Shown here: in pieces, positions 1 to 64,000 of the stretch
Layout: each line of letters starts with the position of its first letter
Numbering within the stretch: the first letter of the stretch is position 1
Assembly (NCBI GenBank): GCA_958296285.1
Contig: OY282459.1
Coordinates: 632,367-696,366, forward strand
Direction: 5' to 3'
DNA from: an uncultured Alphaproteobacteria bacterium
GTDB lineage: Bacteria; Pseudomonadota; Alphaproteobacteria; JAPOUT01; G958296285
DNA: 64,000 nucleotides
Notes under the pieces: model-generated
The model's database searches: none
What the model saw: the letters and a program-made list of their open reading frames with translations, nothing else
Told to the model about the DNA's origin: nothing
Program-made: the position numbers and the translations under genes

Positions 1-250
1 GGGGGGGTCGGGGGGAATCCCCCCCGAAACGCGTGGGTGGGTGGGAAAAAAGCATTTGCGAGCGAAGCAACGCGAAGCGAGCAAATGCGACCCACCCACG
101 CGCCCCTGCTCGCAAGAGCTCTTGGAGGGGGGGTCGGCGGGCTTTCTCGCTCGCTAGCGCTCGCTTCGTTTCGCCACGCCCGCCGACTTTCGGGGGTTTC
201 CCCCGAACCCCCTTTTCGCGGGGGGCTTCGCCCCCCACACCCCCCTCAAC
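1..250. repeat. Mosaic palindromic array R1 (left edge cut)
   Basis: This G/C-rich intergenic array is built of nested inverted repeats that recur through the window. The modules are: C, a TCGGGGGG-AAT-CCCCCCGA hairpin; A, an arm CGCGTGGGTGGG paired with CCCACCCACGCG around GCAAATGC-type inner repeats; a centre containing CAAGAGCTCTTG; B, GTCGGCGGGC paired with GCCCGCCGAC; and D, GGGGGGCTTCGCCCCCC ending in CACACCCCCCT. Short frames read through it in all directions encode only low-complexity Pro/Gly/Arg peptides and are not believed. It ends just beyond the stop of the neighbouring porin gene. Confidence 0.85.
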
Positions 251-257
251 GGGAGCC

Positions 258-1427
258 TCAAAAAGATACGCCAATAATCACGCCCGCCGATAAAGAATCC
301 AACTTGATCTGCCCCGCCATGTCAGGATCTCTGTCCTGAAGATATTGCACATCCAAGCCCAACCTCAAACCGCCGCCGGCATGATAAGTCCCGCCCGCCT
401 GCGCGCCCCAATTGATCTTTTTCGCGCCAGCGCCCCTCCGCAAACTATGCCGCCACGCCACGCCCGCCTCCCAAGCGCGATAGCGATAGGAAAACCCCGC
501 CGCCCAAACATGATCCTTCGCGCCGCGCAAAGCGACATTTCTCTGATATTTATACGCCGCGCCAAAACGAAGCCCCCGCCAAATCGCCGCCATGCCCGCC
601 GAAACATATTCCACATCCCCCGATGCCGAAAAACCATCATTATAGCCGTAAGCCGCCGAGACCCCAATATCCCAATGCCGCGCCACCGCGCCGAAATAGC
701 TGGCGGCGAAAAGAAAAATATCCGAAGGCGAGCCGCTTACCTCTCCCCCAGCTCGGCTTTGGCTTCCTATCGGAACGCGAAGCCCATTATTCCCCCGCGC
801 TTCCGAGAGAGTCGGAACATAAGAAAAACCAAAACGCAAGCCGATCAGGCGAGGCGTGTAAAAAGAGACTTTGTAATCCGCCTCCGTGGCAATGATGAAA
901 GTCGCCAAATCCGCGCTCTGCCGCGAGATATTGACGGCATAAGGATAATCAATGCTGTTGTTCGGAACGAATTCGGGCGCGGTGTAATGGAGCGTCTCGG
1001 AAACGGCATAGGGCGCGCCGAATTCCAGTCTCCCGAAAGCGCCCTCCATGAAAATATAATGCTCCTCCAGATCGCCATCTATGGCGAATTCCAATTTCAG
1101 CCCGATCGTGATTCCTTTGTCGTTGGTGAAGTCGCCGGTCAAGGCGACAACGCTCTCATTGTTCTTGACCGTGAGGTCGCCGACCGTCATCACATTGTCA
1201 GGGTCGCCCTTAATATCGTCATGGCTGAGCCAATAGAGTCCGTGATAGATATCGCCGCCTATGGCGATCCTGACCCCCCCGCCGCCGCCCTCCTCAAAGC
1301 GATCGGAGGCATGGACAGGCGCGTGGGTCGGCGCGAGGAGGAGAAAGGCGGCGAAGAAAAACGCCGTCCCGCGCCCGCCTCCGCGTTCCGCCTCTCCCCC
1401 ACGCCCCGTCTTGGCAGATAGATGCAT
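258..1427 (-). CDS. Outer-membrane porin (Gram-negative porin family)
   Basis: This 389-residue protein is predicted to be a trimeric beta-barrel porin for passive diffusion of small solutes. It has a long Arg/Gly-rich n-region, a hydrophobic stretch around residues 22-34 and a probable cleavage near HAS-D, so it is probably exported. The mature part alternates short amphipathic strands (for example RIAIGGDIYHGLYWL, FGAPYAVSETLHY) and ends in the C-terminal Phe (VIIGVSF) recognised by the BAM complex. AGGGA lies about 7 nt before the ATG. It follows a second porin gene on the same strand with a terminator-like hairpin between them. Its 3' end abuts palindromic array R1. The precise solute is unknown. 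Confidence 0.8.
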   Translation of the reverse strand: MHLSAKTGRGGEAERGGGRGTAFFFAAFLLLAPTHAPVHASDRFEEGGGGGVRIAIGGDIYHGLYWLSHDDIKGDPDNVMTVGDLTVKNNESVVALTGDFTNDKGITIGLKLEFAIDGDLEEHYIFMEGAFGRLEFGAPYAVSETLHYTAPEFVPNNSIDYPYAVNISRQSADLATFIIATEADYKVSFYTPRLIGLRFGFSYVPTLSEARGNNGLRVPIGSQSRAGGEVSGSPSDIFLFAASYFGAVARHWDIGVSAAYGYNDGFSASGDVEYVSAGMAAIWRGLRFGAAYKYQRNVALRGAKDHVWAAGFSYRYRAWEAGVAWRHSLRRGAGAKKINWGAQAGGTYHAGGGLRLGLDVQYLQDRDPDMAGQIKLDSLSAGVIIGVSF

Positions 1428-1436
1428 GGATGTCCC

Positions 1437-1476
1437 TAAAGAAAAGAGGCGTCCCCTTCACGCGAAAGGGCGCCTC
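1437..1476 (-). terminator. Rho-independent terminator after the second porin gene
   Basis: On the minus strand, GAGGCG pairs with CGCCTC and CCCTT with AAGGG around a short loop, followed directly by TTTTCTTT. It lies between the stop of the upstream porin (1542) and the start of the downstream porin (1427), so it probably ends the first transcript, or attenuates read-through into the second porin. Confidence 0.65.
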
Positions 1477-1541
1477 CTTATTGATTGCGATGTTTCGCCG
1501 CGATGCTTGTCCCGCGAGGGACGAGTCGCCTTGGCCGTCCT

Positions 1542-2765
1542 TTAGAAAGAAAGGGCCATCACGAATCCGATGGAGAAAGAATCCAGCTCTGGGGTCACAG
1601 CGTCCGGATCTTTGTCGGTGACATATTGGAGATCAAGACCTGTCTGCAGTCCTGGCCCCAATTTGTATCCGCCTCCGACTTGCCACGCCTCATGCGAGGT
1701 CTTGGAGCCTGTGAACGTGGGCGCGCTGGAACTGACATCCGCCTGTCTGTAGGCGAAGCCGACAGTCCATGGACCTTCCGTGTAAGCCAAGCCGGCGGAG
1801 ATCACCTCTTGGTTTGGATAGACGGCAAGAGAATTCGGCGCGGCCATGTTTCTCGCCGCCGTGATGTCTTCAGCCAATTTGTATCCGAAGCCGATGGTCA
1901 GACTCTCCCAACTATATTGAAGGCCGGCGCTAAAAATTTCGGGATCGTCTTGAACGCCGGGAACGCCGTCTGCGACCAAATAGGCGGCGGAGAAGCGAAG
2001 CGCCATGGAAGAGAGAAATTCCTGCTCATAATTGAGACCAACGCTGATCACATCGGTCATTTTCGTGCGAATCCGGTTTCTTGTCGGGACATCAAAACTG
2101 TTGTCGCCACTAACATTGACATCACCGTCGCGAACTATGACGTCATCTATGCCTATATCCGGCGTGAAGGAGAAGCCCAGCGTGAAGCCGCCGACAGGAA
2201 CGCTCGTATAGGAGAGTTTATAGGCTTCCTCATCCAGCAGGATTTTCGTGGAGAGCGAGCTCGCATGGTCGGTGTAGCCCTCATATTCCGTGCTGACCCG
2301 CGCGATATTATAGACATTCGGATCGTCTATATTGTTGCCCGGCACGAAATCCGGAACGCCGACATGCAGTTCCTCCGCCACGCCGTTCGTCACGCCGAAG
2401 GCCAGCCTGCCGAAGCCGCCTTCCACAAAGGCGTAATTCTCGTCAAAATTGGCGTTGGCGTCCAAAGCCGCGCTGTAGCCGGCGACAAGACCATTGTCAA
2501 AAGGCATCGCCAAGGAAAAAGCCACATGGCTGTCCAGATTCTTGATGGCGAAGCCCGAATATTCGGCCGTGGTCTGGGCAGCGCCCTCCCCCGTCGTCAG
2601 ATCGTCATTGTCCAGAAGATAAAGCCCGTAGCGCAGATCGCCGGAGAGGGAGATGTTCACTCTGCCGAGTTTCATCATCGCATCGTGTTCGTCCGCTCGC
2701 GCGGTGTCGCCGATAACAATGCTGCCCGCGATAAGCATGGTGGCGGCAAGAAGAGCGTGTCTCAT
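1542..2765 (-). CDS. Outer-membrane porin (Gram-negative porin family)
   Basis: This porin has 407 residues when started at the ATG at 2765, which has GGGGAG 8 nt upstream; an in-frame ATG at 2780 lacks a ribosome site. MRHALLAATMLIAGSIVIG is a classical signal peptide with cleavage after TARA. The mature chain opens with the porin pattern GRVNISLSGDLRYGLYLLDNDD, contains repeated amphipathic strands (FGVTNGVAEELHVGVPDFVPGNNIDDPNVYNIAR) and ends FVMALSF with a terminal Phe. The neighbouring porin shows the same FVPxNxIDxPxxxNI motif, so the pair arose by duplication. Which nutrients pass is not visible. Confidence 0.85.
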   Translation of the reverse strand: MRHALLAATMLIAGSIVIGDTARADEHDAMMKLGRVNISLSGDLRYGLYLLDNDDLTTGEGAAQTTAEYSGFAIKNLDSHVAFSLAMPFDNGLVAGYSAALDANANFDENYAFVEGGFGRLAFGVTNGVAEELHVGVPDFVPGNNIDDPNVYNIARVSTEYEGYTDHASSLSTKILLDEEAYKLSYTSVPVGGFTLGFSFTPDIGIDDVIVRDGDVNVSGDNSFDVPTRNRIRTKMTDVISVGLNYEQEFLSSMALRFSAAYLVADGVPGVQDDPEIFSAGLQYSWESLTIGFGYKLAEDITAARNMAAPNSLAVYPNQEVISAGLAYTEGPWTVGFAYRQADVSSSAPTFTGSKTSHEAWQVGGGYKLGPGLQTGLDLQYVTDKDPDAVTPELDSFSIGFVMALSF

Positions 2766-3106
2766 GGTGAATCTCCCCACTTTTCTGTTCGGCCCGAAAC
2801 GAGTTCCTAAGCCTTATAGCGAAAAGCGCCGCGAGACGCAACCATTTTCGCCAATGTCGGTTCGGGGGAAGCGTCCGGCATATCCAAGCATCAAGCGCCA
2901 TAACGACAAACCCGCGCTCCTCCTTCCATAAGCAAAATACACATTCTCATAGAGAGGTCAATAAGCTTTTTGAAAAATTCCACAGAGATTATTTCAGCCA
3001 TTGTCGCGGGATGATTTCTCCGCCGCCCGAGACGATCGCGCGCGCGTTTGAGAATGAGATCAAAGAATGGAGGCCGGGAGAAAGAGCTTGCTTTTTCTCT
3101 GACAAT

Positions 3107-3153
3107 AAACAAAATATAGTCTCTGTTGAGAATGTTTCACCCATATATCGTAT
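3107..3153 (+). promoter_or_regulatory. Tandem NrdR boxes upstream of nrdA
   Basis: Positions 3107-3122 match 13 of 16 bases of the NrdR consensus acaCwAtATaTwGtgt. Positions 3138-3153 carry the core C-ATATAT-G. The two boxes are exactly 31 bp apart, the three-helical-turn spacing typical of NrdR operators. They lie about 145-190 bp before nrdA and predict repression by NrdR-ATP/dATP. The rest of the 2781-3296 gap shows no gene. Confidence 0.7.
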
Positions 3154-3296
3154 GCTCTGTCGCATATTCTATGGGTTTCAGAAGCGAATCGGCGAAGGCG
3201 CTCTTGCGAGACAGAGCGCCGAAATCGGCGTAAAATCGCCGGACAATTCGCGGCGCGCGGACAGGCGGGTCGCGCGGAAAATCGGGAAGGGGTTTT

Positions 3297-5435
3297 ATGG
3301 CGGCGAAAAGGGAGAGAGAGCGGGACGCGGCGTCTCTGAAGCGGCAAGATCGGCGCGTGGAAGCGCGCGCGGCGGAGACGGCGGGCGCGGGGCGTCTTGA
3401 CGCGGGGGCGGTCGGCTTCGGCAAGGCGAATCTCGCCCTTCTGCCGGGCGGCGCCGGCGGCGCGGCTTCCGCCGCCCAAAAAACCGCCGCCGCTCTTCCC
3501 AAAATCGGACGGCGCGTCCAATATCCGGCGCGCGGCGCGGTCGCCGTGGATGAAAGGCGGGACGCCCTCCTGACCCATTTCGGCAAAGCCACCTTGAGCG
3601 ATCGCTACCTTCTGCCGGGCGAAAGTTTTCAGGATATTTTCGCCCGAGTCGCCTCCTTTTACGGCGACAACGCCGCCCACGCGCAGCGCCTTTACGATTA
3701 TATCTCCCGCCATTGGTTCATGCCGGCGACGCCCATCCTCTCCAATGGCGGAACCGAGAGAGGTCTTCCGATCTCCTGCTTCTTGAACGAGGCGGACGAC
3801 AGTCTGAGGGGCATTGTGGATCTGTGGAACGAGAATGTTTGGCTCGCCGCCAAAGGCGGCGGCATCGGCTCTTATTGGGGCAATCTGCGCTCCATTGGCG
3901 AGAAGGTCGGCATGAACGGCCATACGAGCGGAATCGTGCCTTTCGTGCGCGTCATGGATTCGCTGACCCTCGCCATCAGTCAAGGCTCGCTGAGGCGCGG
4001 ATCGGCGGCGGTCTATCTGACTGTGGATCATCCGGAAGTGGAGGAGTTCTTGGAGATTCGCCGCCCGACAGGAGGCGATCCCAATCGCAAGACGCCCAAT
4101 CTGCATCACGGGCTGCTGGTCTCAGACGCCTTCATGCGCGCCGTGGAGCGCGATGAGGAATGGGCGCTCGTCAGCCCGAAGACCAGCCACGTTCAGAAGA
4201 GACTCTCGGCGCGCGCCCTCTGGATTCGGATTCTGACGGCGCGGGTGGAGACAGGCGAGCCTTATCTCATTTTCCGCGACACGGTGAACAGGCTGCGTCC
4301 CGAGCATCACAAACTGGCCGGCCTTGAGGTCAAGACTTCCAATCTCTGCAGCGAGATCACGCTCCCGACCGGCTTGGACAGAGAGGGGAGAGCGCGCACG
4401 GCGGTCTGCTGTCTCTCGTCTCTCAATCTGGAGCATTTCGCCGAATGGGAGAAGGACGAGCTCTTCATTGAGGACGCGCTCCGCTTTTTGGACAATGTGC
4501 TGGAGGATTTCATCAGCCGCGCGCCGCCTGAGATGGCGCGCGCCGCTTATGCGGCGAAGCGCGAGCGGAGCGTGGGTTTGGGCGTGATGGGCTTTCATGC
4601 TTTTTTGCAGAAGAATCGCGCGCCCTTTGAATCGGCGATCGCCAAATCTTGGAATCTGAAAATGTTTCGGCACATTAAGACTCGCGCCGACAGAGCGTCG
4701 CGGCTTTTGGCTGTCGAGCGCGGCGCCTGTCCTGACGCCGCCGATTTCGGCGTCATGGAGCGTTTTTCTCACAAGACGGCGATCGCGCCGACCGCCTCCA
4801 TTTCCATCATATGCGGCGGGACTTCGCCAGGGATTGAGCCTTACGCCGCGAACAGTTTCACCCATAAGACGCTGTCCGGCTCTTTTAATGTGCGGAATCC
4901 TTATTTGCGGGCGCTTCTGGACGAGAAAGGTCGGGATGGGGAGGAGATTTGGACGTCCATTGTCACGCGCGGCGGATCGGTGCGCCATTTGGATTTTTTG
5001 AGCGAGGATGAGAAGCGCGTGTTTCATACGGCGTTTGAGTTGGATCAGCGCTGGATCATAGAGCATGCCGCTGACAGGACGTCTTATGTGGATCAATCGC
5101 AATCGGTGAATTTGTTTTTGCCGTCTGACGTTCACAAGCGCGATCTGCATCAGTTGCATTATCGGGCTTGGAAGAAGGGTTTGAAGAGTCTTTATTATTG
5201 TCGCTCTCTGTCGCTGCAGCGCGCGGAGTCTGCGGCGACAGTTTCGGCGGCGGCTGATGCGGCTGATGCGGCTGATGCGGTTTCGCGAGGCGTGAATGGC
5301 AAAAATGGGAAAAATAGCAAAAATAGCAAAGCGAATGGTCATGTGAATGGGGCTGCGGGGATGGCGTCTTCGGGCGGCGGCGGCGAAGGCGGACATGACG
5401 CGATAGATTATGACGAATGTTTGACGTGCCAGTAA
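3297..5435 (+). CDS. nrdA: Ribonucleoside-diphosphate reductase alpha subunit (class I)
   Basis: This 712-residue catalytic subunit reduces ribonucleoside diphosphates to deoxyribonucleotides. Visible signatures are PATPILSNGGTERGLPISCF (the first active-site Cys), NLCSEI and AVCCLSSLNL (radical-site Asn/Cys/Glu and partner Cys), the phosphate-binding TASISIICGGTSPGIEPY, YYCRSLSLQ, and a C-terminal CLTC pair for reactivation by thioredoxin or glutaredoxin. No ATP-cone is visible in the N-terminal 70 residues, which are Ala/Gly/Arg-rich. Before the C-terminal Cys pair is an expanded low-complexity linker (a 9-bp unit repeated three times gives ADAADAADA, then Asn/Lys/Gly). GGGAAGGGG precedes the ATG. 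The partner nrdB starts at 7157 beyond a nuclease gene. Confidence 0.95.
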   Translation: MAAKRERERDAASLKRQDRRVEARAAETAGAGRLDAGAVGFGKANLALLPGGAGGAASAAQKTAAALPKIGRRVQYPARGAVAVDERRDALLTHFGKATLSDRYLLPGESFQDIFARVASFYGDNAAHAQRLYDYISRHWFMPATPILSNGGTERGLPISCFLNEADDSLRGIVDLWNENVWLAAKGGGIGSYWGNLRSIGEKVGMNGHTSGIVPFVRVMDSLTLAISQGSLRRGSAAVYLTVDHPEVEEFLEIRRPTGGDPNRKTPNLHHGLLVSDAFMRAVERDEEWALVSPKTSHVQKRLSARALWIRILTARVETGEPYLIFRDTVNRLRPEHHKLAGLEVKTSNLCSEITLPTGLDREGRARTAVCCLSSLNLEHFAEWEKDELFIEDALRFLDNVLEDFISRAPPEMARAAYAAKRERSVGLGVMGFHAFLQKNRAPFESAIAKSWNLKMFRHIKTRADRASRLLAVERGACPDAADFGVMERFSHKTAIAPTASISIICGGTSPGIEPYAANSFTHKTLSGSFNVRNPYLRALLDEKGRDGEEIWTSIVTRGGSVRHLDFLSEDEKRVFHTAFELDQRWIIEHAADRTSYVDQSQSVNLFLPSDVHKRDLHQLHYRAWKKGLKSLYYCRSLSLQRAESAATVSAAADAADAADAVSRGVNGKNGKNSKNSKANGHVNGAAGMASSGGGGEGGHDAIDYDECLTCQ

Positions 5436-5439
5436 GACT

Positions 5440-5468
5440 GCCTCTTTTTCATAGAGGCGCGTTTTGGG
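5440..5468 (+). terminator. Probable terminator of nrdA
   Basis: GCCTCT at 5440-5445 pairs with AGAGGC at 5453-5458 across a T-rich loop and is followed by GCGTTTT. It starts a few bases after the nrdA stop. The same hairpin is part of a recurrent module seen in other intergenic regions (near 11371, 16700 and 17110, inverted), so it is both a terminator candidate and part of the repeat family. Confidence 0.5.
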
Positions 5469-5660
5469 TTTGCCGCAGGGGAACTAGCGCATAGAAGCTG
5501 AAGGTGAAGGGGGGTCAAGGGGGGCTAGCCCCCCTTGAAAAACAAGGCGGGCGCAAGCCCGCCTATGCGCGTGGGTGGGGTGGGGTAGGAAGCATTTGCG
5601 AGCAAACGCAGTGCAGCGAGCAAATGCGACCCCACCCACGCGCCCCCTGCTTGCAGGCGC
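5468..5660. repeat. Palindromic array R2 (left half of a split array)
   Basis: It contains module E (the GCGCATAGAAGCTGAAGGTG side, shared with 11371-11448), module D (GGGGGGCTAGCCCCCC), a small GGCGGGC/GCCCGCC hairpin and module A (GCGTGGGTGGGG paired with CCCCACCCACGC). It stops in the central linker near 5660. Array R3, on the other side of the nuclease gene, starts from that same linker and supplies the opposite half. Confidence 0.8.
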
Positions 5661-5706
5661 TCACGCAGGAGACGCCAACATATCTTCGCTATCGCCTCCA
5701 GTAGCC

Positions 5707-6864
5707 CTAGGAAAGTAAATAGCGAGATATGTCAATGTTATCCTTGCCCTTTTTCGTTCTGATTTCCCAACCCTCATCCTTGGGCCAAATATGAACGTAC
5801 CAATGGCAATGGCGGGGTCCCTCTGAACGCTTGTTTAGCGAATCTAGCCAGGGAAAGAAATCGGAACGCGGAATCTGAAACAAGATATCTTCAGAGCCGC
5901 ATCCGAAAAGCAAGTAAGAATCTTCTCCTTGCCCCAGGAATTCCATATGGGCATCCCGAACCCCGAACCAAAAATTCCCTCTTTTGTATTCCCTAGAGAC
6001 GTTGCAGACAACAACCGTCCTATTGTCGTCCGTAGAGTATTCCTTCTTAGATCGCCGTTCCATTGAAGGCACATTGGGATTTTCCTCTTCGAACCGTTGG
6101 ATACAACGATCGTGAAAATCAACATGATCAATGCCTTCCTTGCTGATACTTTCCGTTTCTTCTTCATCCTCTGCGTATTCTGCGACAAAATCCTCGACAA
6201 GCGACAAAACTAGTTTGGCTATTTCATCAAGATGGATGAACTCCTTTGGAAAAAGAATTTCACGGACTTGATCGAAAGTTTGGGCGGCTCCCAATTTATG
6301 CCTAGCCTTCGCCATATTAAGCAGAGATTTAACGCGAATCATCCGCGTATACGGAGCATGGTGTGATCCGCGAATCTGATCTGCTAAGCCTCTTCTCTCT
6401 TTTCCCAAAACAAGCAAAATTGACACGTCTTTATTCTCTATGTCTTCAGAAATTACTTTTTCCCGAAATTTGGCAATGTTATCTAAGTCAATACGATACG
6501 TATCTGAGGTTTTGACTTCTACAACAACAATCCGCTTGCCATATCGCCATAAGCCATCATGGTTCATTCCATCTTGGCCGCCACGGTATTTGCCATACTC
6601 TACTTCAAAACCAAGGCGTCTGCCTATTTGAATGACGATGTCTTGCAAAGCACGAGGAGCATCAGGGAAATTTCCATCCCCAGACAAACACTCTTCAATA
6701 TATTTGTCTATCTCGTCCAACGAGGGGATTTCGTCGAGCCACGCTCTAAAATATTCTATTTTGAGGTTGTTGTTGCTGAGACGACCTACATGGTAGTCAA
6801 GGATTTGTCGTAGCGGTCTACCTTTCAACTCGCCATTTTTATAGGCTGTTATCAGATGGGACAT
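5707..6864 (-). CDS. Putative PD-(D/E)XK restriction-like nuclease
   Basis: This is a 385-residue protein I cannot assign to a named family. Residues about 70-120 (RALQDIVIQIGRRLGFEVE ... NHDG ... RIVVVEVKTS) have the PD-(D/E)XK nuclease layout: a helix, Asp103, then Glu116-Val-Lys118. A charged middle (residues 195-270) and a C-terminal domain rich in aromatic residues follow, which could recognise DNA or a trigger. The gene is clearly more AT-rich than nrdA and nrdB, lies antisense between them, and is bracketed by the two halves of a palindromic array, so it is probably acquired. A defence or mobile-element role is an inference; no methyltransferase is adjacent. Confidence 0.6.
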   Translation of the reverse strand: MSHLITAYKNGELKGRPLRQILDYHVGRLSNNNLKIEYFRAWLDEIPSLDEIDKYIEECLSGDGNFPDAPRALQDIVIQIGRRLGFEVEYGKYRGGQDGMNHDGLWRYGKRIVVVEVKTSDTYRIDLDNIAKFREKVISEDIENKDVSILLVLGKERRGLADQIRGSHHAPYTRMIRVKSLLNMAKARHKLGAAQTFDQVREILFPKEFIHLDEIAKLVLSLVEDFVAEYAEDEEETESISKEGIDHVDFHDRCIQRFEEENPNVPSMERRSKKEYSTDDNRTVVVCNVSREYKRGNFWFGVRDAHMEFLGQGEDSYLLFGCGSEDILFQIPRSDFFPWLDSLNKRSEGPRHCHWYVHIWPKDEGWEIRTKKGKDNIDISRYLLS

Positions 6865-6929
6865 CTCGCCTCCGATTGGTTGAGTGTTCCGTGATAATTT
6901 ACGTCCTGCTTCTTATAAGTCAAGCGAGC

Positions 6930-7092
6930 AGGGGGCGCGTGGGTGGGTCGCTTTTCCTCGCTCGCTACGCCACGAGTGGCTATGCTTCGCTCGGAAAAGC
7001 TTTTTTCCCACCCACCCACGCGCTTTCGGGGGGATTCCCCCCGATCCCCCCTTCTTCGCGGGGGGCTTCGCCCCCCACACCCCCCTGTTTTT
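6930..7092. repeat. Palindromic array R3 (right half of a split array)
   Basis: It starts in the central linker (AAGCGAGCAGGGGG), then module A (GCGTGGGTGGGTCGC ... CCCACCCACGCG) containing the CTACGCCACGAGTGGC sub-repeat, module C (TTCGGGGGGATTCCCCCCGA) and module D (GGGGGGCTTCGCCCCCCACACCCCCCT). It ends about 65 bp before nrdB and lies immediately upstream of it. Confidence 0.8.
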
Positions 7093-7156
7093 TGCAGCCA
7101 CAACCCATTCAGCTCTAAAATCATCGTCCAAACCGATTCGCATCAGGAAAAATCCC

Positions 7157-8116
7157 ATGTCCCTCCTCAAAGAACGCCTCGTCTATAAACCATTCCGATA
7201 CCCCTGGGCCTACGACGCCTGGCTCACCCAACAACGCATCCACTGGCTGCCCGAAGAAGTCTCGCTCGCCGAAGACGTCCGGGACTGGCACAAAAAACTC
7301 ACCCCCGAAGAACGCCACCTCCTTACCCAAATCTTCCGCTTCTTCACCCAAGCGGATGTGGAAGTCAATAACTGCTACATGAAACACTATGCGCGGGTGT
7401 TCCGTCCGACCGAGATTGTGATGATGCTCGCCGCCTTCTCCAACACCGAGACGATTCACATCGCCGCCTACAGCCACCTGTTGGATACGATCGGCATGCC
7501 GGAGTCGGAATATGAGGCGTTCCTGCACTATGCGGAGATGAAGGCGAAATACGACTATATGCAGAAATGGGGCGTGGAGACGCATGAAGACATCGCGAAG
7601 ACCTTGGCGGTTTTCGGAGCCTTCACGGAGGGCGTTCAGCTCTTCGCGTCTTTTGCGATTCTGTTGAATTTCCCGCGTTTCAATAAGATGAAGGGGATGG
7701 GACAGATCATCAGTTGGTCGGTTCGTGACGAGTCTTTGCATGCGCAGAGCGTGATTCGTTTATTTCGGACCTTCATAGAGGAGCATCCGTCTTTATGGAG
7801 TTCGGGGTTGCGCGGGGAGATTGTGGCGGCGTGTCGGGAGATTGTGGCGCATGAGGATGCGTTCATAGATTTGGCGTTTGAGATGGGTTCTGTGGAGGGC
7901 TTATCGTCTGATGAGGTCAAGCGTTATATACGGTATATCGCGGACAGGCGGTTGGTTCAGTTGGGCTTGGAGGAGATTTATGGCGTGGAGTCCAATCCGT
8001 TGCTTTGGTTGGATGGCATTTTGAATGGGATAGAGCACGCGAATTTTTTTGAGAATCGGGCGACGGAATATAGTCGCGCGGCGACCAGAGGGTCTTGGGA
8101 CGAGGCTTTTTCGTGA
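7157..8116 (+). CDS. nrdB: Ribonucleoside-diphosphate reductase beta subunit (class I)
   Basis: This 319-residue R2 subunit carries the di-iron site and tyrosyl radical for NrdA. The ferritin-like ligand set is visible: EERHLLTQIFRFFTQADVEVNNCYMKHY (first Glu-containing helix), FSNTETIHIAAYSHLL (Glu and His), FAILLNFPRFNKMKG, and SWSVRDESLHAQS (Asp-Glu-x-x-His). The ATG at 7157 with CAGGAAA upstream is chosen; in-frame codons further upstream come only from array R3. The first 250 bp are strikingly C+A-rich and the last 300 bp G+T-rich. The HNH nuclease gene begins 12 bp after the stop, so the two are probably cotranscribed. Confidence 0.95.
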   Translation: MSLLKERLVYKPFRYPWAYDAWLTQQRIHWLPEEVSLAEDVRDWHKKLTPEERHLLTQIFRFFTQADVEVNNCYMKHYARVFRPTEIVMMLAAFSNTETIHIAAYSHLLDTIGMPESEYEAFLHYAEMKAKYDYMQKWGVETHEDIAKTLAVFGAFTEGVQLFASFAILLNFPRFNKMKGMGQIISWSVRDESLHAQSVIRLFRTFIEEHPSLWSSGLRGEIVAACREIVAHEDAFIDLAFEMGSVEGLSSDEVKRYIRYIADRRLVQLGLEEIYGVESNPLLWLDGILNGIEHANFFENRATEYSRAATRGSWDEAFS

Positions 8117-8128
8117 GGGAGTTTTGAG

Positions 8129-8860
8129 ATGCCGCGTCAGCGTCAGCCTGATTGGGAGCGTGATGAATGGCTTCTCGCGCTGGATTTTTATTTGAGGCAT
8201 CAAGGTGCGCCGCTCCCCGGTAAGAGGAGCGCAGAGGTTAAAGAGTTGAGCAATAAGTTGCGGAGTTTGCGGGGGTCTTTGCCGGGCTTACTTCCCTTGC
8301 CTGAGAGTTTTCGGAATCCTGCGGGGGTTGAGATGCAACTTTATCAGTTTGTGGGGTTTGATCCGTCAAATGAGTTGAAGGGCTTGCGTCCGACTCGTTT
8401 GGCTCGGGAGATTTGGGACGTTTATGCGGGCGATGCGGCGCGAGTTTCCAAGATTGCGGCACGGATTGTTGAGATGTCTGGGGCGAATTTTTCCATTCCG
8501 TCTGCCGAGAGTTTGGGCGTATCGGAGGCGTTAGAGGGTCGGGTTTTGACATATGAGCATGTTCGGCGCGAGCGCAATCCAAAATTGACGCGAAAGAAGA
8601 AGGAGAAGTTTCAAGATGAGCATGAAGGTCGGTTATTTTGCGAGGTTTGCGCGTTTGACTATGAGAGACGATATGGGGAGAGGGGGCGAGGATTTATAGA
8701 GGCTCATCACACGCGCGCCCTCGCGGACTTACCGCGCAAGGGCACGCGCATTCGTTTAGAGGATTTGGTCTTGTTGTGCGCCAACTGCCACAGAATGATT
8801 CACCGCACCCGCCCTTGGCTTACTACTTCACAATTGGGGAATATTATAGCAAACCCTTAG
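8129..8860 (+). CDS. HNH endonuclease, McrA-like
   Basis: The protein has 243 residues. The C-terminal HNH fold is clear: Cys171-x2-Cys174, EAHHTRAL with His193-His194, and LVLLCANCHRMIHR with Cys217, Cys220, His221 and His225 for zinc and metal binding. This is the arrangement of 5-methylcytosine-specific McrA-type and phage-defence HNH nucleases. The first 165 residues form an uncharacterised, probably DNA-binding domain. It starts 12 bp after nrdB on the same strand and ends 42 bp from the convergent reverse transcriptase gene. Whether it cuts modified or unmodified DNA cannot be told. Confidence 0.75.
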   Translation: MPRQRQPDWERDEWLLALDFYLRHQGAPLPGKRSAEVKELSNKLRSLRGSLPGLLPLPESFRNPAGVEMQLYQFVGFDPSNELKGLRPTRLAREIWDVYAGDAARVSKIAARIVEMSGANFSIPSAESLGVSEALEGRVLTYEHVRRERNPKLTRKKKEKFQDEHEGRLFCEVCAFDYERRYGERGRGFIEAHHTRALADLPRKGTRIRLEDLVLLCANCHRMIHRTRPWLTTSQLGNIIANP

Positions 8861-8902
8861 TTTTATTAGTTTCAAAGGTTGCACCCTATGACTGGAAGCA
8901 AG

Positions 8903-10249
8903 TTATCGTGGTGGTTTGAGATCAGCAAGCTTTTGAATCTCTTTTTCGGCAGTGCGTCTAAATTTGCGAATTTGCTTTTTAATCTTCTGATCTTCTCCAA
9001 ACGCTTTAGTGCTACGGTCAGCATAAGAAAAGAAATTGCGGGATTTTCCGGGTGTAAAGCGGCGGCGCAATTTTTTAGTCCAAACTTTTTTAACCCGACC
9101 AGCCTTCATCTCCTCCAATCCTTTCTTCCAAGTCCTCTTGATAGCGACACGCAATTTGCGCCATTGACGAGACAAGGAGCTCGAACGGATTGATACACCG
9201 TTTTTTTCAAAGTAAAAACCAAGATACTGTGCCACTCTTCTTTCTGGCTTATAGGTACCGTGGATTAAACGCGTGATTAAGGACTTAAAGAAGAATGCCA
9301 ACCCTCCTTCGCGTGTATAAGTGTCATTGACGTCAAAAAGTGTCCTCTCTGTCTTCTTTTTATTGAGGCGCAGCTTCTCTTTTTTTATCAGGTGTTTGAT
9401 CTTTCTCTCGATTCTTTTCGCATAACGAACTTCACAGATGATGAGTATGTCATCCGAATAACGCCGATAGAATGCGCGGATGCTGTCGCAGTACCCCAGA
9501 ACAGCGGCGTCAAAGTCGATCATGTAGAGGTTTGAGAGCACCGCACTGATGGGGGTTCCTTGGGGGATGCCTTTTCGTTTGCAATTCTGATTAAAAGAGA
9601 TACCAGTGCGCTTCAGCTCTGAGACAGACGCGACTTGATAGGGTCCTTTTTTCTTCAATCGCTCTCTGAAGGTTGCATTGGATTCAAGGTCTTCGCGTTT
9701 GACGAAGCAAAATTTGGTTGTATATCGGAAAATTTGAAACCAGTCGGCAGGAAGCTCGGATACACCAAGAATCCGTTTCAGACGAATCTTCAGCAGAGAG
9801 TGGTCGAGATTGTCAAAGAACCCGCTAACATCAAAAGCTAGTATTTTGACAGGAGAGTGCTTCTTGGCAAATGCCCATGCCTCCGCAGCGAAGTCATAGT
9901 TGGTTTTGCCCAATCTACGATAAGCGATCACCTTGTCCGATAAGCTCTCTGCAGAATAGTGATTATCTAGCTTCTCAACCAGTTTTTCTGCATAGTGGGT
10001 GAGAATGCCAGCATCTCTATGCGAGGCATACATGATGTCCCGCTCCTTTTTATTCATGATTCCCTTTCTTGCCTTGCCGCAATACTTGTAATGGGGCACC
10101 TGCTTTTTGTAATAAATAAGTGGAGAGAATGGATGTTTAGCAACAAATTCGGGATCACTCACCTTAATAACCCATGTTTCGGGCAGTGGTCGGTCAAAGT
10201 GTTTGTATGAGCGATTCCTGAACGGCTTTTTTTTCATTTTTCCATCCAT
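8903..10249 (-). CDS. DRT2-like (UG2-type) antiviral reverse transcriptase
   Basis: The protein has 448 residues. Reverse-transcriptase motifs are complete: ILAFDVSGFFDNLDH (catalytic Asp140), GIPQGTPISAVLSNLYM (227-243), YSDD (264-267, Asp266-Asp267), RLNKKKTE and VAQYLGFYF. No maturase, endonuclease or integrase domain is seen, which argues against a group II intron or retrotransposon. The N-terminal pattern YKHFDRPL ... ERDIMYASHRDAGI ... VIAYRRLGKTNYDFA and the late RSSSLSR motif fit, from memory of the family, the DRT2/UG2 defence-associated reverse transcriptases. Those copy an upstream ncRNA into concatemeric cDNA encoding a toxic repeat protein. The leader 10250-10554 is gene-free and structured. 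ATG 10249 has AGGA upstream; ATG 10237 is also possible. The gene is AT-rich compared with its surroundings. Confidence 0.75.
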   Translation of the reverse strand: MDGKMKKKPFRNRSYKHFDRPLPETWVIKVSDPEFVAKHPFSPLIYYKKQVPHYKYCGKARKGIMNKKERDIMYASHRDAGILTHYAEKLVEKLDNHYSAESLSDKVIAYRRLGKTNYDFAAEAWAFAKKHSPVKILAFDVSGFFDNLDHSLLKIRLKRILGVSELPADWFQIFRYTTKFCFVKREDLESNATFRERLKKKGPYQVASVSELKRTGISFNQNCKRKGIPQGTPISAVLSNLYMIDFDAAVLGYCDSIRAFYRRYSDDILIICEVRYAKRIERKIKHLIKKEKLRLNKKKTERTLFDVNDTYTREGGLAFFFKSLITRLIHGTYKPERRVAQYLGFYFEKNGVSIRSSSLSRQWRKLRVAIKRTWKKGLEEMKAGRVKKVWTKKLRRRFTPGKSRNFFSYADRSTKAFGEDQKIKKQIRKFRRTAEKEIQKLADLKPPR

Positions 10250-10554
10250 TTTTCCATCCTATGTAGAGTTCGGGAGACAGCCTTAGGCCCAAAGCTCCGA
10301 CTTATGCCGGACGCCCCCGAACGCACACAAAAATCTGTTAGCTAGATATCAAAAGATATTTCGCTGACACGGGCCCGTTATTACATGGAAGGATATAATC
10401 CAATGATGGTCTTATCAGTCATGTTCCAGTTGGAACTTGACCGAATCAACAATCAAACCTCTTGGCCGATTCCAAGAGGCACTTCCATAGATAGGGATTC
10501 TCCAAACGGGTTTCAAGAGGCAAACAAGATTTTTTCTCGCCTACTGGTAAAATC
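10250..10554 (-). ncRNA. Candidate template ncRNA of the DRT2-like system
   Basis: This is the roughly 305-nt leader of the reverse transcriptase, read on the minus strand. Seen hairpins: a perfect 8-bp CCTCTTGG/CCAAGAGG stem (10458-10479), GTTCC/GGAAC (10423-10436), ATATC/GATAT with a four-base loop (10345-10358), and next to the start codon a GTTCGGG/CCCGAAC closing stem (10316-10322 with 10268-10274) enclosing two smaller hairpins. One frame is stop-free for 41 codons (10540 down to 10418) and encodes a protein-like stretch starting ARKNLVCLLKPVW. GCCTCTTG occurs twice, 41 nt apart. The size and position match a DRT2 ncRNA; the template boundaries are not determined. Confidence 0.55.
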
Positions 10555-10632
10555 TGGTACCGTCGGCGCGGAATTTTTGGATGCGCGACCTCATCCTTGC
10601 CAAGGATCGCTCTACCACTGAGCTACGATGGC
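10555..10632 (-). pseudogene. Degenerate tRNA-Thr copy
   Basis: It aligns end to end with the intact tRNA-Thr at 12266-12340, including the CCA. The anticodon loop has changed to TTGGCAA, one base is missing before the anticodon stem, the acceptor stem carries an A-C mismatch and the T-loop is enlarged and lacks TTCAA. The 25 bp on the 5' side (10633-10657) are identical to the flank of the real gene, so the promoter region was copied too. It sits directly upstream of the candidate ncRNA and could supply its promoter. Confidence 0.75.
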
Positions 10633-10686
10633 AACCTCATCCCATATATCACAATCCACGCCAACAAGAAGAGAGGAGCTCCCGCG

Positions 10687-10905
10687 ATGAACAATAATGA
10701 ACTCCGAGACGCGCTGGATGAATTTCTGCGCCGCTTCGGAGAATTCAGAGATGCCAGCGATAAAACTATCGCTCAACAGGATCAACAGTTTTCCGAACAA
10801 TCTGCCCAAAACAATAAAGACAAGAAGAGGGAATCTCCCTTGTCGGGGGGGTGTGGGGGGCGTCACGCCCCCCGCGAAAAAACAAGGCGGCGTAGCCGCC
10901 TATGA
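10687..10905 (+). CDS. Small hypothetical protein with repeat-encoded tail
   Basis: This is a 72-codon frame with AGGAG upstream of the ATG. The first 50 residues (MNNNELRDALDEFLRRFGEF...) are charged and helix-forming, like a small coiled-coil protein. After KRESPL the reading frame runs into array R4 and encodes only Gly/Arg/Ser filler before the stop. The likeliest reading is a gene truncated by the array; the intact helical plus TM protein at 14432 shows what such a gene might have looked like, although I see no sequence similarity. Confidence 0.35.
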   Translation: MNNNELRDALDEFLRRFGEFRDASDKTIAQQDQQFSEQSAQNNKDKKRESPLSGGCGGRHAPREKTRRRSRL

Positions 10906-11060
10906 TCTCTTGCGAGCAGGGGGGTCGGCGGGCTTTCTCGCGGGCTTGCGCTGACGCGCTTCGCCCGCTTCGTTTCGCCACGCCCGCCGACTTTTCGGGG
11001 GTTTCCCCCGAACCCCCTTTTTTTCAAGGGGGGCAAGCCCCCCTTGACCCCCCTCATATG
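10838..11060. repeat. Palindromic array R4
   Basis: It contains a D-like hairpin (GGGGGGCGTCACGCCCCCC), a GGCGGCGTAGCCGCC hairpin, the central linker (CTCTTGCGAGCAGGGGGG), module B (GTCGGCGGGC ... GCCCGCCGAC), module C (TTCGGGGGTTTCCCCCGAA) and module D (GGGGGGCAAGCCCCCC). It separates the small frame at 10687 from the tRNA-Thr fragment at 11094. Confidence 0.85.
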
Positions 11061-11093
11061 AGGGCGCAAGAAAGAACGGGGACATATTTATAA

Positions 11094-11139
11094 TGGTGCC
11101 GTCGGCGCGGATTGAACGCGCGACCTCATCCTTACCAAG
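11094..11139 (-). other. 46-bp tRNA-Thr 3'-end duplication (attachment-site-like)
   Basis: These 46 bp are identical to 12266-12311, that is, from the anticodon loop to the encoded CCA end of the intact tRNA-Thr. The identity stops abruptly on both sides. This is the segment that tyrosine-recombinase elements usually carry as att core when they integrate at a tRNA 3' end. The DNA between the two copies (11140-12265) carries the 53-aa/two-TM gene pair. No integrase is present. Confidence 0.7.
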
Positions 11140-11370
11140 AAGGGGGGGGGTGGGGGGCGTCAAGCCCAACGAGACGAGTCTCCCCGCGAAAAAACAAGGC
11201 GGCTTCGCCGCCTATGATCTCTTGCGAGCAGGGAAGTCGGCGGGCTTCTCGCGCGCTTGCGCTGACGCGCTTCGCCCGCTTCGTTTCGCCACGCCCGCCG
11301 ACTTTCGGGGGGATTCCCCCCGATCCCCCCTTCTTTCTTGGGGGGCTAGCCCCCCAAACCCCCCTTCATC
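11140..11370. repeat. Palindromic array R5
   Basis: It has the same modules as R4 in the same order: a D-like G/C hairpin, a GGCGGCTTCGCCGCC hairpin, the central linker CTCTTGCGAGCAGGG, B (GTCGGCGGGC ... GCCCGCCGAC), C (TTCGGGGGGATTCCCCCCGA) and D (GGGGGGCTAGCCCCCC). R4 and R5 are near copies placed on either side of the tRNA-Thr fragment. Confidence 0.85.
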
Positions 11371-11450
11371 TCCAGCTTCTATGCACTAGTTCCCCTGCGG
11401 CAAAGACAAACTCCTATCCATGAAAAAGATGCCCGCGGCGGCTCGCCGCA
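11371..11450. repeat. Repeat module E
   Basis: An approximately 80-bp unit with CTTCTATGCACTAGTTCCCC, TGCGGCAAA, CATGAAAAAG and a CGGCGGCTCGCCG hairpin. Near copies lie at 16700-16790 and 17112-17195, and an inverted copy at 5441-5505, always next to a palindromic array. It has no coding potential. Confidence 0.75.
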
Positions 11451-11454
11451 AGAC

Positions 11455-12024
11455 TCACAGAGCCTTCGTCCGACCCTTCTCTATCTCTTCTCTCTGCCCC
11501 CGCGAGCGAAAATCCGCCGAGGTGAAAGGCAAAATGTTCATCAACCACAAATGATACCACCGCAGATGAACATAATGCTCCCATCCTCTATCCAAAAGAA
11601 CGCGCATCTGATTGTCGCAATAGGCTTCCACCGCCCGATAGAGAGGCGGCTCCTTCGCGTAAAGCTCATGAATCCGCTGCCGATAGAGATTCATATCCGC
11701 ATCGTCCGAAGCGGCGTACAAATCGCCTGCCAAGCGCGTGAACTCCGCATAAAGACCCTCATGCAGACGCGCACGTCCAGAGATGTCAAACAGAACGTCA
11801 AAAAGCGCCACCAAGAAGGCGATTCCCGGCAGAAGCCAGGGTTGCTCTTCCACACCCAGATACGGATGAATCTGCGCCGCCGCCCCGCCGCTCACGAAAA
11901 GGATCAGAACCATGGACCAGCGATGCGCGCCTCCACAGAAGCGCGCCCGCGTCATATGATAGCGCGCGGATCGTTCGCTATCGGTGAGCATGTCGGTTCG
12001 GCTTAATTTGTTGAGATCGCTCAC
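11455..12024 (-). CDS. Two-TM SLATT-like membrane protein, putative defence effector
   Basis: The protein has 189 residues and starts at a GTG with AAGGAG 8 nt upstream. After a short polar N-terminus (SDSERSARYHMTRARF-type pattern) two membrane segments are evident at about residues 37-52 (WSMVLILFVSGGAAA) and 62-81 (PWLLPGIAFLVALFDVLFDI). A mostly helical cytoplasmic domain of about 105 residues follows. This layout resembles SLATT/S2TM effectors that accompany SMODS or SLOG sensors and disrupt membranes; the assignment is by pattern only. The 53-aa Pro/Arg-rich gene lies 12 bp upstream, and the pair lies between the tRNA-Thr gene and its 3'-end duplicate, supporting mobility. Confidence 0.5.
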   Translation of the reverse strand: MSDLNKLSRTDMLTDSERSARYHMTRARFCGGAHRWSMVLILFVSGGAAAQIHPYLGVEEQPWLLPGIAFLVALFDVLFDISGRARLHEGLYAEFTRLAGDLYAASDDADMNLYRQRIHELYAKEPPLYRAVEAYCDNQMRVLLDRGWEHYVHLRWYHLWLMNILPFTSADFRSRGQREEIEKGRTKAL

Positions 12025-12036
12025 TTTAACATCTCC

Positions 12037-12198
12037 TTATTTAGTTCTCGGCGGTCTTGGAGGTCTTGGTCTTTGCGGCGGCGGACTTCCTGCGGGTTTT
12101 CTTGTCTCCGAAATGCGCGAGGGCGGTCGCCTCGTGGGTCGGGACGAGGGAGCTGGCTTGCTTGGAGGTTTGCCGCCGCCTTTAGATCCATTTGCCAT
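12037..12198 (-). CDS. 53-aa Pro/Arg-rich small protein
   Basis: Read on the minus strand, an ATG preceded by AGGAAAGGGCGCG opens a 53-codon frame: MANGSKGGGKPPSKPAPSSR, continuing with PxxP- and RPP-rich sequence to PRTK. It is basic, probably disordered and without membrane segments. The stop is followed at once by AAGGAG and the GTG start of the two-TM protein, so the two are translationally close and probably work together. I recognise no family. It could be a regulator, an antitoxin-like partner or a membrane-binding tail. Confidence 0.55.
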   Translation of the reverse strand: MANGSKGGGKPPSKPAPSSRPTRRPPSRISETRKPAGSPPPQRPRPPRPPRTK

Positions 12199-12265
12199 CG
12201 CGCCCTTTCCTTCCCCTTTTTGATGAGTTTATTTTAGCGCGAAACGCGCCATGAAGTAAAGCGCG

Positions 12266-12340
<75 letters not shown>

Positions 12341-12365
12341 AACCTCATCCCATATATCACAATCC

Positions 12366-12437
12366 GCTCTTTCGGGGGGATTCCCCCCGATCCCCCCTTC
12401 TTTCTTGGGGGGCTAGCCCCCCAAACCCCCCTTGACC
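12366..12437. repeat. Palindromic array fragment R6
   Basis: Only modules C (TTCGGGGGGATTCCCCCCGA) and D (GGGGGGCTAGCCCCCCAAACCCCCC) are present, just upstream of the tRNA-Thr gene and 210 bp before 16S. The rest of the gap (12438-12650) is the 16S leader. It holds a GGCGCT/AGCGCC hairpin near 12530 but no gene. Confidence 0.75.
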
Positions 12438-12650
12438 TCGCAACCCCAAACCCCTATATTCCCAAAACCGCACCAAAAACGCGGAACCAACCGCTCTTTC
12501 TCACCGTGAACAAAAACGATGTGAAGGGCGGCGCTCCTAAACAAGCGCCGTCTGACACAAACCATGCCAAAACGCGATCCCATTCCCATACCCATGAAGA
12601 ATGGAACAAAATCGCGTAGCTAAGTTTGATGATGACGGGAAAACTTGTCT

Positions 12651-14164
<1,514 letters not shown>

Positions 14165-14204
14165 AAGAGAGTGTCTGCGATGCGAGTCGCAGAGACCAAA
14201 ATGA

Positions 14205-14224
14205 GATTTCTCGCGAGAGGAATC
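14205..14224 (+). other. GNRA-loop hairpin behind 16S
   Basis: GATTTCTC and GAGGAATC form an 8-bp stem closed by a GCGA tetraloop. A second inverted repeat (GTCTGCGA ... TCGCAGAGAC, about 14173-14196) lies between it and the 16S end. Both look like processing or termination structures of the rRNA transcript. Confidence 0.5.
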
Positions 14225-14293
14225 TTGATCTGGGGGCGTCGTCCTTCTCATCGTTTTTTTCATAACCTCAAGAGGCGGGATAAGGATAAGATC

Positions 14294-14395
14294 ATGTCGG
14301 CGGCTACGCCACGAGTGGTTTTGCCACGAGTGGCTTCGCCATGAGTGGCTTCGCCGCCTTATTTTTTCGTGGGAGGCTAGCCCTCCGGAGAGGAG
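14294..14395. repeat. Partial palindromic array with GCCACGAGTGGC tandem
   Basis: It begins with GTCGGCGGC, resembling the left arm of module B. It then carries three successive copies of a roughly 17-bp unit containing GCCACGAGTGGC (the last reads GCCATGAGTGGC), a GGCTTCGCCGCC stretch and a degenerate D hairpin (GGGAGGCTAGCCCTCC). The matching right arm of B appears at 16617, beyond the methyltransferase cassette. Confidence 0.6.
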
Positions 14396-14431
14396 AAGCG
14401 CTACAATCACACAAGCGCGAGGAGATGAACC

Positions 14432-14656
14432 ATGAATCTTGTTGAACTTTACGATGCTCTCAAAGAAGCGAATGTCAGCCAGCAAACGGCAACTGCTGCC
14501 GTAAAAGCCGTAGAGACTAGCCTAGACGAACCATGGAAACGGCGTATAGAAAGGCACATTGCCGAAATACGAGGGCGACTCAGCCTACTAACATTGATGT
14601 GCGGAGTAATCCTAACTCTCATGGTGATGGCTTTCGTCCGAATCATGTTCGGATAA
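14432..14656 (+). CDS. Small helical protein with C-terminal membrane anchor
   Basis: This 74-residue protein has GAGGAGATGAACC before its ATG. The N-terminal 47 residues (MNLVELYDALKEANVSQQTA...) are helix-forming and charged; residues about 51-71 (LLTLMCGVILTLMVMAFVRI) form one membrane helix. This helix-plus-TM design is common in small phage- or island-borne proteins of unknown function. It is the first gene of the cassette inserted behind 16S; a separate promoter region follows before the methyltransferases. Confidence 0.5.
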   Translation: MNLVELYDALKEANVSQQTATAAVKAVETSLDEPWKRRIERHIAEIRGRLSLLTLMCGVILTLMVMAFVRIMFG

Positions 14657-14708
14657 AACCTCAACGCTTTTTTATATATTTTGTATTAAAATAAGATCTC
14701 CTGGACGC

Positions 14709-14728
14709 TCTAGGACGATTCGTCTAGA
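14709..14728. promoter_or_regulatory. Inverted repeat upstream of the methyltransferase operon
   Basis: TCTAGGACGA and TTCGTCTAGA form an imperfect inverted repeat about 30 bp before the methyltransferase start. It lies just behind an AT-rich stretch (TATATATTTTGTATTAAAAT) that could hold the promoter. It may be an operator for autoregulation, as in restriction-modification loci. No controller gene is seen. Confidence 0.35.
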
Positions 14729-14757
14729 CGCTATCGCGCAAAATCAAGGGGAGAACA

Positions 14758-15372
14758 ATGTCAATAGCAGTTGAACTTTTAGAGCGCAGTGTTGCTTATG
14801 CCCCAACTGTCAAAAAACCCCGCCGCGCTGGGTTCTACAAGTGCCTTGTGATTGACCCGCCATGGGATCAGGGCAAGACAGGTTTGCGCTCGGTGCGTCC
14901 AAATCAAGGGACGGAACTGCCTTATCCAACAATGACCTTTGAGAAAATTGCTGCTGTGCCTGTAGGCGAATGGGCGGCGGATGATTCTTTTCTTTGGTTG
15001 TGGGCGACAAACAGCAAATCACGCTCAAGCAGGAAGCCGATCCTCATGCAGGCTTTCGAACTAATGGAGCATTGGGGATTCAAATATTATACGACTCTCT
15101 CGTGGGATAAGAAAACGGGCCCCTGTCCCTTTGGCCCCTATCAGATCACGACAGAGCATTGCCTCTTTGGGTATAAGGGAAAATGCGTTTTCCCAAAGAA
15201 ATCTCTCGGGCAAATGAAGACCATGTTTTCTGCTTCTGTGCGGCGTCATAGCGAGAAGCCATCTTATCTCTACGAACACATCCAACGCTGCTTTCCTGAT
15301 CCTCGGTTGGATATTTTCGCAAGGCGGCGACATCTCGGCTTTGATGCTTGGGGGAACGAGGCAGGACGATGA
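14758..15372 (+). CDS. MT-A70-family N6-adenine methyltransferase
   Basis: This 204-residue protein probably methylates adenine N6 in DNA using S-adenosylmethionine. The catalytic DPPW motif is at residues 33-36. LWLWATN, YYTTLSWDKKTGPCPFGPYQITTEHCLFGYKG and HSEKPSYLYEHIQRCFPDPRLDIFARR are the expected MT-A70 landmarks. AAGGGGAGAACA precedes the ATG. Its stop overlaps the start of the second methyltransferase by four bases (ATGA), so they are coupled. The family is common in phages and accessory islands; the recognition sequence is unknown. Confidence 0.85.
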   Translation: MSIAVELLERSVAYAPTVKKPRRAGFYKCLVIDPPWDQGKTGLRSVRPNQGTELPYPTMTFEKIAAVPVGEWAADDSFLWLWATNSKSRSSRKPILMQAFELMEHWGFKYYTTLSWDKKTGPCPFGPYQITTEHCLFGYKGKCVFPKKSLGQMKTMFSASVRRHSEKPSYLYEHIQRCFPDPRLDIFARRRHLGFDAWGNEAGR

Positions 15373-16163
15373 AGGGGCGCGCCAATTTTCTCAATGGATC
15401 GGATTGGCTCAAAAACTCGTTTAGCCTATGGCGCGGTCTTGCCAGGGACAAGGACGCTATGGAACATCCTGCGCCCTTTCCTATCGCTCTTGCCTCTCGG
15501 CTTATAGATTGCTTCGCTGCTAATCCCAACGGTCTTGTCCTGGACCCATTTGCGGGTGCGGGATCAACGCTTATAGCCGCGCTCAAGGCAGGCATGGATG
15601 CAGTGGGGTTTGACATCAACCCCGCCTATCGCACAATCTTTGAGCAACGGCTTTCTCTGTTTGAGACGGGCGGCAATCGGTGGCGCTATGAGATGCAAGA
15701 TGCTCGCGCTATGAATGGCGCATTAAAGCCCGAATCAGTAGAGATATGCATAACGTCTCCGCCCTATTGGGACATCATGAATCGTCGGAGAAGCGCGGAT
15801 GGGAAGGATGCGAAACCCTATTCCAAAAACGGGCATGATCTCGGCAACATGAGGGATTATGATGAATTCCTGAACGCCCTTTCTGTTGTCGCGGGGCATG
15901 TGGAAAGGGCTTTGCGTCCGCGAGGCTATTTCATCCTGAATGTGATGGACATTCGCAAAGGCGCGAATTTCTATCCCCTTCACCAAGACGCTTCCTATGT
16001 TATACAGACGCAGGGGCATCTTGTCCTGAATGACATCATAATCTGGGATAGGCAGGCGGATTATAACGCTATGCGACCGCTCGGTTATCCCTACAAGTTC
16101 ATCATCAACAAGGTGCATGAGTATCTGTTGATTTTTAGAAAGGAGGAAAGAGTCAATGGCTAA
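15369..16163 (+). CDS. DNA (N4/N6-amino) methyltransferase
   Basis: This protein has 264 residues from the ATG that overlaps the preceding gene. Motif I DPFAGAGST (about residues 59-67) binds S-adenosylmethionine, and the catalytic TSPPYWD (129-135) follows it, then FILNVMDIRKG and a C-terminal NKVHEYLLIF. Both motifs are intact, so activity is expected on adenine N6 or cytosine N4. It may form a heterodimer with the MT-A70 enzyme or protect a different site. It overlaps the next gene by 8 bp. Confidence 0.8.
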   Translation: MKGRANFLNGSDWLKNSFSLWRGLARDKDAMEHPAPFPIALASRLIDCFAANPNGLVLDPFAGAGSTLIAALKAGMDAVGFDINPAYRTIFEQRLSLFETGGNRWRYEMQDARAMNGALKPESVEICITSPPYWDIMNRRRSADGKDAKPYSKNGHDLGNMRDYDEFLNALSVVAGHVERALRPRGYFILNVMDIRKGANFYPLHQDASYVIQTQGHLVLNDIIIWDRQADYNAMRPLGYPYKFIINKVHEYLLIFRKEERVNG

Positions 16164-16593
16164 AAAAGCGCTAAAAGAAGACGAGCTCTATCAGGCTGCT
16201 ATCTATCTCTCTAACCCGGAAGCGGATACAGAAATTCATGCAGAAATGCTTCTCAAGAACCAAAAAGATTTTGAGGAGAATTATAAAAGGGCAACGGAGG
16301 ATTACCCGCTTCCGGATGGGACGGAAGCGCCGTATTACATTTGGCCTCCAGACGCGAATAAATATGGGAGAGAGCTGCGGATATACTTCAAGCGCGTTCC
16401 TCCAGAGCCTCCGATTATCAAGACTCTCTACACGGATCACGGCAAGTGGTATGCGAAGAGGGACAAGTGGCGCATAAACCATTCCGCCCTTGTTATGCAG
16501 CTTTTTGAGTGCGGGTTCGTTCTTGGCGAGAATGCTGACAAAGCAGATCGCATACAAACCTTTATGAAAAGGAGATTCCCAACCCGCAAGTAA
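16156..16593 (+). CDS. Hypothetical protein linked to two methyltransferases
   Basis: This is a 145-residue protein with a strong ribosome site (AAAGGAGGAAAG) inside the end of the preceding methyltransferase gene. It is charged, rich in Tyr/Pro/Lys and without membrane segments. Notable stretches are DGTEAPYYIWPPDANKYGRE and TLYTDHGKWYAKRDKWRINH. I recognise no domain and no clear nuclease motif. Its position as third gene of a methyltransferase operon makes a restriction enzyme, a specificity factor or a DNA-binding accessory possible. Confidence 0.6.
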   Translation: MAKKALKEDELYQAAIYLSNPEADTEIHAEMLLKNQKDFEENYKRATEDYPLPDGTEAPYYIWPPDANKYGRELRIYFKRVPPEPPIIKTLYTDHGKWYAKRDKWRINHSALVMQLFECGFVLGENADKADRIQTFMKRRFPTRK

Positions 16594-16616
16594 TCGGGGG
16601 TAATCTTGTCTTACAT

Positions 16617-16800
16617 CTTTGTTTCGCCACGCCCGCCGACTATAGCGGGCTCACGCCCGCTTGGTTTTTTTGGGGGCTAGCCCCCCAAACCCCCCTTCAC
16701 CTTCAGCTTCTATGCATTAGTTCCCCTGGGGCAAATCCAAAATGCCTGTCTATGAAAAAGATGCCTGTCGCGGCAGCGACCCCCCCAAACCCCCCTTCAC
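16617..16800. repeat. Palindromic array fragment R7 plus module E
   Basis: It starts with the right arm of module B (TTTCGCCACGCCCGCCGAC), followed by a GCGGGC/GCCCGC hairpin, module D (GGGGGCTAGCCCCC) and module E (CTTCTATGCATTAGTTCCCC ... GTCTATGAAAAAG). The left arm of B is not adjacent; a candidate lies at 14294, on the other side of the methyltransferase cassette. Confidence 0.75.
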
Positions 16801-16833
16801 GAAACGCCGCCGCTTCTGATATAAACCCCGCAA

Positions 16834-16910
<77 letters not shown>

Positions 16911-16947
16911 TTCCTCATATAACGCTCTGATCGCAAGAACTCTTCTA

Positions 16948-17224
16948 GCAGGGGGCGCGTGGGTGGGTCGCATTTGCTCGCTCGCTACGCCACGAGTGGC
17001 TTGCTTCGCTCGCAAATGCTTTTTTCCCCACCCACCCACGCGCTTTCGGGGGGATTCCCCCGAACCCCCTTTTTCTTGGGGGAACTTCGTTCCCCCAAAC
17101 CCCCTTTTTACTTTCAGCTTCTATGCACTAGTTCCCCTGCGGCAAATCCAAAATGCCTCTCTATGAAAAAGATGCCCGCGGCGGCTCGCCGCCCCCCCCT
17201 TGACCCCCCTTTCACTTTCAGCTT
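16948..17224. repeat. Palindromic array R8 plus module E
   Basis: It contains the central linker (CTTCTAGCAGGGGG), module A (CGCGTGGGTGGGTCGC ... CCCACCCACGCG) with the CGCCACGAGTGGC sub-repeat, module C (TTCGGGGGGATTCCCCCGAA), D (GGGGGAACTTCGTTCCCCC), then module E and a second D-like end. It fills the space between tRNA-Ile and the VOC gene. Confidence 0.85.
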
Positions 17225-17680
17225 CTATGCTTTCGGCGGATCGCCGCCCTTCATCATCGCCGCCTGACGCCGCTTCATCTCCTCAGCAGATACATCCTCT
17301 ATATGAGTCGCAAACCACCACTCATTGCCCCCTAAATCCCGAACCCCCGCCGCCCGATCACCATAAAACTCATCCTCAGGAACCCGCAAACTCTCCATCC
17401 CCGCATCAAGAGCGCGTTTGTAAACCGCATCCACATCCTCAATGTAAAGATAAAGCATGCAGGGCAGAGGAGAAAAATCCTCCCGCGCATCCGACATCAT
17501 CACAACAGACGAGCCAATCCGCATCTGCGCATGCATGATCTTGCCGTCAGGCAGGGTCTCGCGGCTGATCTCCTCGGCGTCAAAAACGCGCTTCAACGTC
17601 TCCATCACCTCCGAAACCCGATGAACGCGCAAATAAGGCGTGATCGTATGAAATCCTTCGGGAATATATCGCGCAGCCAT
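17225..17680 (-). CDS. VOC (glyoxalase/PhnB-like) family protein
   Basis: This 151-residue protein starts at MAARYIPEGFHTITPYL, with AAGGAAG 6 nt upstream. It has the paired beta-alpha-beta-beta-beta modules of the vicinal-oxygen-chelate fold: FHTITPYLRVHRVSEVMETLKRVFDAEE, then MRIGSSVVMMSD, then MLYLYIEDVDAVYKRALDAG and YGDRAAGVRDLGGNEWWFATH, which resembles PhnB/YdcJ-type members. The substrate is unknown. It is the second gene of an operon with the MAPEG protein, 11 bp apart. The + strand is C+A-rich here, next to array R8. Confidence 0.8.
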   Translation of the reverse strand: MAARYIPEGFHTITPYLRVHRVSEVMETLKRVFDAEEISRETLPDGKIMHAQMRIGSSVVMMSDAREDFSPLPCMLYLYIEDVDAVYKRALDAGMESLRVPEDEFYGDRAAGVRDLGGNEWWFATHIEDVSAEEMKRRQAAMMKGGDPPKA

Positions 17681-17691
17681 AGGGCGCTTCC

Positions 17692-18114
17692 TTACGACAG
17701 AAGCAGATAAATCTCGCGCGCCGACATGACGCCCAAGACAAGCCACGCCAGCATGAAGATATAGAAGCGCGCCATGACTTTATTGATCGTGCATTGGATG
17801 AGGCTGTGGATGAGTCTCAGGGCGACATAGATCCAAGCCATCCAGACATAGGCGAGATCCACATGTTCGGCGACAGCGATGGCGATCGCGATGGCGTAGA
17901 AGACTGTGGGTTGCTCGAGGAGATGGTTGTAGTTATCCATCAGTTGTCGGGTTGGGGTTGGGGGTGGGGGGATGTCTTTGGTATGGAGGCCGGCTTTTTG
18001 GGGGTTCATTTTTTTCGCCATCATGTATCGGGCTCTTGCGGTGAAGGCGATGATAGTGATGACGAAGGTAAGGATGGCGAGGGCGGGGATAGATGCGAGG
18101 AAGATGGATTGCAT
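17692..18114 (-). CDS. MAPEG family integral membrane protein
   Basis: This 140-residue protein with about four membrane helices belongs to the MAPEG family (membrane-associated glutathione and eicosanoid metabolism proteins). The family signature is MDNYNHLLEQPTVFYAIAIA followed by VWMAWIYVALRLIHSLIQ. AAAAGGAGAACCACC precedes the ATG. Bacterial members are presumed glutathione-dependent detoxifiers of the inner membrane. It precedes a VOC-fold gene that may act on related substrates. The distal 5' part is very G+T-rich on the + strand beside array R9. Confidence 0.85.
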   Translation of the reverse strand: MQSIFLASIPALAILTFVITIIAFTARARYMMAKKMNPQKAGLHTKDIPPPPTPTRQLMDNYNHLLEQPTVFYAIAIAIAVAEHVDLAYVWMAWIYVALRLIHSLIQCTINKVMARFYIFMLAWLVLGVMSAREIYLLLS

Positions 18115-18169
18115 GGTGGTTCTCCTTTTAGATTTTCTCTGGGGGAGATTATAGCATAGAAGTCTAGCG

Positions 18170-18467
18170 TGAAAAGGGGGGGGTCAAGGGGGGCTTGCCC
18201 CCCTTGAGAAAAGGGGGGGTCGGGGGGAATCCCCCCGAAAGGTCGGCGGGCGTGGCGAAACGAAGCCGAGCGTAGCGAGGCGAGAAGCCCGCCGACCCCC
18301 CTCCAAGAGCTCTTCTAGCAGGGGGCGCGTGGGTGGGTCGCATTTGCTCGCTTCGCGTTGCTTCGCTCGCAAATGCTTTTTTCCCACCCACCCACGCGTT
18401 TTCGGGGGGGATTCCCCCCCGATCCCCCTCTTTTTTTGGGGGGCTAGCCCCCCAAACCCCCCTTTTT
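18170..18467. repeat. Palindromic array R9 (complete)
   Basis: This is one of the most complete arrays. Left to right: D (GGGGGGCTTGCCCCCC), C (TCGGGGGGAATCCCCCCGA), B (GTCGGCGGGC ... GCCCGCCGAC), linker (CAAGAGCTCTTCTAGCAG), A (CGCGTGGGTGGGTCGC ... CCCACCCACGCG), C inverted and D inverted (GGGGGGCTAGCCCCCC). The whole block is close to one 300-bp imperfect palindrome, capable of a large cruciform. Confidence 0.9.
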
Positions 18468-18468
18468 C

Positions 18469-19296
18469 TTAAGAGTCCTTTTTTTCCTCTTCCTCGCCCT
18501 TCCCCTCTTCAGACGACTCATCCAACACAGAACCCGTCTCAGGAGCAGAAGGTTCAGGCGCAGGCGCAGGCGGCGCAGGCGGCGGCGCAGGAGCCTCCGC
18601 GACAGGATCAGCCGGCGGCGAAACGCTCGCCCGCGCCCGAGCCGCCGCCGCCACAGCGCCCGAAAAATCACCCTCGTCCGCCACAGCAGAACCCCGCGAG
18701 CGACCAAAGAAAAAATGCAGAACCGTCATCACAAAGAAAAAAACCAAACCCAAAAAAACCCGCATATCCGCCACATTCACAAAAGGCGGCGCGAAAGGCA
18801 CGGCAATCGTCTTGCTCATCGCCTCCAATTTGAACGCATGACTCGCGACAAAATCAGGATGACTCCCAATCTCCATCAAATCGCGCCTGGAACGATAACG
18901 CACCAGCGCCACCTGCGACCAACGCTCCGCGCCCTCCAACCCCTGCAAATCTATCGCCTGCGACACCGTCGCGCCGACCAAAACAGGATGAGACGCCCGC
19001 CACAAAATCTCAGGCAGAATGAAGTCCCGATATTTCGCCATCGCCTCTTCGGCTTTCGCGGCGGCGTCCCCGCTCCGCATCTCTATCAGATTGATCATCA
19101 GAAACTCGCCGCCGTCATCCTCCTCCATGAAGCGCTTGATCTGCTCAAGCCGCGCCGGCGTCTGATCGCGCTGGGCGAATTTCTCGGTGTAAGCGGCAAT
19201 TTCGGCAGGCGTCAGAGGCCCAAGCGTGTTGGTGTACCACCAGCAAAAGCCGACAAAAGCCGCGATGGGCAGAACCCATATCAACAGAATACGCAT
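18469..19296 (-). CDS. Membrane protein with DUF1330-like dimeric alpha-beta barrel domain
   Basis: This is a 275-residue protein starting at MRILLIWVLPIAAFVGFCWW behind AGGAGGGGG. The first helix is a membrane anchor. Residues about 62-165 (EFLMINLIEMRSGD ... YRDFILPEILWRASHPVLVGATVSQ ... WSQVALVRYRSRRDLMEIGSHPDF) look like a DUF1330/antibiotic-monooxygenase-type ferredoxin-like domain. A second membrane helix (VFLGLVFFFVMTVLHFFFG) and a Pro/Ala-rich then Glu/Lys-rich tail follow. The stop lies at the very edge of array R9, and the tail codons are strongly C-rich on the + strand. The function is unknown. Confidence 0.6.
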   Translation of the reverse strand: MRILLIWVLPIAAFVGFCWWYTNTLGPLTPAEIAAYTEKFAQRDQTPARLEQIKRFMEEDDGGEFLMINLIEMRSGDAAAKAEEAMAKYRDFILPEILWRASHPVLVGATVSQAIDLQGLEGAERWSQVALVRYRSRRDLMEIGSHPDFVASHAFKLEAMSKTIAVPFAPPFVNVADMRVFLGLVFFFVMTVLHFFFGRSRGSAVADEGDFSGAVAAAARARASVSPPADPVAEAPAPPPAPPAPAPEPSAPETGSVLDESSEEGKGEEEEKKDS

Positions 19297-19451
19297 ATCC
19301 CCCTCCTTTCCCCTATCTCCCCTATTTTCCCCGATCCGATCGGGAATCTTGGCATAGAAGCCCCCTCGCAGCGCTTCCCTTGCGCGAAAGGCTCGCCAAG
19401 TGTAGATTATTTCGCAAGAGAGCGCTAGGCGATTTTTCCGATGAATCTCAC

Positions 19452-20594
19452 ATGAATCTGACACAAGCCGACGACTTCCCAATCCATCAAACGCCGGAGC
19501 CGATCGCCCATGCGGGCTCGGACAAAAATTTCTACGATCGCTACTTCTTTAATGGCTACGCGAATGGCGGCGCGCTCTCCGCCGAGATTCCCTTCTTCGC
19601 CGCCGCGATGGGCTTTTATCCGAATCTCAATATCGCCGACGCCGCCTTCTCCTTCATTCATCAGGGCAGACAGCATAATCTTCGCGCCTCCAAACATCTC
19701 AAGATGGAGCGGATGGATTTAGAGGTCGGCCCCATCGCCGTGGCAGTGGAGAAGCCGTTGGAGCGTCTGCGCCTGCGCGTCTCGGAGAATGAGTTTGGCA
19801 TCGCCGCCGACCTTCTCTTTTCCCGCCGCGCCCCGCCGATAGAAGAGCCGCGATTCACAAGACGCCAGGGCCCCCGCGCCATGATGGACTATACGCGATT
19901 CACGCAGAACGGAACCTATCAAGGCTGGATCCGCTTCCAAGAGAAGAGGATCACGATCGCGCCGGAAAAATTTTGGGGGACGCGGGATCGCTCATGGGGG
20001 ATTCGCCCTGTCGGGCTGCCCGATTCGCAGCCTCCGGCGCCGCCCAGTTTTCCGCAGTTTTTTTGGCTCTGGTCGCCGATCAATTTCCCCGACCATCTTC
20101 TCTTTTGCCACAGCAATGAGGACGCCGAGGGGAAGCCGTGGAACAAGAGCGCCATCTTGGTCGCTTTGGAAGGCGAGACCATTCCGCTCATTCTCGCCGA
20201 GAAGCGTCTTATTTTCGCCTCCGGGACGCGCCATGCCGAAGAGGCGGCGCTCCGCTTTCGGACGGCGGAGGGGGGCGGCGGGGGCGGGGGCGGGCGCGAG
20301 ATTCTCGTCCGCCTTAAGAAAGAGATGAATTTCTTTATGAACGGCATCGGCTATCTGTCGCCCGATTGGGGGCATGGGCTTGACAAGGGCGCGGAGGCGA
20401 TCGGCTATGATTCTTGGAGTTTGGCGGAAGTGGAAGAGACGGCGCTGCCTTTTCTCCATGTTCAGGCGCTCTGCCGCGCCGAAATGACGGGCTTGGATCA
20501 GAAGAAGCGGGAAGGTTCGGGGGTGCTGGAGCAGCTCATTTTGGGACCGCACGAGCCTTCGGGCTTCGGCGATCTGTTGGACGGCGCGCGCTGA
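19452..20594 (+). CDS. Hypothetical protein paired with a phosphotransferase (DUF7064-like)
   Basis: This is a 380-residue protein started at MNLTQADDFPIHQTPEP; no strong ribosome site is visible, so the start is tentative. It contains NFYDRYFFNGY, ALSAEIPFFAAAMGFYPNLN, YQGWIRFQEKRITIAPEKFW and GTRDRSWGIRPVG, a pattern found in proteins adjacent to acyl-CoA-dehydrogenase-type phosphotransferases. It has no membrane segment. A run of eight Gly codons interrupts the late part. The downstream phosphotransferase gene starts 6 bp after the stop, so the two probably serve one pathway, perhaps lipid or steroid-like catabolism. Confidence 0.55.
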   Translation: MNLTQADDFPIHQTPEPIAHAGSDKNFYDRYFFNGYANGGALSAEIPFFAAAMGFYPNLNIADAAFSFIHQGRQHNLRASKHLKMERMDLEVGPIAVAVEKPLERLRLRVSENEFGIAADLLFSRRAPPIEEPRFTRRQGPRAMMDYTRFTQNGTYQGWIRFQEKRITIAPEKFWGTRDRSWGIRPVGLPDSQPPAPPSFPQFFWLWSPINFPDHLLFCHSNEDAEGKPWNKSAILVALEGETIPLILAEKRLIFASGTRHAEEAALRFRTAEGGGGGGGGREILVRLKKEMNFFMNGIGYLSPDWGHGLDKGAEAIGYDSWSLAEVEETALPFLHVQALCRAEMTGLDQKKREGSGVLEQLILGPHEPSGFGDLLDGAR

Positions 20595-20600
20595 CGGCTC

Positions 20601-21656
20601 ATGCTGCGGGAGATTTCCGAAAAACTGGCGCTTTATCTCTCGCGGCATTTTCAAGAGGCGGAGGTCAGCGCGCTGGAGCGCGTTCATGGCGGAGCCTCCC
20701 GCGAGACTTATCGCTTTCGGCTTCGCTTCCGCGAGAAGGGCGAGGGGGTCGCGGGGGGCGCGAGGCGGGAGCGGCGTCTTATTCTGCGCCGCCAGCCTGT
20801 CGGCAGTCTGATAGAGACGGAAGCCCGCGCCGAATATGCCGCCTATCAAATTTTTCAAAAGAGCGATGTGCCTGTGCCTGAGGTTTTGTTTTTGGAAGAG
20901 GCGGGCGGGATTTTGGAGCGTCCTTTTTTCATCATGGAGGAGGTGTCGGGCTGCGAGAGCGCCAGCCCTTTCGTCTCGGATCCTTATGGGGGCGCGCGCG
21001 AGAGGATCGGGCGGCGCTTTTGGGAGATTTTGGGAAAAATCTCGGCGGATGAGGCGCGCGCGCTCCGTTTTGCCGAGCGGATGCCGTCTCCGAAACGGGA
21101 AGAGTGCTGGCGGCGCGAATTGGATTATTGGGAGGGCGTGATTGACGAAGATGAGGTGGAGCCCAATCCGATTGTCCGCGCCGCGATAAGGAGGCTTAGG
21201 CGGGAGCCTCCGCCGCCGCCTGAGAGGATCGCGCTGGTGCATGGCGATTATCGCACCGGCAATTTTCTTTTCAACGCGGCGGGCGAGATATGCGCCATTT
21301 TGGATTGGGAGATGGCGCATTTGGGCGATCCGTTGGAGGATGTCGCTTGGGCGCTGGACGCGCTTTGGGCTTTTGACGATGCGGCGCGGCCGGGCGGCAT
21401 GATTCCGACAGACGAGGCGCTGGCGATTTGGCGGGAGGTCAGCGGAATTGGCGTAAAAGGCGGGGCGCTTCGCTGGTGGCGGATTTTCGCGGCGGTCAAG
21501 GGCGTGGCGATTTGGACTTCTTCGGCGAAGGAGTTTGGCGAGGGCGCGAACAGGGATCCCGTTCTGGCTTTGAGCGGCTGGTATACGCTGGCGCGGCACA
21601 ATAGGATTTTGCTTTCGCTGCTTGACGGGGGCGGGGAGGTTTCGGGTGTCGCCTGA
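20601..21656 (+). CDS. Phosphotransferase (APH/ACAD10-like kinase fold)
   Basis: The protein has 351 residues with the aminoglycoside-phosphotransferase-like kinase fold. GGASRETYRFRL is the nucleotide-binding strand-turn, RRLILRRQPVGSLI carries the Lys-equivalent region, LVHGDYRTGNFLF is the catalytic loop (Asp and Asn) and CAILDWEMAHLGDPLEDVAW is the metal-binding Asp loop. Such kinases act on small molecules, often 4-hydroxy acyl-CoA intermediates next to acyl-CoA dehydrogenases; the substrate here is not visible. It overlaps the next gene by 11 bp. Confidence 0.8.
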   Translation: MLREISEKLALYLSRHFQEAEVSALERVHGGASRETYRFRLRFREKGEGVAGGARRERRLILRRQPVGSLIETEARAEYAAYQIFQKSDVPVPEVLFLEEAGGILERPFFIMEEVSGCESASPFVSDPYGGARERIGRRFWEILGKISADEARALRFAERMPSPKREECWRRELDYWEGVIDEDEVEPNPIVRAAIRRLRREPPPPPERIALVHGDYRTGNFLFNAAGEICAILDWEMAHLGDPLEDVAWALDALWAFDDAARPGGMIPTDEALAIWREVSGIGVKGGALRWWRIFAAVKGVAIWTSSAKEFGEGANRDPVLALSGWYTLARHNRILLSLLDGGGEVSGVA

Positions 21657-22110
21657 GGTTGGCGATATTTTGCGCGCTGTGTTTTTGCAGATGCTGACGG
21701 AGGTTGCGCCGCGCATGGGCGAGGATTATGACGCGAAGCAGGCTTCTGTTTTGGGGGCGCTGATGGTGTTTTGCGCTGATGAGTATGAGCGCGCGGCGGA
21801 GATTCGGGTTAGGGAGAATGGGGCGATGCGCGTCATTTTCAAGAGGGCGTTGCGGCATATTGGCGCGGGGGGCGAGGGGGTTGCCGGGGATTTGCGGGAG
21901 GAGTTGGAGCGGGCTGTTGAGATGGTTGAGGGGTCTTTGGCGATTTCGGAGCTTAATCGGGTGAATTATTTTTATCGGCGGGTTTTGGTTTGTTTGCAGG
22001 ATTTTTGCGAGGGTGAGGATGCGGGCTGGGCTAGGGATTTGGATCGGGAGATATGGCTGTGTTTGCGTTTGATGGCGGAGGGTCGTGTGGTTCGGTTGCC
22101 GGGGATGTGA
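21646..22110 (+). CDS. Hypothetical protein
   Basis: This is a 154-residue protein. The GTG at 21646 (VSPEVGDILRAVF...) is chosen because GGGGAGG lies 6-8 nt before it and it overlaps the phosphotransferase stop, implying coupling. It is all-helical and acidic, with no membrane segment or known motif; stretches such as MGEDYDAKQASVLGALMVFCADEYERA suggest a four-helix bundle. The DNA is extremely G+T-rich (hand count over 22021-22080: G 28, C 7, T 17, A 8) beside array R10. The partner kinase context is the only functional hint. Confidence 0.55.
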   Translation: MSPEVGDILRAVFLQMLTEVAPRMGEDYDAKQASVLGALMVFCADEYERAAEIRVRENGAMRVIFKRALRHIGAGGEGVAGDLREELERAVEMVEGSLAISELNRVNYFYRRVLVCLQDFCEGEDAGWARDLDREIWLCLRLMAEGRVVRLPGM

Positions 22111-22126
22111 GGCATGGAATCTCCCT

Positions 22127-22425
22127 GTGAAGGGGGGTCAAGGGGGGCTTGCCCCCCTTGAAAAAAGGGGGTTCGGGGGAAACCCCCGAATAGTCGGCGG
22201 GCGTGGCGAAACGAAGCGAGCGTTAGCGAGCGAGAAAGCCCGCCGACCCCCCTGCATCGCGTGAGCTCTTGCGAGCAGGGGGCGCGTGGGTGGGTCGCAT
22301 TTGCTCGCTGCACTGCGTTTGCTCGCAAATGCTCTTTTCCCACCCACCCACGCGCTTTCGGGGGGGATTCCCCCCCGATCCCCCTCTTTTTTTGGGGGGC
22401 AAGCCCCCCAAACCCCCCTCACAAG
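22127..22425. repeat. Palindromic array R10 (complete)
   Basis: Left to right: D (GGGGGGCTTGCCCCCC), C (TTCGGGGGAAACCCCCGAA), B (GTCGGCGGGC ... GCCCGCCGAC), linker (GAGCTCTTGCGAGCAG), A (GCGTGGGTGGGTCGC ... CCCACCCACGC), C inverted, D inverted. The + strand composition flips from G+T to C+A across it. The DsbD gene follows 55 bp later; the remainder of the gap holds nothing else. Confidence 0.9.
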
Positions 22426-22479
22426 AAGCGCGGCAGCGACTTGTCTCCTGCCCCAACCAAGACTAACATCCAATCCGCT

Positions 22480-24495
22480 ATGACCCGATACGCCCTCGCC
22501 CTCGCCGCCTTCGCCGCCCTCGCCGCCAACACCCTCAGCGCCGAAAACGCCGCAGCGCCCAACAACCACCGCATGACAATCCAAATAGGCTCCCATAACC
22601 CCCAAACAACCTACGCCCTAATGGAATTCCATCTCAAACCAGGATGGACAACCTATTGGAAAAACCCAGGAGACGCAGGAATCCCCCTCCACATCACCAA
22701 AACCCAAACCCAAAACATCAACGCGCCCAAAATCCTCTGGCCCCCCCCCGAAAGAATCGCCTATCAAGACGGATCGGAATCCTACGGCTATAAAAACTAT
22801 GTCGCCATTCCTATCGCCCTCCAAACCCAAAACGCCTCAAAAAACGCGACCCTCCGCCTCAAAGGACGCTACGCCGTCTGCGCCGAAATCTGCATCCCCT
22901 ACGAGTTTGACGAAACGCTCCATCTCCCCGCCAAACACGCCGCGCCCGAAACGGATCGCCTGATTGAAAAAGCGCTCGCCCGCATCCCAACGCCGATAAA
23001 AGATCCCTCGCTCCGAATCTCCTTCGGCGAAAAAACCCTGACAATGGAAATGGCCGCGCCAAGCCATAAGAGCGGCATGATCGCGCGAGACATCTTTCTA
23101 AAAACAGACTCGCCCCAAAGTTTCGGCAAGCCGGCAATCACAAGCGAGAACGGCAAAATGACGGCGCTCTTCCCCCGAAGCCTGCCCGACAATATCGCGC
23201 CATGGCGGGCGAAATTGGATATCGTCATTCTCGGCGAAACACGCGCCCGCCAACTCTCCTACAATCCCGCCGCGCCCCAAACCGCCATGAATCTCGCCGC
23301 TTGGCTGCTCCTGTTCCTCTCCGCCTTTCTAGGCGGACTCATTCTGAACATCATGCCCTGCGTGCTGCCTGTCGTGGCTCTAAAACTCTCGCAAGCCTCC
23401 TACGCCGCGCGAAGCCTGTCGGCAGAGAGGCAGTTCGGCATGACGATCCTCGGCATTCTGACCTCGTTCCTTCTCTTCGCGCTGCTGCTCTTTCTGCTGC
23501 GCGAGGCGGGCGAGGCTGTCGGATGGGGCTTTCATTTCCAAGAGCCTGTCTTTGTCGCGCTGATGATGGCGATTTTGAGCCTCTTCGCCCTCGCGCAGAC
23601 AGGCGCGCTCTCGCTCAGTCTCCCCGCCGCCGCGCAGTCCGGCATGGACAGAATCTTCGCCTCTTTGTCGGCGGAGAAGAGTCTCTTTCATTTTTTCTAT
23701 GGGGGCGTGATCGCGCTCCTTGCGACCCCCTGCACCGCGCCCTTCTTGGGGAGCGCCGCCGCTTTCGCCCTGACGAGAGAGTTCCCGACAATCCTCGCCC
23801 TCTTCCTCGCCATCGGGACGGGACTGTCCGCGCCCTATATTCTCGCCCTCGCCCTTCCCGAAACCCTTCGCGCCAAAATCATGCCGAAGGGCGGCGCATG
23901 GACGCGCTATGTTCAATATGGGGCGGCGGCGCTTCTTGTCGGCTCGGTTTTGTGGCTCTTATGGGTTTTGTCGCGGCAGATCGGAACGGCGCCGGCTCTT
24001 CTGATCTTTTTTCTCATGCAGGGGGCGCTTTTAAGTTTAAGTTTAAGAGGGGAAGCGCTCCGCTTGTTCGCGGCGGCGGCGCTCTTGACGGCGGTCGCCG
24101 CGCCGGCTCTTCTCGCGCCGAAGCCTGATACGCCTCAAACTTCGCGGGAAGACGGGCTTCTGTGGCGCGCCTTCAACGCCGAAGAGATCCGCCGCATGAC
24201 GCGGCAGGGCAAGACAGTCTTTTTGGATCTCACCGCCGATTGGTGTCTGACATGCCAATATAATCGGCGGAACGTGCTGAAGGATTCGGAGGTGATCGCG
24301 CGGCTGGGCGCTTCGGACATTCATCTGATGCGCGGCGATCTGACCAATCCCGCGCCGGAGATCAGCGCCTTTCTCAAAAAAGAGGGGCGCGCCGGCGTTC
24401 CCTTCAACGCCGTCTATCGGGGCGGGCGGCGCGTCATCTTGAGCGAGCTCTTGACGAAGGCGGCGCTCTTGGACTCTTTGGGAAAGCCGAACTAG
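22480..24495 (+). CDS. Thiol:disulfide interchange protein, DsbD/ScsB type
   Basis: This 671-residue protein moves electrons from cytoplasmic thioredoxin across the inner membrane to periplasmic thiols. Domains in order: signal peptide (MTRYALALAAFAALAANTLSA), an N-terminal periplasmic domain with CAEICIPY, a membrane core of about eight helices with the paired redox motifs NIMPCVLPVVALK and ATPCTAPFLGSAAA, and a C-terminal thioredoxin domain with ADWCLTCQYN. All the cysteine pairs are intact. The start is the ATG that gives a clean signal peptide; no ribosome site is evident. The first 700 bp are extremely C+A-rich next to array R10. Confidence 0.88.
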   Translation: MTRYALALAAFAALAANTLSAENAAAPNNHRMTIQIGSHNPQTTYALMEFHLKPGWTTYWKNPGDAGIPLHITKTQTQNINAPKILWPPPERIAYQDGSESYGYKNYVAIPIALQTQNASKNATLRLKGRYAVCAEICIPYEFDETLHLPAKHAAPETDRLIEKALARIPTPIKDPSLRISFGEKTLTMEMAAPSHKSGMIARDIFLKTDSPQSFGKPAITSENGKMTALFPRSLPDNIAPWRAKLDIVILGETRARQLSYNPAAPQTAMNLAAWLLLFLSAFLGGLILNIMPCVLPVVALKLSQASYAARSLSAERQFGMTILGILTSFLLFALLLFLLREAGEAVGWGFHFQEPVFVALMMAILSLFALAQTGALSLSLPAAAQSGMDRIFASLSAEKSLFHFFYGGVIALLATPCTAPFLGSAAAFALTREFPTILALFLAIGTGLSAPYILALALPETLRAKIMPKGGAWTRYVQYGAAALLVGSVLWLLWVLSRQIGTAPALLIFFLMQGALLSLSLRGEALRLFAAAALLTAVAAPALLAPKPDTPQTSREDGLLWRAFNAEEIRRMTRQGKTVFLDLTADWCLTCQYNRRNVLKDSEVIARLGASDIHLMRGDLTNPAPEISAFLKKEGRAGVPFNAVYRGGRRVILSELLTKAALLDSLGKPN

Positions 24496-24534
24496 AATGG
24501 GGGAGCGGAAAAAGAGGGCATAAAGGAGGGCATG

Positions 24535-26070
24535 ATGGAACAGAGCATCGGATGGTTTCTCGCCAAGCGCGCGCATTTAAGCCCGCGCCAAGAGGGCATG
24601 GTGGATGTGGCGAGCGGGCGGCGCTTCACCTATGACGAGATGAATCGCCGCTGCAATCAGACGGCGAATCTCTTGAAGAGTCTGGGCGCGAAGAAAGGCG
24701 ATCGCGTCGCCTTTCTGATGATGAATGGCGCGGAGTTCGTGGAATCTTATTTCGCGGTCGCCAAACTGGGCGCGGTCTGCGTGCCGTTAAACTGGCGGCT
24801 GACGCCGGACGAGCTGGAGTTCATCTTGAAGGATTCGGGGGCGAGCATTCTCATTTACAGCGAGGAGTTCGCCGAGGTCGCCGCCGCGCTTCACGAGAGG
24901 GGCGCGAAGACCGACATTCAGCGGTGGATTTGTCATGGGACGCCTGACGTTTTCGCGCAGGATTATGACAAGCTCCAAGCCGAGGCGTCTGACGATGAGC
25001 CGCCGAGCGTGGTTCAGGAGGAGGATCTTCTTTTCATTATGTATACGTCCGGGACGACAGGTCTGCCGAAGGGCGTCATGCACACCCATCTTTCGGCGCT
25101 ATGGTCTTCGCTGACGGCGCTTGTGACGGCGGATTTGCGCTATAGCGATCGTTATTTGATTTTGCTGCCGATGTTTCATGTTGGCGCGCTCAATCCTGTC
25201 ATCACGGCGATTCATGGGGGGATTTCGGTTATTGTCGCGCGGTCTTTTGATCCGTCTGAAGTTTGGCGCTTGATTGAGAGCGAGAAGATTTCGGTCATGC
25301 TTGCCGTTCCTGCGATGCTGAATTTCATGCTTCAGACTCCTGTGAAGGATGAGGCGGATTTTTCGTCTTTGCGCTGGGTGATGAGCGGCGCGGCGCCTGT
25401 TCCTGTGGAGTTGATTCGGCAATATGAGGCTCTGGGGATTGAGATTCATCAGGTTTATGGATTGACGGAGAGTTGCGGTCCTGCCTGTTTGATCAGTCCT
25501 GCCGATGCGTTGGCGCGGGCGGGCTCTACTGGGAAGGCGTTTTTTCACACGGAGGTTCGGATTGCCGATGAGGCGGGCGCGACTTGTCCGCGCGGTGAGA
25601 TTGGCGAGGTTTTGGTGCGGGGTTTTCATGTGATGGCGGGTTATTGGAATCGTCCTGACGCGACTGCCGAGACTCTTAGAGATGGCTGGCTTCACACGGG
25701 CGATTTGGCGGTGATGGATGAGGAGGGTTTTGTGACGATTCATGATCGCAAGAAGGACATGATCATATCGGGGGGTGAGAACATTTATCCTGCGGAGATT
25801 GAGAATGTGATTTTGTCGCATAGCGGGGTTCGGGATGTTGCGGTGATAGGTCAGCCGAGTTCCAAATGGGGCGAGTCGCCTGTGGCGGTGATTGTGCGGG
25901 GTGAGGGGTCTTTGATGGTTGAGGATGTTTTGCGGCATTGTGATGGGAAGTTGGCTCGGTTTAAGTGTCCGAAGGCTGTTGAGTTTGTTGATGAGATTCC
26001 GCGCAATCCGTCTGGGAAGGCTTTGAAGCGGTTGTTGCGGGATCGTTTTCCGGGTCCTGCGCCCGAATAG
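24535..26070 (+). CDS. AMP-binding acyl-CoA synthetase (fatty-acid CoA ligase)
   Basis: This 511-residue ligase activates a carboxylic acid to its CoA thioester through an acyl-AMP. Signatures are YTSGTTGLPKGVMHTH (P-loop), HQVYGLTESCGP (A5), GWLHTGDLAVMDEEGFVTIHDRKKDMIISGGENIYPAEIE (A7-A8) and the catalytic lysine in RNPSGKALKR near the C-terminus. Of two adjacent ATG codons, 24535 has the better spacing to AAGGAGG. It lies 39 bp behind dsbD. The acyl chain accepted is not predictable. The last third is strongly G+T-rich, ending at array R11. Confidence 0.92.
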   Translation: MEQSIGWFLAKRAHLSPRQEGMVDVASGRRFTYDEMNRRCNQTANLLKSLGAKKGDRVAFLMMNGAEFVESYFAVAKLGAVCVPLNWRLTPDELEFILKDSGASILIYSEEFAEVAAALHERGAKTDIQRWICHGTPDVFAQDYDKLQAEASDDEPPSVVQEEDLLFIMYTSGTTGLPKGVMHTHLSALWSSLTALVTADLRYSDRYLILLPMFHVGALNPVITAIHGGISVIVARSFDPSEVWRLIESEKISVMLAVPAMLNFMLQTPVKDEADFSSLRWVMSGAAPVPVELIRQYEALGIEIHQVYGLTESCGPACLISPADALARAGSTGKAFFHTEVRIADEAGATCPRGEIGEVLVRGFHVMAGYWNRPDATAETLRDGWLHTGDLAVMDEEGFVTIHDRKKDMIISGGENIYPAEIENVILSHSGVRDVAVIGQPSSKWGESPVAVIVRGEGSLMVEDVLRHCDGKLARFKCPKAVEFVDEIPRNPSGKALKRLLRDRFPGPAPE

Positions 26071-26082
26071 TTGCTCCCGTGA

Positions 26083-26378
26083 AGGGGGGGTTGGGGGGCT
26101 AGCCCCCCTTGAAAAAAGGGGGGGATCGGGGGGGAATCCCCCCCGAAAGCGCGTGGGTGGGGTGGGGGAAAAGCATTTGCGAAGCGAGAGTAGCGAGCGA
26201 GCAAATGCGACCCCACCCACGCGCCCCCTGCTCGCAAGAGCTCTTGTAAGCGGGGGGGTCGGCGGGCTTTCTCGCCTCGCTACGCTCGGCTTCGTTTCGC
26301 CACGCCCGCCGACTTTTCGGGGGTTTCCCCCGAACCCCCTTTTTTCGCGGGGGGCGTTCCGCCCCCCACACCCCCCTT
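26083..26378. repeat. Palindromic array R11 (complete)
   Basis: Left to right: D (GGGGGGCTAGCCCCCC), C (TCGGGGGGGAATCCCCCCCGA), A (GCGTGGGTGGGG ... CCCCACCCACGC), linker (GCAAGAGCTCTTG), B (GTCGGCGGGC ... GCCCGCCGAC), C inverted, D inverted (GGGGGGCGTTCCGCCCCCC). It separates a G+T-rich 3' gene end from a C+A-rich 5' gene start. From 26379 to 26465 there is nothing else recognisable. Confidence 0.9.
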
Positions 26379-26465
26379 TTGGGGGAGCTTCTACGCCCCA
26401 TCACCGCGCCGCGACCCCATCCAAACTTGAATAACAAAAAACCCAAATCCCCCTATTCTCAAACC

Positions 26466-27473
26466 ATGACCATCACAAAAATCAAAACCCCCGCCGCCAT
26501 CGCCCTCCTAGGACTCGCCGCCTACAACATCATCGCCGCCCTGGAACCCGCAACCCTCGCCCTCCTCCACGCCTACGGCGAAAACCACAAATTTGAAGGC
26601 CATAACCCCGTCACCTATTGCAACGTCCTCTTTATCTCTAACCTCGTCTTCGTCCTCTCTATCCTCGCCCTCTACGGAAAAGACATCACCATCGCCAATA
26701 TCCAAAAAATCACGAAACGCCAATGGCTGCTGCTGCTCGGCATCGTCATCAACAGCAATATCCTCTCGCAAATCTTCTATTTCCTCTCCATCAAATATAC
26801 CGACATCGCCAACACCGTCCTCATTGCCGCGCTGCAACTGCCGCTCTCTGCGCTGCTCTCCGCCTTCCTCTTCCGCGAAAGCCTGATCAAGAGACGAATC
26901 TTCGGACACGCCCTCATCTTCGCCTCCACGATCCTGCCCTTCCTCATCATGCATCACGCCGAAGATCACCATATTCTCTCGCTCGGCATCGTCGTCGCCT
27001 TCGCCGCGATGCTGACCCAAGTGATCACCTTCTTTATCTCCAAAGAACTTTCGGCGCTGCCGCTCGGCATCATCGGAAGTTTTACCGGCGGGGCAGGCGG
27101 AATCATCTTCTTCACGATCGCCATCGGCTATTACGGCACATACCATTTCCACGATCTGATTCTCCCCAATCTTTGGGAGGTTGTGGCGCTCTATTCGGTG
27201 TTTTTGGTTCTTGGGCGGCGCATTTTGAAATACGCCTCCTTCAAGAGAAATTCGCGTCAGAACATTGTCGCCATGTCGGCGAGTTATCCGTTGGTGGCGG
27301 CGGCGGCGGGCGTTTTCATCAATGGACAGATTCCGCTGCCTGCGCAGCTTGGCGGTTTGGCGGGGGTGACGGCGGGGATGCTGCTGGCGATGGATTGGCG
27401 CGATGCGTCTCGGCGGAGCGCCTATGCTCAAGAGCGCGAGAGCGCGCAGTTCCGCGTTCCATGCAATCCTTGA
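26466..27473 (+). CDS. EamA/DMT-superfamily transporter
   Basis: This is a 335-residue inner-membrane protein with about ten hydrophobic helices in two EamA-like halves (for example AAIALLGLAAYNIIAAL, YTDIANTVLIAALQLPLSALLSAFLF, IVVAFAAMLTQVITFF, AMSASYPLVAAAAGVFI). It probably exports or imports a small metabolite; the substrate is unknown. The ATG at 26466 is chosen; in-frame codons further upstream are array sequence. No ribosome site is apparent. The C+A-rich start (hand count over 26521-26580: C 31, A 11, T 8, G 10) reverts to balanced composition in the second half. Confidence 0.8.
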   Translation: MTITKIKTPAAIALLGLAAYNIIAALEPATLALLHAYGENHKFEGHNPVTYCNVLFISNLVFVLSILALYGKDITIANIQKITKRQWLLLLGIVINSNILSQIFYFLSIKYTDIANTVLIAALQLPLSALLSAFLFRESLIKRRIFGHALIFASTILPFLIMHHAEDHHILSLGIVVAFAAMLTQVITFFISKELSALPLGIIGSFTGGAGGIIFFTIAIGYYGTYHFHDLILPNLWEVVALYSVFLVLGRRILKYASFKRNSRQNIVAMSASYPLVAAAAGVFINGQIPLPAQLGGLAGVTAGMLLAMDWRDASRRSAYAQERESAQFRVPCNP

Positions 27474-27623
27474 GAGGCAGCCCTCATCTTGGCGGATGGG
27501 GGTTGCGAAGCGCGGCCTTTTCGTCCATATAGAAGCTGGAGGCTCGGCCAAGGGGTTCGCAGTTCTTTTCCGAATGGCAAAGAGCGCCCCGACAGCATTG
27601 CCTCCTTCCCCTATTTTAGAGCA

Positions 27624-28490
27624 TTACGTTCGCCCTGCATAGGGATCAGGAACATAGACGATGCTCTGATGGAAGAAACTCCTTCTTATTCCGATATTGT
27701 ATCCTTTGCGCGTCAATTGCCGTAGCCTCTTGCCATATTCAACCATGTCTTGTCGGGGCGGGGCGTTCATATTCCGATTTCGGTACCCCCAATTGATGCA
27801 GTAAAGGCAGATGTCCGCCACCTGCACAGGATAGTTCATGTCTGATGAGACGAAAAAAGGGATAGGCGCGATCCACTGTCTCCACCCTCTGCCTGTCTGC
27901 GTTCTGGTGAAGTATTTTTCCATGCGCGCTACGAAATCCCTGTCCAGTCTCTTTTCCGATTCATCCATGACCAGAACGCCGTGATCCTTTTCTCCTTCAA
28001 GAAAGTAAAAATAACGCTCTAGAAGAAAAACATGATCTTTGCGCAAGAAATCCTTGAATTTCTTTTCCTGCGCTATGGGGGGCTTCGCGCCTCTTGGAAT
28101 AGCGGTAGCAAAAATATGCGCTTTATGTTTCTCAAGGAGCGAGAAAAGAGAATCGGTCATTTTCAGACAAGCCTGCGCATAAGCGATGCGGGCGTCTAGA
28201 GACGATGGTTCTCCTGCCAAAAGCTTATTGCATAAACGCTGCCTCTCCTCGTCAGAGAAGAGGTCTCCCTGCTGTGCCAATTGGATGCGCGCGCGATTGA
28301 GAAATTTTCCGCCTTTCATTTCATATTTCGGGTTGTTTCTAGCGGATCCAAAACAACGTTTCTCCTCATGCTTTATGGATTGAGCAAAAGGCCATAACTC
28401 TCCCACATGGAGCGCGATTCCTCCGCGAACTTCATAAGGCATGTTTTTGTGATCATGCCCGCTTTCATCCATGAAAAGAAACCATGTCAT
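27624..28490 (-). CDS. DUF3800 domain protein
   Basis: The protein has 288 residues. The opening MTWFLFMDESGHDHKN is the DUF3800 signature, an RNase-H-like fold with an early Asp-Glu, and VLVMDESEKRLDRDF and NYPVQVADICLYCINW provide the later acidic positions. The domain is widespread in mobile and defence-associated genes, but its activity is unproven. The gene is more AT-rich than its neighbours and is the last of a minus-strand run after NERD and ankyrin genes, 19 bp downstream of the ankyrin stop. Confidence 0.8.
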   Translation of the reverse strand: MTWFLFMDESGHDHKNMPYEVRGGIALHVGELWPFAQSIKHEEKRCFGSARNNPKYEMKGGKFLNRARIQLAQQGDLFSDEERQRLCNKLLAGEPSSLDARIAYAQACLKMTDSLFSLLEKHKAHIFATAIPRGAKPPIAQEKKFKDFLRKDHVFLLERYFYFLEGEKDHGVLVMDESEKRLDRDFVARMEKYFTRTQTGRGWRQWIAPIPFFVSSDMNYPVQVADICLYCINWGYRNRNMNAPPRQDMVEYGKRLRQLTRKGYNIGIRRSFFHQSIVYVPDPYAGRT

Positions 28491-28509
28491 CTGTCTGATC
28501 CGTGCGCCC

Positions 28510-29388
28510 TTATTGCCGAGCTTTTTGAGACTTGGCGCGCTTCTCGGCGCGGCGCAGAAGTTTCATCACCTTCCGCCGATAATCCGCCGCCGCCAAATCA
28601 AAAGGCGTCTCGCCAGCTTTCGTCCGCGCGAAAATATCCGCCCCCAAATCCAACAGAGTCTCTATGGATTTCATCCTGCCCCAATCGGCAGCCACATGCA
28701 GAGGCGTCTCGCCTTTAAGATTCTCCCGCGCCTCCAGCCCCGCGCCCAAACGCGCGAGCGTCTTGATGGCGCTCAGATTCTCCTTCCATGACGCCATATG
28801 CAAAGGCGTCCAGCCATCTCTGCCGCCCGCCGCCGAGATCGCCGCCCCCGCCTTGACGAGAAGCCTGATCGCGCGAGACTCGCCTGTCCATGCGGCGGCA
28901 TGAAGAGGCGTCTCGCCTTCAAGATTTTTGGCGTTGGCGTCCGCGCCTTTCGCCAAGAGCGCCTCCATGATGGAAAAGTGGCTGTTCAAGACGGCGAGAG
29001 TCAGAGGCGTCTCGCCTTTTTCGTTTTTGCTCTCCAAAGAGGCGCCGGCTTGAAGAAGCGCGCGCGCGGCGCGCGAACGTCCTTCGCCGGCGGCGTAATG
29101 GAGGGGGGCGTTTCCATATTTGTTTCGGGCGTCAATTTTCGCGCCCGCCTTGAGGAGCGTTCTGATCGCATTGGCGCGTCCATGCCATGCCGCCACAATG
29201 AGAGGCGTATCGCCTTTTTTGTCGCCTTCTTCTAATTTCGCGCCTTTTTGGAGCAGTTTTTCTATTGCCGCGATGTTTCCCGCTCGCGCCGCCTGATGCA
29301 GTTCTTCTGCTCGCGCGGCGGGGGCGAGGCTCGCTCCAAGCGCCGCGATAAGGGCGAGCGCATAAATCTCCGATCTCTTCACCGTCAT
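28510..29388 (-). CDS. Secreted ankyrin-repeat protein
   Basis: The protein has 292 residues. MTVKRSEIYALALIAALGASLAPAARA is a signal peptide; the mature protein is composed almost wholly of about seven to eight ankyrin repeats with the consensus G-TPLHxAAxxG (for example YGNAPLHYAAGEGRSRAARAL, EGETPLHAAAWTGESRAIRLL) and a basic C-terminus. It is predicted periplasmic, mediating protein binding. Exported ankyrin proteins are frequent in host-associated bacteria, but that is only suggestive here. Its start overlaps the NERD gene stop (ATGA). Confidence 0.85.
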   Translation of the reverse strand: MTVKRSEIYALALIAALGASLAPAARAEELHQAARAGNIAAIEKLLQKGAKLEEGDKKGDTPLIVAAWHGRANAIRTLLKAGAKIDARNKYGNAPLHYAAGEGRSRAARALLQAGASLESKNEKGETPLTLAVLNSHFSIMEALLAKGADANAKNLEGETPLHAAAWTGESRAIRLLVKAGAAISAAGGRDGWTPLHMASWKENLSAIKTLARLGAGLEARENLKGETPLHVAADWGRMKSIETLLDLGADIFARTKAGETPFDLAAADYRRKVMKLLRRAEKRAKSQKARQ

Positions 29389-30194
29389 GCCGCTCTTTTT
29401 TGCTCATTATCTTCCAGATAGCGGAAAATTTCCGCCATCTGCTCTGAAGTCAATCTAAACTTCGTATCCGTTTTGTTAATTTCCGCGGCGATCCCCTTCA
29501 GATCGCAGACGGCAGCTTCTTGAGTGGGGGGGCGTTCCACGACAAGCTCCGCATTGGGATAGACCACAATCGCGCGGATGAAGCGAATTTGTATCCCTGC
29601 CTTTATGAGTTTGGAATGAAGGTCTGCGGCATTTCGCTTCGCTTGGAAAAGAGGGTCGCCCATGACGGGCAGCCACATGCTATAGACCCGCCTGTAGATT
29701 CTGTTTCCATAAACGCGGATGAGATTCTTACCGCGGCCTTTCCTCTTGCCGATCATCTTTGTTTCAAAGATGAAAAGCCCTTTTTGGCAAATGAGAATAT
29801 GGTCAATATTGCCATAAGGCGGGTTTTGGACATCGTCGAAAACACTCGCGTCAGCCATGCCTTCCAGATTGCGAAGCGTAAAAGATACATTTCGCTCGCC
29901 CTCAAGCCCCAATTCTGCGTTTCTCCGCTTTTGCTTCCATGGGCTCACGCGGACGCGCCCCTGTTTGTCTCTCCGCAAAAGGACAAAGAGGAACGCGAGA
30001 AAGACGAAACTTGCGAGAAGGCTTTCGCCCAAAATAAAGTCAAAAAACCAAACGCCTGCCAACGCCAGAGCCGTTGCCCCGACTATGAAAACCAAGACCT
30101 TGTTCCCCTCTCCGATGATCATCTCGCTCAATTTGCCGATTCTATCCGACAAAGATTGTCCGGCAGGGCGCATGCTGTTCGGGATTTTAGGCAT
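29385..30194 (-). CDS. Membrane-anchored NERD (nuclease-related) domain protein
   Basis: The protein has 269 residues. Two membrane helices (VLVFIVGATALALAGVWFF and SLLASFVFLAFLFVLL) precede a NERD domain at residues about 90-215: GLEGERNVSFTLRNL, GNIDHILICQKGLFIFETKMIG (the Asp and Glu-x-Lys of a PD-(D/E)XK-like active site) and IRFIRAIVVYPNAELV. NERD proteins are presumed nucleases linked to DNA uptake or defence; the activity is not proven. ATAGGAGAATCTT precedes the ATG, which is 10 bp after the acyl-CoA dehydrogenase, so it rides on the degradation operon. Confidence 0.8.
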   Translation of the reverse strand: MPKIPNSMRPAGQSLSDRIGKLSEMIIGEGNKVLVFIVGATALALAGVWFFDFILGESLLASFVFLAFLFVLLRRDKQGRVRVSPWKQKRRNAELGLEGERNVSFTLRNLEGMADASVFDDVQNPPYGNIDHILICQKGLFIFETKMIGKRKGRGKNLIRVYGNRIYRRVYSMWLPVMGDPLFQAKRNAADLHSKLIKAGIQIRFIRAIVVYPNAELVVERPPTQEAAVCDLKGIAAEINKTDTKFRLTSEQMAEIFRYLEDNEQKRAA

Positions 30195-30203
30195 AAGATT
30201 CTC

Positions 30204-31352
30204 CTATTTTAGCAGGATGTCGGCGAGGCGCGCCCGATGCCACGCCGAATCCCCATGCATATACTCCCCCCACAAAGCGCGGCGGCGATAAAGCTGCGCA
30301 TCGCATTCATAAGTAAAGCCCATCCCCCCGTGAAACTGAATGCAGCGATCCGAACCAAAAGCGAAAGCGTCAGAGGCGGACGCTTTCGCCATCCGGACAG
30401 CAGCCTCGGCATCGTCAGCCGCCGCCATCTTGCCAAATAAAGACGCCGCATAGTAAAGATGCGACCGCGCCATATCCCAGCCCGTCAGCATATCCACAGT
30501 CGGATGTTTTAACGCCTGATAAGAGCCGATAAAACGATCAAATTGCCGCCGCGTATTAAGATACTCCACCGTCAAATCCAGCGCCCCGGAAAGACCGCCG
30601 CACATCTCCGCCGACAGCAGCAAAATCGCCGCCAAATGAACATGGTGAAGCGCGTCCGTCATTTTTTCCGCAGAGAGCAGAGATTGGCAATCCGCCGTGA
30701 TGCCGTCCAATTTGAGCCTGTAAGATCTCTTCGTCTCGTCAATGACAGTCTCGCGGGAAAGCGCGGCTTTCGGGAGCGCCGCCTTCTCCACAATCACGCA
30801 AGCGGGAGCGTCTTTATGCAGGACGGAAACGAGAATCATCTCCGCCGCCGCCGCGTCCAAAACAAAACGCTTCTCGCCGACAAGACGCAATCCACCTTCC
30901 CGTTCTTCAGCGCGCGCCGTAATATTCGTTAAATCCCAATCGCCATGCGGCTCATGGAGCGCCAAAGTCGCGATCGTCCCTTCGCAGATTTTCGGAAGCC
31001 ATCGCTTTTTCTGCGTCTCTGTTCCGGCGCGGATAAGCATCTGCGCGGCTAGCGTTGTCGTGAAAAAGGGCGAGGCGAAAAGACGCCGCCCCATCGGCTC
31101 GGCAAGGACGATCGCCTCCGCCAAAGAAAGACCGCTCCCGCCATAAGATTCCGGCGCCGCCACCCCGAGCCAGCCCAATGACGCGATCTCGTCCCAAAGA
31201 GATTTGTCAAAGCCCTTCTCTTCCGTCATCAGGGCGCGGACTTTCTCTATCGGAGATTTTTCGCGGCAGAAGGCGGCGGCGACTTCCAACAATTGCGCCT
31301 GCTCTTCGCTGAAGGCGATTTTCCATGCGGAACTTTCTCCGACAAGCGACAT
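30204..31352 (-). CDS. Acyl-CoA dehydrogenase
   Basis: This 382-residue FAD enzyme introduces a double bond alpha-beta to the acyl-CoA thioester. The family layout is recognisable: FSEEQAQLLEVAAAFCRE (N-terminal helical domain), LGWLGVAAPESYGGSGLSLAEAIVLAEPMGR, ATLALHEPHGDWDLTNITA (middle beta domain) and DRCIQFHGGMGFTYECDAQLYRRRA at the C-terminus. GAGGGAGGGATC precedes the ATG. It is sixth in a minus-strand operon and is accompanied by a second, paralogous dehydrogenase, which suggests a heteromeric or two-substrate pair. Confidence 0.88.
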   Translation of the reverse strand: MSLVGESSAWKIAFSEEQAQLLEVAAAFCREKSPIEKVRALMTEEKGFDKSLWDEIASLGWLGVAAPESYGGSGLSLAEAIVLAEPMGRRLFASPFFTTTLAAQMLIRAGTETQKKRWLPKICEGTIATLALHEPHGDWDLTNITARAEEREGGLRLVGEKRFVLDAAAAEMILVSVLHKDAPACVIVEKAALPKAALSRETVIDETKRSYRLKLDGITADCQSLLSAEKMTDALHHVHLAAILLLSAEMCGGLSGALDLTVEYLNTRRQFDRFIGSYQALKHPTVDMLTGWDMARSHLYYAASLFGKMAAADDAEAAVRMAKASASDAFAFGSDRCIQFHGGMGFTYECDAQLYRRRALWGEYMHGDSAWHRARLADILLK

Positions 31353-31372
31353 GATCCCTCCCTCGCGGCCTT

Positions 31373-32578
31373 TTAGCTTTTCGGCAAGCCCAGCACGCGC
31401 TCGCCGATGATGTTCTTCTGAATCTCTGACGTTCCCCCGCCGATGGTCGCCGAAAAAGCGTTAAAGAGACCGCGCTGCCATCTGCCGCGATCGGCGGCTT
31501 CGGGGTCGCCCATATAATAGGCGGCGTTCATGCCCTGAAGCGACAGGGCGAAAGCGCCCAGACGCCTCTGAAACTCGGACTCCAAAAGCTTGACCGACAT
31601 CAGAAGCGAGCCGGGGCGCTCAGAAGCGAGAGGCTTGATCTTCGCCCGCGCGCCATTGAGGCGCATCCCTTTCTCCTCCATCAGAAAGCGGACGAGCTGA
31701 TCGCGGATATGGGCGTCCTCTATGGCCGGTCGCCCGCCGCGCTTGACTGTCCGCGCCAGCGCCACGACCTCCCCGACAGAGGTTCGCACCATAGAGGTGC
31801 CGCCCGCCTGTCCGCCTTCCGCGCCTCGTTCAAATTGCAGCGTCTTGACGGCGACCATCCATCCTTCGCCTTCCTCGCCCATCAGACAGTCGGCGGGAAG
31901 AGGCGAATCGGCGAAAAAGACCTGATTAAAGCCATATTCGCCGGTGAGTTTGCGTATCGGCGCGATTTCTATTCCCGGCGCGTCCATCGGGGCGAGGAAA
32001 AAGCTGAGGCCCTCATATTTCGTATTGGTCTGGCTGTCGGTGCGGGCGAGGAGGATCATATATTTCGCGACATGGGCGAGAGTCGTCCAGATTTTGCTGC
32101 CATTGAGAAGATAATGATCGCCGGTTTTTTTGGCGCGCAGCTGCGCGTTCGCCAAATCCGACCCGTGATCCGGCTCAGAGAAGCCCTGACACCAAATATC
32201 CTCGGCGCTCAGAATGTTCTTGATATAGGCGCGCTTCTGCGCTTCCGTCCCCATATTGAGAATGAGAGGTCCCGCCCAGCTGAGACCGATAATGTTCACC
32301 ATGAAGGGAAGCGAGCGCTTCGCCATCTCCCGATTGACGATGTCTTGGAACGGTTGAGGCTTTCCGCCGCCGCCATAATCTTCGGGCCAAGCCATGCCCA
32401 AATAGCCCGCCTCATAGACTTCGCGCTGCCAATCCCTGAGAAAATGAAACTGCTTGTCCGTCCCGACCTCCATGAAACTTTGCGGCAGAAGGAAGCCCGG
32501 ATCTTTGGGCGCGTTGGCGTCAAACCACGCCTTGACCTCTTTCTGAAACTCTTGGAGCTCTTCTTTATCCACAGCCAT
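31373..32578 (-). CDS. Acyl-CoA dehydrogenase (AtuD/citronellyl-CoA dehydrogenase-like context)
   Basis: The protein has 401 residues from MAVDKEELQEFQKEV, behind GAGGAGGCAGGA. Visible motifs are YLGMAWPEDYGGGGKPQPFQ, WCQGFSEPDHGSDLANAQLRA (FAD and substrate loop) and the C-terminal TIGGGTSEIQKNIIGERVLGLP. Within this operon, alongside a biotin carboxylase and an AtuA-like protein, it would oxidise a branched acyl-CoA such as citronellyl-CoA or an analogue; that substrate is inferred from context only. It is 32 bp from the carboxyltransferase. Confidence 0.88.
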   Translation of the reverse strand: MAVDKEELQEFQKEVKAWFDANAPKDPGFLLPQSFMEVGTDKQFHFLRDWQREVYEAGYLGMAWPEDYGGGGKPQPFQDIVNREMAKRSLPFMVNIIGLSWAGPLILNMGTEAQKRAYIKNILSAEDIWCQGFSEPDHGSDLANAQLRAKKTGDHYLLNGSKIWTTLAHVAKYMILLARTDSQTNTKYEGLSFFLAPMDAPGIEIAPIRKLTGEYGFNQVFFADSPLPADCLMGEEGEGWMVAVKTLQFERGAEGGQAGGTSMVRTSVGEVVALARTVKRGGRPAIEDAHIRDQLVRFLMEEKGMRLNGARAKIKPLASERPGSLLMSVKLLESEFQRRLGAFALSLQGMNAAYYMGDPEAADRGRWQRGLFNAFSATIGGGTSEIQKNIIGERVLGLPKS

Positions 32579-32610
32579 TCCTGCCTCCTCTCGCCTCCTC
32601 TTCTCCTCTG

Positions 32611-34260
32611 TCAAAAGCGCGCGATGCCGAAAGAGTTCGGGCGCGTCCCTCTATGCGGCGTCTCAAGACAGGTTTCCAGACAGAGAAGCAGAACCTGCCG
32701 CGTGTCGCGCGGGTCAAGAAGCCCATCATCCATCATATGGGCGGATGTGTAAATGGCTTCGGATCTGGGCTCCATGCCGCGCTCTATTCTTTCGCTGACG
32801 GCGGCGATTTGCTCTTTCGCCTCTTTGGTGATTTTTTCGCCCCGCGCTTTAAAACCCGCTTCCGTCACGATCGCGATGACTTTCGCGGCTTGCGCCCCGC
32901 CCATGACGGCTGTCCGCGCTGTCGGCCAGGAAAAGGAGAAGTCCGGCTTGAGGGCTTTGGAGCACATGGCGTAGTTCCCCGCGCCATAAGAGTTCCCGAC
33001 GATGACGGTCAGTTTCGGCGGGCGGAAGTTCGCCACCGCCTGAATCATTTTAGAGCCGTGCTTGACCTGTCCCATCTGCTCGGCTTCCACGCCGACAAGG
33101 AAGCCTGTCGTGTTATGGAGGAAGATCATCGGAATGTCCGCCTGATCGCACAGTTGGAGAAACTGCGCCGCTTTGATAGCGCCCTGCGGCGTGATCGGCG
33201 CGTTGTTCGTGATGATTCCGCAGCGCCAGCCTCCCAGATAAGCATGACCGCAGGGCGTGTCGGGCCCGAAATCCGGCTTAAAATCCAAGAAGCGCGAGCC
33301 GTCCACGATTCGCGCGATGATCTGCCGCATATCATAGGGAATTCTTTTGTCGGACGAGACGATGCCCATCAGCTCCTCTTTTGGATAAAGAGGCTCTTGC
33401 GGAGCCTTGTCCGGCGCGAGGGCGCGGGAGGCGGCGGGCGGCAGCTGCGCCATGATCTCGCGCGCGATCCTGACGCCGTCCGCGTCATTCTCGGCGAGAT
33501 ATTCGCCTGTCCCCGAAATCTCGGCATGCATGTCCGCGCCGCCGAGCGTCTCGTGATCGGCGTCCTCGCCGGTGGCGGCTTTGAGGAGGGGCGGTCCTGC
33601 CAAGAAAATCTGCGACTGTTTTCGCACCAAGATGATGTAGTCCGAGAGACCGACATGATAAGCGCCGCCGGCGGTGGCGTTCCCATGAGAGACGATGATT
33701 TGCGGCACGCCCAAAGCCGACAGTTCCGCCTGCTGGCAGTAAATCTTGCCGCCCTGCAAAAAATCAAAAGCCGCCCAAGGATCAGGCGCGCCGCCGCGCT
33801 CGGCGAGATTGGCGCCGCCGCTTTCCGCCAGCGAGATGACAGGCAGGCGCGTCTCAAAGGCGATCTCTTGAAGGCGCAAATGTTTCCGCATCGTGGCGGC
33901 ATTAATCGTGCCGCCTTTGATGGCGTAGTTCCAAACCATGACGAGCGCGCGCCTGCCCGCCACAAAGCCGATCCCCATAATGAGATTGCCGCCGGCGGTG
34001 GAGCCGTCCTCGTCTCCCAGCATTTGATAGCCGGCGATGGAGTTGATTTCCAAAAAAGGCGCGCCCGGATCCAACAGATGCGCCAAGCGCTCGCGGGGGA
34101 GAAGTTTCCCGGCCTTTTTCGCGCGCGGCGCGTAGCGCGCCTCGCGCTGGCGGATTTTCTCCTCAATGGCGCGAATCCTCTTCACAGAATCTTCCATGAA
34201 GGCGGCGTTCGCCTGATATTCCTCGCTTTGAGGGCTGATTTTGGATTCTATGACTTCCAT
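32611..34260 (-). CDS. Acyl-CoA carboxylase, carboxyltransferase (beta) subunit
   Basis: The protein has 549 residues, starting one base after the biotin carboxylase stop with GGAGCTTGAC before the ATG. It contains the two crotonase-like halves of biotin-dependent carboxyltransferases: VMVWNYAIKGGTINAATMRKHLRLQEIA, VISLAESGGANL, SHGNATAGGAYHVGLSD in the first and IPMIFLHNTTGFLVGVEAE, VIVGNSYGAGNYAMCSKAL in the second. It transfers CO2 from carboxybiotin to an unsaturated acyl-CoA. Methylcrotonyl- and geranyl-CoA carboxylases are the nearest types; the AtuA-like neighbour favours a terpenoid or similar branched substrate. Confidence 0.9.
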   Translation of the reverse strand: MEVIESKISPQSEEYQANAAFMEDSVKRIRAIEEKIRQREARYAPRAKKAGKLLPRERLAHLLDPGAPFLEINSIAGYQMLGDEDGSTAGGNLIMGIGFVAGRRALVMVWNYAIKGGTINAATMRKHLRLQEIAFETRLPVISLAESGGANLAERGGAPDPWAAFDFLQGGKIYCQQAELSALGVPQIIVSHGNATAGGAYHVGLSDYIILVRKQSQIFLAGPPLLKAATGEDADHETLGGADMHAEISGTGEYLAENDADGVRIAREIMAQLPPAASRALAPDKAPQEPLYPKEELMGIVSSDKRIPYDMRQIIARIVDGSRFLDFKPDFGPDTPCGHAYLGGWRCGIITNNAPITPQGAIKAAQFLQLCDQADIPMIFLHNTTGFLVGVEAEQMGQVKHGSKMIQAVANFRPPKLTVIVGNSYGAGNYAMCSKALKPDFSFSWPTARTAVMGGAQAAKVIAIVTEAGFKARGEKITKEAKEQIAAVSERIERGMEPRSEAIYTSAHMMDDGLLDPRDTRQVLLLCLETCLETPHRGTRPNSFGIARF

Positions 34261-34261
34261 G

Positions 34262-36241
34262 TCAAGCTCCGCCTTCTTCGTTGAGTTCAAGTTCCGCCAT
34301 CAGATCGCCCTTCTTGACTTGCATCCCCTCTTTGGCATGGAGCGCTTTGACCGCCCCGTCTCCATCGGCGGCGAGGCGATGCTCCATCTTCATCGCCTCA
34401 ATCGTCAGAAGGGTCTGTCCTTTGCGGACGGACGCGCCGACCTTGACGGCGACAGAGACGATTTGCCCCTCGGTCGTGGCGACAATGCGGCCGGACGCGC
34501 CCTTTTCCTCCAAGAGCGCCGGCGCGTAGGTGCGATCCTCGGCGCGCAGCGCGCGCGCGCCTCTGTCCAAATAAATATCACGCCCGGAGCGCGCGAAAAA
34601 CGCCGACTGTCTGACGCCGTCAAGAGAAAAGAGAACCCGACCGTCTCGCGCCTGATGGATCGCCAAGCGATGCTCGCTCTCGCTCTCGCCAATGGAGACG
34701 AGGATCTGGGAATCCTCCCCCTTTCGCAAAAAGACTTGATGCGTCTCGTCTCCGACTTGAAGCGCCGCGCGCTTTCGCAAATCCGCCGAATTGCTCCAGC
34801 GATGAAAGCCGCGCTCGTCATCATCGGCGTCCTGTTGGACGAGAAGCGCCATCAGCGCCAAATCCTCCGCCGATGCCGCTGACGCCGCCGCCGCTCTTTC
34901 CAGCGCGGAATCGTCAATGAAGGAGGTGGAATAGCGCCCCTCTTGAAAGGCGGACTCCGATAAGAGGCTTATCAAGAAGGCTTTATTCGTTTGAACGCCC
35001 AAGAGGCGCGTCTCTTTGAGGGCGCGGATGAGACGGCGGATCGCCTCGTCCCTCGTTCTCCCATGGGCGATGATTTTGGCGAGCATCGGATCGTAGAAAG
35101 GGCTGACGTTAAAACCCTCTTGGACGCCGTGATCGGCGCGGACGCCGTCCCCTTCAGGCTCGCGCCAAAGGAGAATCTGTCCGGTCTGCGGCATGAAATT
35201 TTTTGCCGGATTTTCGGCGTAAAGCCGCGCCTCTATCGCATGACCGTTGAGCGCGACCTCCTCCTGCGCGAGGGGCAGCGCCTCGCCATTGGCGATGGCG
35301 AGCTGCCATGCCACCAAATCCTCGCCCAACACCATCTCGGAGACGGGATGCTCCACTTGCAGGCGCGTATTCATTTCTAGAAAATAAAAAGCGCCATCCT
35401 CGCCCAGCAGGAACTCCACAGTCCCCAGCCCTTCATAATCGCAAGCCTCCGCCGCCTTGACGGCCGCCTCGCCCATCTGGCGTCTCAGAGCCTCGCCGAA
35501 ATGGGGCGCGGGCGCTTCTTCCAAAACCTTCTGATGACGGCGCTGCGCCGAGCAGTCGCGCTCGCCAAGATAAAGCCCGCGTCCTTGAGAGTCCCGCGCC
35601 ACTTGAATCTCCACATGCCTGCCATTGAGGATCGCCTTTTCCAAAATCAGCTCGTCATTGCCGAAAGCGTTTTTCGCCTCGCGCCTTGCCGATTGAAGCG
35701 CCTCTTTGAGCGCCGCTTCGTCTTGGGCGATTCTCATGCCGCGCCCGCCGCCGCCCGCCGCCGCTTTGACCATCAGAGGAAAGCCCGCTTGTTTCGCCTC
35801 GGCGATGAGCGTTCTGTCGTCCTGCCTGCCGTGATAGCCGGGGACGCAGGGGACGCCGGCTTTGAGCATTTTCTCTTTGGCGGCGCGCTTGTTCCCCATC
35901 AGTTTGATCGCCTTGGCCGGAGGCCCGATGAAGACAAGCTCCGCTTCGGCGCAGGCGCGGGCGAAAGAATCGTTTTCGGAAAGAAAGCCATAGCCCGGAT
36001 GGACGGCGTCCGCGCCCGTTTCGCGGGCGGCCTCCAGGATCGCGTCAATCTTGAGATAAGACTCCGCCGCCCTTGACGGTCCGATAAAGACCGCCTCATC
36101 GGCGAGCGCCAGATGGGGCGCGTCTCTATCCGCCTCGCTATGGACGGCGACCGTCTGATAGCCCAAATGCCGCGCCGTCCTGATGATCCGCGCCGCGATC
36201 TCGCCCCGATTGGCGATCAAGAGTTTATGAAACTTTCCCAA
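34262..36241 (-). CDS. Acyl-CoA carboxylase, biotin carboxylase plus biotin carrier (alpha) subunit
   Basis: The protein has 659 residues. It begins at a TTG codon (GKFHKLLIANRGEIAARII) four bases behind the enoyl-CoA hydratase stop; no ATG is available without entering that gene, so the TTG start is an inference. The ATP-grasp biotin carboxylase domain spans about residues 1-450 (GGGGRGMRIAQ, LYLGERDCSAQRRHQKVLEE, FLEMNTRLQVEHPVSE). A linker domain follows and the biotinylated lysine, Lys618, sits in EAMKMEH near the C-terminus. It pairs with the downstream carboxyltransferase. Confidence 0.9.
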   Translation of the reverse strand: MGKFHKLLIANRGEIAARIIRTARHLGYQTVAVHSEADRDAPHLALADEAVFIGPSRAAESYLKIDAILEAARETGADAVHPGYGFLSENDSFARACAEAELVFIGPPAKAIKLMGNKRAAKEKMLKAGVPCVPGYHGRQDDRTLIAEAKQAGFPLMVKAAAGGGGRGMRIAQDEAALKEALQSARREAKNAFGNDELILEKAILNGRHVEIQVARDSQGRGLYLGERDCSAQRRHQKVLEEAPAPHFGEALRRQMGEAAVKAAEACDYEGLGTVEFLLGEDGAFYFLEMNTRLQVEHPVSEMVLGEDLVAWQLAIANGEALPLAQEEVALNGHAIEARLYAENPAKNFMPQTGQILLWREPEGDGVRADHGVQEGFNVSPFYDPMLAKIIAHGRTRDEAIRRLIRALKETRLLGVQTNKAFLISLLSESAFQEGRYSTSFIDDSALERAAAASAASAEDLALMALLVQQDADDDERGFHRWSNSADLRKRAALQVGDETHQVFLRKGEDSQILVSIGESESEHRLAIHQARDGRVLFSLDGVRQSAFFARSGRDIYLDRGARALRAEDRTYAPALLEEKGASGRIVATTEGQIVSVAVKVGASVRKGQTLLTIEAMKMEHRLAADGDGAVKALHAKEGMQVKKGDLMAELELNEEGGA

Positions 36242-36245
36242 AAAC

Positions 36246-37064
36246 CTAGTCCCATTTCGGCGCGCGCTTCTCAAGGAAGGCGGCGATGCCTTCTTTGGCG
36301 TCTTGGCTGCGGACGCATGCTTCCAGCTGTTCGCGCAAATAGGGGAGGGCGGCGTCAAACGCCATCTCTTCCTGCGCGTGATAGGCGCGCAGACCGAGCC
36401 GCATCGTTCCCGGCGCCAGATTGGCGAGCTCTTCGGCGAGCGCGGCGACATGCGCCTCCAGCGCGGCGGCGGGGACAGCCTCATTGATGAGACCATAGCG
36501 CTTCGCCTCCTCGGATTTTATCGGCTTCCCCCGCATGATGAAGTCCAGCCCTTGACGTTTCGGCATGAGGCGGAAGAGTCCCGCCATGACCATAAAGGGC
36601 CAAATGCCGCGCAGGATTTCGGGCGCGGAGAAGGCGGCATGGCGGGCGGCGATGGCGTGGGTGCTGTTGCAGACGAAAAGGAGCGCGCCGGCATAGACCG
36701 AGCCCTGAATCTTCGCGATGACGGGCTTCTCCAAATGGCGAAGGCGGAGGCTGATATCATCGGCATTGCCGCGCTTCGGCACATTGGATTCGCTCTGCCC
36801 GCCGCCGCCCCCGCCGCCGCGCATCGTGGAGAGATCCGCCCCGGCGCAAAACACATCGCCTTTGGCGGCGAGAATGACGACCCTGATCTGGCGCTTCTCT
36901 TTCGCGTAATCCAGCGCGTAGATGATCTCATTCACCATGTCGGCGTTGATCGCGTTTTTGCGCTCCGGGCGATTGAGCGTGATCGTCAAGATATTTCCGT
37001 TCTCGGCGATTTCTGTCGCCGCGAAATGAAGCCCCTCAAGAGACAGATTCTCCTCCTTCGCCAT
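36246..37064 (-). CDS. Enoyl-CoA hydratase/isomerase family protein
   Basis: The protein has 272 residues with the crotonase fold: ILTITLNRPERKNAINADMV, VVILAAKGDVFCAGADLSTM (oxyanion-hole Gly-Ala-Asp-Leu) and the second oxyanion region PVIAKIQGSVYAGALLFVCNSTHAIA. A seven-Gly insertion follows the first oxyanion loop. AAGGAGGGAGAG precedes the ATG. In atu- and liu-type pathways the corresponding gene hydrates the carboxylated enoyl-CoA; the same role is likely here. It is 11 bp after the AtuA-like gene. Confidence 0.87.
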   Translation of the reverse strand: MAKEENLSLEGLHFAATEIAENGNILTITLNRPERKNAINADMVNEIIYALDYAKEKRQIRVVILAAKGDVFCAGADLSTMRGGGGGGGQSESNVPKRGNADDISLRLRHLEKPVIAKIQGSVYAGALLFVCNSTHAIAARHAAFSAPEILRGIWPFMVMAGLFRLMPKRQGLDFIMRGKPIKSEEAKRYGLINEAVPAAALEAHVAALAEELANLAPGTMRLGLRAYHAQEEMAFDAALPYLREQLEACVRSQDAKEGIAAFLEKRAPKWD

Positions 37065-37075
37065 CTCTCCCTCCT

Positions 37076-38836
37076 TTATTCCATCAGCGCTTTCGGCGCT
37101 TCAATATATTTGGCGCGGAGATATTCGCCAAGCGATTTCGCTTGACCGTCCAGGCGGGTGGAGGCTGCCGCGCCGTCCCCCAAAATCCCGTGAATGACGA
37201 AATTGAGCGCCCGAAGATTCGGCAGATCAAAGCGCTCTATTCTAAAGGCGGCGGCGTCAGGGAGGAGGATTTTCAGCTTCTCCGCCGTCAGGAAGGCGTG
37301 GAGGAATCCGTAAGCGGGGTCGCTCTTCGCCCAGACGCCCAGATTCGCCGCGCCGCCCTTGTCGCCGGAGCGCGTCCCGAAGAGGCGTCCGAAGGGGACG
37401 CGCGCCGTCTCGCCTTTCGGGGAGGGCGGAATCTCATGGGGAATCCTCTGATAATGAATTTCTTCCAAGCCGAGCTCACTTGTCGGCTTCACTTTAATGT
37501 CCTGCCCATTCACATGGACATGCTCGGCGATATGCTCGCTTTTCACGAGCGCCGGCCAATGGACGGCGAAAGCCCCGCCCGCTCCCGCGCCGCCTCGCGC
37601 CGTGAAGCCCGGAATGTTCGCGAGCGCCAGCTCAATGATCTTCGCCGAGAAGAGCCGCCCCGCCTTTTTCGGGTCTTTGGATTTCACTTGAATCCGAAGC
37701 GATCCGAAAGCCTCTTCATTGGTTTTCGGATCCTCCTTGTCGCTGCGGACGATCTGCTCCGCCACCTCGTCAAACTGCTCGCGCCCGCCGACAGAATCAA
37801 AGAGCGTGTCGGCGAAGAGTTTCGCCTTCTCTTCCACGTCAAGCCCGGCGAGGAGAATCTCCATGCCGTTCTTAAAACCTCCCTGTCGGTTGATGCAGAC
37901 CTTATGCGTTTTGGGCGGGCTTGAGCCGCGGCAGCCGGAGACGCGGACGCGGTCTTGTCCCGTCTCTTCAATGGCGAGCGTGTCAAAATGGGCGACGACA
38001 TCGGGATTGACATAAGCGGGGGCGGCGATCTCATAAAGGAGCTGCGCCGTGACCGTGCCCTTAGAGACGAGCCCGCCTGTGTGAGGGTGTTTCGTGATCG
38101 TGAAACTTCCATCCTCCTCTATTTCGGCGATCGGATAGCCGATATTTTTGAAAGTCGGGACTTCTTGAAAGAAGGCGTAATTGCCGCCTGTCGTCTGCGC
38201 GCCGCATTCAATGATATGCCCGGCGGCCAGCGCGCCTGCCAGTTTGTCATAATCATCGCGCTTCCATTGGAAGCGCCATGCCGCCGGCCCTATGGCGAGG
38301 GCGGCGTCGGTGACGCGCGGACAGATGACGATGTCCGCGCCCTGATCCAAAGCCTCTTTGATGCCCCATCCGCCAAGATAGACGTTGGCGGTCAAGGTCG
38401 GCATGTCGGAGGAGGCGAAGGCGCGCCCATTTTCCAAATGCTGAAAACTCTCGCCCGCTTTGGTGAGCGCTGTCATGCGGGGCGTCAGATCGTCGCCTTC
38501 TATGTAAGCCACTTTGGCGCGGAGTCCCATTTCGGCGATCATCGCTTTGGCGGCTTCCGCCATGCCTTTCGGGTTTAAGCCGCCGGCGTTGCTGACGATC
38601 TTGATCTTCTTCTCAAGACACAAAGACGCGACATCTTGAAGCTGTTTTAAGAAAGTTCCGACATAGCCTTTTTCGGCGTCTTTCATGCGCTGTCCGTAAA
38701 GGATGGACATGGTGAGTTCGGCCAGATAATCGCCGGTGAGAATGTCTATCGGCCCGCCCTCCGCCATCTGGCGCGCGGCGGAGAGTTTGTCGCCATAAAA
38801 GCCGCTGCAATTGGCGATGCGGATGATGTCGCTCAT
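37076..38836 (-). CDS. AtuA-family (DUF1446) protein
   Basis: The protein has 586 residues. The family start IRIANCSGFYGDKLSAARQMAEGGPIDILTGDYLAELTM is typical, as are KIVSNAGGLNPKGMAEA, DIVICPRVTDAALAIGPA, HIIECGAQTTGGNYAFFQEV and a C-terminal domain with GTRSGDKGGAANLGVWA. AtuA is required for acyclic terpene (citronellol, geraniol) use in Pseudomonas, but its reaction is not established. It is the first gene of the minus-strand operon. The 120-bp gap to the divergent acuI-like gene should hold both promoters. Confidence 0.85.
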   Translation of the reverse strand: MSDIIRIANCSGFYGDKLSAARQMAEGGPIDILTGDYLAELTMSILYGQRMKDAEKGYVGTFLKQLQDVASLCLEKKIKIVSNAGGLNPKGMAEAAKAMIAEMGLRAKVAYIEGDDLTPRMTALTKAGESFQHLENGRAFASSDMPTLTANVYLGGWGIKEALDQGADIVICPRVTDAALAIGPAAWRFQWKRDDYDKLAGALAAGHIIECGAQTTGGNYAFFQEVPTFKNIGYPIAEIEEDGSFTITKHPHTGGLVSKGTVTAQLLYEIAAPAYVNPDVVAHFDTLAIEETGQDRVRVSGCRGSSPPKTHKVCINRQGGFKNGMEILLAGLDVEEKAKLFADTLFDSVGGREQFDEVAEQIVRSDKEDPKTNEEAFGSLRIQVKSKDPKKAGRLFSAKIIELALANIPGFTARGGAGAGGAFAVHWPALVKSEHIAEHVHVNGQDIKVKPTSELGLEEIHYQRIPHEIPPSPKGETARVPFGRLFGTRSGDKGGAANLGVWAKSDPAYGFLHAFLTAEKLKILLPDAAAFRIERFDLPNLRALNFVIHGILGDGAAASTRLDGQAKSLGEYLRAKYIEAPKALME

Positions 38837-38955
38837 AGCCCCCTCCCTCTCTTGGAGAAGCGCGGATTCTATCCGAAGAGAGGCGCTAAAATAAAGAGGC
38901 TGTTGGCTTCGCGCGCCATATCCGATAAGCTCAATCTTTTGACGGGGAGGGAGAG

Positions 38956-39951
38956 ATGGCGGAGAAGTTCAAAGCGCTCATCATGCGCGGCGAGAGAGGG
39001 GGCGCGCACAGCGCCGCCATTGAGGAGATCTCTGTGGAGGATCTCCCGAAGGAGGAGGTGCTCGTCCGCGTGGATTATTCCACGGTCAATTATAAAGACG
39101 GTCTGGCGATCGCCAACGCCGCGCCGATTGTGCAAACCTATCCGATGGTCGGGGGCGTGGATTTGGCGGGGACGGTGGCAAAGAGCGATGCCGCCTCTTT
39201 CAAGCCCGGCGACAAGGTTTTGGTCAATGGCTATGGCTTGTCCGAGAGACATTGGGGCGGCTATAGCGGCTTTCAGCGGGTCAAGGCGGATTTTCTGATC
39301 AAGATTCCTCCGCCGCTGACGCCCTTTGAGGCGATGGCGCTGGGGACGGCGGGCTATACGGCGATGCTCGCCGTCATGGCTTTGGAAGATGGGGGCGTTT
39401 TGCCGGACAAGGGCGCGGTTTTGGTGAGCGGCGCGTCCGGCGGCGTGGGGACGACCGCCATTCAGCTCTTGACGGCGCTGGGCTATCGGGTCGCCGCCTC
39501 CACCGGAAGCGCGGACGCGCATGGATTTCTAAAATCTTTGGGCGCCGGTGAGATCGTCAAGCGCGGCGATTTGGAGGGAGACCCGCCCCCTTTGGCGAGC
39601 GAGCGCTGGGCGGGCGCGGTGGATTCGGTCGGCGGCAAGACTCTCGCCAATCTTCTCTCCGCGACCCAATATGGCGGGACAGTCGCCGTTTGCGGCTTGG
39701 TCGGCGGCATGGATTTGCCGACCACGGTGCTGCCGCTCATTTTGCGGGGCGCGCGGATTCAGGGAATCGATTCCGTCATGGCGCCGCGCGTGCTGCGTCA
39801 GGCGGCGTGGGCGAGACTCGCCGAAATGCGCGGGCGCTTGAATTTCACCGAGGTCGTTCAGACCCGCTCGCTGGAGGATCTGCCCCAAATCGCCGACAGA
39901 ATCTTGAAGGGCGGCGTCAGAGGGCGAATCGTCATTGACGTCAATAAATGA
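38956..39951 (+). CDS. acuI: MDR-family oxidoreductase, AcuI/YhdH-type acryloyl-CoA reductase
   Basis: This 331-residue NADPH-dependent zinc-free medium-chain reductase probably reduces acryloyl-CoA to propionyl-CoA, a step in 3-hydroxypropionate or DMSP breakdown and detoxification. Signatures are DYSTVNYKDGLAIAN, GGVDLAGTVAKS, ALGTAGYTAMLAVMAL, VLVSGASGGVGTTAIQLL (Rossmann nucleotide loop) and LILRGARIQGIDSVMAP. GGGAGGGAGAG precedes the ATG. It is divergent from the AtuA-like operon, and the two may share regulation because both feed short acyl-CoA pools. Confidence 0.85.
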   Translation: MAEKFKALIMRGERGGAHSAAIEEISVEDLPKEEVLVRVDYSTVNYKDGLAIANAAPIVQTYPMVGGVDLAGTVAKSDAASFKPGDKVLVNGYGLSERHWGGYSGFQRVKADFLIKIPPPLTPFEAMALGTAGYTAMLAVMALEDGGVLPDKGAVLVSGASGGVGTTAIQLLTALGYRVAASTGSADAHGFLKSLGAGEIVKRGDLEGDPPPLASERWAGAVDSVGGKTLANLLSATQYGGTVAVCGLVGGMDLPTTVLPLILRGARIQGIDSVMAPRVLRQAAWARLAEMRGRLNFTEVVQTRSLEDLPQIADRILKGGVRGRIVIDVNK

Positions 39952-40047
39952 GGCGGATTCATAGGGGATTGTCGGCGGTGATTTTCCGCTTGCCATTGTT
40001 CCTCTTTTGTTCCATAGTTAATGTCGGAACGAAAGAGGAGAGCCGCC

Positions 40048-41151
40048 ATGCAAGACGGAATTTTATCAGAAGGCTTCGCCCATCAAGAAGCGCGGCGCGG
40101 CAGAGGCGCGCGCTCCAACAAAACGGGGCGCTTTGAGAAAGAGACTCGCGCGGGCTTTGATGACGGATGGGGCACTGTCGCTGACGCCGAAAAAATCCGC
40201 ACCACAGTCTCTTATGAAAAAGCGCGGCATATCATCACGCGGAATCAGTCGCCGGATATTGGCTTTGACCGATCTATCAATCCCTATCGGGGCTGCGAGC
40301 ATGGCTGCGTCTATTGCTATGCCCGCCCGACCCACGCTTATATGGGCTTGTCGCCGGGATTGGATTTTGAATCGCGTCTCTTCGCCAAACCCAACGCGGC
40401 GGCATTGCTGGAAAAAGAACTCTCCAACCCCTCTTATCGCGTCAAGCCGATCGCGATGGGGACGAACACCGATCCCTATCAGCCGATTGAGCGCAAGGAG
40501 AGGATCACGCGGAGCGTGCTTGAAACGCTGTGGCGCTTCCGACATCCTTTGACGATCACGACAAAGTCCGATTTGATCCTGCGCGATTTGGACATTCTCT
40601 CGGCGATGGCGGAGAAGAATCTGCTGCGAGTCGCGCTTTCCATCACGAGTTTGAAGGCGAAATTGGCGCGGCAGATGGAGCCGCGCGCCGCGACTCCGTC
40701 CAAAAGATTGGCGGCGATAAAGTCTTTGTCCGAGGCCGGCGTCTCGGTTTCGGTGATGTTCGCGCCCGTTCTCCCCGCCATCAACGATTCCGAGATGGAG
40801 CGCGCGCTTGAAAAATCGGCGGAGGCGGGGGCGCGGGGCGCGGGCTATGTGCTGTTGCGTCTTCCTTTGGAAATCAAAGACCTCTATGAGGAGTGGCTGC
40901 ATGAGGTTTTTCCCGACAAGGCGGCGCGCAGCCTCTCGCTGATGCGGCAGATGCGCGGCGGAAAAGATTATGACGCCAGATGGTTTCTCCGTCATAGCGG
41001 CGAGGGCGCTTACGCGCAGCTGATCGCGCGGCGCTTTTCGCTCGCCAAGAAGCGCTTCGGCTTGGAGGGGGCCGGAGAGAGTTTGACGCGCTCTCTCTTT
41101 CGCGGAGGAGATCGGCAGCTCGGTCTTTTTGATGCCGTCCCTCTTTCATGA
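40048..41151 (+). CDS. PA0069-family radical SAM protein
   Basis: The protein has 367 residues from the ATG at 40048, which has AGAGGAGA 8 nt upstream; an ATG at 40021 is less likely. The radical SAM cluster is CEHGCVYCYA (Cys-x3-Cys-x2-Cys) within SINPYRGCEHGCVYCYARPT. AMGTNTDPYQPIERKERITRSVLE and PLTITTKSDLILRDLDIL match the PA0069/Rv2578c family, related to spore photoproduct lyase but of unknown function. The gene overlaps rnhB by 20 bp. Confidence 0.9.
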   Translation: MQDGILSEGFAHQEARRGRGARSNKTGRFEKETRAGFDDGWGTVADAEKIRTTVSYEKARHIITRNQSPDIGFDRSINPYRGCEHGCVYCYARPTHAYMGLSPGLDFESRLFAKPNAAALLEKELSNPSYRVKPIAMGTNTDPYQPIERKERITRSVLETLWRFRHPLTITTKSDLILRDLDILSAMAEKNLLRVALSITSLKAKLARQMEPRAATPSKRLAAIKSLSEAGVSVSVMFAPVLPAINDSEMERALEKSAEAGARGAGYVLLRLPLEIKDLYEEWLHEVFPDKAARSLSLMRQMRGGKDYDARWFLRHSGEGAYAQLIARRFSLAKKRFGLEGAGESLTRSLFRGGDRQLGLFDAVPLS

Positions 41152-41734
41152 GCGGGCGCTTTTCCGCCGCCATGGCGTTTCGGCGCTTGCCGGGGTGGAT
41201 GAGGCGGGGCGCGGCGCTTTGGCGGGACCTGTCGTGGCGGCGGCGGTCGTTTTGGATTTCGGGAGCATCCCGAAAGGCATTGACGATTCCAAGAAACTGA
41301 CCCCTTCGGCGCGGGCGCGGCTCAATGAGGAGATATGCCGAAGCGCTCTGACGAGTTTGGGAATCGTGGATGCCGAGACGATTGACGAGATCAACATTTT
41401 GCGGGCGTCTCTTGAGGCGATGCGGTTGGCGGTGCTGGGGTTGGAAACTCTGCCGCAGGCGGCGCTCATTGACGGCAGAGACGCGCCTGCTCTTCCCTGC
41501 CTCTGCGAGACTCTGACGGGGGGCGATGGTCTTTCGCTGTCGGTGGCGGCGGCGTCCATTGTGGCGAAGGTGGCGCGGGATCGTCTGATGGAGAGCTTTT
41601 CCGAGCGATATCCCTCTTACGGCTTCGCGCGGCATAAGGGTTATGGGACGAGGGCGCATAGGGAGGCGATTGCGCGTTTCGGCGCGTCTCCGATTCATCG
41701 CAAGAGTTTCGCGCCTCTGCGTCATCATCTTTAG
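41132..41734 (+). CDS. rnhB: Ribonuclease HII
   Basis: This 200-residue enzyme cleaves the RNA strand of RNA-DNA hybrids and misincorporated ribonucleotides in genomic DNA. The catalytic set is VDEAGRGALAGPVVAAAVVLD (Asp-Glu), LIDGRDAP (Asp) and SIVAKVARDRLME (Asp), with GFARHKGYGTRAHREAI. It overlaps the radical SAM gene and is followed by ccrM, an order conserved in many alphaproteobacteria. The ATG at 41132 is used. Confidence 0.93.
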   Translation: MPSLFHERALFRRHGVSALAGVDEAGRGALAGPVVAAAVVLDFGSIPKGIDDSKKLTPSARARLNEEICRSALTSLGIVDAETIDEINILRASLEAMRLAVLGLETLPQAALIDGRDAPALPCLCETLTGGDGLSLSVAAASIVAKVARDRLMESFSERYPSYGFARHKGYGTRAHREAIARFGASPIHRKSFAPLRHHL

Positions 41735-41756
41735 GGTTTCTTTAGGATTTCTTAAC
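41730..41756 (+). promoter_or_regulatory. CtrA-like half-sites upstream of ccrM
   Basis: TTTA-N7-TTTA-N7-TTAAC is seen, i.e. three half-sites at an 11-bp period, the last pair differing by one base from the CtrA consensus TTAA-N7-TTAA. The cluster ends 50 bp before the ccrM start. In Caulobacter ccrM is activated by CtrA. A GAATC site (GANTC type) lies at 41824, just inside the gene. Confidence 0.4.
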
Positions 41757-41775
41757 GAGCCTTCTCTGACAATAG

Positions 41776-42885
<1,110 letters not shown>

Positions 42886-42892
42886 CGGGCTC

Positions 42893-43207
42893 ACGTTAAG
42901 GGGGGTTTGGGGGGCTAGCCCCCCAAAAAAAACCGAGCGGGCGAAGCCCGCTATAGTCGGCGGGCGTGGCGAAACGAAGCGGGCGAAGCCGCAGGCAAGC
43001 CCGCGAGAAAGCCCGCCGACCCCCCTGCTTACAAGAGCTCTTGGCGTTCAGGGGGCGCGTGGGTGGGTCGCTTTCGCTTGCTCGCTACGCCACGAGTGGC
43101 TACGCTCGCTGCGCGAAAGCTCTTTTCCCACCCACCCACGCGTTTCGGGGGGATTCCCCCCGACCCCCCCTTCTTCGCGGGGGGCTTCGCCCCCCACACC
43201 CCCCTTT
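42893..43207. repeat. Palindromic array R12, running into mutY
   Basis: Left to right: D (GGGGGGCTAGCCCCCC), a GCGGGC/GCCCGC hairpin, B (GTCGGCGGGC ... GCCCGCCGAC), linker (CAAGAGCTCTTG), A (GCGTGGGTGGGTCGC ... CCCACCCACGCG) with CTACGCCACGAGTGGC, C, D (GGGGGGCTTCGCCCCCCACACCCCCCT). From 43029 rightwards it is inside the mutY reading frame, supplying its C-terminal codons and stop. Confidence 0.88.
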
Positions 43208-44267
43208 TTGGGGAGTCTCCCAAAACGGCAAGAACCTTCCGCACCAACGAAGGCAACGCCTCACCCCCCAAACAATCCAAAGCAACCCAACGCGCATCCC
43301 GCTCCCCCATCAATCCCGACAAATCCCCCGAAACCCCAGCAACATAAACCCCCAAACCCAAATCAATATGCGTGAAACTATGCCGAATGCCCCCAAGCAA
43401 AACCCAATCCGCCTCAATCGGAGCATCCCCAAGAAAATCAAACCCCGCATCGCCACGCCACGCCGACATCGGAACCTCCATCATGCCCCCCAAAAGCCCC
43501 CGATCCTCACGCCGCCGCAAAAAAATCGCCCCATCCCCCCGAACCATCACAAACGCCGCCCCATATAAACGCCGCCGCGACTTCCTCCCAACCCTCACAG
43601 GCAAAGAATCCTGATCCCCCGCAGCCCGCGCCAAACAACGCCGAACAAAAGGACACGCCAAACATAAAGGCGACCGAAACCGACAAATCCCCGAACCAAT
43701 GTCCATCAAAGCCTGCGTGTAATCGCCAACCCTGACGCGCGGCAAAACCTCCCGCGCAATCGCCAAAAGCTCCGCCCGAGACCCCCGAAAACGATAAAGA
43801 CGAGACAAAACACGCTCTATATTCGCGTCTATCGCCGCCGCCCTCTCGCCAAAAGCAATGGCGGCAATCGCCGCCGCGCTGTAAGCCCCAACGCCCGGAA
43901 GCTGACGCAAAGCCTCCTCGCTCTTCGGAAACACGCCGCCATAGTCCCGCGCGATCACCGTCGCGCATTGATGCAAATGATGCGCGCGGCGATAATAGCC
44001 CAGCCCCGCCCAAGCCTCCAAAATGACGCCCCTCTCGGCGGCGGCAAGCGCGAGGACGCTCGGCCAGCGCGAGACGAATTTCTCAAAATAAGGCTTCGCC
44101 GCCGCAGTCGTGGTCTGCTGCAGCATCATCTCGGCAAGCCAAACATGATACGGATCGGCGACAGCCCCCGGCGCGGCGCGCCACGGAAAATCCCGCCTGT
44201 GCCCGTCATACCACCGAAGCGCCGCCCGCGCAGGACGATAACGCGCATCTGCTCTTCTATCCGCCAT
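43029..44267 (-). CDS. mutY: A/G-specific adenine glycosylase with repeat-derived tail
   Basis: The protein has 412 residues. It removes adenine mispaired with 8-oxoguanine. Landmarks are EMMLQQTTTAAAKPYFEKF (catalytic Glu), LPGVGAYSAAAIAAIAFGERAAAIDANIERV (helix-hairpin-helix and catalytic Asp), the iron-sulfur Cys-x6-Cys-x2-Cys-x5-Cys in CRFRSPLCLACPFVRRC, and a C-terminal NUDIX-like 8-oxoG recognition domain. The normal end is near VRKVLAVLGDSP; the last 59 residues (KRGVWGAKPPAKKGG... to QELL) are translated array R12. The rest looks intact, so the protein is probably functional. The + strand is C+A-rich here (43261-43320: C 31, A 18, T 6, G 5). Confidence 0.92.
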   Translation of the reverse strand: MADRRADARYRPARAALRWYDGHRRDFPWRAAPGAVADPYHVWLAEMMLQQTTTAAAKPYFEKFVSRWPSVLALAAAERGVILEAWAGLGYYRRAHHLHQCATVIARDYGGVFPKSEEALRQLPGVGAYSAAAIAAIAFGERAAAIDANIERVLSRLYRFRGSRAELLAIAREVLPRVRVGDYTQALMDIGSGICRFRSPLCLACPFVRRCLARAAGDQDSLPVRVGRKSRRRLYGAAFVMVRGDGAIFLRRREDRGLLGGMMEVPMSAWRGDAGFDFLGDAPIEADWVLLGGIRHSFTHIDLGLGVYVAGVSGDLSGLMGERDARWVALDCLGGEALPSLVRKVLAVLGDSPKRGVWGAKPPAKKGGSGGIPPKRVGGWEKSFRAASVATRGVASKRKRPTHAPPERQELL

Positions 44268-44306
44268 CGCGCGATGTTATAGTGAAAGAGGAAAAAGGAG
44301 TCTCGC

Positions 44307-44891
44307 ATGAAAACAGGCGAAACCGAAAAAAAGAAACCCACCGCGTCAAGACGCAGCGCGCCAAAACGCCAAGCGCCAAAACGCCAAGCGCCGAGACGCT
44401 CAGCGCCGAGACGCCGCCGCGCGATCCCTGTCGGCTCTATGGTGAGACGCATCGCCGCCAAAACGCTGCGGCGGCGCGGCTTCGCCGACAGCGAGATTAT
44501 CGCGCGATGGCCCGAAATTGTCGGCGCGGAGATGGGCGCGCTCAGCCTGCCGGAACGAATCACCCGCCATCGCGGACGAGACGGCGCATGGGCGTCCGTC
44601 TTGACGGTGCGCGTGGAAATGGGCGCGGCGCTGGAAATCCAGCATAGGACAACGGAGATATTAGAGCGTCTCGCCGCTTTTTGCGGCGCCAGCGCGCCGG
44701 AGCGTCTGCGATTCGTGCAAGGCCCTCTCGGCTCTCTGCGCGACACGGCGCAAGAGCGCGAAAAGCCGAGCGTCTCGCGCGGCGCGGCGGCGGGCTTGAA
44801 AAATCATCAGATCGCCGAGGCTCTTAAAAATCTCGCCGCCTCCATCCGCGCCGAACCGCGCTCTTCGCGCCATCACAAGGAAAGGGGATAA
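44307..44891 (+). CDS. DUF721/DciA-like protein
   Basis: The protein has 194 residues. A Lys/Arg/Pro-rich N-terminus with repeated PKRQA units precedes the DUF721 core: RIAAKTLRRRGFADSEIIARWPEIVGAEMGALSLPERITR and VRVEMGAALEIQHRTTEILERLAAFCG. DUF721 proteins include DciA, which loads the DnaB helicase in bacteria lacking DnaC; the alphaproteobacterial members at this locus are less studied. The order mutY(-), DUF721, dsbA, smc is conserved. The next gene starts 5 bp after the stop. Confidence 0.8.
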   Translation: MKTGETEKKKPTASRRSAPKRQAPKRQAPRRSAPRRRRAIPVGSMVRRIAAKTLRRRGFADSEIIARWPEIVGAEMGALSLPERITRHRGRDGAWASVLTVRVEMGAALEIQHRTTEILERLAAFCGASAPERLRFVQGPLGSLRDTAQEREKPSVSRGAAAGLKNHQIAEALKNLAASIRAEPRSSRHHKERG

Positions 44892-44896
44892 GGCTT

Positions 44897-45553
44897 ATGT
44901 TCAGAACATCGCGCATGGCGGCGTTTTTGGCGGCGGCGTCTCTTGGCGGCGCTCTAGGCTTCGCCGCTTATTATCAGGGATGGGGCGGGGTCGCGCCCTC
45001 CCGTTTGGCTTTGGACGAGAGCGCCCAAAACGCCTCCCGCTTGGAGGAGAAAATCATGGGCAGCGCCGACGCCCCGATCACGATCATTGAATATGCCTCG
45101 CTGACCTGCAACCATTGCGCCGCCTTCCACGCCGCGACTCTTCCCCTTCTGAAGCGCGATTATATTGACACCGGCAAAGCGCGCCTCATCTATCGGGATT
45201 TCCCGCTGGATCCGTGGGCGGTCGCCGCCGCCATGATCGCGCGCTGCATGACGGCGGAGCGCTATTTTCCTTTTTTAAAGATTCTTTTTGACCATCAGCG
45301 ATCATGGATTCTCGCCAAAGACAGACGCGCCGCGCTCTTTCATCTGGCGCGGCAGAGCGGCATGACGCGCGGCGCTTTTGACGCCTGTCTCCAAAAGAAA
45401 GAGATGCTCAAAGGTCTGCAAGCCATGCGCGATCACGCCTCGCGGCAGCTCAATGTCTCCTCCACGCCGACCTTCTTCATTGAGGGCGAAAGGCTGGAGG
45501 GCAACGAGCCTTACGGCAAGATTCGCCGAATCCTAGAAAAACATCTCCAATAG
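44897..45553 (+). CDS. DsbA-family thiol:disulfide oxidoreductase
   Basis: The protein has 218 residues. A short N-terminal membrane anchor or signal (MAAFLAAASLGGALGFAAYY) leads to a thioredoxin-fold domain: DAPITIIEYASLTCNHCAAFH, with the CNHC redox pair, then RLIYRDFPLDPWAVAAAMIARC and the cis-Pro loop STPTFFIEGERL. It acts in the periplasm, oxidising or isomerising disulfides. It is cotranscribed with DUF721 upstream and smc downstream (16 bp). Confidence 0.88.
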   Translation: MFRTSRMAAFLAAASLGGALGFAAYYQGWGGVAPSRLALDESAQNASRLEEKIMGSADAPITIIEYASLTCNHCAAFHAATLPLLKRDYIDTGKARLIYRDFPLDPWAVAAAMIARCMTAERYFPFLKILFDHQRSWILAKDRRAALFHLARQSGMTRGAFDACLQKKEMLKGLQAMRDHASRQLNVSSTPTFFIEGERLEGNEPYGKIRRILEKHLQ

Positions 45554-45569
45554 CAAGGCGGAGAAGATC

Positions 45570-48500
45570 ATGCATTGCGCGGCGCTTCGCATAGCGGGCT
45601 TTAAGTCTTTCGCCGATCCGGTGGAGATTCTGATAGGCGAGGGCGCGAGCGGAATCGCGGGACCCAATGGCTGCGGCAAATCCAATATCGTGGATGCGAT
45701 GCGATGGGTCATGGGCGAAGCGTCTTCCAAAAATATGCGCGGCGGCGAGATGGATCATGTCATCTTCTCAGGCGCCGATTTGCGACCGGCGCGCGAAATC
45801 GCCGAGGTCGCGCTCCGAATAGACAATAGCAGCCATCAAGCCCCCAGCCCCTACAGCGCCGCGGACGAAATTGAAATCAGCCGCCGCATTGAGCGCGATA
45901 TGGGATCCATCTATCGCATCAACGGACGAGACGTCCGCGCGCGGGACGTTCAGCTTTTCTTCGCCGATATGTCGCTGGGCGCGCATTCCAGCGCGATTGT
46001 CGGGCAGGGACGGATTGACGCGCTCGTCTTGGCGAAGCCGAAAGAGAGGCGGCAGATTTTGGAGGAAGCCGCCGGCATTAGCGGGCTTCATAGAAGACGC
46101 CATGAGGCGGAACTGCGTCTGCAGGCGGCGGAGGCGAATCTGTCGCGTCTGCGCGAGGGGCTAGCCGACGCCGGATCGCGCCTCCGCGCCCTCAAGAGGC
46201 AGGCGCGCCAAGCCGATGCCTATCGGCTGCTCTCGGACGACATTCAAGCGCTGGAGGCGCTGGCCCTTTATGTTCGGCACAGGCTGCGCGCCGCCGAGCA
46301 TGAGGCGGCGGCGGAGGCGCTCCAAAAGCTGGAGGCGGAGCGCCAAGACGCCCAAACCCAAGAGGCGCGCCAAAGTTCCGAAGAAGGCCGCGCCAAAGCC
46401 AAACTGGACGAGGCGGCGAAAGCCTCGCTGGAAGCCGATGCCCGCCTCGCGCGGCTGGAGCGCGAGAGCGACTTTCTTGACCGCGACATGGAGGATATGC
46501 GCGCCGACCTCTCCGATGTCTCGCGGATTTTGCAGGAAACGCGGGAGGATATGGCGCGGCATGAGGCGGCGGTCTCGGACGCGCGCGCCAAGCACGGCCT
46601 TCTTCTGAAGGAGAAAGCCGAAGCCGCGCCGAAGGACGAGAAAGACCAAAAAGAAGACGCGGCGCTTCGCCAATGGGAGACGCGCCGCGCCGCCTTTGAG
46701 AAGGCGCAGACCGCGCTGGATGAGGCGGTGGAGAAGAAAGCCTTCGGGGAAGCCGAGCGCCGTCTGTTGGAGTCTCTGTTGGAGGAGGCGCGCCGCCGCC
46801 GCGCTTGGATCGCCGATGAGAAAGACAGAATGGAAAAGGCGCCGGACGGCGGAGACGATATGGCGGAAAAACTGACCGCCCTTCGCGCCGCCTATGGCGA
46901 GGCGGAGGAGGCGCGGCGGAGGATGTCCGGCGAGTTTTCGGCGGCGGAAGGCGCGCTGGAGCGGCTTCGCCAAGAGGAAGGCGAGGCGCGGCAGACTCTG
47001 GAGGAAGCGGCGCGAACGGCAATCGCCGCCCGCGCCGCCGGCGAGGCGAAGGAGGCGCTCTTTCCCCAAAGCGGACGGTTTCCCGCCATGATGGACGACA
47101 TCACGATCAAGCCCGGCTATGAACTCTCTCTCGCCGCCGCGCTGGGAGACGATCTCATGGCGGCGCGGGAGGAGCGGGCGGACGTCCCGGCCTTCTGGCG
47201 CGAGATGGAGAATAAGGATCCCGCCGCACTTTTGCCTGATGGCGCGACTCCTCTCTCCTCTTATGTGGAAGCGCCGCCGGCGATGCGGCGGCGCTTGGCG
47301 CGAACAGGTCTTGTTGACGCGAAAGCGGGGAGGGCGCTGCAGGCGCGTCTTCAGCCCGGACAGCGTCTTGTCTCCAAAGAGGGCGATTTGTGGCGCTGGG
47401 ACGGCTACGCCGCCTCGCGCCAAGCCGCCGAAGCGGCGGAGAGACGGTTTCGGGATTGGCGGCGTCTTGCCGAGACGATCGCGGCGCGCGAGGCGGCGGA
47501 GCGCCGTCATGACGAGGCGCGGCGGGCGCATCATCGCGCCGCCGAAGAACTGGCGGCGCGGACGCGGAGTCTCTCGGAGCGGCGGGAAGCCTTGGAAGAG
47601 GCTGGGAAAAAAACGGACGCCGCCCGCGAGGCTCTTTCTCGCGCCGAAGAAGAGAATCTGGAGGCGCTCGCCTCCGCCCGCGCCCGCGCCGAAAAGGGGG
47701 AGCGGCTGGCGCGAGAGGGCGAGGAGATCGTCCAAAAGATAGAGGAAGCCGAAAAAGGGCTGAAAGAGATTCTCGCCGCCCTTCCCGCCGAGAAGCAGCT
47801 GGACGCTCTTCGCGCCGAAGCGCGCGAGGCGCAGCGGCTTCAGGCGCAGTCGCGCCAGCAGCTGGACGAAATCCGCCGCGCGCGCAGCGGAAGAGAAACG
47901 GCGCGCGTCAAAATGGATCAGGAGATCGCCTCATGGGAGGCGCGGCTGGCGCGCTCCGAAGAGCATTTGGCGCTGATTCGCCGCAGGCATGACGAGGCGA
48001 AGAAGCGCCGATCTCTTTTGGAGATGCGCCCCGATCAGATAGAGGCGCGCCGCAAGGCGCTGGCGGGACGTTTGGAGGAGGCGCGGCGCGTCCAAAGCGA
48101 CAGGCGGGACGCGCTGGCGCTCGCGCAGAAAAAAGAGCGATCCTGCGCCGAGGCAAGACGCCAAGCCGCCGCGCTTTTGGGCGCGGCCCGAGAAGCCGCC
48201 GCCGCCGCCCGCGCCAATAAAGAGAGCGCCGAAATGAGAGAGCGAGAGGCGCGTCAGGAAGCCGAAGAGACGAGCGGCATGACGATGGACGCCATCTTCG
48301 CCGAATCAGGCTTGAAGAAGGAGACGCCGCTCCCCGATCAGGAGGCGCTTCGCCAAAAAGCCGAGCGTCTGCGCGAAAAGCGGGACGCGATGGGCGCGCC
48401 CAATCTCCGCGCCTCCGAAGAGGCGTCCGAACTCGCCGACCGACAAGAGGAGACGCTCCGCGAAATCAAAGATTTGGAGGGCGCGGTCGCCAAATTGCGG

Positions 48501-49031
48501 CGCGGAATCGCCCGCCTTAATAAAGAAGGGCGCGCGCGTCTCTTAAAAGCTTTCAAGGAGGCGGACGGTCATTTCGCCTCCCTCTTCAAGAGGCTTTTCG
48601 GAGGCGGTCGCGCCAAGATGGCTCTCACCGATTCCGAAGATCCGCTGCAGGCGGGGCTGGACATTTCGGCGAGTCCGCCGGGCAAGAAATTGCGGAGTCT
48701 TTCGCTTCTCTCCGGCGGCGAGCGCGCGCTGACCGCCTTGGCGCTTCTTTTCGCCGTCTTCCTGACGCGCCCCGCCCCCATCTGCATTTTGGACGAGGTG
48801 GACGCCTCTTTGGACGAGCGCAATGTGGAGAGATTTTGCGCGCTGGTGCGCGAAATCGCCTCGCGCGGGACGACCCGCTTCATCATTGTGACTCACCATC
48901 CGATGACCTTGGCCGAGATGGACAGGCTCTATGGCGTGACGATGGAAGAGCGCGGCGTCTCGCGCTTGGTTTCGGTGGATTTGGCGAGAGCCGAGTCGCT
49001 GCGCGACAAGCCTATCGCGGCGGTCGGATGA
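45570..49031 (+). CDS. smc: Chromosome segregation protein SMC
   Basis: This 1153-residue condensin ATPase has Walker A GPNGCGKSN (31-39), a Q-loop region, long Arg/Glu/Ala-rich coiled coils, a hinge at about residues 500-620 (GRFPAMMDDITIKPGYELSLAAALGDDL), the ABC signature LSLLSGGERALTALALLF and Walker B ICILDEVDASLDERNVERF, followed by the D- and H-loops (FIIVTHHPMTLAEMDRLYGVTM). The length is normal and all ATPase motifs are intact. GGAGAAGATC precedes the ATG. The partners scpA and scpB are not in the window. Confidence 0.96.
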   Translation: MHCAALRIAGFKSFADPVEILIGEGASGIAGPNGCGKSNIVDAMRWVMGEASSKNMRGGEMDHVIFSGADLRPAREIAEVALRIDNSSHQAPSPYSAADEIEISRRIERDMGSIYRINGRDVRARDVQLFFADMSLGAHSSAIVGQGRIDALVLAKPKERRQILEEAAGISGLHRRRHEAELRLQAAEANLSRLREGLADAGSRLRALKRQARQADAYRLLSDDIQALEALALYVRHRLRAAEHEAAAEALQKLEAERQDAQTQEARQSSEEGRAKAKLDEAAKASLEADARLARLERESDFLDRDMEDMRADLSDVSRILQETREDMARHEAAVSDARAKHGLLLKEKAEAAPKDEKDQKEDAALRQWETRRAAFEKAQTALDEAVEKKAFGEAERRLLESLLEEARRRRAWIADEKDRMEKAPDGGDDMAEKLTALRAAYGEAEEARRRMSGEFSAAEGALERLRQEEGEARQTLEEAARTAIAARAAGEAKEALFPQSGRFPAMMDDITIKPGYELSLAAALGDDLMAAREERADVPAFWREMENKDPAALLPDGATPLSSYVEAPPAMRRRLARTGLVDAKAGRALQARLQPGQRLVSKEGDLWRWDGYAASRQAAEAAERRFRDWRRLAETIAAREAAERRHDEARRAHHRAAEELAARTRSLSERREALEEAGKKTDAAREALSRAEEENLEALASARARAEKGERLAREGEEIVQKIEEAEKGLKEILAALPAEKQLDALRAEAREAQRLQAQSRQQLDEIRRARSGRETARVKMDQEIASWEARLARSEEHLALIRRRHDEAKKRRSLLEMRPDQIEARRKALAGRLEEARRVQSDRRDALALAQKKERSCAEARRQAAALLGAAREAAAAARANKESAEMREREARQEAEETSGMTMDAIFAESGLKKETPLPDQEALRQKAERLREKRDAMGAPNLRASEEASELADRQEETLREIKDLEGAVAKLRRGIARLNKEGRARLLKAFKEADGHFASLFKRLFGGGRAKMALTDSEDPLQAGLDISASPPGKKLRSLSLLSGGERALTALALLFAVFLTRPAPICILDEVDASLDERNVERFCALVREIASRGTTRFIIVTHHPMTLAEMDRLYGVTMEERGVSRLVSVDLARAESLRDKPIAAVG

Positions 49032-49122
49032 GCGCCGCCGCCGCCGCGTCAAGACGCCCCGCCGCCCCTTTCTTGACAAAGACCCGAAGCCCTTATAGTT
49101 TGCCGGCGCGGAAAGGAAGGCG

Positions 49123-49479
49123 ATGATCAAAGAGCGCGAGAGAATTCAGGCTCTGCGGAGTCGCATAGAAAAAGCGCGCGCCGGCGATAAGAGACGGCTG
49201 GCGCGGGAGCGTAAAGCAGATGGCGCGGCTCTGGGCATGGCGATGCGCTTGGGCGCGACTCTTCTCGCCGCCGCCGTGATCGGCGCGGCGATAGGATGGC
49301 TGGTGGATAGAGCGTTCGGGGTCGCGCCTTTCGGCATTATCGGGTTTTTTCTTCTTGGCGCGGCGGCGGGGATAAGAGACGTCATCCGCGCCGCCATGGC
49401 GATGCAGGAACGGCGCGCCGCGTCAGAGGGGAAGGCGGAGAAAACGGAAAAAACGGGGGAAACGCATGACATTCTCTAA
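49123..49479 (+). CDS. AtpZ/AtpI-family ATP synthase accessory protein
   Basis: The protein has 118 residues. A basic N-terminal helix (KERERIQALRSRIEKARAGDKRRLARER) leads to two membrane helices (LGATLLAAAVIGAAIGWLVDRAF and APFGIIGFFLLGAAAGIRDVIRA) in the AtpI/AtpZ pattern. It assists assembly of the c-ring or Mg uptake for the ATP synthase. It heads the F0 operon and overlaps atpB by 14 bp. GGAAAGGAAGGCG precedes the ATG. Confidence 0.85.
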   Translation: MIKERERIQALRSRIEKARAGDKRRLARERKADGAALGMAMRLGATLLAAAVIGAAIGWLVDRAFGVAPFGIIGFFLLGAAAGIRDVIRAAMAMQERRAASEGKAEKTEKTGETHDIL

Positions 49480-50245
49480 AGGCGGCGCGGTCGGCGCGAT
49501 CGGCGGCGCGGGGGGATTCCCTGTGGATCCGATGCATCAATTTGATCTCTACGCTCTTCTGCCTCTTTCTGTGGCGGGGGTGGAGATTCCTTTCACGAAC
49601 TCGGCGCTTTTCATGCTTCTCGCCTCGTCTCTTGTCGGGCTTTTCGGGATGGCGGCGTTCCGCCGCGCTTCCATTGTGCCGACGCGGCTGCAGTCGCTGG
49701 CTGAGATCGCTTACGATTTTGTCGCCGATATGGTGCGCCAGAATGTCGGCGAGGACGGGATGCGCTATTTCCCTTTCATTTTCACGCTTTTCACCTTCAT
49801 TCTGTTCTGCAACATGCTGGGGATGATTCCTTACAGTTTCACTGTCACGAGTCATATCATCATCACTTTCGCGCTGGCGGCTTTTGTGTTTTTGGGCGTG
49901 ACTCTGATCGGCTTCGCGCGGCATGGTTTGGGATTTTTGCGCTTTTTCGTTCCGCGAGGCGTTCCGCTTTTGCTGCTGCCGCTTTTGGTCGTGATTGAGC
50001 TGATTTCCTATTTGACGCGGCCGATAAGCCTGTCGGTGCGTCTTTTCGCGAACATGCTGGCGGGACACACGATGCTCAAAGTTTTCGCCGGCTTCGGAAT
50101 CATGATGGGCGTCTGGGGGATTTTCCCGCTCCTCTTTATGACCCTTTTCACAGGTCTGGAGATTCTGATAGCCTTTCTGCAGGCTTACGTCTTCGCCGTT
50201 CTGACCTGCATTTATCTCAACGATGCTCTGCATATGGAGCATTGA
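49466..50245 (+). CDS. atpB: ATP synthase F0 subunit a
   Basis: This 259-residue proton-channel subunit has about six membrane helices. The essential arginine lies in the penultimate helix region LTRPISLSVRLFANMLAGHTMLKVFAGF, followed by LEILIAFLQAYVFAVLTCIYLNDAL. The N-terminus FPVDPMHQFDLYALLPLSVAGVEIPFTNSALFML is typical for alphaproteobacteria. It is followed by subunit c after 35 bp. Confidence 0.94.
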   Translation: MTFSKGGAVGAIGGAGGFPVDPMHQFDLYALLPLSVAGVEIPFTNSALFMLLASSLVGLFGMAAFRRASIVPTRLQSLAEIAYDFVADMVRQNVGEDGMRYFPFIFTLFTFILFCNMLGMIPYSFTVTSHIIITFALAAFVFLGVTLIGFARHGLGFLRFFVPRGVPLLLLPLLVVIELISYLTRPISLSVRLFANMLAGHTMLKVFAGFGIMMGVWGIFPLLFMTLFTGLEILIAFLQAYVFAVLTCIYLNDALHMEH

Positions 50246-50280
50246 GTCTCACCCCATCACGAAAAAGAAGGAGAATTCTC

Positions 50281-50508
50281 ATGGAACCTGAAGCGGCGAA
50301 ACTCATTGGCGCCGGCATAGCCTGCGTGTCTCTTGCCGGCGCCGGCATTGGCATTGGAACGATTTTCGGACATTATCTCTCCGGTGCGCTGCGCAATCCT
50401 GACGCGGCGCAGGCGCAGTTTCCGAATCTTCTCTTAGGCTTCGCTTTGGCGGAGGCGACAGGGCTTTTCGGACTGGTGATCGCGCTCATTCTGCTCTTTG
50501 TCGTTTAG
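50281..50508 (+). CDS. atpE: ATP synthase F0 subunit c
   Basis: This 75-residue hairpin protein forms the rotor ring. The first helix has the Gly-rich AGIACVSLAGAGIGIGTIFGHYL; the loop is RNPDAAQAQ; the second helix LLLGFALAEATGLFGLVIALILLFVV carries the proton-binding Glu. The start MEPEAAKLIGAG with AAGGAG upstream is chosen over an earlier in-frame codon. Confidence 0.95.
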   Translation: MEPEAAKLIGAGIACVSLAGAGIGIGTIFGHYLSGALRNPDAAQAQFPNLLLGFALAEATGLFGLVIALILLFVV

Positions 50509-50523
50509 CGGGGGCGCTTTGAG

Positions 50524-51009
50524 ATGCCGCAGCTTGAGACGGTCTTTTACGCCTCGCAGCTTTTTTGGCTGGCGGTCATATTCGGGCTGCTTTACTGCGC
50601 GCTCTCCAAGATCGTGCTGCCGAAAGCCGCCGCGCTTTTGGACAAACGCCGCGCTCTGACCGAGGGGCGGCGGTGGGAGGCGGCGCGCATGGCGGAAGAA
50701 GCGGCGCGCGCCGAAGAAGAGGCGCGTGAGAAGCGCCTCAAGATTCGGGAGGAAGCGGGCGAGGCGGCGCGGACGCGCTATGACGAGAAACTGAAAGACA
50801 AGGCGGCGCGGATGCGGCGCGTCAAAGAGTCGCTGGAGGCGCGCATCGCCGAAAAGGAAGCCTCTCTTCAAAAGATGGAAGAGGCGGCGAAGCCCGCCAT
50901 AGAGGAAGCGGCGGCGGAAGCCGCCGCCCAGATCGTCATGCGTCTGACCGGCGAGGCTTTGGATCAGAAGGCGGCGCGAGACGCCGCGCGACAGGCGGCG
51001 CTTTTATGA
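50524..51009 (+). CDS. ATP synthase F0 subunit b'
   Basis: The protein has 161 residues. One N-terminal membrane helix (LFWLAVIFGLLYCALSKIVLPK) is followed by a long charged helix forming the peripheral stalk (RRALTEGRRWEAARMAEEAARAEEEAREKRLK...). Being first of two b-type genes after subunit c, it corresponds to the b' (AtpG/AtpX) subunit of alphaproteobacteria and phototrophs. Its stop overlaps the start of atpF by four bases. Confidence 0.88.
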   Translation: MPQLETVFYASQLFWLAVIFGLLYCALSKIVLPKAAALLDKRRALTEGRRWEAARMAEEAARAEEEAREKRLKIREEAGEAARTRYDEKLKDKAARMRRVKESLEARIAEKEASLQKMEEAAKPAIEEAAAEAAAQIVMRLTGEALDQKAARDAARQAALL

Positions 51010-51530
51010 CGGAGATTTTCACGAGCGCCGATTTTTGGGTTCTGATGAGTTTCGGCGGATTTTTGGGTCTGCTCGTCTATTTTCGCGCGCCTCAGCGCGC
51101 GGCGGCGCTTTTGGATCAGCGAAGCGCGGCGATCGCCGAAGAGCTGGAAGAGGCGCGCCGTCTCAGAGACGAGGCGGCGGCGCTGTTGGAGAAGCATCAG
51201 AAGGCTTTGGCGGGCATGGAGGATGAGAGGAGGCGCATTCTTCATGCGGCGCGGAAAGCTGCCGAGCGTCAAGCCAAAGAGACGGCGCGCCGCATGGAAG
51301 AGACGATCGCGCGGCGCGAGGCGGCAGCCGCGAACCAAATCGCCCAAGCCGAGCGCGCCCTCCGCGATCGCATTCTTCGCCAGACAGGCTTGTTGGCTCT
51401 TCGCGCCGCCAGATACGCGATAGAGGCGCGGGCGGCGGAATCTTCCGCCTTCTCAAAGTCTCTGACCGCCGCCGCGCTGGATGAAATTAAAAACGCGCCG
51501 CCGCTAAATCTCCCGTCCCCCCCAGCGTAA
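51006..51530 (+). CDS. atpF: ATP synthase F0 subunit b
   Basis: The protein has 174 residues. The membrane helix ADFWVLMSFGGFLGLLVYF leads into the stalk coiled coil (RAAALLDQRSAAIAEELEEARRLRDEAAALLEKHQKALAGMEDERR). It dimerises with b' to hold F1 against the membrane. No F1 genes follow; as in many alphaproteobacteria they must lie elsewhere. The 3' end overlaps the convergent gcvPB end by 27 bp. Confidence 0.92.
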   Translation: MTEIFTSADFWVLMSFGGFLGLLVYFRAPQRAAALLDQRSAAIAEELEEARRLRDEAAALLEKHQKALAGMEDERRRILHAARKAAERQAKETARRMEETIARREAAAANQIAQAERALRDRILRQTGLLALRAARYAIEARAAESSAFSKSLTAAALDEIKNAPPLNLPSPPA

Positions 51531-53054
51531 AACAGGCTTTCGCGCCGCCAAAGTCTCGTTCAGACGGCGGCGCGGCGCATGGCGCGGCGCGTCTTTAAAC
51601 ATCTCCGCCTTCCCGTCAAGCGCCGCCCGCGCCAAAGAGCGCATCGCTTCTATGAAGCCGTCCAAACTCTCTTTGGATTCCGTCTCGGTCGGCTCTATCA
51701 GAAACGCGCCCCGCACGATCAGAGGAAAATAGATCGTCATCGGATGAACGCCCCGATCAATCAGCGCTTTGGCGAAATCCAAAGTCTCCACGCCGGCGCC
51801 TTTCAGAAAAGAATCGTCAAAGAGAGCCTCATGCATGCAGGGGCTGGGGAAGGGCGCGCTCATCAAATCTTGAAGCGAGGCCAGAATGTAATTGGCGCTC
51901 AAGACGGCGTCCTCTGACGCCTGCCTGATCCCGTCCCCTCCCAGACTCATCATGTAAGACAGGGCGCGGATGAACATCCCCATCTGTCCGTGAAAAGACG
52001 CCATCCGCCCTATCGGGCGAAGGCCGCGCTTTTCGGCATCGGCGCGGTTTTCTATCAGCAGGAGCGCCTCCCCTTCGCGGCGCAGCGCCGGCAGAGGCGC
52101 GAAGCGCGCCAGCGCCTCCGAAAAAACGACAGGTCCCGCCCCAGGACCTCCGCCCCCATGCGGCGTGGAGAAGGTCTTGTGCAGATTGATATGCATCGCG
52201 TCAATGCCCAAATCGCCGGGCTTGACGCGGCCGGCCAGCGCGTTGAAATTCGCCCCATCGCAGTAAAAAAAGCCTCCCGCTTGATGGAGCGCTTCGGCGA
52301 TCTCCACAATGTCCCGCTCAAAGAGACCGCAGGTGTTCGGATTGGTCAGCATCAGCGCGGCGACATCTCCGCCCAAACGGGTTCCGCCCAAACGGGCTCC
52401 GCCCAAGCGGGCGCGGAAATCTTTCACGTCCATTCGCCCTTCCGCGTTGGCGGGGATCGCCTCCAAACGATAGCCGGCGAGGGCGGCGGTGGCGGGATTC
52501 GTCCCATGCGCCGATTCGGGGACGAGAACGCGCCGCCGCTCCCGCTCCTCGCCCCGCTCCCGAAGCGCCGCCCTGATCGCCATCATGCCGCAGAGCTCGC
52601 CATGCGCCCCGGCGCGGGGCGTCAAAGAGACCGCCGCCATTCCCGTTAAGCGGAGAAGCCATTCGGACAATCTCTCCATCAGGAGAAGCGCGCCGGAGAC
52701 CGTCCCGAGGGGCTGCAGCGGATGAAGATCGCCCAAACCGACAAGACGCGCCATTCTCTCATTCAAGCGCGGATTATGCTTCATCGTGCAGGAGCCGAGC
52801 GGGAAGATTCCGGAATCAATGCCGTAATTTTTCTGACTCAGCCGCACATAATGCCGAACCGCTTCAGGCTCCGAGAGGCCGGGGAGATCGGGCGCTTTGT
52901 CGCGGAGGAGGTTTTTCTTATGAAGGGGGGAATCGGAAATGTCGGCGTCTTCCAAATCCACGCCGGATCGCCCTCGCGCCGCGCCTCGCCCGAAGATCAG
53001 CGGCTCTTCCAGATGAAGCCCGCGACTCTCTGCCTTTGCCTTCACGACAGACAT
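51504..53054 (-). CDS. gcvPB: Glycine dehydrogenase (decarboxylating) subunit 2
   Basis: The protein has 516 residues from MSVVKAKAESRG, overlapping gcvPA by 13 bp. This half of the split P-protein binds PLP: the lysine is in DAMHINLHKTFSTPHGGGGPG. YGIDSGIFPLGSCTMKHNPRLNE, LTPRAGAHGELCGMMAIRA and VLVPESAHGTNPATAALAGY are diagnostic. It decarboxylates glycine and passes aminomethyl to GcvH. Three tandem 15-bp units (52371-52415) encode RLGGARLGGTRLGG, an in-frame expansion in a surface loop. Confidence 0.94.
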   Translation of the reverse strand: MSVVKAKAESRGLHLEEPLIFGRGAARGRSGVDLEDADISDSPLHKKNLLRDKAPDLPGLSEPEAVRHYVRLSQKNYGIDSGIFPLGSCTMKHNPRLNERMARLVGLGDLHPLQPLGTVSGALLLMERLSEWLLRLTGMAAVSLTPRAGAHGELCGMMAIRAALRERGEERERRRVLVPESAHGTNPATAALAGYRLEAIPANAEGRMDVKDFRARLGGARLGGTRLGGDVAALMLTNPNTCGLFERDIVEIAEALHQAGGFFYCDGANFNALAGRVKPGDLGIDAMHINLHKTFSTPHGGGGPGAGPVVFSEALARFAPLPALRREGEALLLIENRADAEKRGLRPIGRMASFHGQMGMFIRALSYMMSLGGDGIRQASEDAVLSANYILASLQDLMSAPFPSPCMHEALFDDSFLKGAGVETLDFAKALIDRGVHPMTIYFPLIVRGAFLIEPTETESKESLDGFIEAMRSLARAALDGKAEMFKDAPRHAPRRRLNETLAARKPVLRWGGREI

Positions 53055-54388
53055 GCCGCCAGCGCTTCGGCGTAGAGGGCGCATTCTTCCTCGCTGTTCA
53101 TTTCGGTCGCGGCGACAAGGACGCTCTTTTGATGCGCCTCCTCGTCAGGCAGCAGACGCGACAAGGGGACGCCGCCCAAAATGCCCTTTTCGGCAAGAGC
53201 GTCCATCAGTTCCGCCCCGCCGATCGGCGTTTTCAACGTGAATTCATTGAAGAAGAGGGGAGTCGTCAGGCGGACATGCTTAATCTCCGAGAGTCTCTTG
53301 GCGAGGCTGCGGGCGCGGGCGTGGTTGATTTTGGCGAGACGATAAAGCCCCTCGCCGCCTAGAAGCGTCAGATGACAGGAAAAGGCGAGCGCGCACAGTC
53401 CGGCGTTGGTGCAGATGTTGCTGGTCGCCCGCTCGCGGCGAATATGCTGCTCCCGCGCGGCGAGAGTCAGGACGAAGCCGGCGCGCCCCTCCGCGTCTTC
53501 GGTCATGCCGCAGAGACGTCCGGGCATCTGCCGCAGGCATTTCGCCCGCGCCGCCAAGAGACCGACATAGGGGCCGCCGAAAGAAAGAGGATTCCCGAGC
53601 GACTGTCCTTCGCCGGCGGTGATGTCCGCGCCGACATCGCCCGGCGCGCGCAGCAGCCCCAAAGAGACGGTCTCATTAAAGACGTAAATCAGAAGCGCCC
53701 CCGCTTCATGAGCGGCGGCGGCGAGCGGCGTCAGATCGGCGACAGCGCCGAAAAGATCGGGATTTTGGACGACAAGCGCGGCGGTGTCGCCGTCCAGCGC
53801 TTTGATGAGGGGCGCGAAGTCGCCGCTTTGATGCCGCGCGACTGTCGTCTGATATTGGGCGTATTCCGAGAGCGTGCGCGCCGTCTGCGCGTAATGGGGG
53901 TGAAGGGCGGAGGAGAGGATCGCTTTCGGGCGCTTCGTCATCCGATGCGCCATCAAGACGGCTTCGGCGCAGGCGGTCGCGCCGTCATAGATGGAGGCGT
54001 TGGCGATGTCCAGCGCCGTCAGAATCGCCGTCTGCGTCTGAAACTCAAAGAGCGCCTGCAGCGTGCCTTGCGCGATTTCCGGCTGATAGGGCGTGTAGGC
54101 GGTCATGAACTCGCCGCGCTGGATAAGATGATCCACGCTCGCAGGAATGTGATGCCGATAGGCGCCTGCCCCCAAAAAACACGGCGCGCGAGACGGGCTT
54201 AAGTTCCGCGCCGCCAGAGACATGAGCGCGCGCTCCACCGAAATCTCGCTCATGCCGCCGGGGAGCGCCTCATCGGCGCTCTGATTGACGGAAGGCGGCA
54301 CATCGCCGAAAAGCGCATCCACGGACGCCGCGCCGATTTTCCGAAGCATCGCCCGGCGATCCTCGTCCGTCAGAGGGAGGTAGCGCAT
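53042..54388 (-). CDS. gcvPA: Glycine dehydrogenase (decarboxylating) subunit 1
   Basis: This 448-residue partner of GcvPB in the heterotetrameric P-protein starts MRYLPLTDEDRRAMLRKIGA. Typical motifs are FLGAGAYRHHIPASVDHLI, FMTAYTPYQPEIAQGTLQALFEFQTQTAILTALDIANASIYDG and GEGQSLGNPLSFGGPYVGLLAAR. The start codon overlaps the gcvH stop by one base, consistent with translational coupling in the order gcvT-gcvH-gcvPA-gcvPB. Confidence 0.94.
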   Translation of the reverse strand: MRYLPLTDEDRRAMLRKIGAASVDALFGDVPPSVNQSADEALPGGMSEISVERALMSLAARNLSPSRAPCFLGAGAYRHHIPASVDHLIQRGEFMTAYTPYQPEIAQGTLQALFEFQTQTAILTALDIANASIYDGATACAEAVLMAHRMTKRPKAILSSALHPHYAQTARTLSEYAQYQTTVARHQSGDFAPLIKALDGDTAALVVQNPDLFGAVADLTPLAAAAHEAGALLIYVFNETVSLGLLRAPGDVGADITAGEGQSLGNPLSFGGPYVGLLAARAKCLRQMPGRLCGMTEDAEGRAGFVLTLAAREQHIRRERATSNICTNAGLCALAFSCHLTLLGGEGLYRLAKINHARARSLAKRLSEIKHVRLTTPLFFNEFTLKTPIGGAELMDALAEKGILGGVPLSRLLPDEEAHQKSVLVAATEMNSEEECALYAEALAACLS

Positions 54389-54768
54389 CAGGCGCTCTCC
54401 TCTTGGAGGAATCTCTGATAATCTTCAGCCGAGAGAAGATGCCGCCGCTCGCCGACATCGCTCAAGCGGATTTTCAAGAACCATCCCTCCTTCTCAGGCG
54501 AGCGATTGACGAGTTCGGGATCGCCCTCCAGCGCCGCATTGATCTCCGCCACTTCGCCGCTCAACGGCGCGTAGATTTCGCTCGCCGCCTTGACCGATTC
54601 CACGACAGCGATCTCGCCGCCTCTGGCGACAGTCGCGCCCTTTTCCGGAAGATCGGCATAGACAATGTCGCCGAGCTGCTCGGCGGCATAGGCGCTGATG
54701 CCGACAATGGCGATCTCGCCTTCTATCCGCGCCCATTCATGCTGTTTCGTGTAGAGGGTGGCGCTCAT
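54388..54768 (-). CDS. gcvH: Glycine cleavage system H protein
   Basis: This 126-residue lipoyl carrier shuttles the aminomethyl group between P- and T-proteins. The lipoylated lysine lies in IAVVESVKAASEIYAPLSGEV. KQHEWARIEGEIAIVGISAYAAEQLGDIVYADLPEKG and VNRSPEKEGWFLKIRLSD are standard. The start ATGA overlaps the gcvT stop. Confidence 0.95.
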   Translation of the reverse strand: MSATLYTKQHEWARIEGEIAIVGISAYAAEQLGDIVYADLPEKGATVARGGEIAVVESVKAASEIYAPLSGEVAEINAALEGDPELVNRSPEKEGWFLKIRLSDVGERRHLLSAEDYQRFLQEESA

Positions 54769-55943
54769 GGCTTTTCCGTCCTTTGGGGCTGGCGATGGGT
54801 TCGGCTTGGGCGAAAGGGGAGGGCGGCCACTTCCGCCGCGATCGCTTTCCCCCGCGCGATGAAGCGGAGGCGGCAGCCGGGCTTGGAGAAGGAGGGCGGG
54901 AGGTAAGCCATGGCGATGGCTTTCAAGCCCTCGCCGTCAGGCACGACGGCGCCGCTCGTGATCTCTCCGATCTCCTGGCCCTTCTCATTGAGAAGGCGCG
55001 CGCCGCGTCTTGCCGGGATTCGCCCGAGCGCGCGAATGCCGACCCGCCGCCTGGCCGCGCCGCGCGCGATCTGCCGCGCGATGATCTCCGCGCCCGGAAA
55101 GGCGCGATCCTCGCGGCGTCTTTTCGGAATAGACCAAGCGAGACCGGCTTCTATCGGGCTTGTCGTTTCGTCCATGTCGCTGCCATAGAGGCAGAGGCCG
55201 GCTTCCAAACGCAGACTGTCGCGCGCGCCCAATCCGGCAGGGGCGAGCGCGTCATGCCGCAAGAGCGTTTCGGCGAGGGGCGCGGCGTCTTCCGATGAGA
55301 GCGCGATCTCAAAGCCGTCCTCGCCCGTATAGCCCGATCGGAAAAGAAGGACGCGCCTGTCGGCGAGTCTCGTTTCCGCCGAGGACATGGCGGGCATGGC
55401 GGCGATGGCGCTCTCTTCATTGTCGGCATGGGCGCGGACGATCCGCGCCGCCTCCGGCCCCTGCAGCGCCAGCAGCGCCAGATCGGGGCGCGGCGTCAGA
55501 GAGCCCTCTTTGCCCAAAAGAGTCTCAATATGACGAAAATCCTCTCCCTTGCGGCTCGCATTGACGATGATTCGGAAACAATCCTCGCCGAGCCGCGCGA
55601 TGATGAGATCGTCCAAGATTCCCCCCGCCTCATTGAGAAGAAACGTATAGCGCATGCCTCCCAAAGGGAGAGAAGGGAGAGTTTGAATGTCGGCCGGAAA
55701 GATTCGCTCCATCATTGACGCGGAGGCGCGGAGATCCGCCTGCCCCATATGGGAGACGTCAAAGAGGCTGGCATGGCTCCGCGTATGGCGATGCTCGGCG
55801 AGAATCCCGTCCCGAAAATGAAGAGGCAGATGGAAGCCGGCGAACGCCGTCATTTTCGCGCCGAGCGAGCGATGCAGCGCCTCTAGAGGCGTTGCCTCTA
55901 AAACCGTTGCGATCGCTTCCGCTCCCTCAGCTGCAGACGACAC
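54765..55943 (-). CDS. gcvT: Aminomethyltransferase (T protein of glycine cleavage)
   Basis: The protein has 392 residues. The GTG at 55943 with AGGAGGAGG 4 nt before it is the preferred start; a TTG at 55970 is in frame but lacks support. Motifs are FAGFHLPLHFRDGILAEHRHTRSHASLFDVSHMGQ (folate-binding region), FRSGYTGEDGFEI, LAPAGLGARDSLRLEAGLCLYGSDMDE (catalytic Asp region) and a C-terminal barrel. It releases ammonia and methylenetetrahydrofolate. Expression is expected to be controlled by the tandem glycine riboswitch upstream. Confidence 0.94.
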   Translation of the reverse strand: MSSAAEGAEAIATVLEATPLEALHRSLGAKMTAFAGFHLPLHFRDGILAEHRHTRSHASLFDVSHMGQADLRASASMMERIFPADIQTLPSLPLGGMRYTFLLNEAGGILDDLIIARLGEDCFRIIVNASRKGEDFRHIETLLGKEGSLTPRPDLALLALQGPEAARIVRAHADNEESAIAAMPAMSSAETRLADRRVLLFRSGYTGEDGFEIALSSEDAAPLAETLLRHDALAPAGLGARDSLRLEAGLCLYGSDMDETTSPIEAGLAWSIPKRRREDRAFPGAEIIARQIARGAARRRVGIRALGRIPARRGARLLNEKGQEIGEITSGAVVPDGEGLKAIAMAYLPPSFSKPGCRLRFIARGKAIAAEVAALPFRPSRTHRQPQRTEKP

Positions 55944-55999
55944 GCGCCTCCTCCTCTCCAAAGACAGCAAGCCGCGTCCCGATCGTCAGGACGCGCCTC

Positions 56000-56195
56000 A
56001 CCCCCTCTGTCTTAGGAACCTGAGAGATTTCACGGGGAAGAACCCCGCCTGCCACCTTCGGTGCGGAGGATTGTCGTCCTCCGTCTTTCCAGAGCGCGCT
56101 TTCTCGTCCTCGCGGTCCTTTCGCCTGAGAGTTTTCGGGGCGCGATTGCTCCTTCGGCGTCAGCTTGTGAAAAAGCCGATCTCTCCCGCGCGGCT
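56000..56195 (-). promoter_or_regulatory. Tandem glycine riboswitch (gcvT motif)
   Basis: On the minus strand two glycine aptamers follow one another. Aptamer 1 (about 56190-56105) shows GGGAGAGATCGGC, GACGCCGAAGGAGCAA, AACTCTCAGGCGAAAGGACCGC. Aptamer 2 (about 56095-56003) shows GCTCTGGAAAGACGG, CACCGAAGGTGGCAGGCG, AATCTCTCAGGTTCCTAAGACAGAGGG. The element lies 55 bp before gcvT and should switch the gcvT-H-PA-PB operon on with glycine. The promoter side abuts the lipoprotein gene stop. Confidence 0.88.
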
Positions 56196-56917
56196 TAGCG
56201 CTGGGACGAATCGTCTGACGGAGCCGCCCCTAAGAGACAGGATAGATTTCCCTGACAGGGAGTCAATCCCTCTCCGCGCATCATGCGCTTTTCGGCTCTT
56301 TCCGCCTCTTTTGTCCGCGCCGCGCGATGGCGCGCGCCTTGAGAGTCGTCTTCGCGCGTTTGGAGGATCCACTCTTTCTCGGAGATGATGAAGCCCGCCA
56401 AAATATGAGTCGGAACGCGGGTCGTTCTGGGGAGCGCGATGCGCGGCGTTTTTTCTATCCGCGCCGCGCGGATTCGCTTCGGCGCGCCCTTGCTCCAAGA
56501 GAGGACGGTCGGGAGATTGAGAAAGCCGCTTTCATCCATCGCCACGACAAAAAGATAAGGCATGGCGCGAGGCGCGCCCTTCGCCGGGCCGGGCGCGATC
56601 CGCGCCCGGAGACGAAGCCCAATCTCGCCCGGCCCCCCTAGAGGATTGACGCACTCTTCCACCGCGATTCCCTCCAGCGAGGCGCGGTAGATGAGATTGG
56701 CGTTCTCCCGACCGCCCTCTTCATAATGCGAGACGCTCTCCGCGCCCTCCATAATCAGAAGCGGCGGACAGACATAGTCGCGCGCGCAGCCTGACGCGAA
56801 AAGACAAGAGCCGCAAAGAAGCCCGCGCGCGATGGAAGAAAGCGATCCCATAAGAGTGTCATGCGGTTCGGAGGATGTTTGCGCCCCGCCGAAAGAGGGC
56901 GTAGAGTCGTCCGACAT
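56195..56917 (-). CDS. Putative lipoprotein of unknown function
   Basis: The protein has 240 residues if started at MSDDSTPSFGG (GAGGCGGG upstream); ATGs at 56938 and 56851 are alternatives. A hydrophobic segment ending LFASGC-A is a plausible lipobox (lipidated Cys). The mature part (RDYVCPPLLIMEGAESVSHYEEGGRE..., RASLEGIAVEECVNPLGGPGEIGLRLRARIAPGPAKG) looks like a small periplasmic beta-rich domain found in alphaproteobacterial envelope proteins. It is divergent from ispH with a very short gap, and the stop touches the riboswitch. Confidence 0.55.
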   Translation of the reverse strand: MSDDSTPSFGGAQTSSEPHDTLMGSLSSIARGLLCGSCLFASGCARDYVCPPLLIMEGAESVSHYEEGGRENANLIYRASLEGIAVEECVNPLGGPGEIGLRLRARIAPGPAKGAPRAMPYLFVVAMDESGFLNLPTVLSWSKGAPKRIRAARIEKTPRIALPRTTRVPTHILAGFIISEKEWILQTREDDSQGARHRAARTKEAERAEKRMMRGEGLTPCQGNLSCLLGAAPSDDSSQR

Positions 56918-56944
56918 TAGCGAAACCCGCCTCGCCATGCAAGA

Positions 56945-57952
56945 ATGACGCCAACTATGACGCCGACCATGACGCCGACCATGACGCGAAAATCTCCTCT
57001 TCGTCTCCTTCTGGCCGCGCCCAGAGGCTTTTGCGCCGGCGTTTCGCGCGCCGTCTCCATTGTGGAGGAGGCGCTGACGCTCTATGGCGCGCCGATTTAT
57101 GTTCGGCATCAGATCGTTCATAATCGTCATGTGGTGGAGGATTTGGCGGAGCGCGGCGCGATTTTTGTTGAGGATTTGCGTTCTGTTCCGCGCGGCGCGC
57201 GGATCATTTTCTCGGCGCATGGCGTGGCGAAGGCGGTTCGCGCCGAAGCCGAGGCGCGAGGCTTGACGATTCTAGACGCCACATGCCCGCTCGTCTCCAA
57301 AGTGCACCGCGAGGCTCTTCGGCATCATCAAGCGGGGCGTCATCTTCTTTTGATCGGGCATCGCGGGCATGTGGAAGTGCGCGGCACTCTGGGGCAGATT
57401 CCGGAAGAGGCCGCGACCGTCCTTGAGACGGCGGAAGAGGCGGAGGCGCTGAAGACGCCGCCCGGCGCCCGCCTCGCTTACGCCACCCAGACGACTCTCT
57501 CGGTCTCTGAGACGGCGGGGATTATAGAGATTTTGCGCCGCCGCTTCCCCGACATCGCTGGACCTCGGGGCGAGGACATCTGCTACGCCACAACGAACAG
57601 ACAGAGCGCGGTTCGGAGAATCGCGCCGATGAGCGATTATTTTTTGGTCGTGGGGTCAAAGAACTCCTCCAACTCGGCCAGGCTCGTGGAGACGGCGCTC
57701 ATGGCGGGCGCGCCCCAAGCGGCGCTGATAGAAAACGCCGCCGCGATAGATTGGCGCGCCCTCCCTTCACGAGGGACAGTCGGGCTGACGGCGGGGGCCT
57801 CCGCGCCGGAGCGTTTGGCGCAGGAGGTGATAGACGGCTTCCGCGCCCGATACCAGCTGCGTCTGGAAGAGATTGGCGGGGAGCCCGAAAGGATGCGCTT
57901 TCCGATGCCCCGCGAACTTCGCCAGCCGCCTCAGGCGGAGACCGCAAGATAG
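56945..57952 (+). CDS. ispH: 4-hydroxy-3-methylbut-2-enyl diphosphate reductase
   Basis: The protein has up to 335 residues. This [4Fe-4S] enzyme makes IPP and DMAPP in the MEP pathway. The three cluster cysteines lie in PRGFCAGVSRAVSIVEEAL, LDATCPLVSKVHREA and GEDICYATTNRQSAVR; GSKNSSNSARLVETA is the substrate loop. The N-terminus is odd: a 12-bp unit repeated three times gives MTPTMTPTMTPT before MTRKSPLRLLLAAPRG, so four in-frame ATGs (56945, 56957, 56969, 56981) are candidates. Confidence 0.94.
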   Translation: MTPTMTPTMTPTMTRKSPLRLLLAAPRGFCAGVSRAVSIVEEALTLYGAPIYVRHQIVHNRHVVEDLAERGAIFVEDLRSVPRGARIIFSAHGVAKAVRAEAEARGLTILDATCPLVSKVHREALRHHQAGRHLLLIGHRGHVEVRGTLGQIPEEAATVLETAEEAEALKTPPGARLAYATQTTLSVSETAGIIEILRRRFPDIAGPRGEDICYATTNRQSAVRRIAPMSDYFLVVGSKNSSNSARLVETALMAGAPQAALIENAAAIDWRALPSRGTVGLTAGASAPERLAQEVIDGFRARYQLRLEEIGGEPERMRFPMPRELRQPPQAETAR

Positions 57953-57954
57953 AG

Positions 57955-59409
57955 ATGGCGGTCTATACCCATGTCGGACAGCGCGCGCTTCGCGCCTTTC
58001 TCAAAGATTATGATTTGGGAAAGGTTTTGTCGTTCAAGGGAATCGCCGAGGGGGTGGAGAACTCCAACTATCTGCTGCGCGCCGAGGGCGGCGATTTCAT
58101 CCTGACGCTTTATGAAGACAGGATGAGCGAGAAGGATCTGCCTTTCGCTTTGGGCTTGATGAATCATCTCGCGCGGAAAGGCTTTTGCTGCGCGACGGTC
58201 AAGCCCAACAGAAATGATGCGCTTTATGGGATTTTGGAAAATCGTCCGACCACCGTCATCTCCTTCATGGAGGGGGTGTCTTTCGGCGATCCCAGCCCCG
58301 ATCATTGCGAGGCGGTCGGTCGGGCGCTGGCGCGGATGCACCTCCTCGCCGCCGATTATCAAGAGACGCGGCGCGATCCGATGGCGCATGAGGATTGGCT
58401 GTCTCTCTTCGCCTCGTGCCGCGGCGAGGCGGCGGAGGCTTCGCGCCCTGAGATAGAGAGCGATTTGGCGGAGATTTTGTCCGACTGGCCGTCCTCTCTG
58501 CCGGGGGGCGCGGTGCATGGCGATTTGTTCCCGGACAATGTTTTGTTTCGGGAGATGACGCCCAGTTTCATAGATTTCTCTTTCGCCTGCGCGAATTTTT
58601 GGGCGGCGGATTTGGCGATCTGCATGAACGCATGGGGCTTTGACGGCAAGGGGGCGCTGCGTCCTTCTCATATGAAATCTCTGATAGAGGGCTATCATTG
58701 GGAGCGGGCGCTCTCTGCCGAAGAGCGGGCGGCGCTGACGCCTTTGGCGCGCGCGGCGGCGATGCAGTTTTTTCTGATGCGCCTCCGCGCCCGCCAAGAG
58801 AAAAGCGCGAGGCGCGAGGCTCTGGTGCGCTTGAAAGACCCGATGGAATATCTGGCGCGGCTTCGCTTTCATCGCCATGCCAGAAGCCTCGCCGACTATG
58901 GTCTTTCTGACGCGCCTCGGCGCGCGCCGAAAAACAACAAAGCGGAGAAAGCGGAGAAGGCGGAGAAGGAGGCAAGCATGGATATTTACACGGACGGATC
59001 CTGCGAAGGCAATCCGGGGCGCGGCGGCTGGGGAGTCGTCATTTTGCGAGACGGGCAACTTGTCAGGGAAATGTCAGGCGGCGAGCGCCAAACGACCAAC
59101 AACCGCATGGAGCTTCTCGCCGTCATCCATGCGCTGGAAGAGCTGCCTTTGGGGGAGGCGGCGCGAATCCATACCGATTCGCAATATGCGCAAAAGGGCG
59201 CGACCGAATATCTTCAGCGCTGGAAAGCGAATGGATGGAAGAGCGCCGCCAAGAAGCCCGTCAAGAATGAGGATTTGTGGCGGCGCTTGGACGCGCTTCT
59301 CGCCGAGCGGCGCGTCTCGTGGCGCTGGCTGCGCGGCCATGACGGCGACAGGTGGAACGAGCGCGCCGATGAAATCGCGCGCGGCGCGATCGCCTCCCAA
59401 AGCCGCTAA
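57955..59409 (+). CDS. ThrB-RnhA in-frame fusion: homoserine kinase plus ribonuclease HI
   Basis: A single 484-codon reading frame starts 2 bp after ispH. Residues 1-330 are a type II homoserine kinase (ThrB, choline-kinase-like fold): FKGIAEGVENSNYLLRAEGGDFILTLYEDRM, VHGDLFPDNVLFREMTPSFIDFSFACANFWAADLAICMNAW. After a linker of three AEK repeats (KAEKAEKAEKEAS), residues 342-484 are RNase HI. No stop separates them. AAGGAGG followed by an ATG lies at the junction, so RNase HI may also be made separately from the internal start. The gene order ispH-thrB-rnhA is standard; the fusion is not. Confidence 0.85.
   Translation: MAVYTHVGQRALRAFLKDYDLGKVLSFKGIAEGVENSNYLLRAEGGDFILTLYEDRMSEKDLPFALGLMNHLARKGFCCATVKPNRNDALYGILENRPTTVISFMEGVSFGDPSPDHCEAVGRALARMHLLAADYQETRRDPMAHEDWLSLFASCRGEAAEASRPEIESDLAEILSDWPSSLPGGAVHGDLFPDNVLFREMTPSFIDFSFACANFWAADLAICMNAWGFDGKGALRPSHMKSLIEGYHWERALSAEERAALTPLARAAAMQFFLMRLRARQEKSARREALVRLKDPMEYLARLRFHRHARSLADYGLSDAPRRAPKNNKAEKAEKAEKEASMDIYTDGSCEGNPGRGGWGVVILRDGQLVREMSGGERQTTNNRMELLAVIHALEELPLGEAARIHTDSQYAQKGATEYLQRWKANGWKSAAKKPVKNEDLWRRLDALLAERRVSWRWLRGHDGDRWNERADEIARGAIASQSR
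58978..59409 (+). CDS. rnhA: Ribonuclease HI (internal start within the fusion frame)
   Basis: This 143-residue product starts at MDIYTDGSCEGNPGRGGWGV with GAAGGAGGCAAGC upstream. Catalytic residues are Asp in YTDGSC, Glu in NNRMELLAV, Asp in IHTDSQYAQKG and the late Asp in NERADEIAR, with WLRGHDGDRWNE. It degrades RNA in RNA-DNA hybrids. The length and motifs equal stand-alone RNase HI, which supports independent translation from this site. The stop overlaps the convergent outer-membrane protein gene by 4 bp. Confidence 0.85.
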   Translation: MDIYTDGSCEGNPGRGGWGVVILRDGQLVREMSGGERQTTNNRMELLAVIHALEELPLGEAARIHTDSQYAQKGATEYLQRWKANGWKSAAKKPVKNEDLWRRLDALLAERRVSWRWLRGHDGDRWNERADEIARGAIASQSR

Positions 59410-60374
59410 AAGCTGAAACTCATGCCGAAGCGGAAAAGGTGAAGCCCCGCCGAGCCTGTCTGCCGATAGCCCTCTTCAATCCAAAGCCATTGATAGCCGG
59501 CGTCTATTGTCGGCCCTTCCCTTGTATGCCAGCGCAGCCCGGCTTGCAGATTGGTGGCGAAACTGACTTCCTCGCGGCTGTTATGGAAGGAGAAGCGCCG
59601 AACATCAAAGGGAAAGGGGAGGACGAGCGCGTTCGCTCCCAAAATCCTCGGATTGGCGGCGTGGCTGATCCTTCCCGAAATAACTGCCCGCGTGAAGCCG
59701 TCCTGAAACTTCGTCCATGTCAGCCCCAGCCCTCCGCCCAGATAGGGCTTGACCTCAAAGGGAAGAGGCAGATCATAATAAAGATTCGTGAAATGGCTGA
59801 CGGTCAGAAACTTTCCCTCCGCCGTGAAAGACAGATCGTTCGTGGAGACCGAAATCACATTGTTGGCGATGTCCTGTATTTCCTCCTCCGCCTCCCGCCT
59901 GATGGTCTCCGAGGGGCTTGCCAGTCTTGTCGCGAAGCGGGGGGCGCGGTTCGGATTCCGCAAAGTGCGCTCCGCCACCGATCGGGCGTCTTGAATGGCG
60001 CTCATTGCGAAGGCATCGGCGGCGTCGGCATTCAGCGAGACGCTCTGCGGATCGGTGGAATCTATGCCCAGTTCGGTTTCCACGCGGAAGCCCCATCCTA
60101 TCGCGCGGGCGAGGGCGACTGTCAGGAATCGCCCGCTTTCCAAATCCACGCGGGTGTTCAGAGGCTGCTCGGCGCGGCCGTCGCTGAGACCGGTCGGGAT
60201 GTGGCGCGCGCCGGAAAGGGAGGGGCCAAGCTTAATGTTGAACTCGTAAAGCGCGTCCGCCGATCGCGCCCGCGCTTCGCCCGCGCCGCCCGCCCCGCCC
60301 GCCGCCGAAAAGACGAAGAGCGCCGCCGAAATCCCGAAAAAGCCAAAACTATTTCTGACAGAAGATCGCAACAT
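59406..60374 (-). CDS. Outer-membrane beta-barrel-like protein
   Basis: The protein has 322 residues. The N-terminal hydrophobic segment (FGFFGISAALFVFSAAGGAGG) followed by EARARSA is a probable signal peptide. The mature protein has alternating strands (YEFNIKLGPSLSG, GFRVETELGID, KPYLGGGLGLTWTKF, TNLQAGLRWH, GPTIDAGYQWLWIEEGY) and ends HLFRFGMSFSF, with the terminal Phe of outer-membrane barrels. A helical insertion (residues about 118-170) is unusual. It resembles OmpA-like surface antigens; the function is unknown. Confidence 0.7.
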   Translation of the reverse strand: MLRSSVRNSFGFFGISAALFVFSAAGGAGGAGEARARSADALYEFNIKLGPSLSGARHIPTGLSDGRAEQPLNTRVDLESGRFLTVALARAIGWGFRVETELGIDSTDPQSVSLNADAADAFAMSAIQDARSVAERTLRNPNRAPRFATRLASPSETIRREAEEEIQDIANNVISVSTNDLSFTAEGKFLTVSHFTNLYYDLPLPFEVKPYLGGGLGLTWTKFQDGFTRAVISGRISHAANPRILGANALVLPFPFDVRRFSFHNSREEVSFATNLQAGLRWHTREGPTIDAGYQWLWIEEGYRQTGSAGLHLFRFGMSFSF

Positions 60375-60380
60375 AAAGAG

Positions 60381-60869
60381 TCAGTCCAGCAAGCCCAGCA
60401 TATGCTCCGCGCCTGAGACAGTCGCTTGCGCCGGATTGGGCTCCTCTTCCAAATGCTTCACCACGCCGTCCTCCACGATCATCGCGTAGCGGCGCGAGCG
60501 CGTTCCCATGCCGAAAGAAGAGGCGTCCATCTCCAGCCCCAGAGCTTTGGTGAAGTCGCCATTGCCGTCGGCGAGCATGGCGATGCTCTCCGCCGCGCCC
60601 CTCTCTTTCGCCCAAGCCCCCATGACGAAGGCGTCATTGACCGAGAGACAGGCGATCACGTCCGCGCCTTTGGCGAGAATCGCTTCGGCGTGATCCATAT
60701 AGCCCGGAAGATGACGCTCCGAGCAGGTCGGCGTGAAAGCGCCGGGCACGGCGAAAAGAAGAACGGTCTTCTTGGCGAAAAACTCCGAAACCTTGACAGG
60801 TCTCGGCCCTTTCGGGGTCATTTGCGAGAGCGCCGCTTCGGGCAGCCTCTCTCCGACTTTGATGGTCAT
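60381..60869 (-). CDS. Peroxiredoxin (Prx5-type)
   Basis: This 162-residue peroxidase reduces H2O2 and organic peroxides with thiols. The peroxidatic Cys lies in VPGAFTPTCSERHLPGY, the Prx5 signature. DVIACLSVNDAFVMGAWAKE and LADGNGDFTKALGLEMDAS are typical, and no second Cys in the usual resolving position is evident. It is 6 bp upstream of the outer-membrane protein gene. AGAAGGAGACGAGGC precedes the ATG. Confidence 0.92.
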   Translation of the reverse strand: MTIKVGERLPEAALSQMTPKGPRPVKVSEFFAKKTVLLFAVPGAFTPTCSERHLPGYMDHAEAILAKGADVIACLSVNDAFVMGAWAKERGAAESIAMLADGNGDFTKALGLEMDASSFGMGTRSRRYAMIVEDGVVKHLEEEPNPAQATVSGAEHMLGLLD

Positions 60870-60952
60870 GCCTCGTCTCCTTCTTCTCTTTGGCGGGCGG
60901 ACGAGCCTGTTGTCCGCCCTTCGCGCTCTTTAGCATATTCTCCGCCCGACCA

Positions 60953-63304
60953 TCAACGGGGGCGATTGCGGGAGAGAAAAGCGCGCGCCTCCTCCTCCTC
61001 CATCGGGGCGGCGAAGTAGAAGCCCTGCGCGTAGAGGCAGCCCGCCTCGCGCAGCGCCGGAACGCGCTTTGCCTCATCCACGCCTTCGGCGATCACGTCC
61101 ATGGAGAGCGCGCGCGCCATTTTCGCGATCGCGTGGAAAATCGCCCGCGCCTGCGGATCGGACTCCAAGCCTTGAATCAGAAGCCTGTCTATCTTGATGG
61201 CGTCAAAGGGCAGCGTCTTCAGACATGCGAGGCTGGAATGCCCCGTTCCGAAATCGTCAATGGAGAGGCTGGCCCCGGCGGCGCGGAGCTGTTGGAGAAC
61301 GCGCGACGCTTTGTCGGGATCGCGCATGACCAGACTCTCGGTGACTTCCAGCCTTAGGCTGCCCGGCGCCAGAAAGGCTTCGGCGATGGCGCGCTTCGTC
61401 TCTTGCGCCAGAGTTTCGCGGAAAAGTTCGCGTCTGGAAAGATTGACGCTGACGAAAAGCGGCTCGTCATAGCGATGGGTCAGCTGCCAAGCGCCGATGG
61501 CGCGCGCCGCCCTTTTGAGCGCGTGAAGCCCCAGCGCGTCTATGACGCCGCTCTTCTCGGCGAGCGGGATGAATTCCGAAGGCGGCACCGCGCCATAATG
61601 CGGATGATCCCAGCGCATGAGCGCCTCAAAGCCGACAGACTTCGTGTCTTCCAAGCGCATGATGGGCTGATAGAGCAGGCGAATCTGATTCTTGGAGAGC
61701 GCTTGGCGCAAATCTTTCTCCAAAGTCTTTCGCCGCGCCGCGCGGCTTTCCATAGAGGGATCAAAGATTCGGACGCGCTCGCGCTTTCCGCGCTTCGCCC
61801 GCCAGAGCGCTTTTTCGGCGCGCTCCAAAAGTTCTTTCGCGCCTCCTCTTCCTTTCAAAGAGCGCGGAGCCGCCACGCCCGCCGCGATCGGCAGAGCGAT
61901 GCGGCTTCGCCCCGCCCGCAGCGGCTCTCTCAATCTGTCGCGCAGTCTCCGCGCCTCCTCTTCCGGCGGGCTGGGCGCGCCGGGCGGCAGCAGGAGCGCG
62001 AAACTCTCAACCCCGATCCGCGCCGCCATGCTGCCCGGCGGCGAGGATTGCGAAAGCCGCCGCGCCAGCGCCAAAAGCGCGCTCTCGGCGATGGAAGGAT
62101 CCCGCGCCAAGCCCTCGCCATTTTCATTTTGCGAAAGATCGCTGTGGAAAAGAATGAGAGCCGAATGGCCGGCGTCTCCTTTCTTCGCCTTTTCCATCAT
62201 GCGCTCGGCGCGATCCAAAAGAAGCGCGCGCCCGGGAAGACCGGTGGTCGGATCATGCAGCGCGTGATCTTCGCGCCATTTGCGCTCGGTCACGTCTTTG
62301 AGGAATCCGATGAGCCGTCCCCCGCTGCCCCGTCCCGGCGAGACTCGTCCCGGCGAGACTCCGACATGGAGCTCAAACCATCGGTAATGGCCGGCGGCGT
62401 GGCGGATTCGCAGAAGGAGGCACGCCGCCCCTTTTTTTCGCTCCGCCAAACTTTGGAGCGTCCGCGCGTAATTTTGCCGATCTTCCTCATGGATGAGGGC
62501 GCGGAAGGCGGCTTCGCTGCCCTTCAGCTCTCCAAGCCTCATGCCGAGAAAGGTCTTTTCCACGATCGGCGAGAGGAAGAGCGCGCCCTCTTTTCTGCGC
62601 CAATCCCAGATTCCGTGCCGCGCGGCGGCGGCGGCGAGCGCCGCCGATCGGCCCTCCGCCTCCAGCCTTTGCCGAAAGACGCGCAGATTCGCGATCGTGA
62701 TGCCAAGCGCCAAAAGAGCGGCGGCGCTGTTGGCGAGAAGGGTTTCGCTCTGAGGCGCGGCGAAATGCGAGGCCAGAGCCAAAGACGCGGCCAGGGCGAA
62801 AGGCGCGAAGACAGGCAGAATGGCGGCGAGCTCTTCGGCGTCCCGATGGCGCGGCGAGGCCAGCGCCGCCGCCGCCGCCATCGTCAGAAGGGCGAGGGCG
62901 AGACGCGCCCCCCAAGAGGCGACCGCAGGCGCGAAAAAAAGAAGAAGCGCCGCGATCGCGGCGGGAGTCCAAAGCATATGTTTGTGGCTTTTCGCCGCCG
63001 CGTAAAGAGCGCCGACCTTGGAGAAAGGCGTGGCGGGAAAAATCTGCATCGCGTAATGGAGCGCGGCGGCGGCGAAGAGAATCTCCGAGAGCGCCAGCGC
63101 GCGCGCCGTCAAGGCGGGCGGCGTCTCTTCGGCGAAGGGGAGCGCGGCGGAAAGCGCTGTCAGAAAGAGCGCGGCCAGCGTGAAAAAAGCGAGGGCTTGC
63201 GCTTCCTCGTCTTGGCTTTCGCGCGCGGCGGCGTTAAAAATCAGATTCAGCGCCAAGAGCGCCGAAAGCGCCACCCCGAGAGCCAAATGCGGATTGAGCA
63301 GCAT
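60953..63304 (-). CDS. Membrane-bound GGDEF (degenerate)-EAL protein, probable c-di-GMP phosphodiesterase
   Basis: The protein has 783 residues. Several N-terminal membrane helices (residues about 1-220), a PAS-like sensor (RHGIWDWRRKEGALFLSP...RLIGFLKDVTERKWRE), then a GGDEF domain whose active loop is altered (RIGVESFALLLPPG in place of GGDEF), so no cyclase activity is expected. The C-terminal EAL domain is intact: GFEALMRWDHP, VSVNLSRRELF, LRLEVTESLV, IDDFGTGHSSLACLKTLPFDAIKIDR, DVIAEGVDE. It probably degrades c-di-GMP, lowering biofilm formation. GNAT and M16 genes lie upstream on the same strand. Confidence 0.88.
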   Translation of the reverse strand: MLLNPHLALGVALSALLALNLIFNAAARESQDEEAQALAFFTLAALFLTALSAALPFAEETPPALTARALALSEILFAAAALHYAMQIFPATPFSKVGALYAAAKSHKHMLWTPAAIAALLLFFAPAVASWGARLALALLTMAAAAALASPRHRDAEELAAILPVFAPFALAASLALASHFAAPQSETLLANSAAALLALGITIANLRVFRQRLEAEGRSAALAAAAARHGIWDWRRKEGALFLSPIVEKTFLGMRLGELKGSEAAFRALIHEEDRQNYARTLQSLAERKKGAACLLLRIRHAAGHYRWFELHVGVSPGRVSPGRGSGGRLIGFLKDVTERKWREDHALHDPTTGLPGRALLLDRAERMMEKAKKGDAGHSALILFHSDLSQNENGEGLARDPSIAESALLALARRLSQSSPPGSMAARIGVESFALLLPPGAPSPPEEEARRLRDRLREPLRAGRSRIALPIAAGVAAPRSLKGRGGAKELLERAEKALWRAKRGKRERVRIFDPSMESRAARRKTLEKDLRQALSKNQIRLLYQPIMRLEDTKSVGFEALMRWDHPHYGAVPPSEFIPLAEKSGVIDALGLHALKRAARAIGAWQLTHRYDEPLFVSVNLSRRELFRETLAQETKRAIAEAFLAPGSLRLEVTESLVMRDPDKASRVLQQLRAAGASLSIDDFGTGHSSLACLKTLPFDAIKIDRLLIQGLESDPQARAIFHAIAKMARALSMDVIAEGVDEAKRVPALREAGCLYAQGFYFAAPMEEEEARAFLSRNRPR

Positions 63305-63306
63305 GA

Positions 63307-63891
63307 TCAGTCGGAAGGTCTGCGATCGCTTGGCAGAATCGCGAAAAGAAGATGATCTTCGCGTCTTCCGGCGATCTGCATATAGGAGCGGGCATATCCT
63401 TCATAGGAGAAGCCGCATTTTTCCAAAAGTTTCCGCGATGGCGCGTTTCTAGGAAGACAGGCGGCGGTCACGCGCTTCAGTTGAAGATCGTCAAAGGCGA
63501 AGGCGAGAACCGCGCGCAGCGCCGAGAGCGCGTAGCCCCGCCGCGCATAGGGCTTTCCGATCCAATAGCCCAGCGCCGCGCTCATGCTCGCCCCCGCCTG
63601 CAGATCGTAGAGATTGATCGCGCCGACAAGAGTCGGGCTTTCCCGCAGAAAAATGAAGAAATGATATCCGACTCCCTCATCCACATTTCGCCCATAGTGC
63701 CGCAATTGATGATGAAATTGCGCCCGCGAATAATCTTGATCGTGCCAAAAAGGCTCCCATGGCTGAAGGAAATCGCGGCTCGTCTGCCGCAAAGCCGCCC
63801 AAGCCCGATAATCGGCGAGCGCCGGCGCGCGCAGCAGCACCTCTCCATGCTGGAGCTGCGGGGTCGGATCATGTTGAAACCAGAGACTCAT
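63307..63891 (-). CDS. GNAT-family N-acetyltransferase (RimJ-like)
   Basis: The protein has 194 residues from MSLWFQHDPTPQLQHG; an upstream in-frame TTG is less likely. The RimJ/RimL pattern is visible: VLLRAPALADYRAWAALRQTSRDFLQPWEP, GAINLYDLQAGASMSAALGYWIGKPYARRGYALSALRAVLAFAF (acetyl-CoA loop with Arg/Gly) and LKRVTAACLPRNAPSRKLLEKCGF. It probably acetylates protein N-termini or a small amine. The M16-peptidase, GNAT, EAL order seems to be one operon. Confidence 0.85.
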   Translation of the reverse strand: MSLWFQHDPTPQLQHGEVLLRAPALADYRAWAALRQTSRDFLQPWEPFWHDQDYSRAQFHHQLRHYGRNVDEGVGYHFFIFLRESPTLVGAINLYDLQAGASMSAALGYWIGKPYARRGYALSALRAVLAFAFDDLQLKRVTAACLPRNAPSRKLLEKCGFSYEGYARSYMQIAGRREDHLLFAILPSDRRPSD

Positions 63892-63914
63892 GGCGGAGTT
63901 TGACAAAGGAGGGG

Positions 63915-64000
63915 TCAGGCGAGCCTTGCGGCGAATCTGTCGGGGAGCGCGGGGGGGATCGCGGGGCCGACGACGGCAAGCGCCGGCTTCTCTCTTAAAA
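63915..64000 (-). CDS. C-terminus of an M16-family peptidase (partial)
   Basis: Only the last 28 codons are inside the window. They read KPALAVVGPAIPPALPDRFA and then ARLA before the stop, the usual end of alphaproteobacterial M16 zinc peptidases (xLAVVGPxxxL...IAARLA). The catalytic HxxEH region lies outside. Assignment rests on this tail and on the common M16-GNAT gene order. Confidence 0.5.
   Translation of the reverse strand, partial: LREKPALAVVGPAIPPALPDRFAARLA

Follow-up and report, generated by a model that had tools for sequence, protein, structure and literature searches.

Introduction

REP and BIME elements are intergenic palindromic repeats that occur in hundreds and form composite arrays, and we know of no description of flank skew for REPs. 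Strand-biased mutation beside double-strand breaks has been described in yeast, where C changes to the left and G changes to the right of the break are found on the top strand, in a resection-dependent manner (PMC6786661). In E. coli, mutations arising from break repair are most frequent within 1 kb of the break in either direction (Shee et al. 2012, as summarised in PMC6443146), and the same summary ascribes these hot zones to error-prone polymerases during stress. A palindrome of about 250 bp in E. coli is cleaved by SbcCD and forms a chronic, self-preserving break site that is mended by recombination (PMC4213011). The rate of rifampicin-resistance mutation was not raised by this chronic break, and local effects fall outside that readout (PMC4213011).

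The window analysed here is a stretch of 64,000 nucleotides (C1:632367-696366) on a single contig of 1,733,000 bases (1.733 Mb) from a small, alphaproteobacterium-like genome. It carries long palindromic repeats, of which there are well over a hundred genome-wide, with a mirror-image strand bias on their flanks. No account of such flank skew was found in literature searches. We consider that the arrays are probably sites of recurrent double-strand breakage and recombination, where the 3'-ending strands are mutated asymmetrically in repair.

Results

Palindromic arrays in the window and along the contig

The sample consisted of 40 stretches of 20 kb plus the window, which is 863 kb of the 1.733-Mb contig, and nine further stretches around 1.4-1.73 Mb were added later. 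The array and composition results refer to these sampled stretches, and 1.600-1.672 Mb (72 kb) is masked. Arrays were defined by clustering palindromes of G/C runs. This gave 95 arrays with a median span of 304 bp, 90 of which had 500 bp present on each side and were testable. The palindromic array motif GGGGGGNWNNCCCCCC occurs 312 times and the same motif read backwards does not occur. A narrower form of the motif was absent from each of the 58 relatives searched; the closest of these belong to the same order and share no lower rank. The dyad is typically CAAGAGCTCTTG, and a central GAGCTC is present in 41 of the 49 full-length arrays.

R10 (22132-22418), which was recognised from the sequence and as inverted repeat I2, is a full array of nested hairpin modules with outer arms of the form GGGGGG.../...CCCCCC. 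Its central dyad GAGCTC is at 22263-22268, and the equivalent point carries foreign-gene inserts in split arrays elsewhere. The G+T content is 0.71 in the 500 bp on the left and 0.30 on the right; the G+T-rich zone extends over 21100-22131 (0.61-0.69 per 500-bp bin) and the C+A-rich zone over 22419-23500 (0.30-0.44). R11 (26084-26376, dyad GAGCTC at 26238-26243) is a full array with the module order opposite to R10 and G+T of 0.66 on the left and 0.35 on the right. Its G+T-rich left flank (25000-26083) lies within an acyl-CoA ligase gene (24532-26070, + strand), and its C+A-rich right flank (26377-27200) within an EamA transporter gene (26466-27473, + strand). R12 (42900-43269, dyad GAGCTC at 43035-43040, G+T 0.72/0.25) is a full array with a CcrM-type methylase gene on one side and a MutY gene on the other. 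The MutY reading frame as called (43029-44129, - strand) extends into R12, so that array sequence would make up its final ~80 codons. A further full array is located at 18176-18462 (dyad at 18307-18312, G+T 0.59/0.36).

Composition flips across the arrays

The G+T content was higher on the left than on the right at all 90 testable arrays, with means of 0.625 versus 0.364 over 500 bp on each side in the 863-kb sample. At 4236 array-free control positions the mean difference was -0.005 (SD 0.059), and a difference of +0.2 was reached by 9 of them. The first-pass annotation, in which all seven hand-counted 60-base lines proved exactly right, had described a flip across every array. This holds for the testable arrays as a whole, but split arrays and arrays beside rRNA or tRNA genes have a weaker or one-sided skew (0.44/0.40 at 10845-11364 of the window). 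The window contains a complete 16S rRNA gene (12650-14163) and tRNAs at 12269-12340 (- strand) and 16834-16907 (+ strand), and the arrays around this region show weak skew, as would be expected of constrained sequence.

Fourfold sites were analysed with a home-made gene caller that was spot-checked against Pfam, and here too the flip was found right next to the array. Moving outward in bins from 0-200 to 1500-2000 bp, fourfold G+T was 0.87, 0.82, 0.75, 0.66, 0.58 and 0.52 on the left, and 0.14, 0.19, 0.25, 0.35, 0.42 and 0.49 on the right. The fitted decay length is 0.67-0.80 kb and the decay is symmetric on the two sides; fading over about 0.5-1 kb had been estimated earlier. Among codon positions the skew is strongest at the third (0.82/0.19), followed by the first, and weakest at the second (0.55/0.46), an order which fits a mutational effect. 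Between close neighbouring arrays, a C+A-rich stretch gives way to a G+T-rich one over 1-2 kb.

In the CcrM-type adenine methylase gene on the left flank of R12 (41863-42885, + strand), fourfold G+T rises from 0.74 to 0.96 toward the array. Comparison with orthologues in relatives had been suggested as a check on the skew, and the CcrM-type homologues of six relatives show fourfold G+T of 0.33-0.66 and no gradient. No composition flip was seen at single GGGGGGCTAGCCCCCC hairpins in 11 other genomes.

The skew is independent of gene and replication direction

The effect had been reported for +/+, +/- and -/- gene pairs, and it extends to divergent (-/+) pairs: all four classes agree, with 0.61-0.67 on the left and 0.35-0.37 on the right. 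The fourfold-site profile is much alike for genes on either strand. A cause in transcription or gene-end composition might be thought of, since the arrays are intergenic and G+T differs very slightly in the same sense at array-free convergent gene ends (0.515 vs 0.480). However, convergent, divergent and both tandem classes are equal, and array-free gene junctions are flat (G+T 0.49-0.52 vs 0.48-0.51). Equal skew at junctions lacking an array was therefore not seen, the skew follows the array and not transcription, and this cause is refuted, its probability being practically nil.

The skew is also independent of array orientation and of chromosome position. Leading strands are usually G+T-rich, and the arrays might be local replication termini at which forks from scattered starts converge, genes being leading-strand-like toward the nearest array. 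The sign at the arrays does equal that of a terminus flip and the global skew of the genome is weak, but the gradient should then scale with the spacing of arrays, whereas the decay is the same for gaps of 2-4, 4-8 and >8 kb to the next array. This explanation seems very remote.

Long hairpins hinder replication forks, so stalling at the arrays could bare the lagging template behind the fork and would give the correct sign on the side of fork approach. A one-sided, arm-dependent skew is predicted in this case. Instead, the skew is of about the same size on the two sides in every chromosome segment, and its strengths on the left and on the right correlate weakly and positively, not negatively (r = 0.24). 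Fork stalling is accordingly regarded as highly improbable.

Composition spectrum of the flanks

The 3'-ending strand near arrays has a fourfold composition of A 0.04, C 0.09, G 0.58 and T 0.30, against a background of 0.10 for A/T and 0.40 for C/G. Twofold sites were chosen as sites where only transitions are silent. On the left, T/C is increased 8.1-fold and G/A 5.0-fold at these sites; the mirror values on the right are 6.5 and 3.7. Deamination scars alone, as proposed in the first-pass annotation, do not account for this: G/A is also up 4- to 5-fold, so cytosine deamination is insufficient and a second force is needed.

Equilibrium models were fitted to the nearest bin with kappa 2, and they describe composition, not observed mutations. 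The C>T-only model gave a deviance of 663, compared with 98 for C>T plus a weak-to-strong (GC-favouring) bias, 183 for C>T plus A>G, and 62 for C>T, C>G and A>G with one parameter more. C>T alone fits far worse than the two-process models, and C>T plus C>G without A>G was rejected by the fits. In these fits, changes at cytosine on the 3'-ending strand contribute more to the shift than any other component, without accounting for all of it. The second force could be GC-biased repair or a combination of A>G and C>G; where recombination takes place, repair bias would be a natural second component. The direction of mutation on the flanks is deduced here from equilibrium composition and not from polarised substitutions. 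Read in this way, the flank composition has the sign expected if C changes lie to the left of a common centre and G changes to its right, and further changes are needed too.

Foreign genes at array centres

In some arrays two parts are separated by 0.25-2.6 kb of DNA, giving split arrays, as at C1:863876-866221, 868282-871150 and 872745-875768. In the window, two outer array parts at 5509-7085 enclose a foreign gene, with breakpoints +6 and +1 bp from the dyad; the cargo (about 5667-6920) has a GC content of 0.44 and an ORF at 5707-6864 (- strand) with no Pfam match. Interior breakpoints were placed by mapping the inner ends of the two array parts onto full arrays. Of 35 such breakpoints, 25 fall no more than 26 bp from the central dyad (p = 7e-11 relative to a uniform spread, the width having been picked after seeing the data); with strong matches only, the figure is 22 of 27. 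The inserts, unrelated and unskewed, are mostly single low-GC genes, and about a dozen arrays have such a foreign gene at the dyad. Pfam identifies a ParA-like ATPase, an N6/N4 methylase and an N-6 methylase whose N-terminus is type I R-like among their products; Sel1-repeat and KAP-type proteins were recognised by eye. That the inserts in most split arrays are unskewed counts against the breakage reading, and would mean either that the inserts are young or that the split arrays are inactive. The foreign inserts at the dyad give an independent sign of breakage at the array centre, and the arrays may be a hotspot of gene uptake, including the restriction-modification methylases at split-array centres.

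The single foreign genes at the dyad could also mean that a site-specific gene-insertion system uses the arrays as attachment sites, the flank skew being a by-product of cutting at the dyad by its recombinase. This is rather improbable, given that the inserts have no visible recombinase, that no common motif or shared ends were found by eye at insert edges, that the joints show variable deletions (-60, -52, +57 bp), and that a REP-associated Y1 transposase (PF01797) had no match in the genome with 72 kb masked.

At 7157-10500 of the window, a G+T-rich zone (7.5-8.75 kb) adjoins genes for an HNH protein (8129-8860) and a reverse transcriptase (8903-10249, - strand). The two genes look like a group II intron sited where an array flank would end.

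Repair machinery

AddA of the alphaproteobacterial type is present, with two matches to uracil-DNA glycosylase, as well as MutY and DprA. AddAB is a candidate for the end processor. SbcCD had been named in the first-pass annotation as the cutter, which is not supported: SbcD (TIGR00619) and SbcC (TIGR00618) had no match in the genome with 72 kb masked, the controls being positive in 13/14 and 14/14 genomes. Thus, of the repair genes whose search had been recommended, those of AddA and uracil repair were found and those of SbcCD were not. Y-family polymerases were not found in the same masked genome. Ku (PF02735) likewise had no match with 72 kb masked, using a profile that matches only 1/14 controls.

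The presence of AddA raises the alternative that the arrays are uncut and act as two-way Chi-like stops, at which AddAB arriving from random breaks switches and leaves a 3' overhang just beyond. This alternative predicts the same sign, symmetry and fixed tract length. In Caulobacter ssDNA is produced after Chi (PMC5443536). The Caulobacter Chi GCGGTGGT is rare, with 17 copies in the sample on both strands, though 8 of 9 flank copies are oriented in the predicted direction; no octamer was strongly over-represented against a Markov-6 model. Since the foreign genes at the exact dyad are left unexplained as well, we regard Chi-like stops as unlikely.

Skewed tracts without arrays and other genome features

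Two long tracts are skewed without a matching array density. The first (1447-1482 kb, 35 kb) has a G+T content of about 0.39, with fourfold G+T of 0.27 over 20 kb sampled, and holds core genes such as dprA, topA and rnr. The second (1672-1730 kb, roughly 60 kb) has a bulk G+T of about 0.60. The two flank ~190 kb occupied by autotransporter and giant tandem-repeat genes, and the readable parts of this block contain no array. The order and sign of the tracts resemble those of an origin. They mean that a strand-asymmetric process is not confined to arrays, and they count against the breakage reading, which leaves them unexplained.

Duplicates of at least 450 bp among the matches listed are all in repetitive regions (1.50-1.60 Mb and 0.83 Mb), kilobases from arrays. 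In a genome-wide sample, TCGA is nearly absent (163 observed vs 3241 expected, Markov-2), and GGCC and GTAC reach 0.15 and 0.30 of expected. This strong avoidance of some 4-base palindromes perhaps stems from restriction enzymes.

Discussion

Recurrent breakage at the arrays is preferred because no other reading explains at once the symmetry of the flanks, their constant tract length, the sign of the skew and the inserts at the dyad. A break would occur at or near the central dyad, and 5'->3' processing on both sides would bare about 0.8 kb of the 3'-ending strand, that is, the + strand to the left of the array and the - strand to its right. On the bared strand, lesions and errors of repair, mainly C>T, would build up along with a GC-favouring repair bias and push sites under weak constraint toward G+T in the left flank and C+A in the right one. 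Occasional joining of the broken ends around foreign DNA would place one foreign gene between the array halves. Breaks with mutation of the 3' strand had been proposed in the first-pass annotation, and sign, symmetry, decay, independence of genes and replication, and dyad inserts are consistent with that proposal; the details that fail are SbcCD as the cutter and C>T deamination as the only change. The unraised rifampicin-resistance rate in E. coli (PMC4213011) is counted against breakage, as are the A/G shift and the lack of a match to a known hairpin nuclease (SbcC, SbcD) in the genome with 72 kb masked.

More tentatively, the bacterium may maintain near-identical arrays, of the order of 200 in number, as places of chronic breakage and recombination. 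The arrays would then cause strand-specific mutation in their neighbourhood, array-to-array repair would hold them uniform, and single foreign genes, restriction-modification methylases among them, would enter the genome there. If so, the genome sequence alone would show where a chromosome broke over evolutionary time and how far resection reached (about 0.8 kb). A local mutation bias would be tied to a repeat family that also admits foreign genes, and break mapping would become directly testable in a non-model bacterium.

The arrays share with REP/BIME elements the hundreds of intergenic palindromic repeats in composite arrays. They differ in having no RAYT-type Y1 transposase in the searched genome and in their units, which are nested arrays of ~300-370 bp. 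Unlike the palindrome cleaved by SbcCD in E. coli (PMC4213011), they occur in a genome where SbcC and SbcD were not detected. The E. coli hot zones resemble the flanks in having their maximum within the first kb on both sides of the break, but they are ascribed to error-prone polymerases, of which the Y family was not found here with 72 kb masked, and strand asymmetry is not part of the summary in PMC6443146. The strand-switched clustered mutation of yeast (PMC6786661), which arises from single-stranded 3' overhangs, likewise has changes at C to the left of the break and at G to its right on the top strand. The yeast process is acute and needs long-range resection, whereas the flanks described here show a composition at evolutionary equilibrium that extends over 0.8 kb from natural sites of fixed position, with a G/A shift included.
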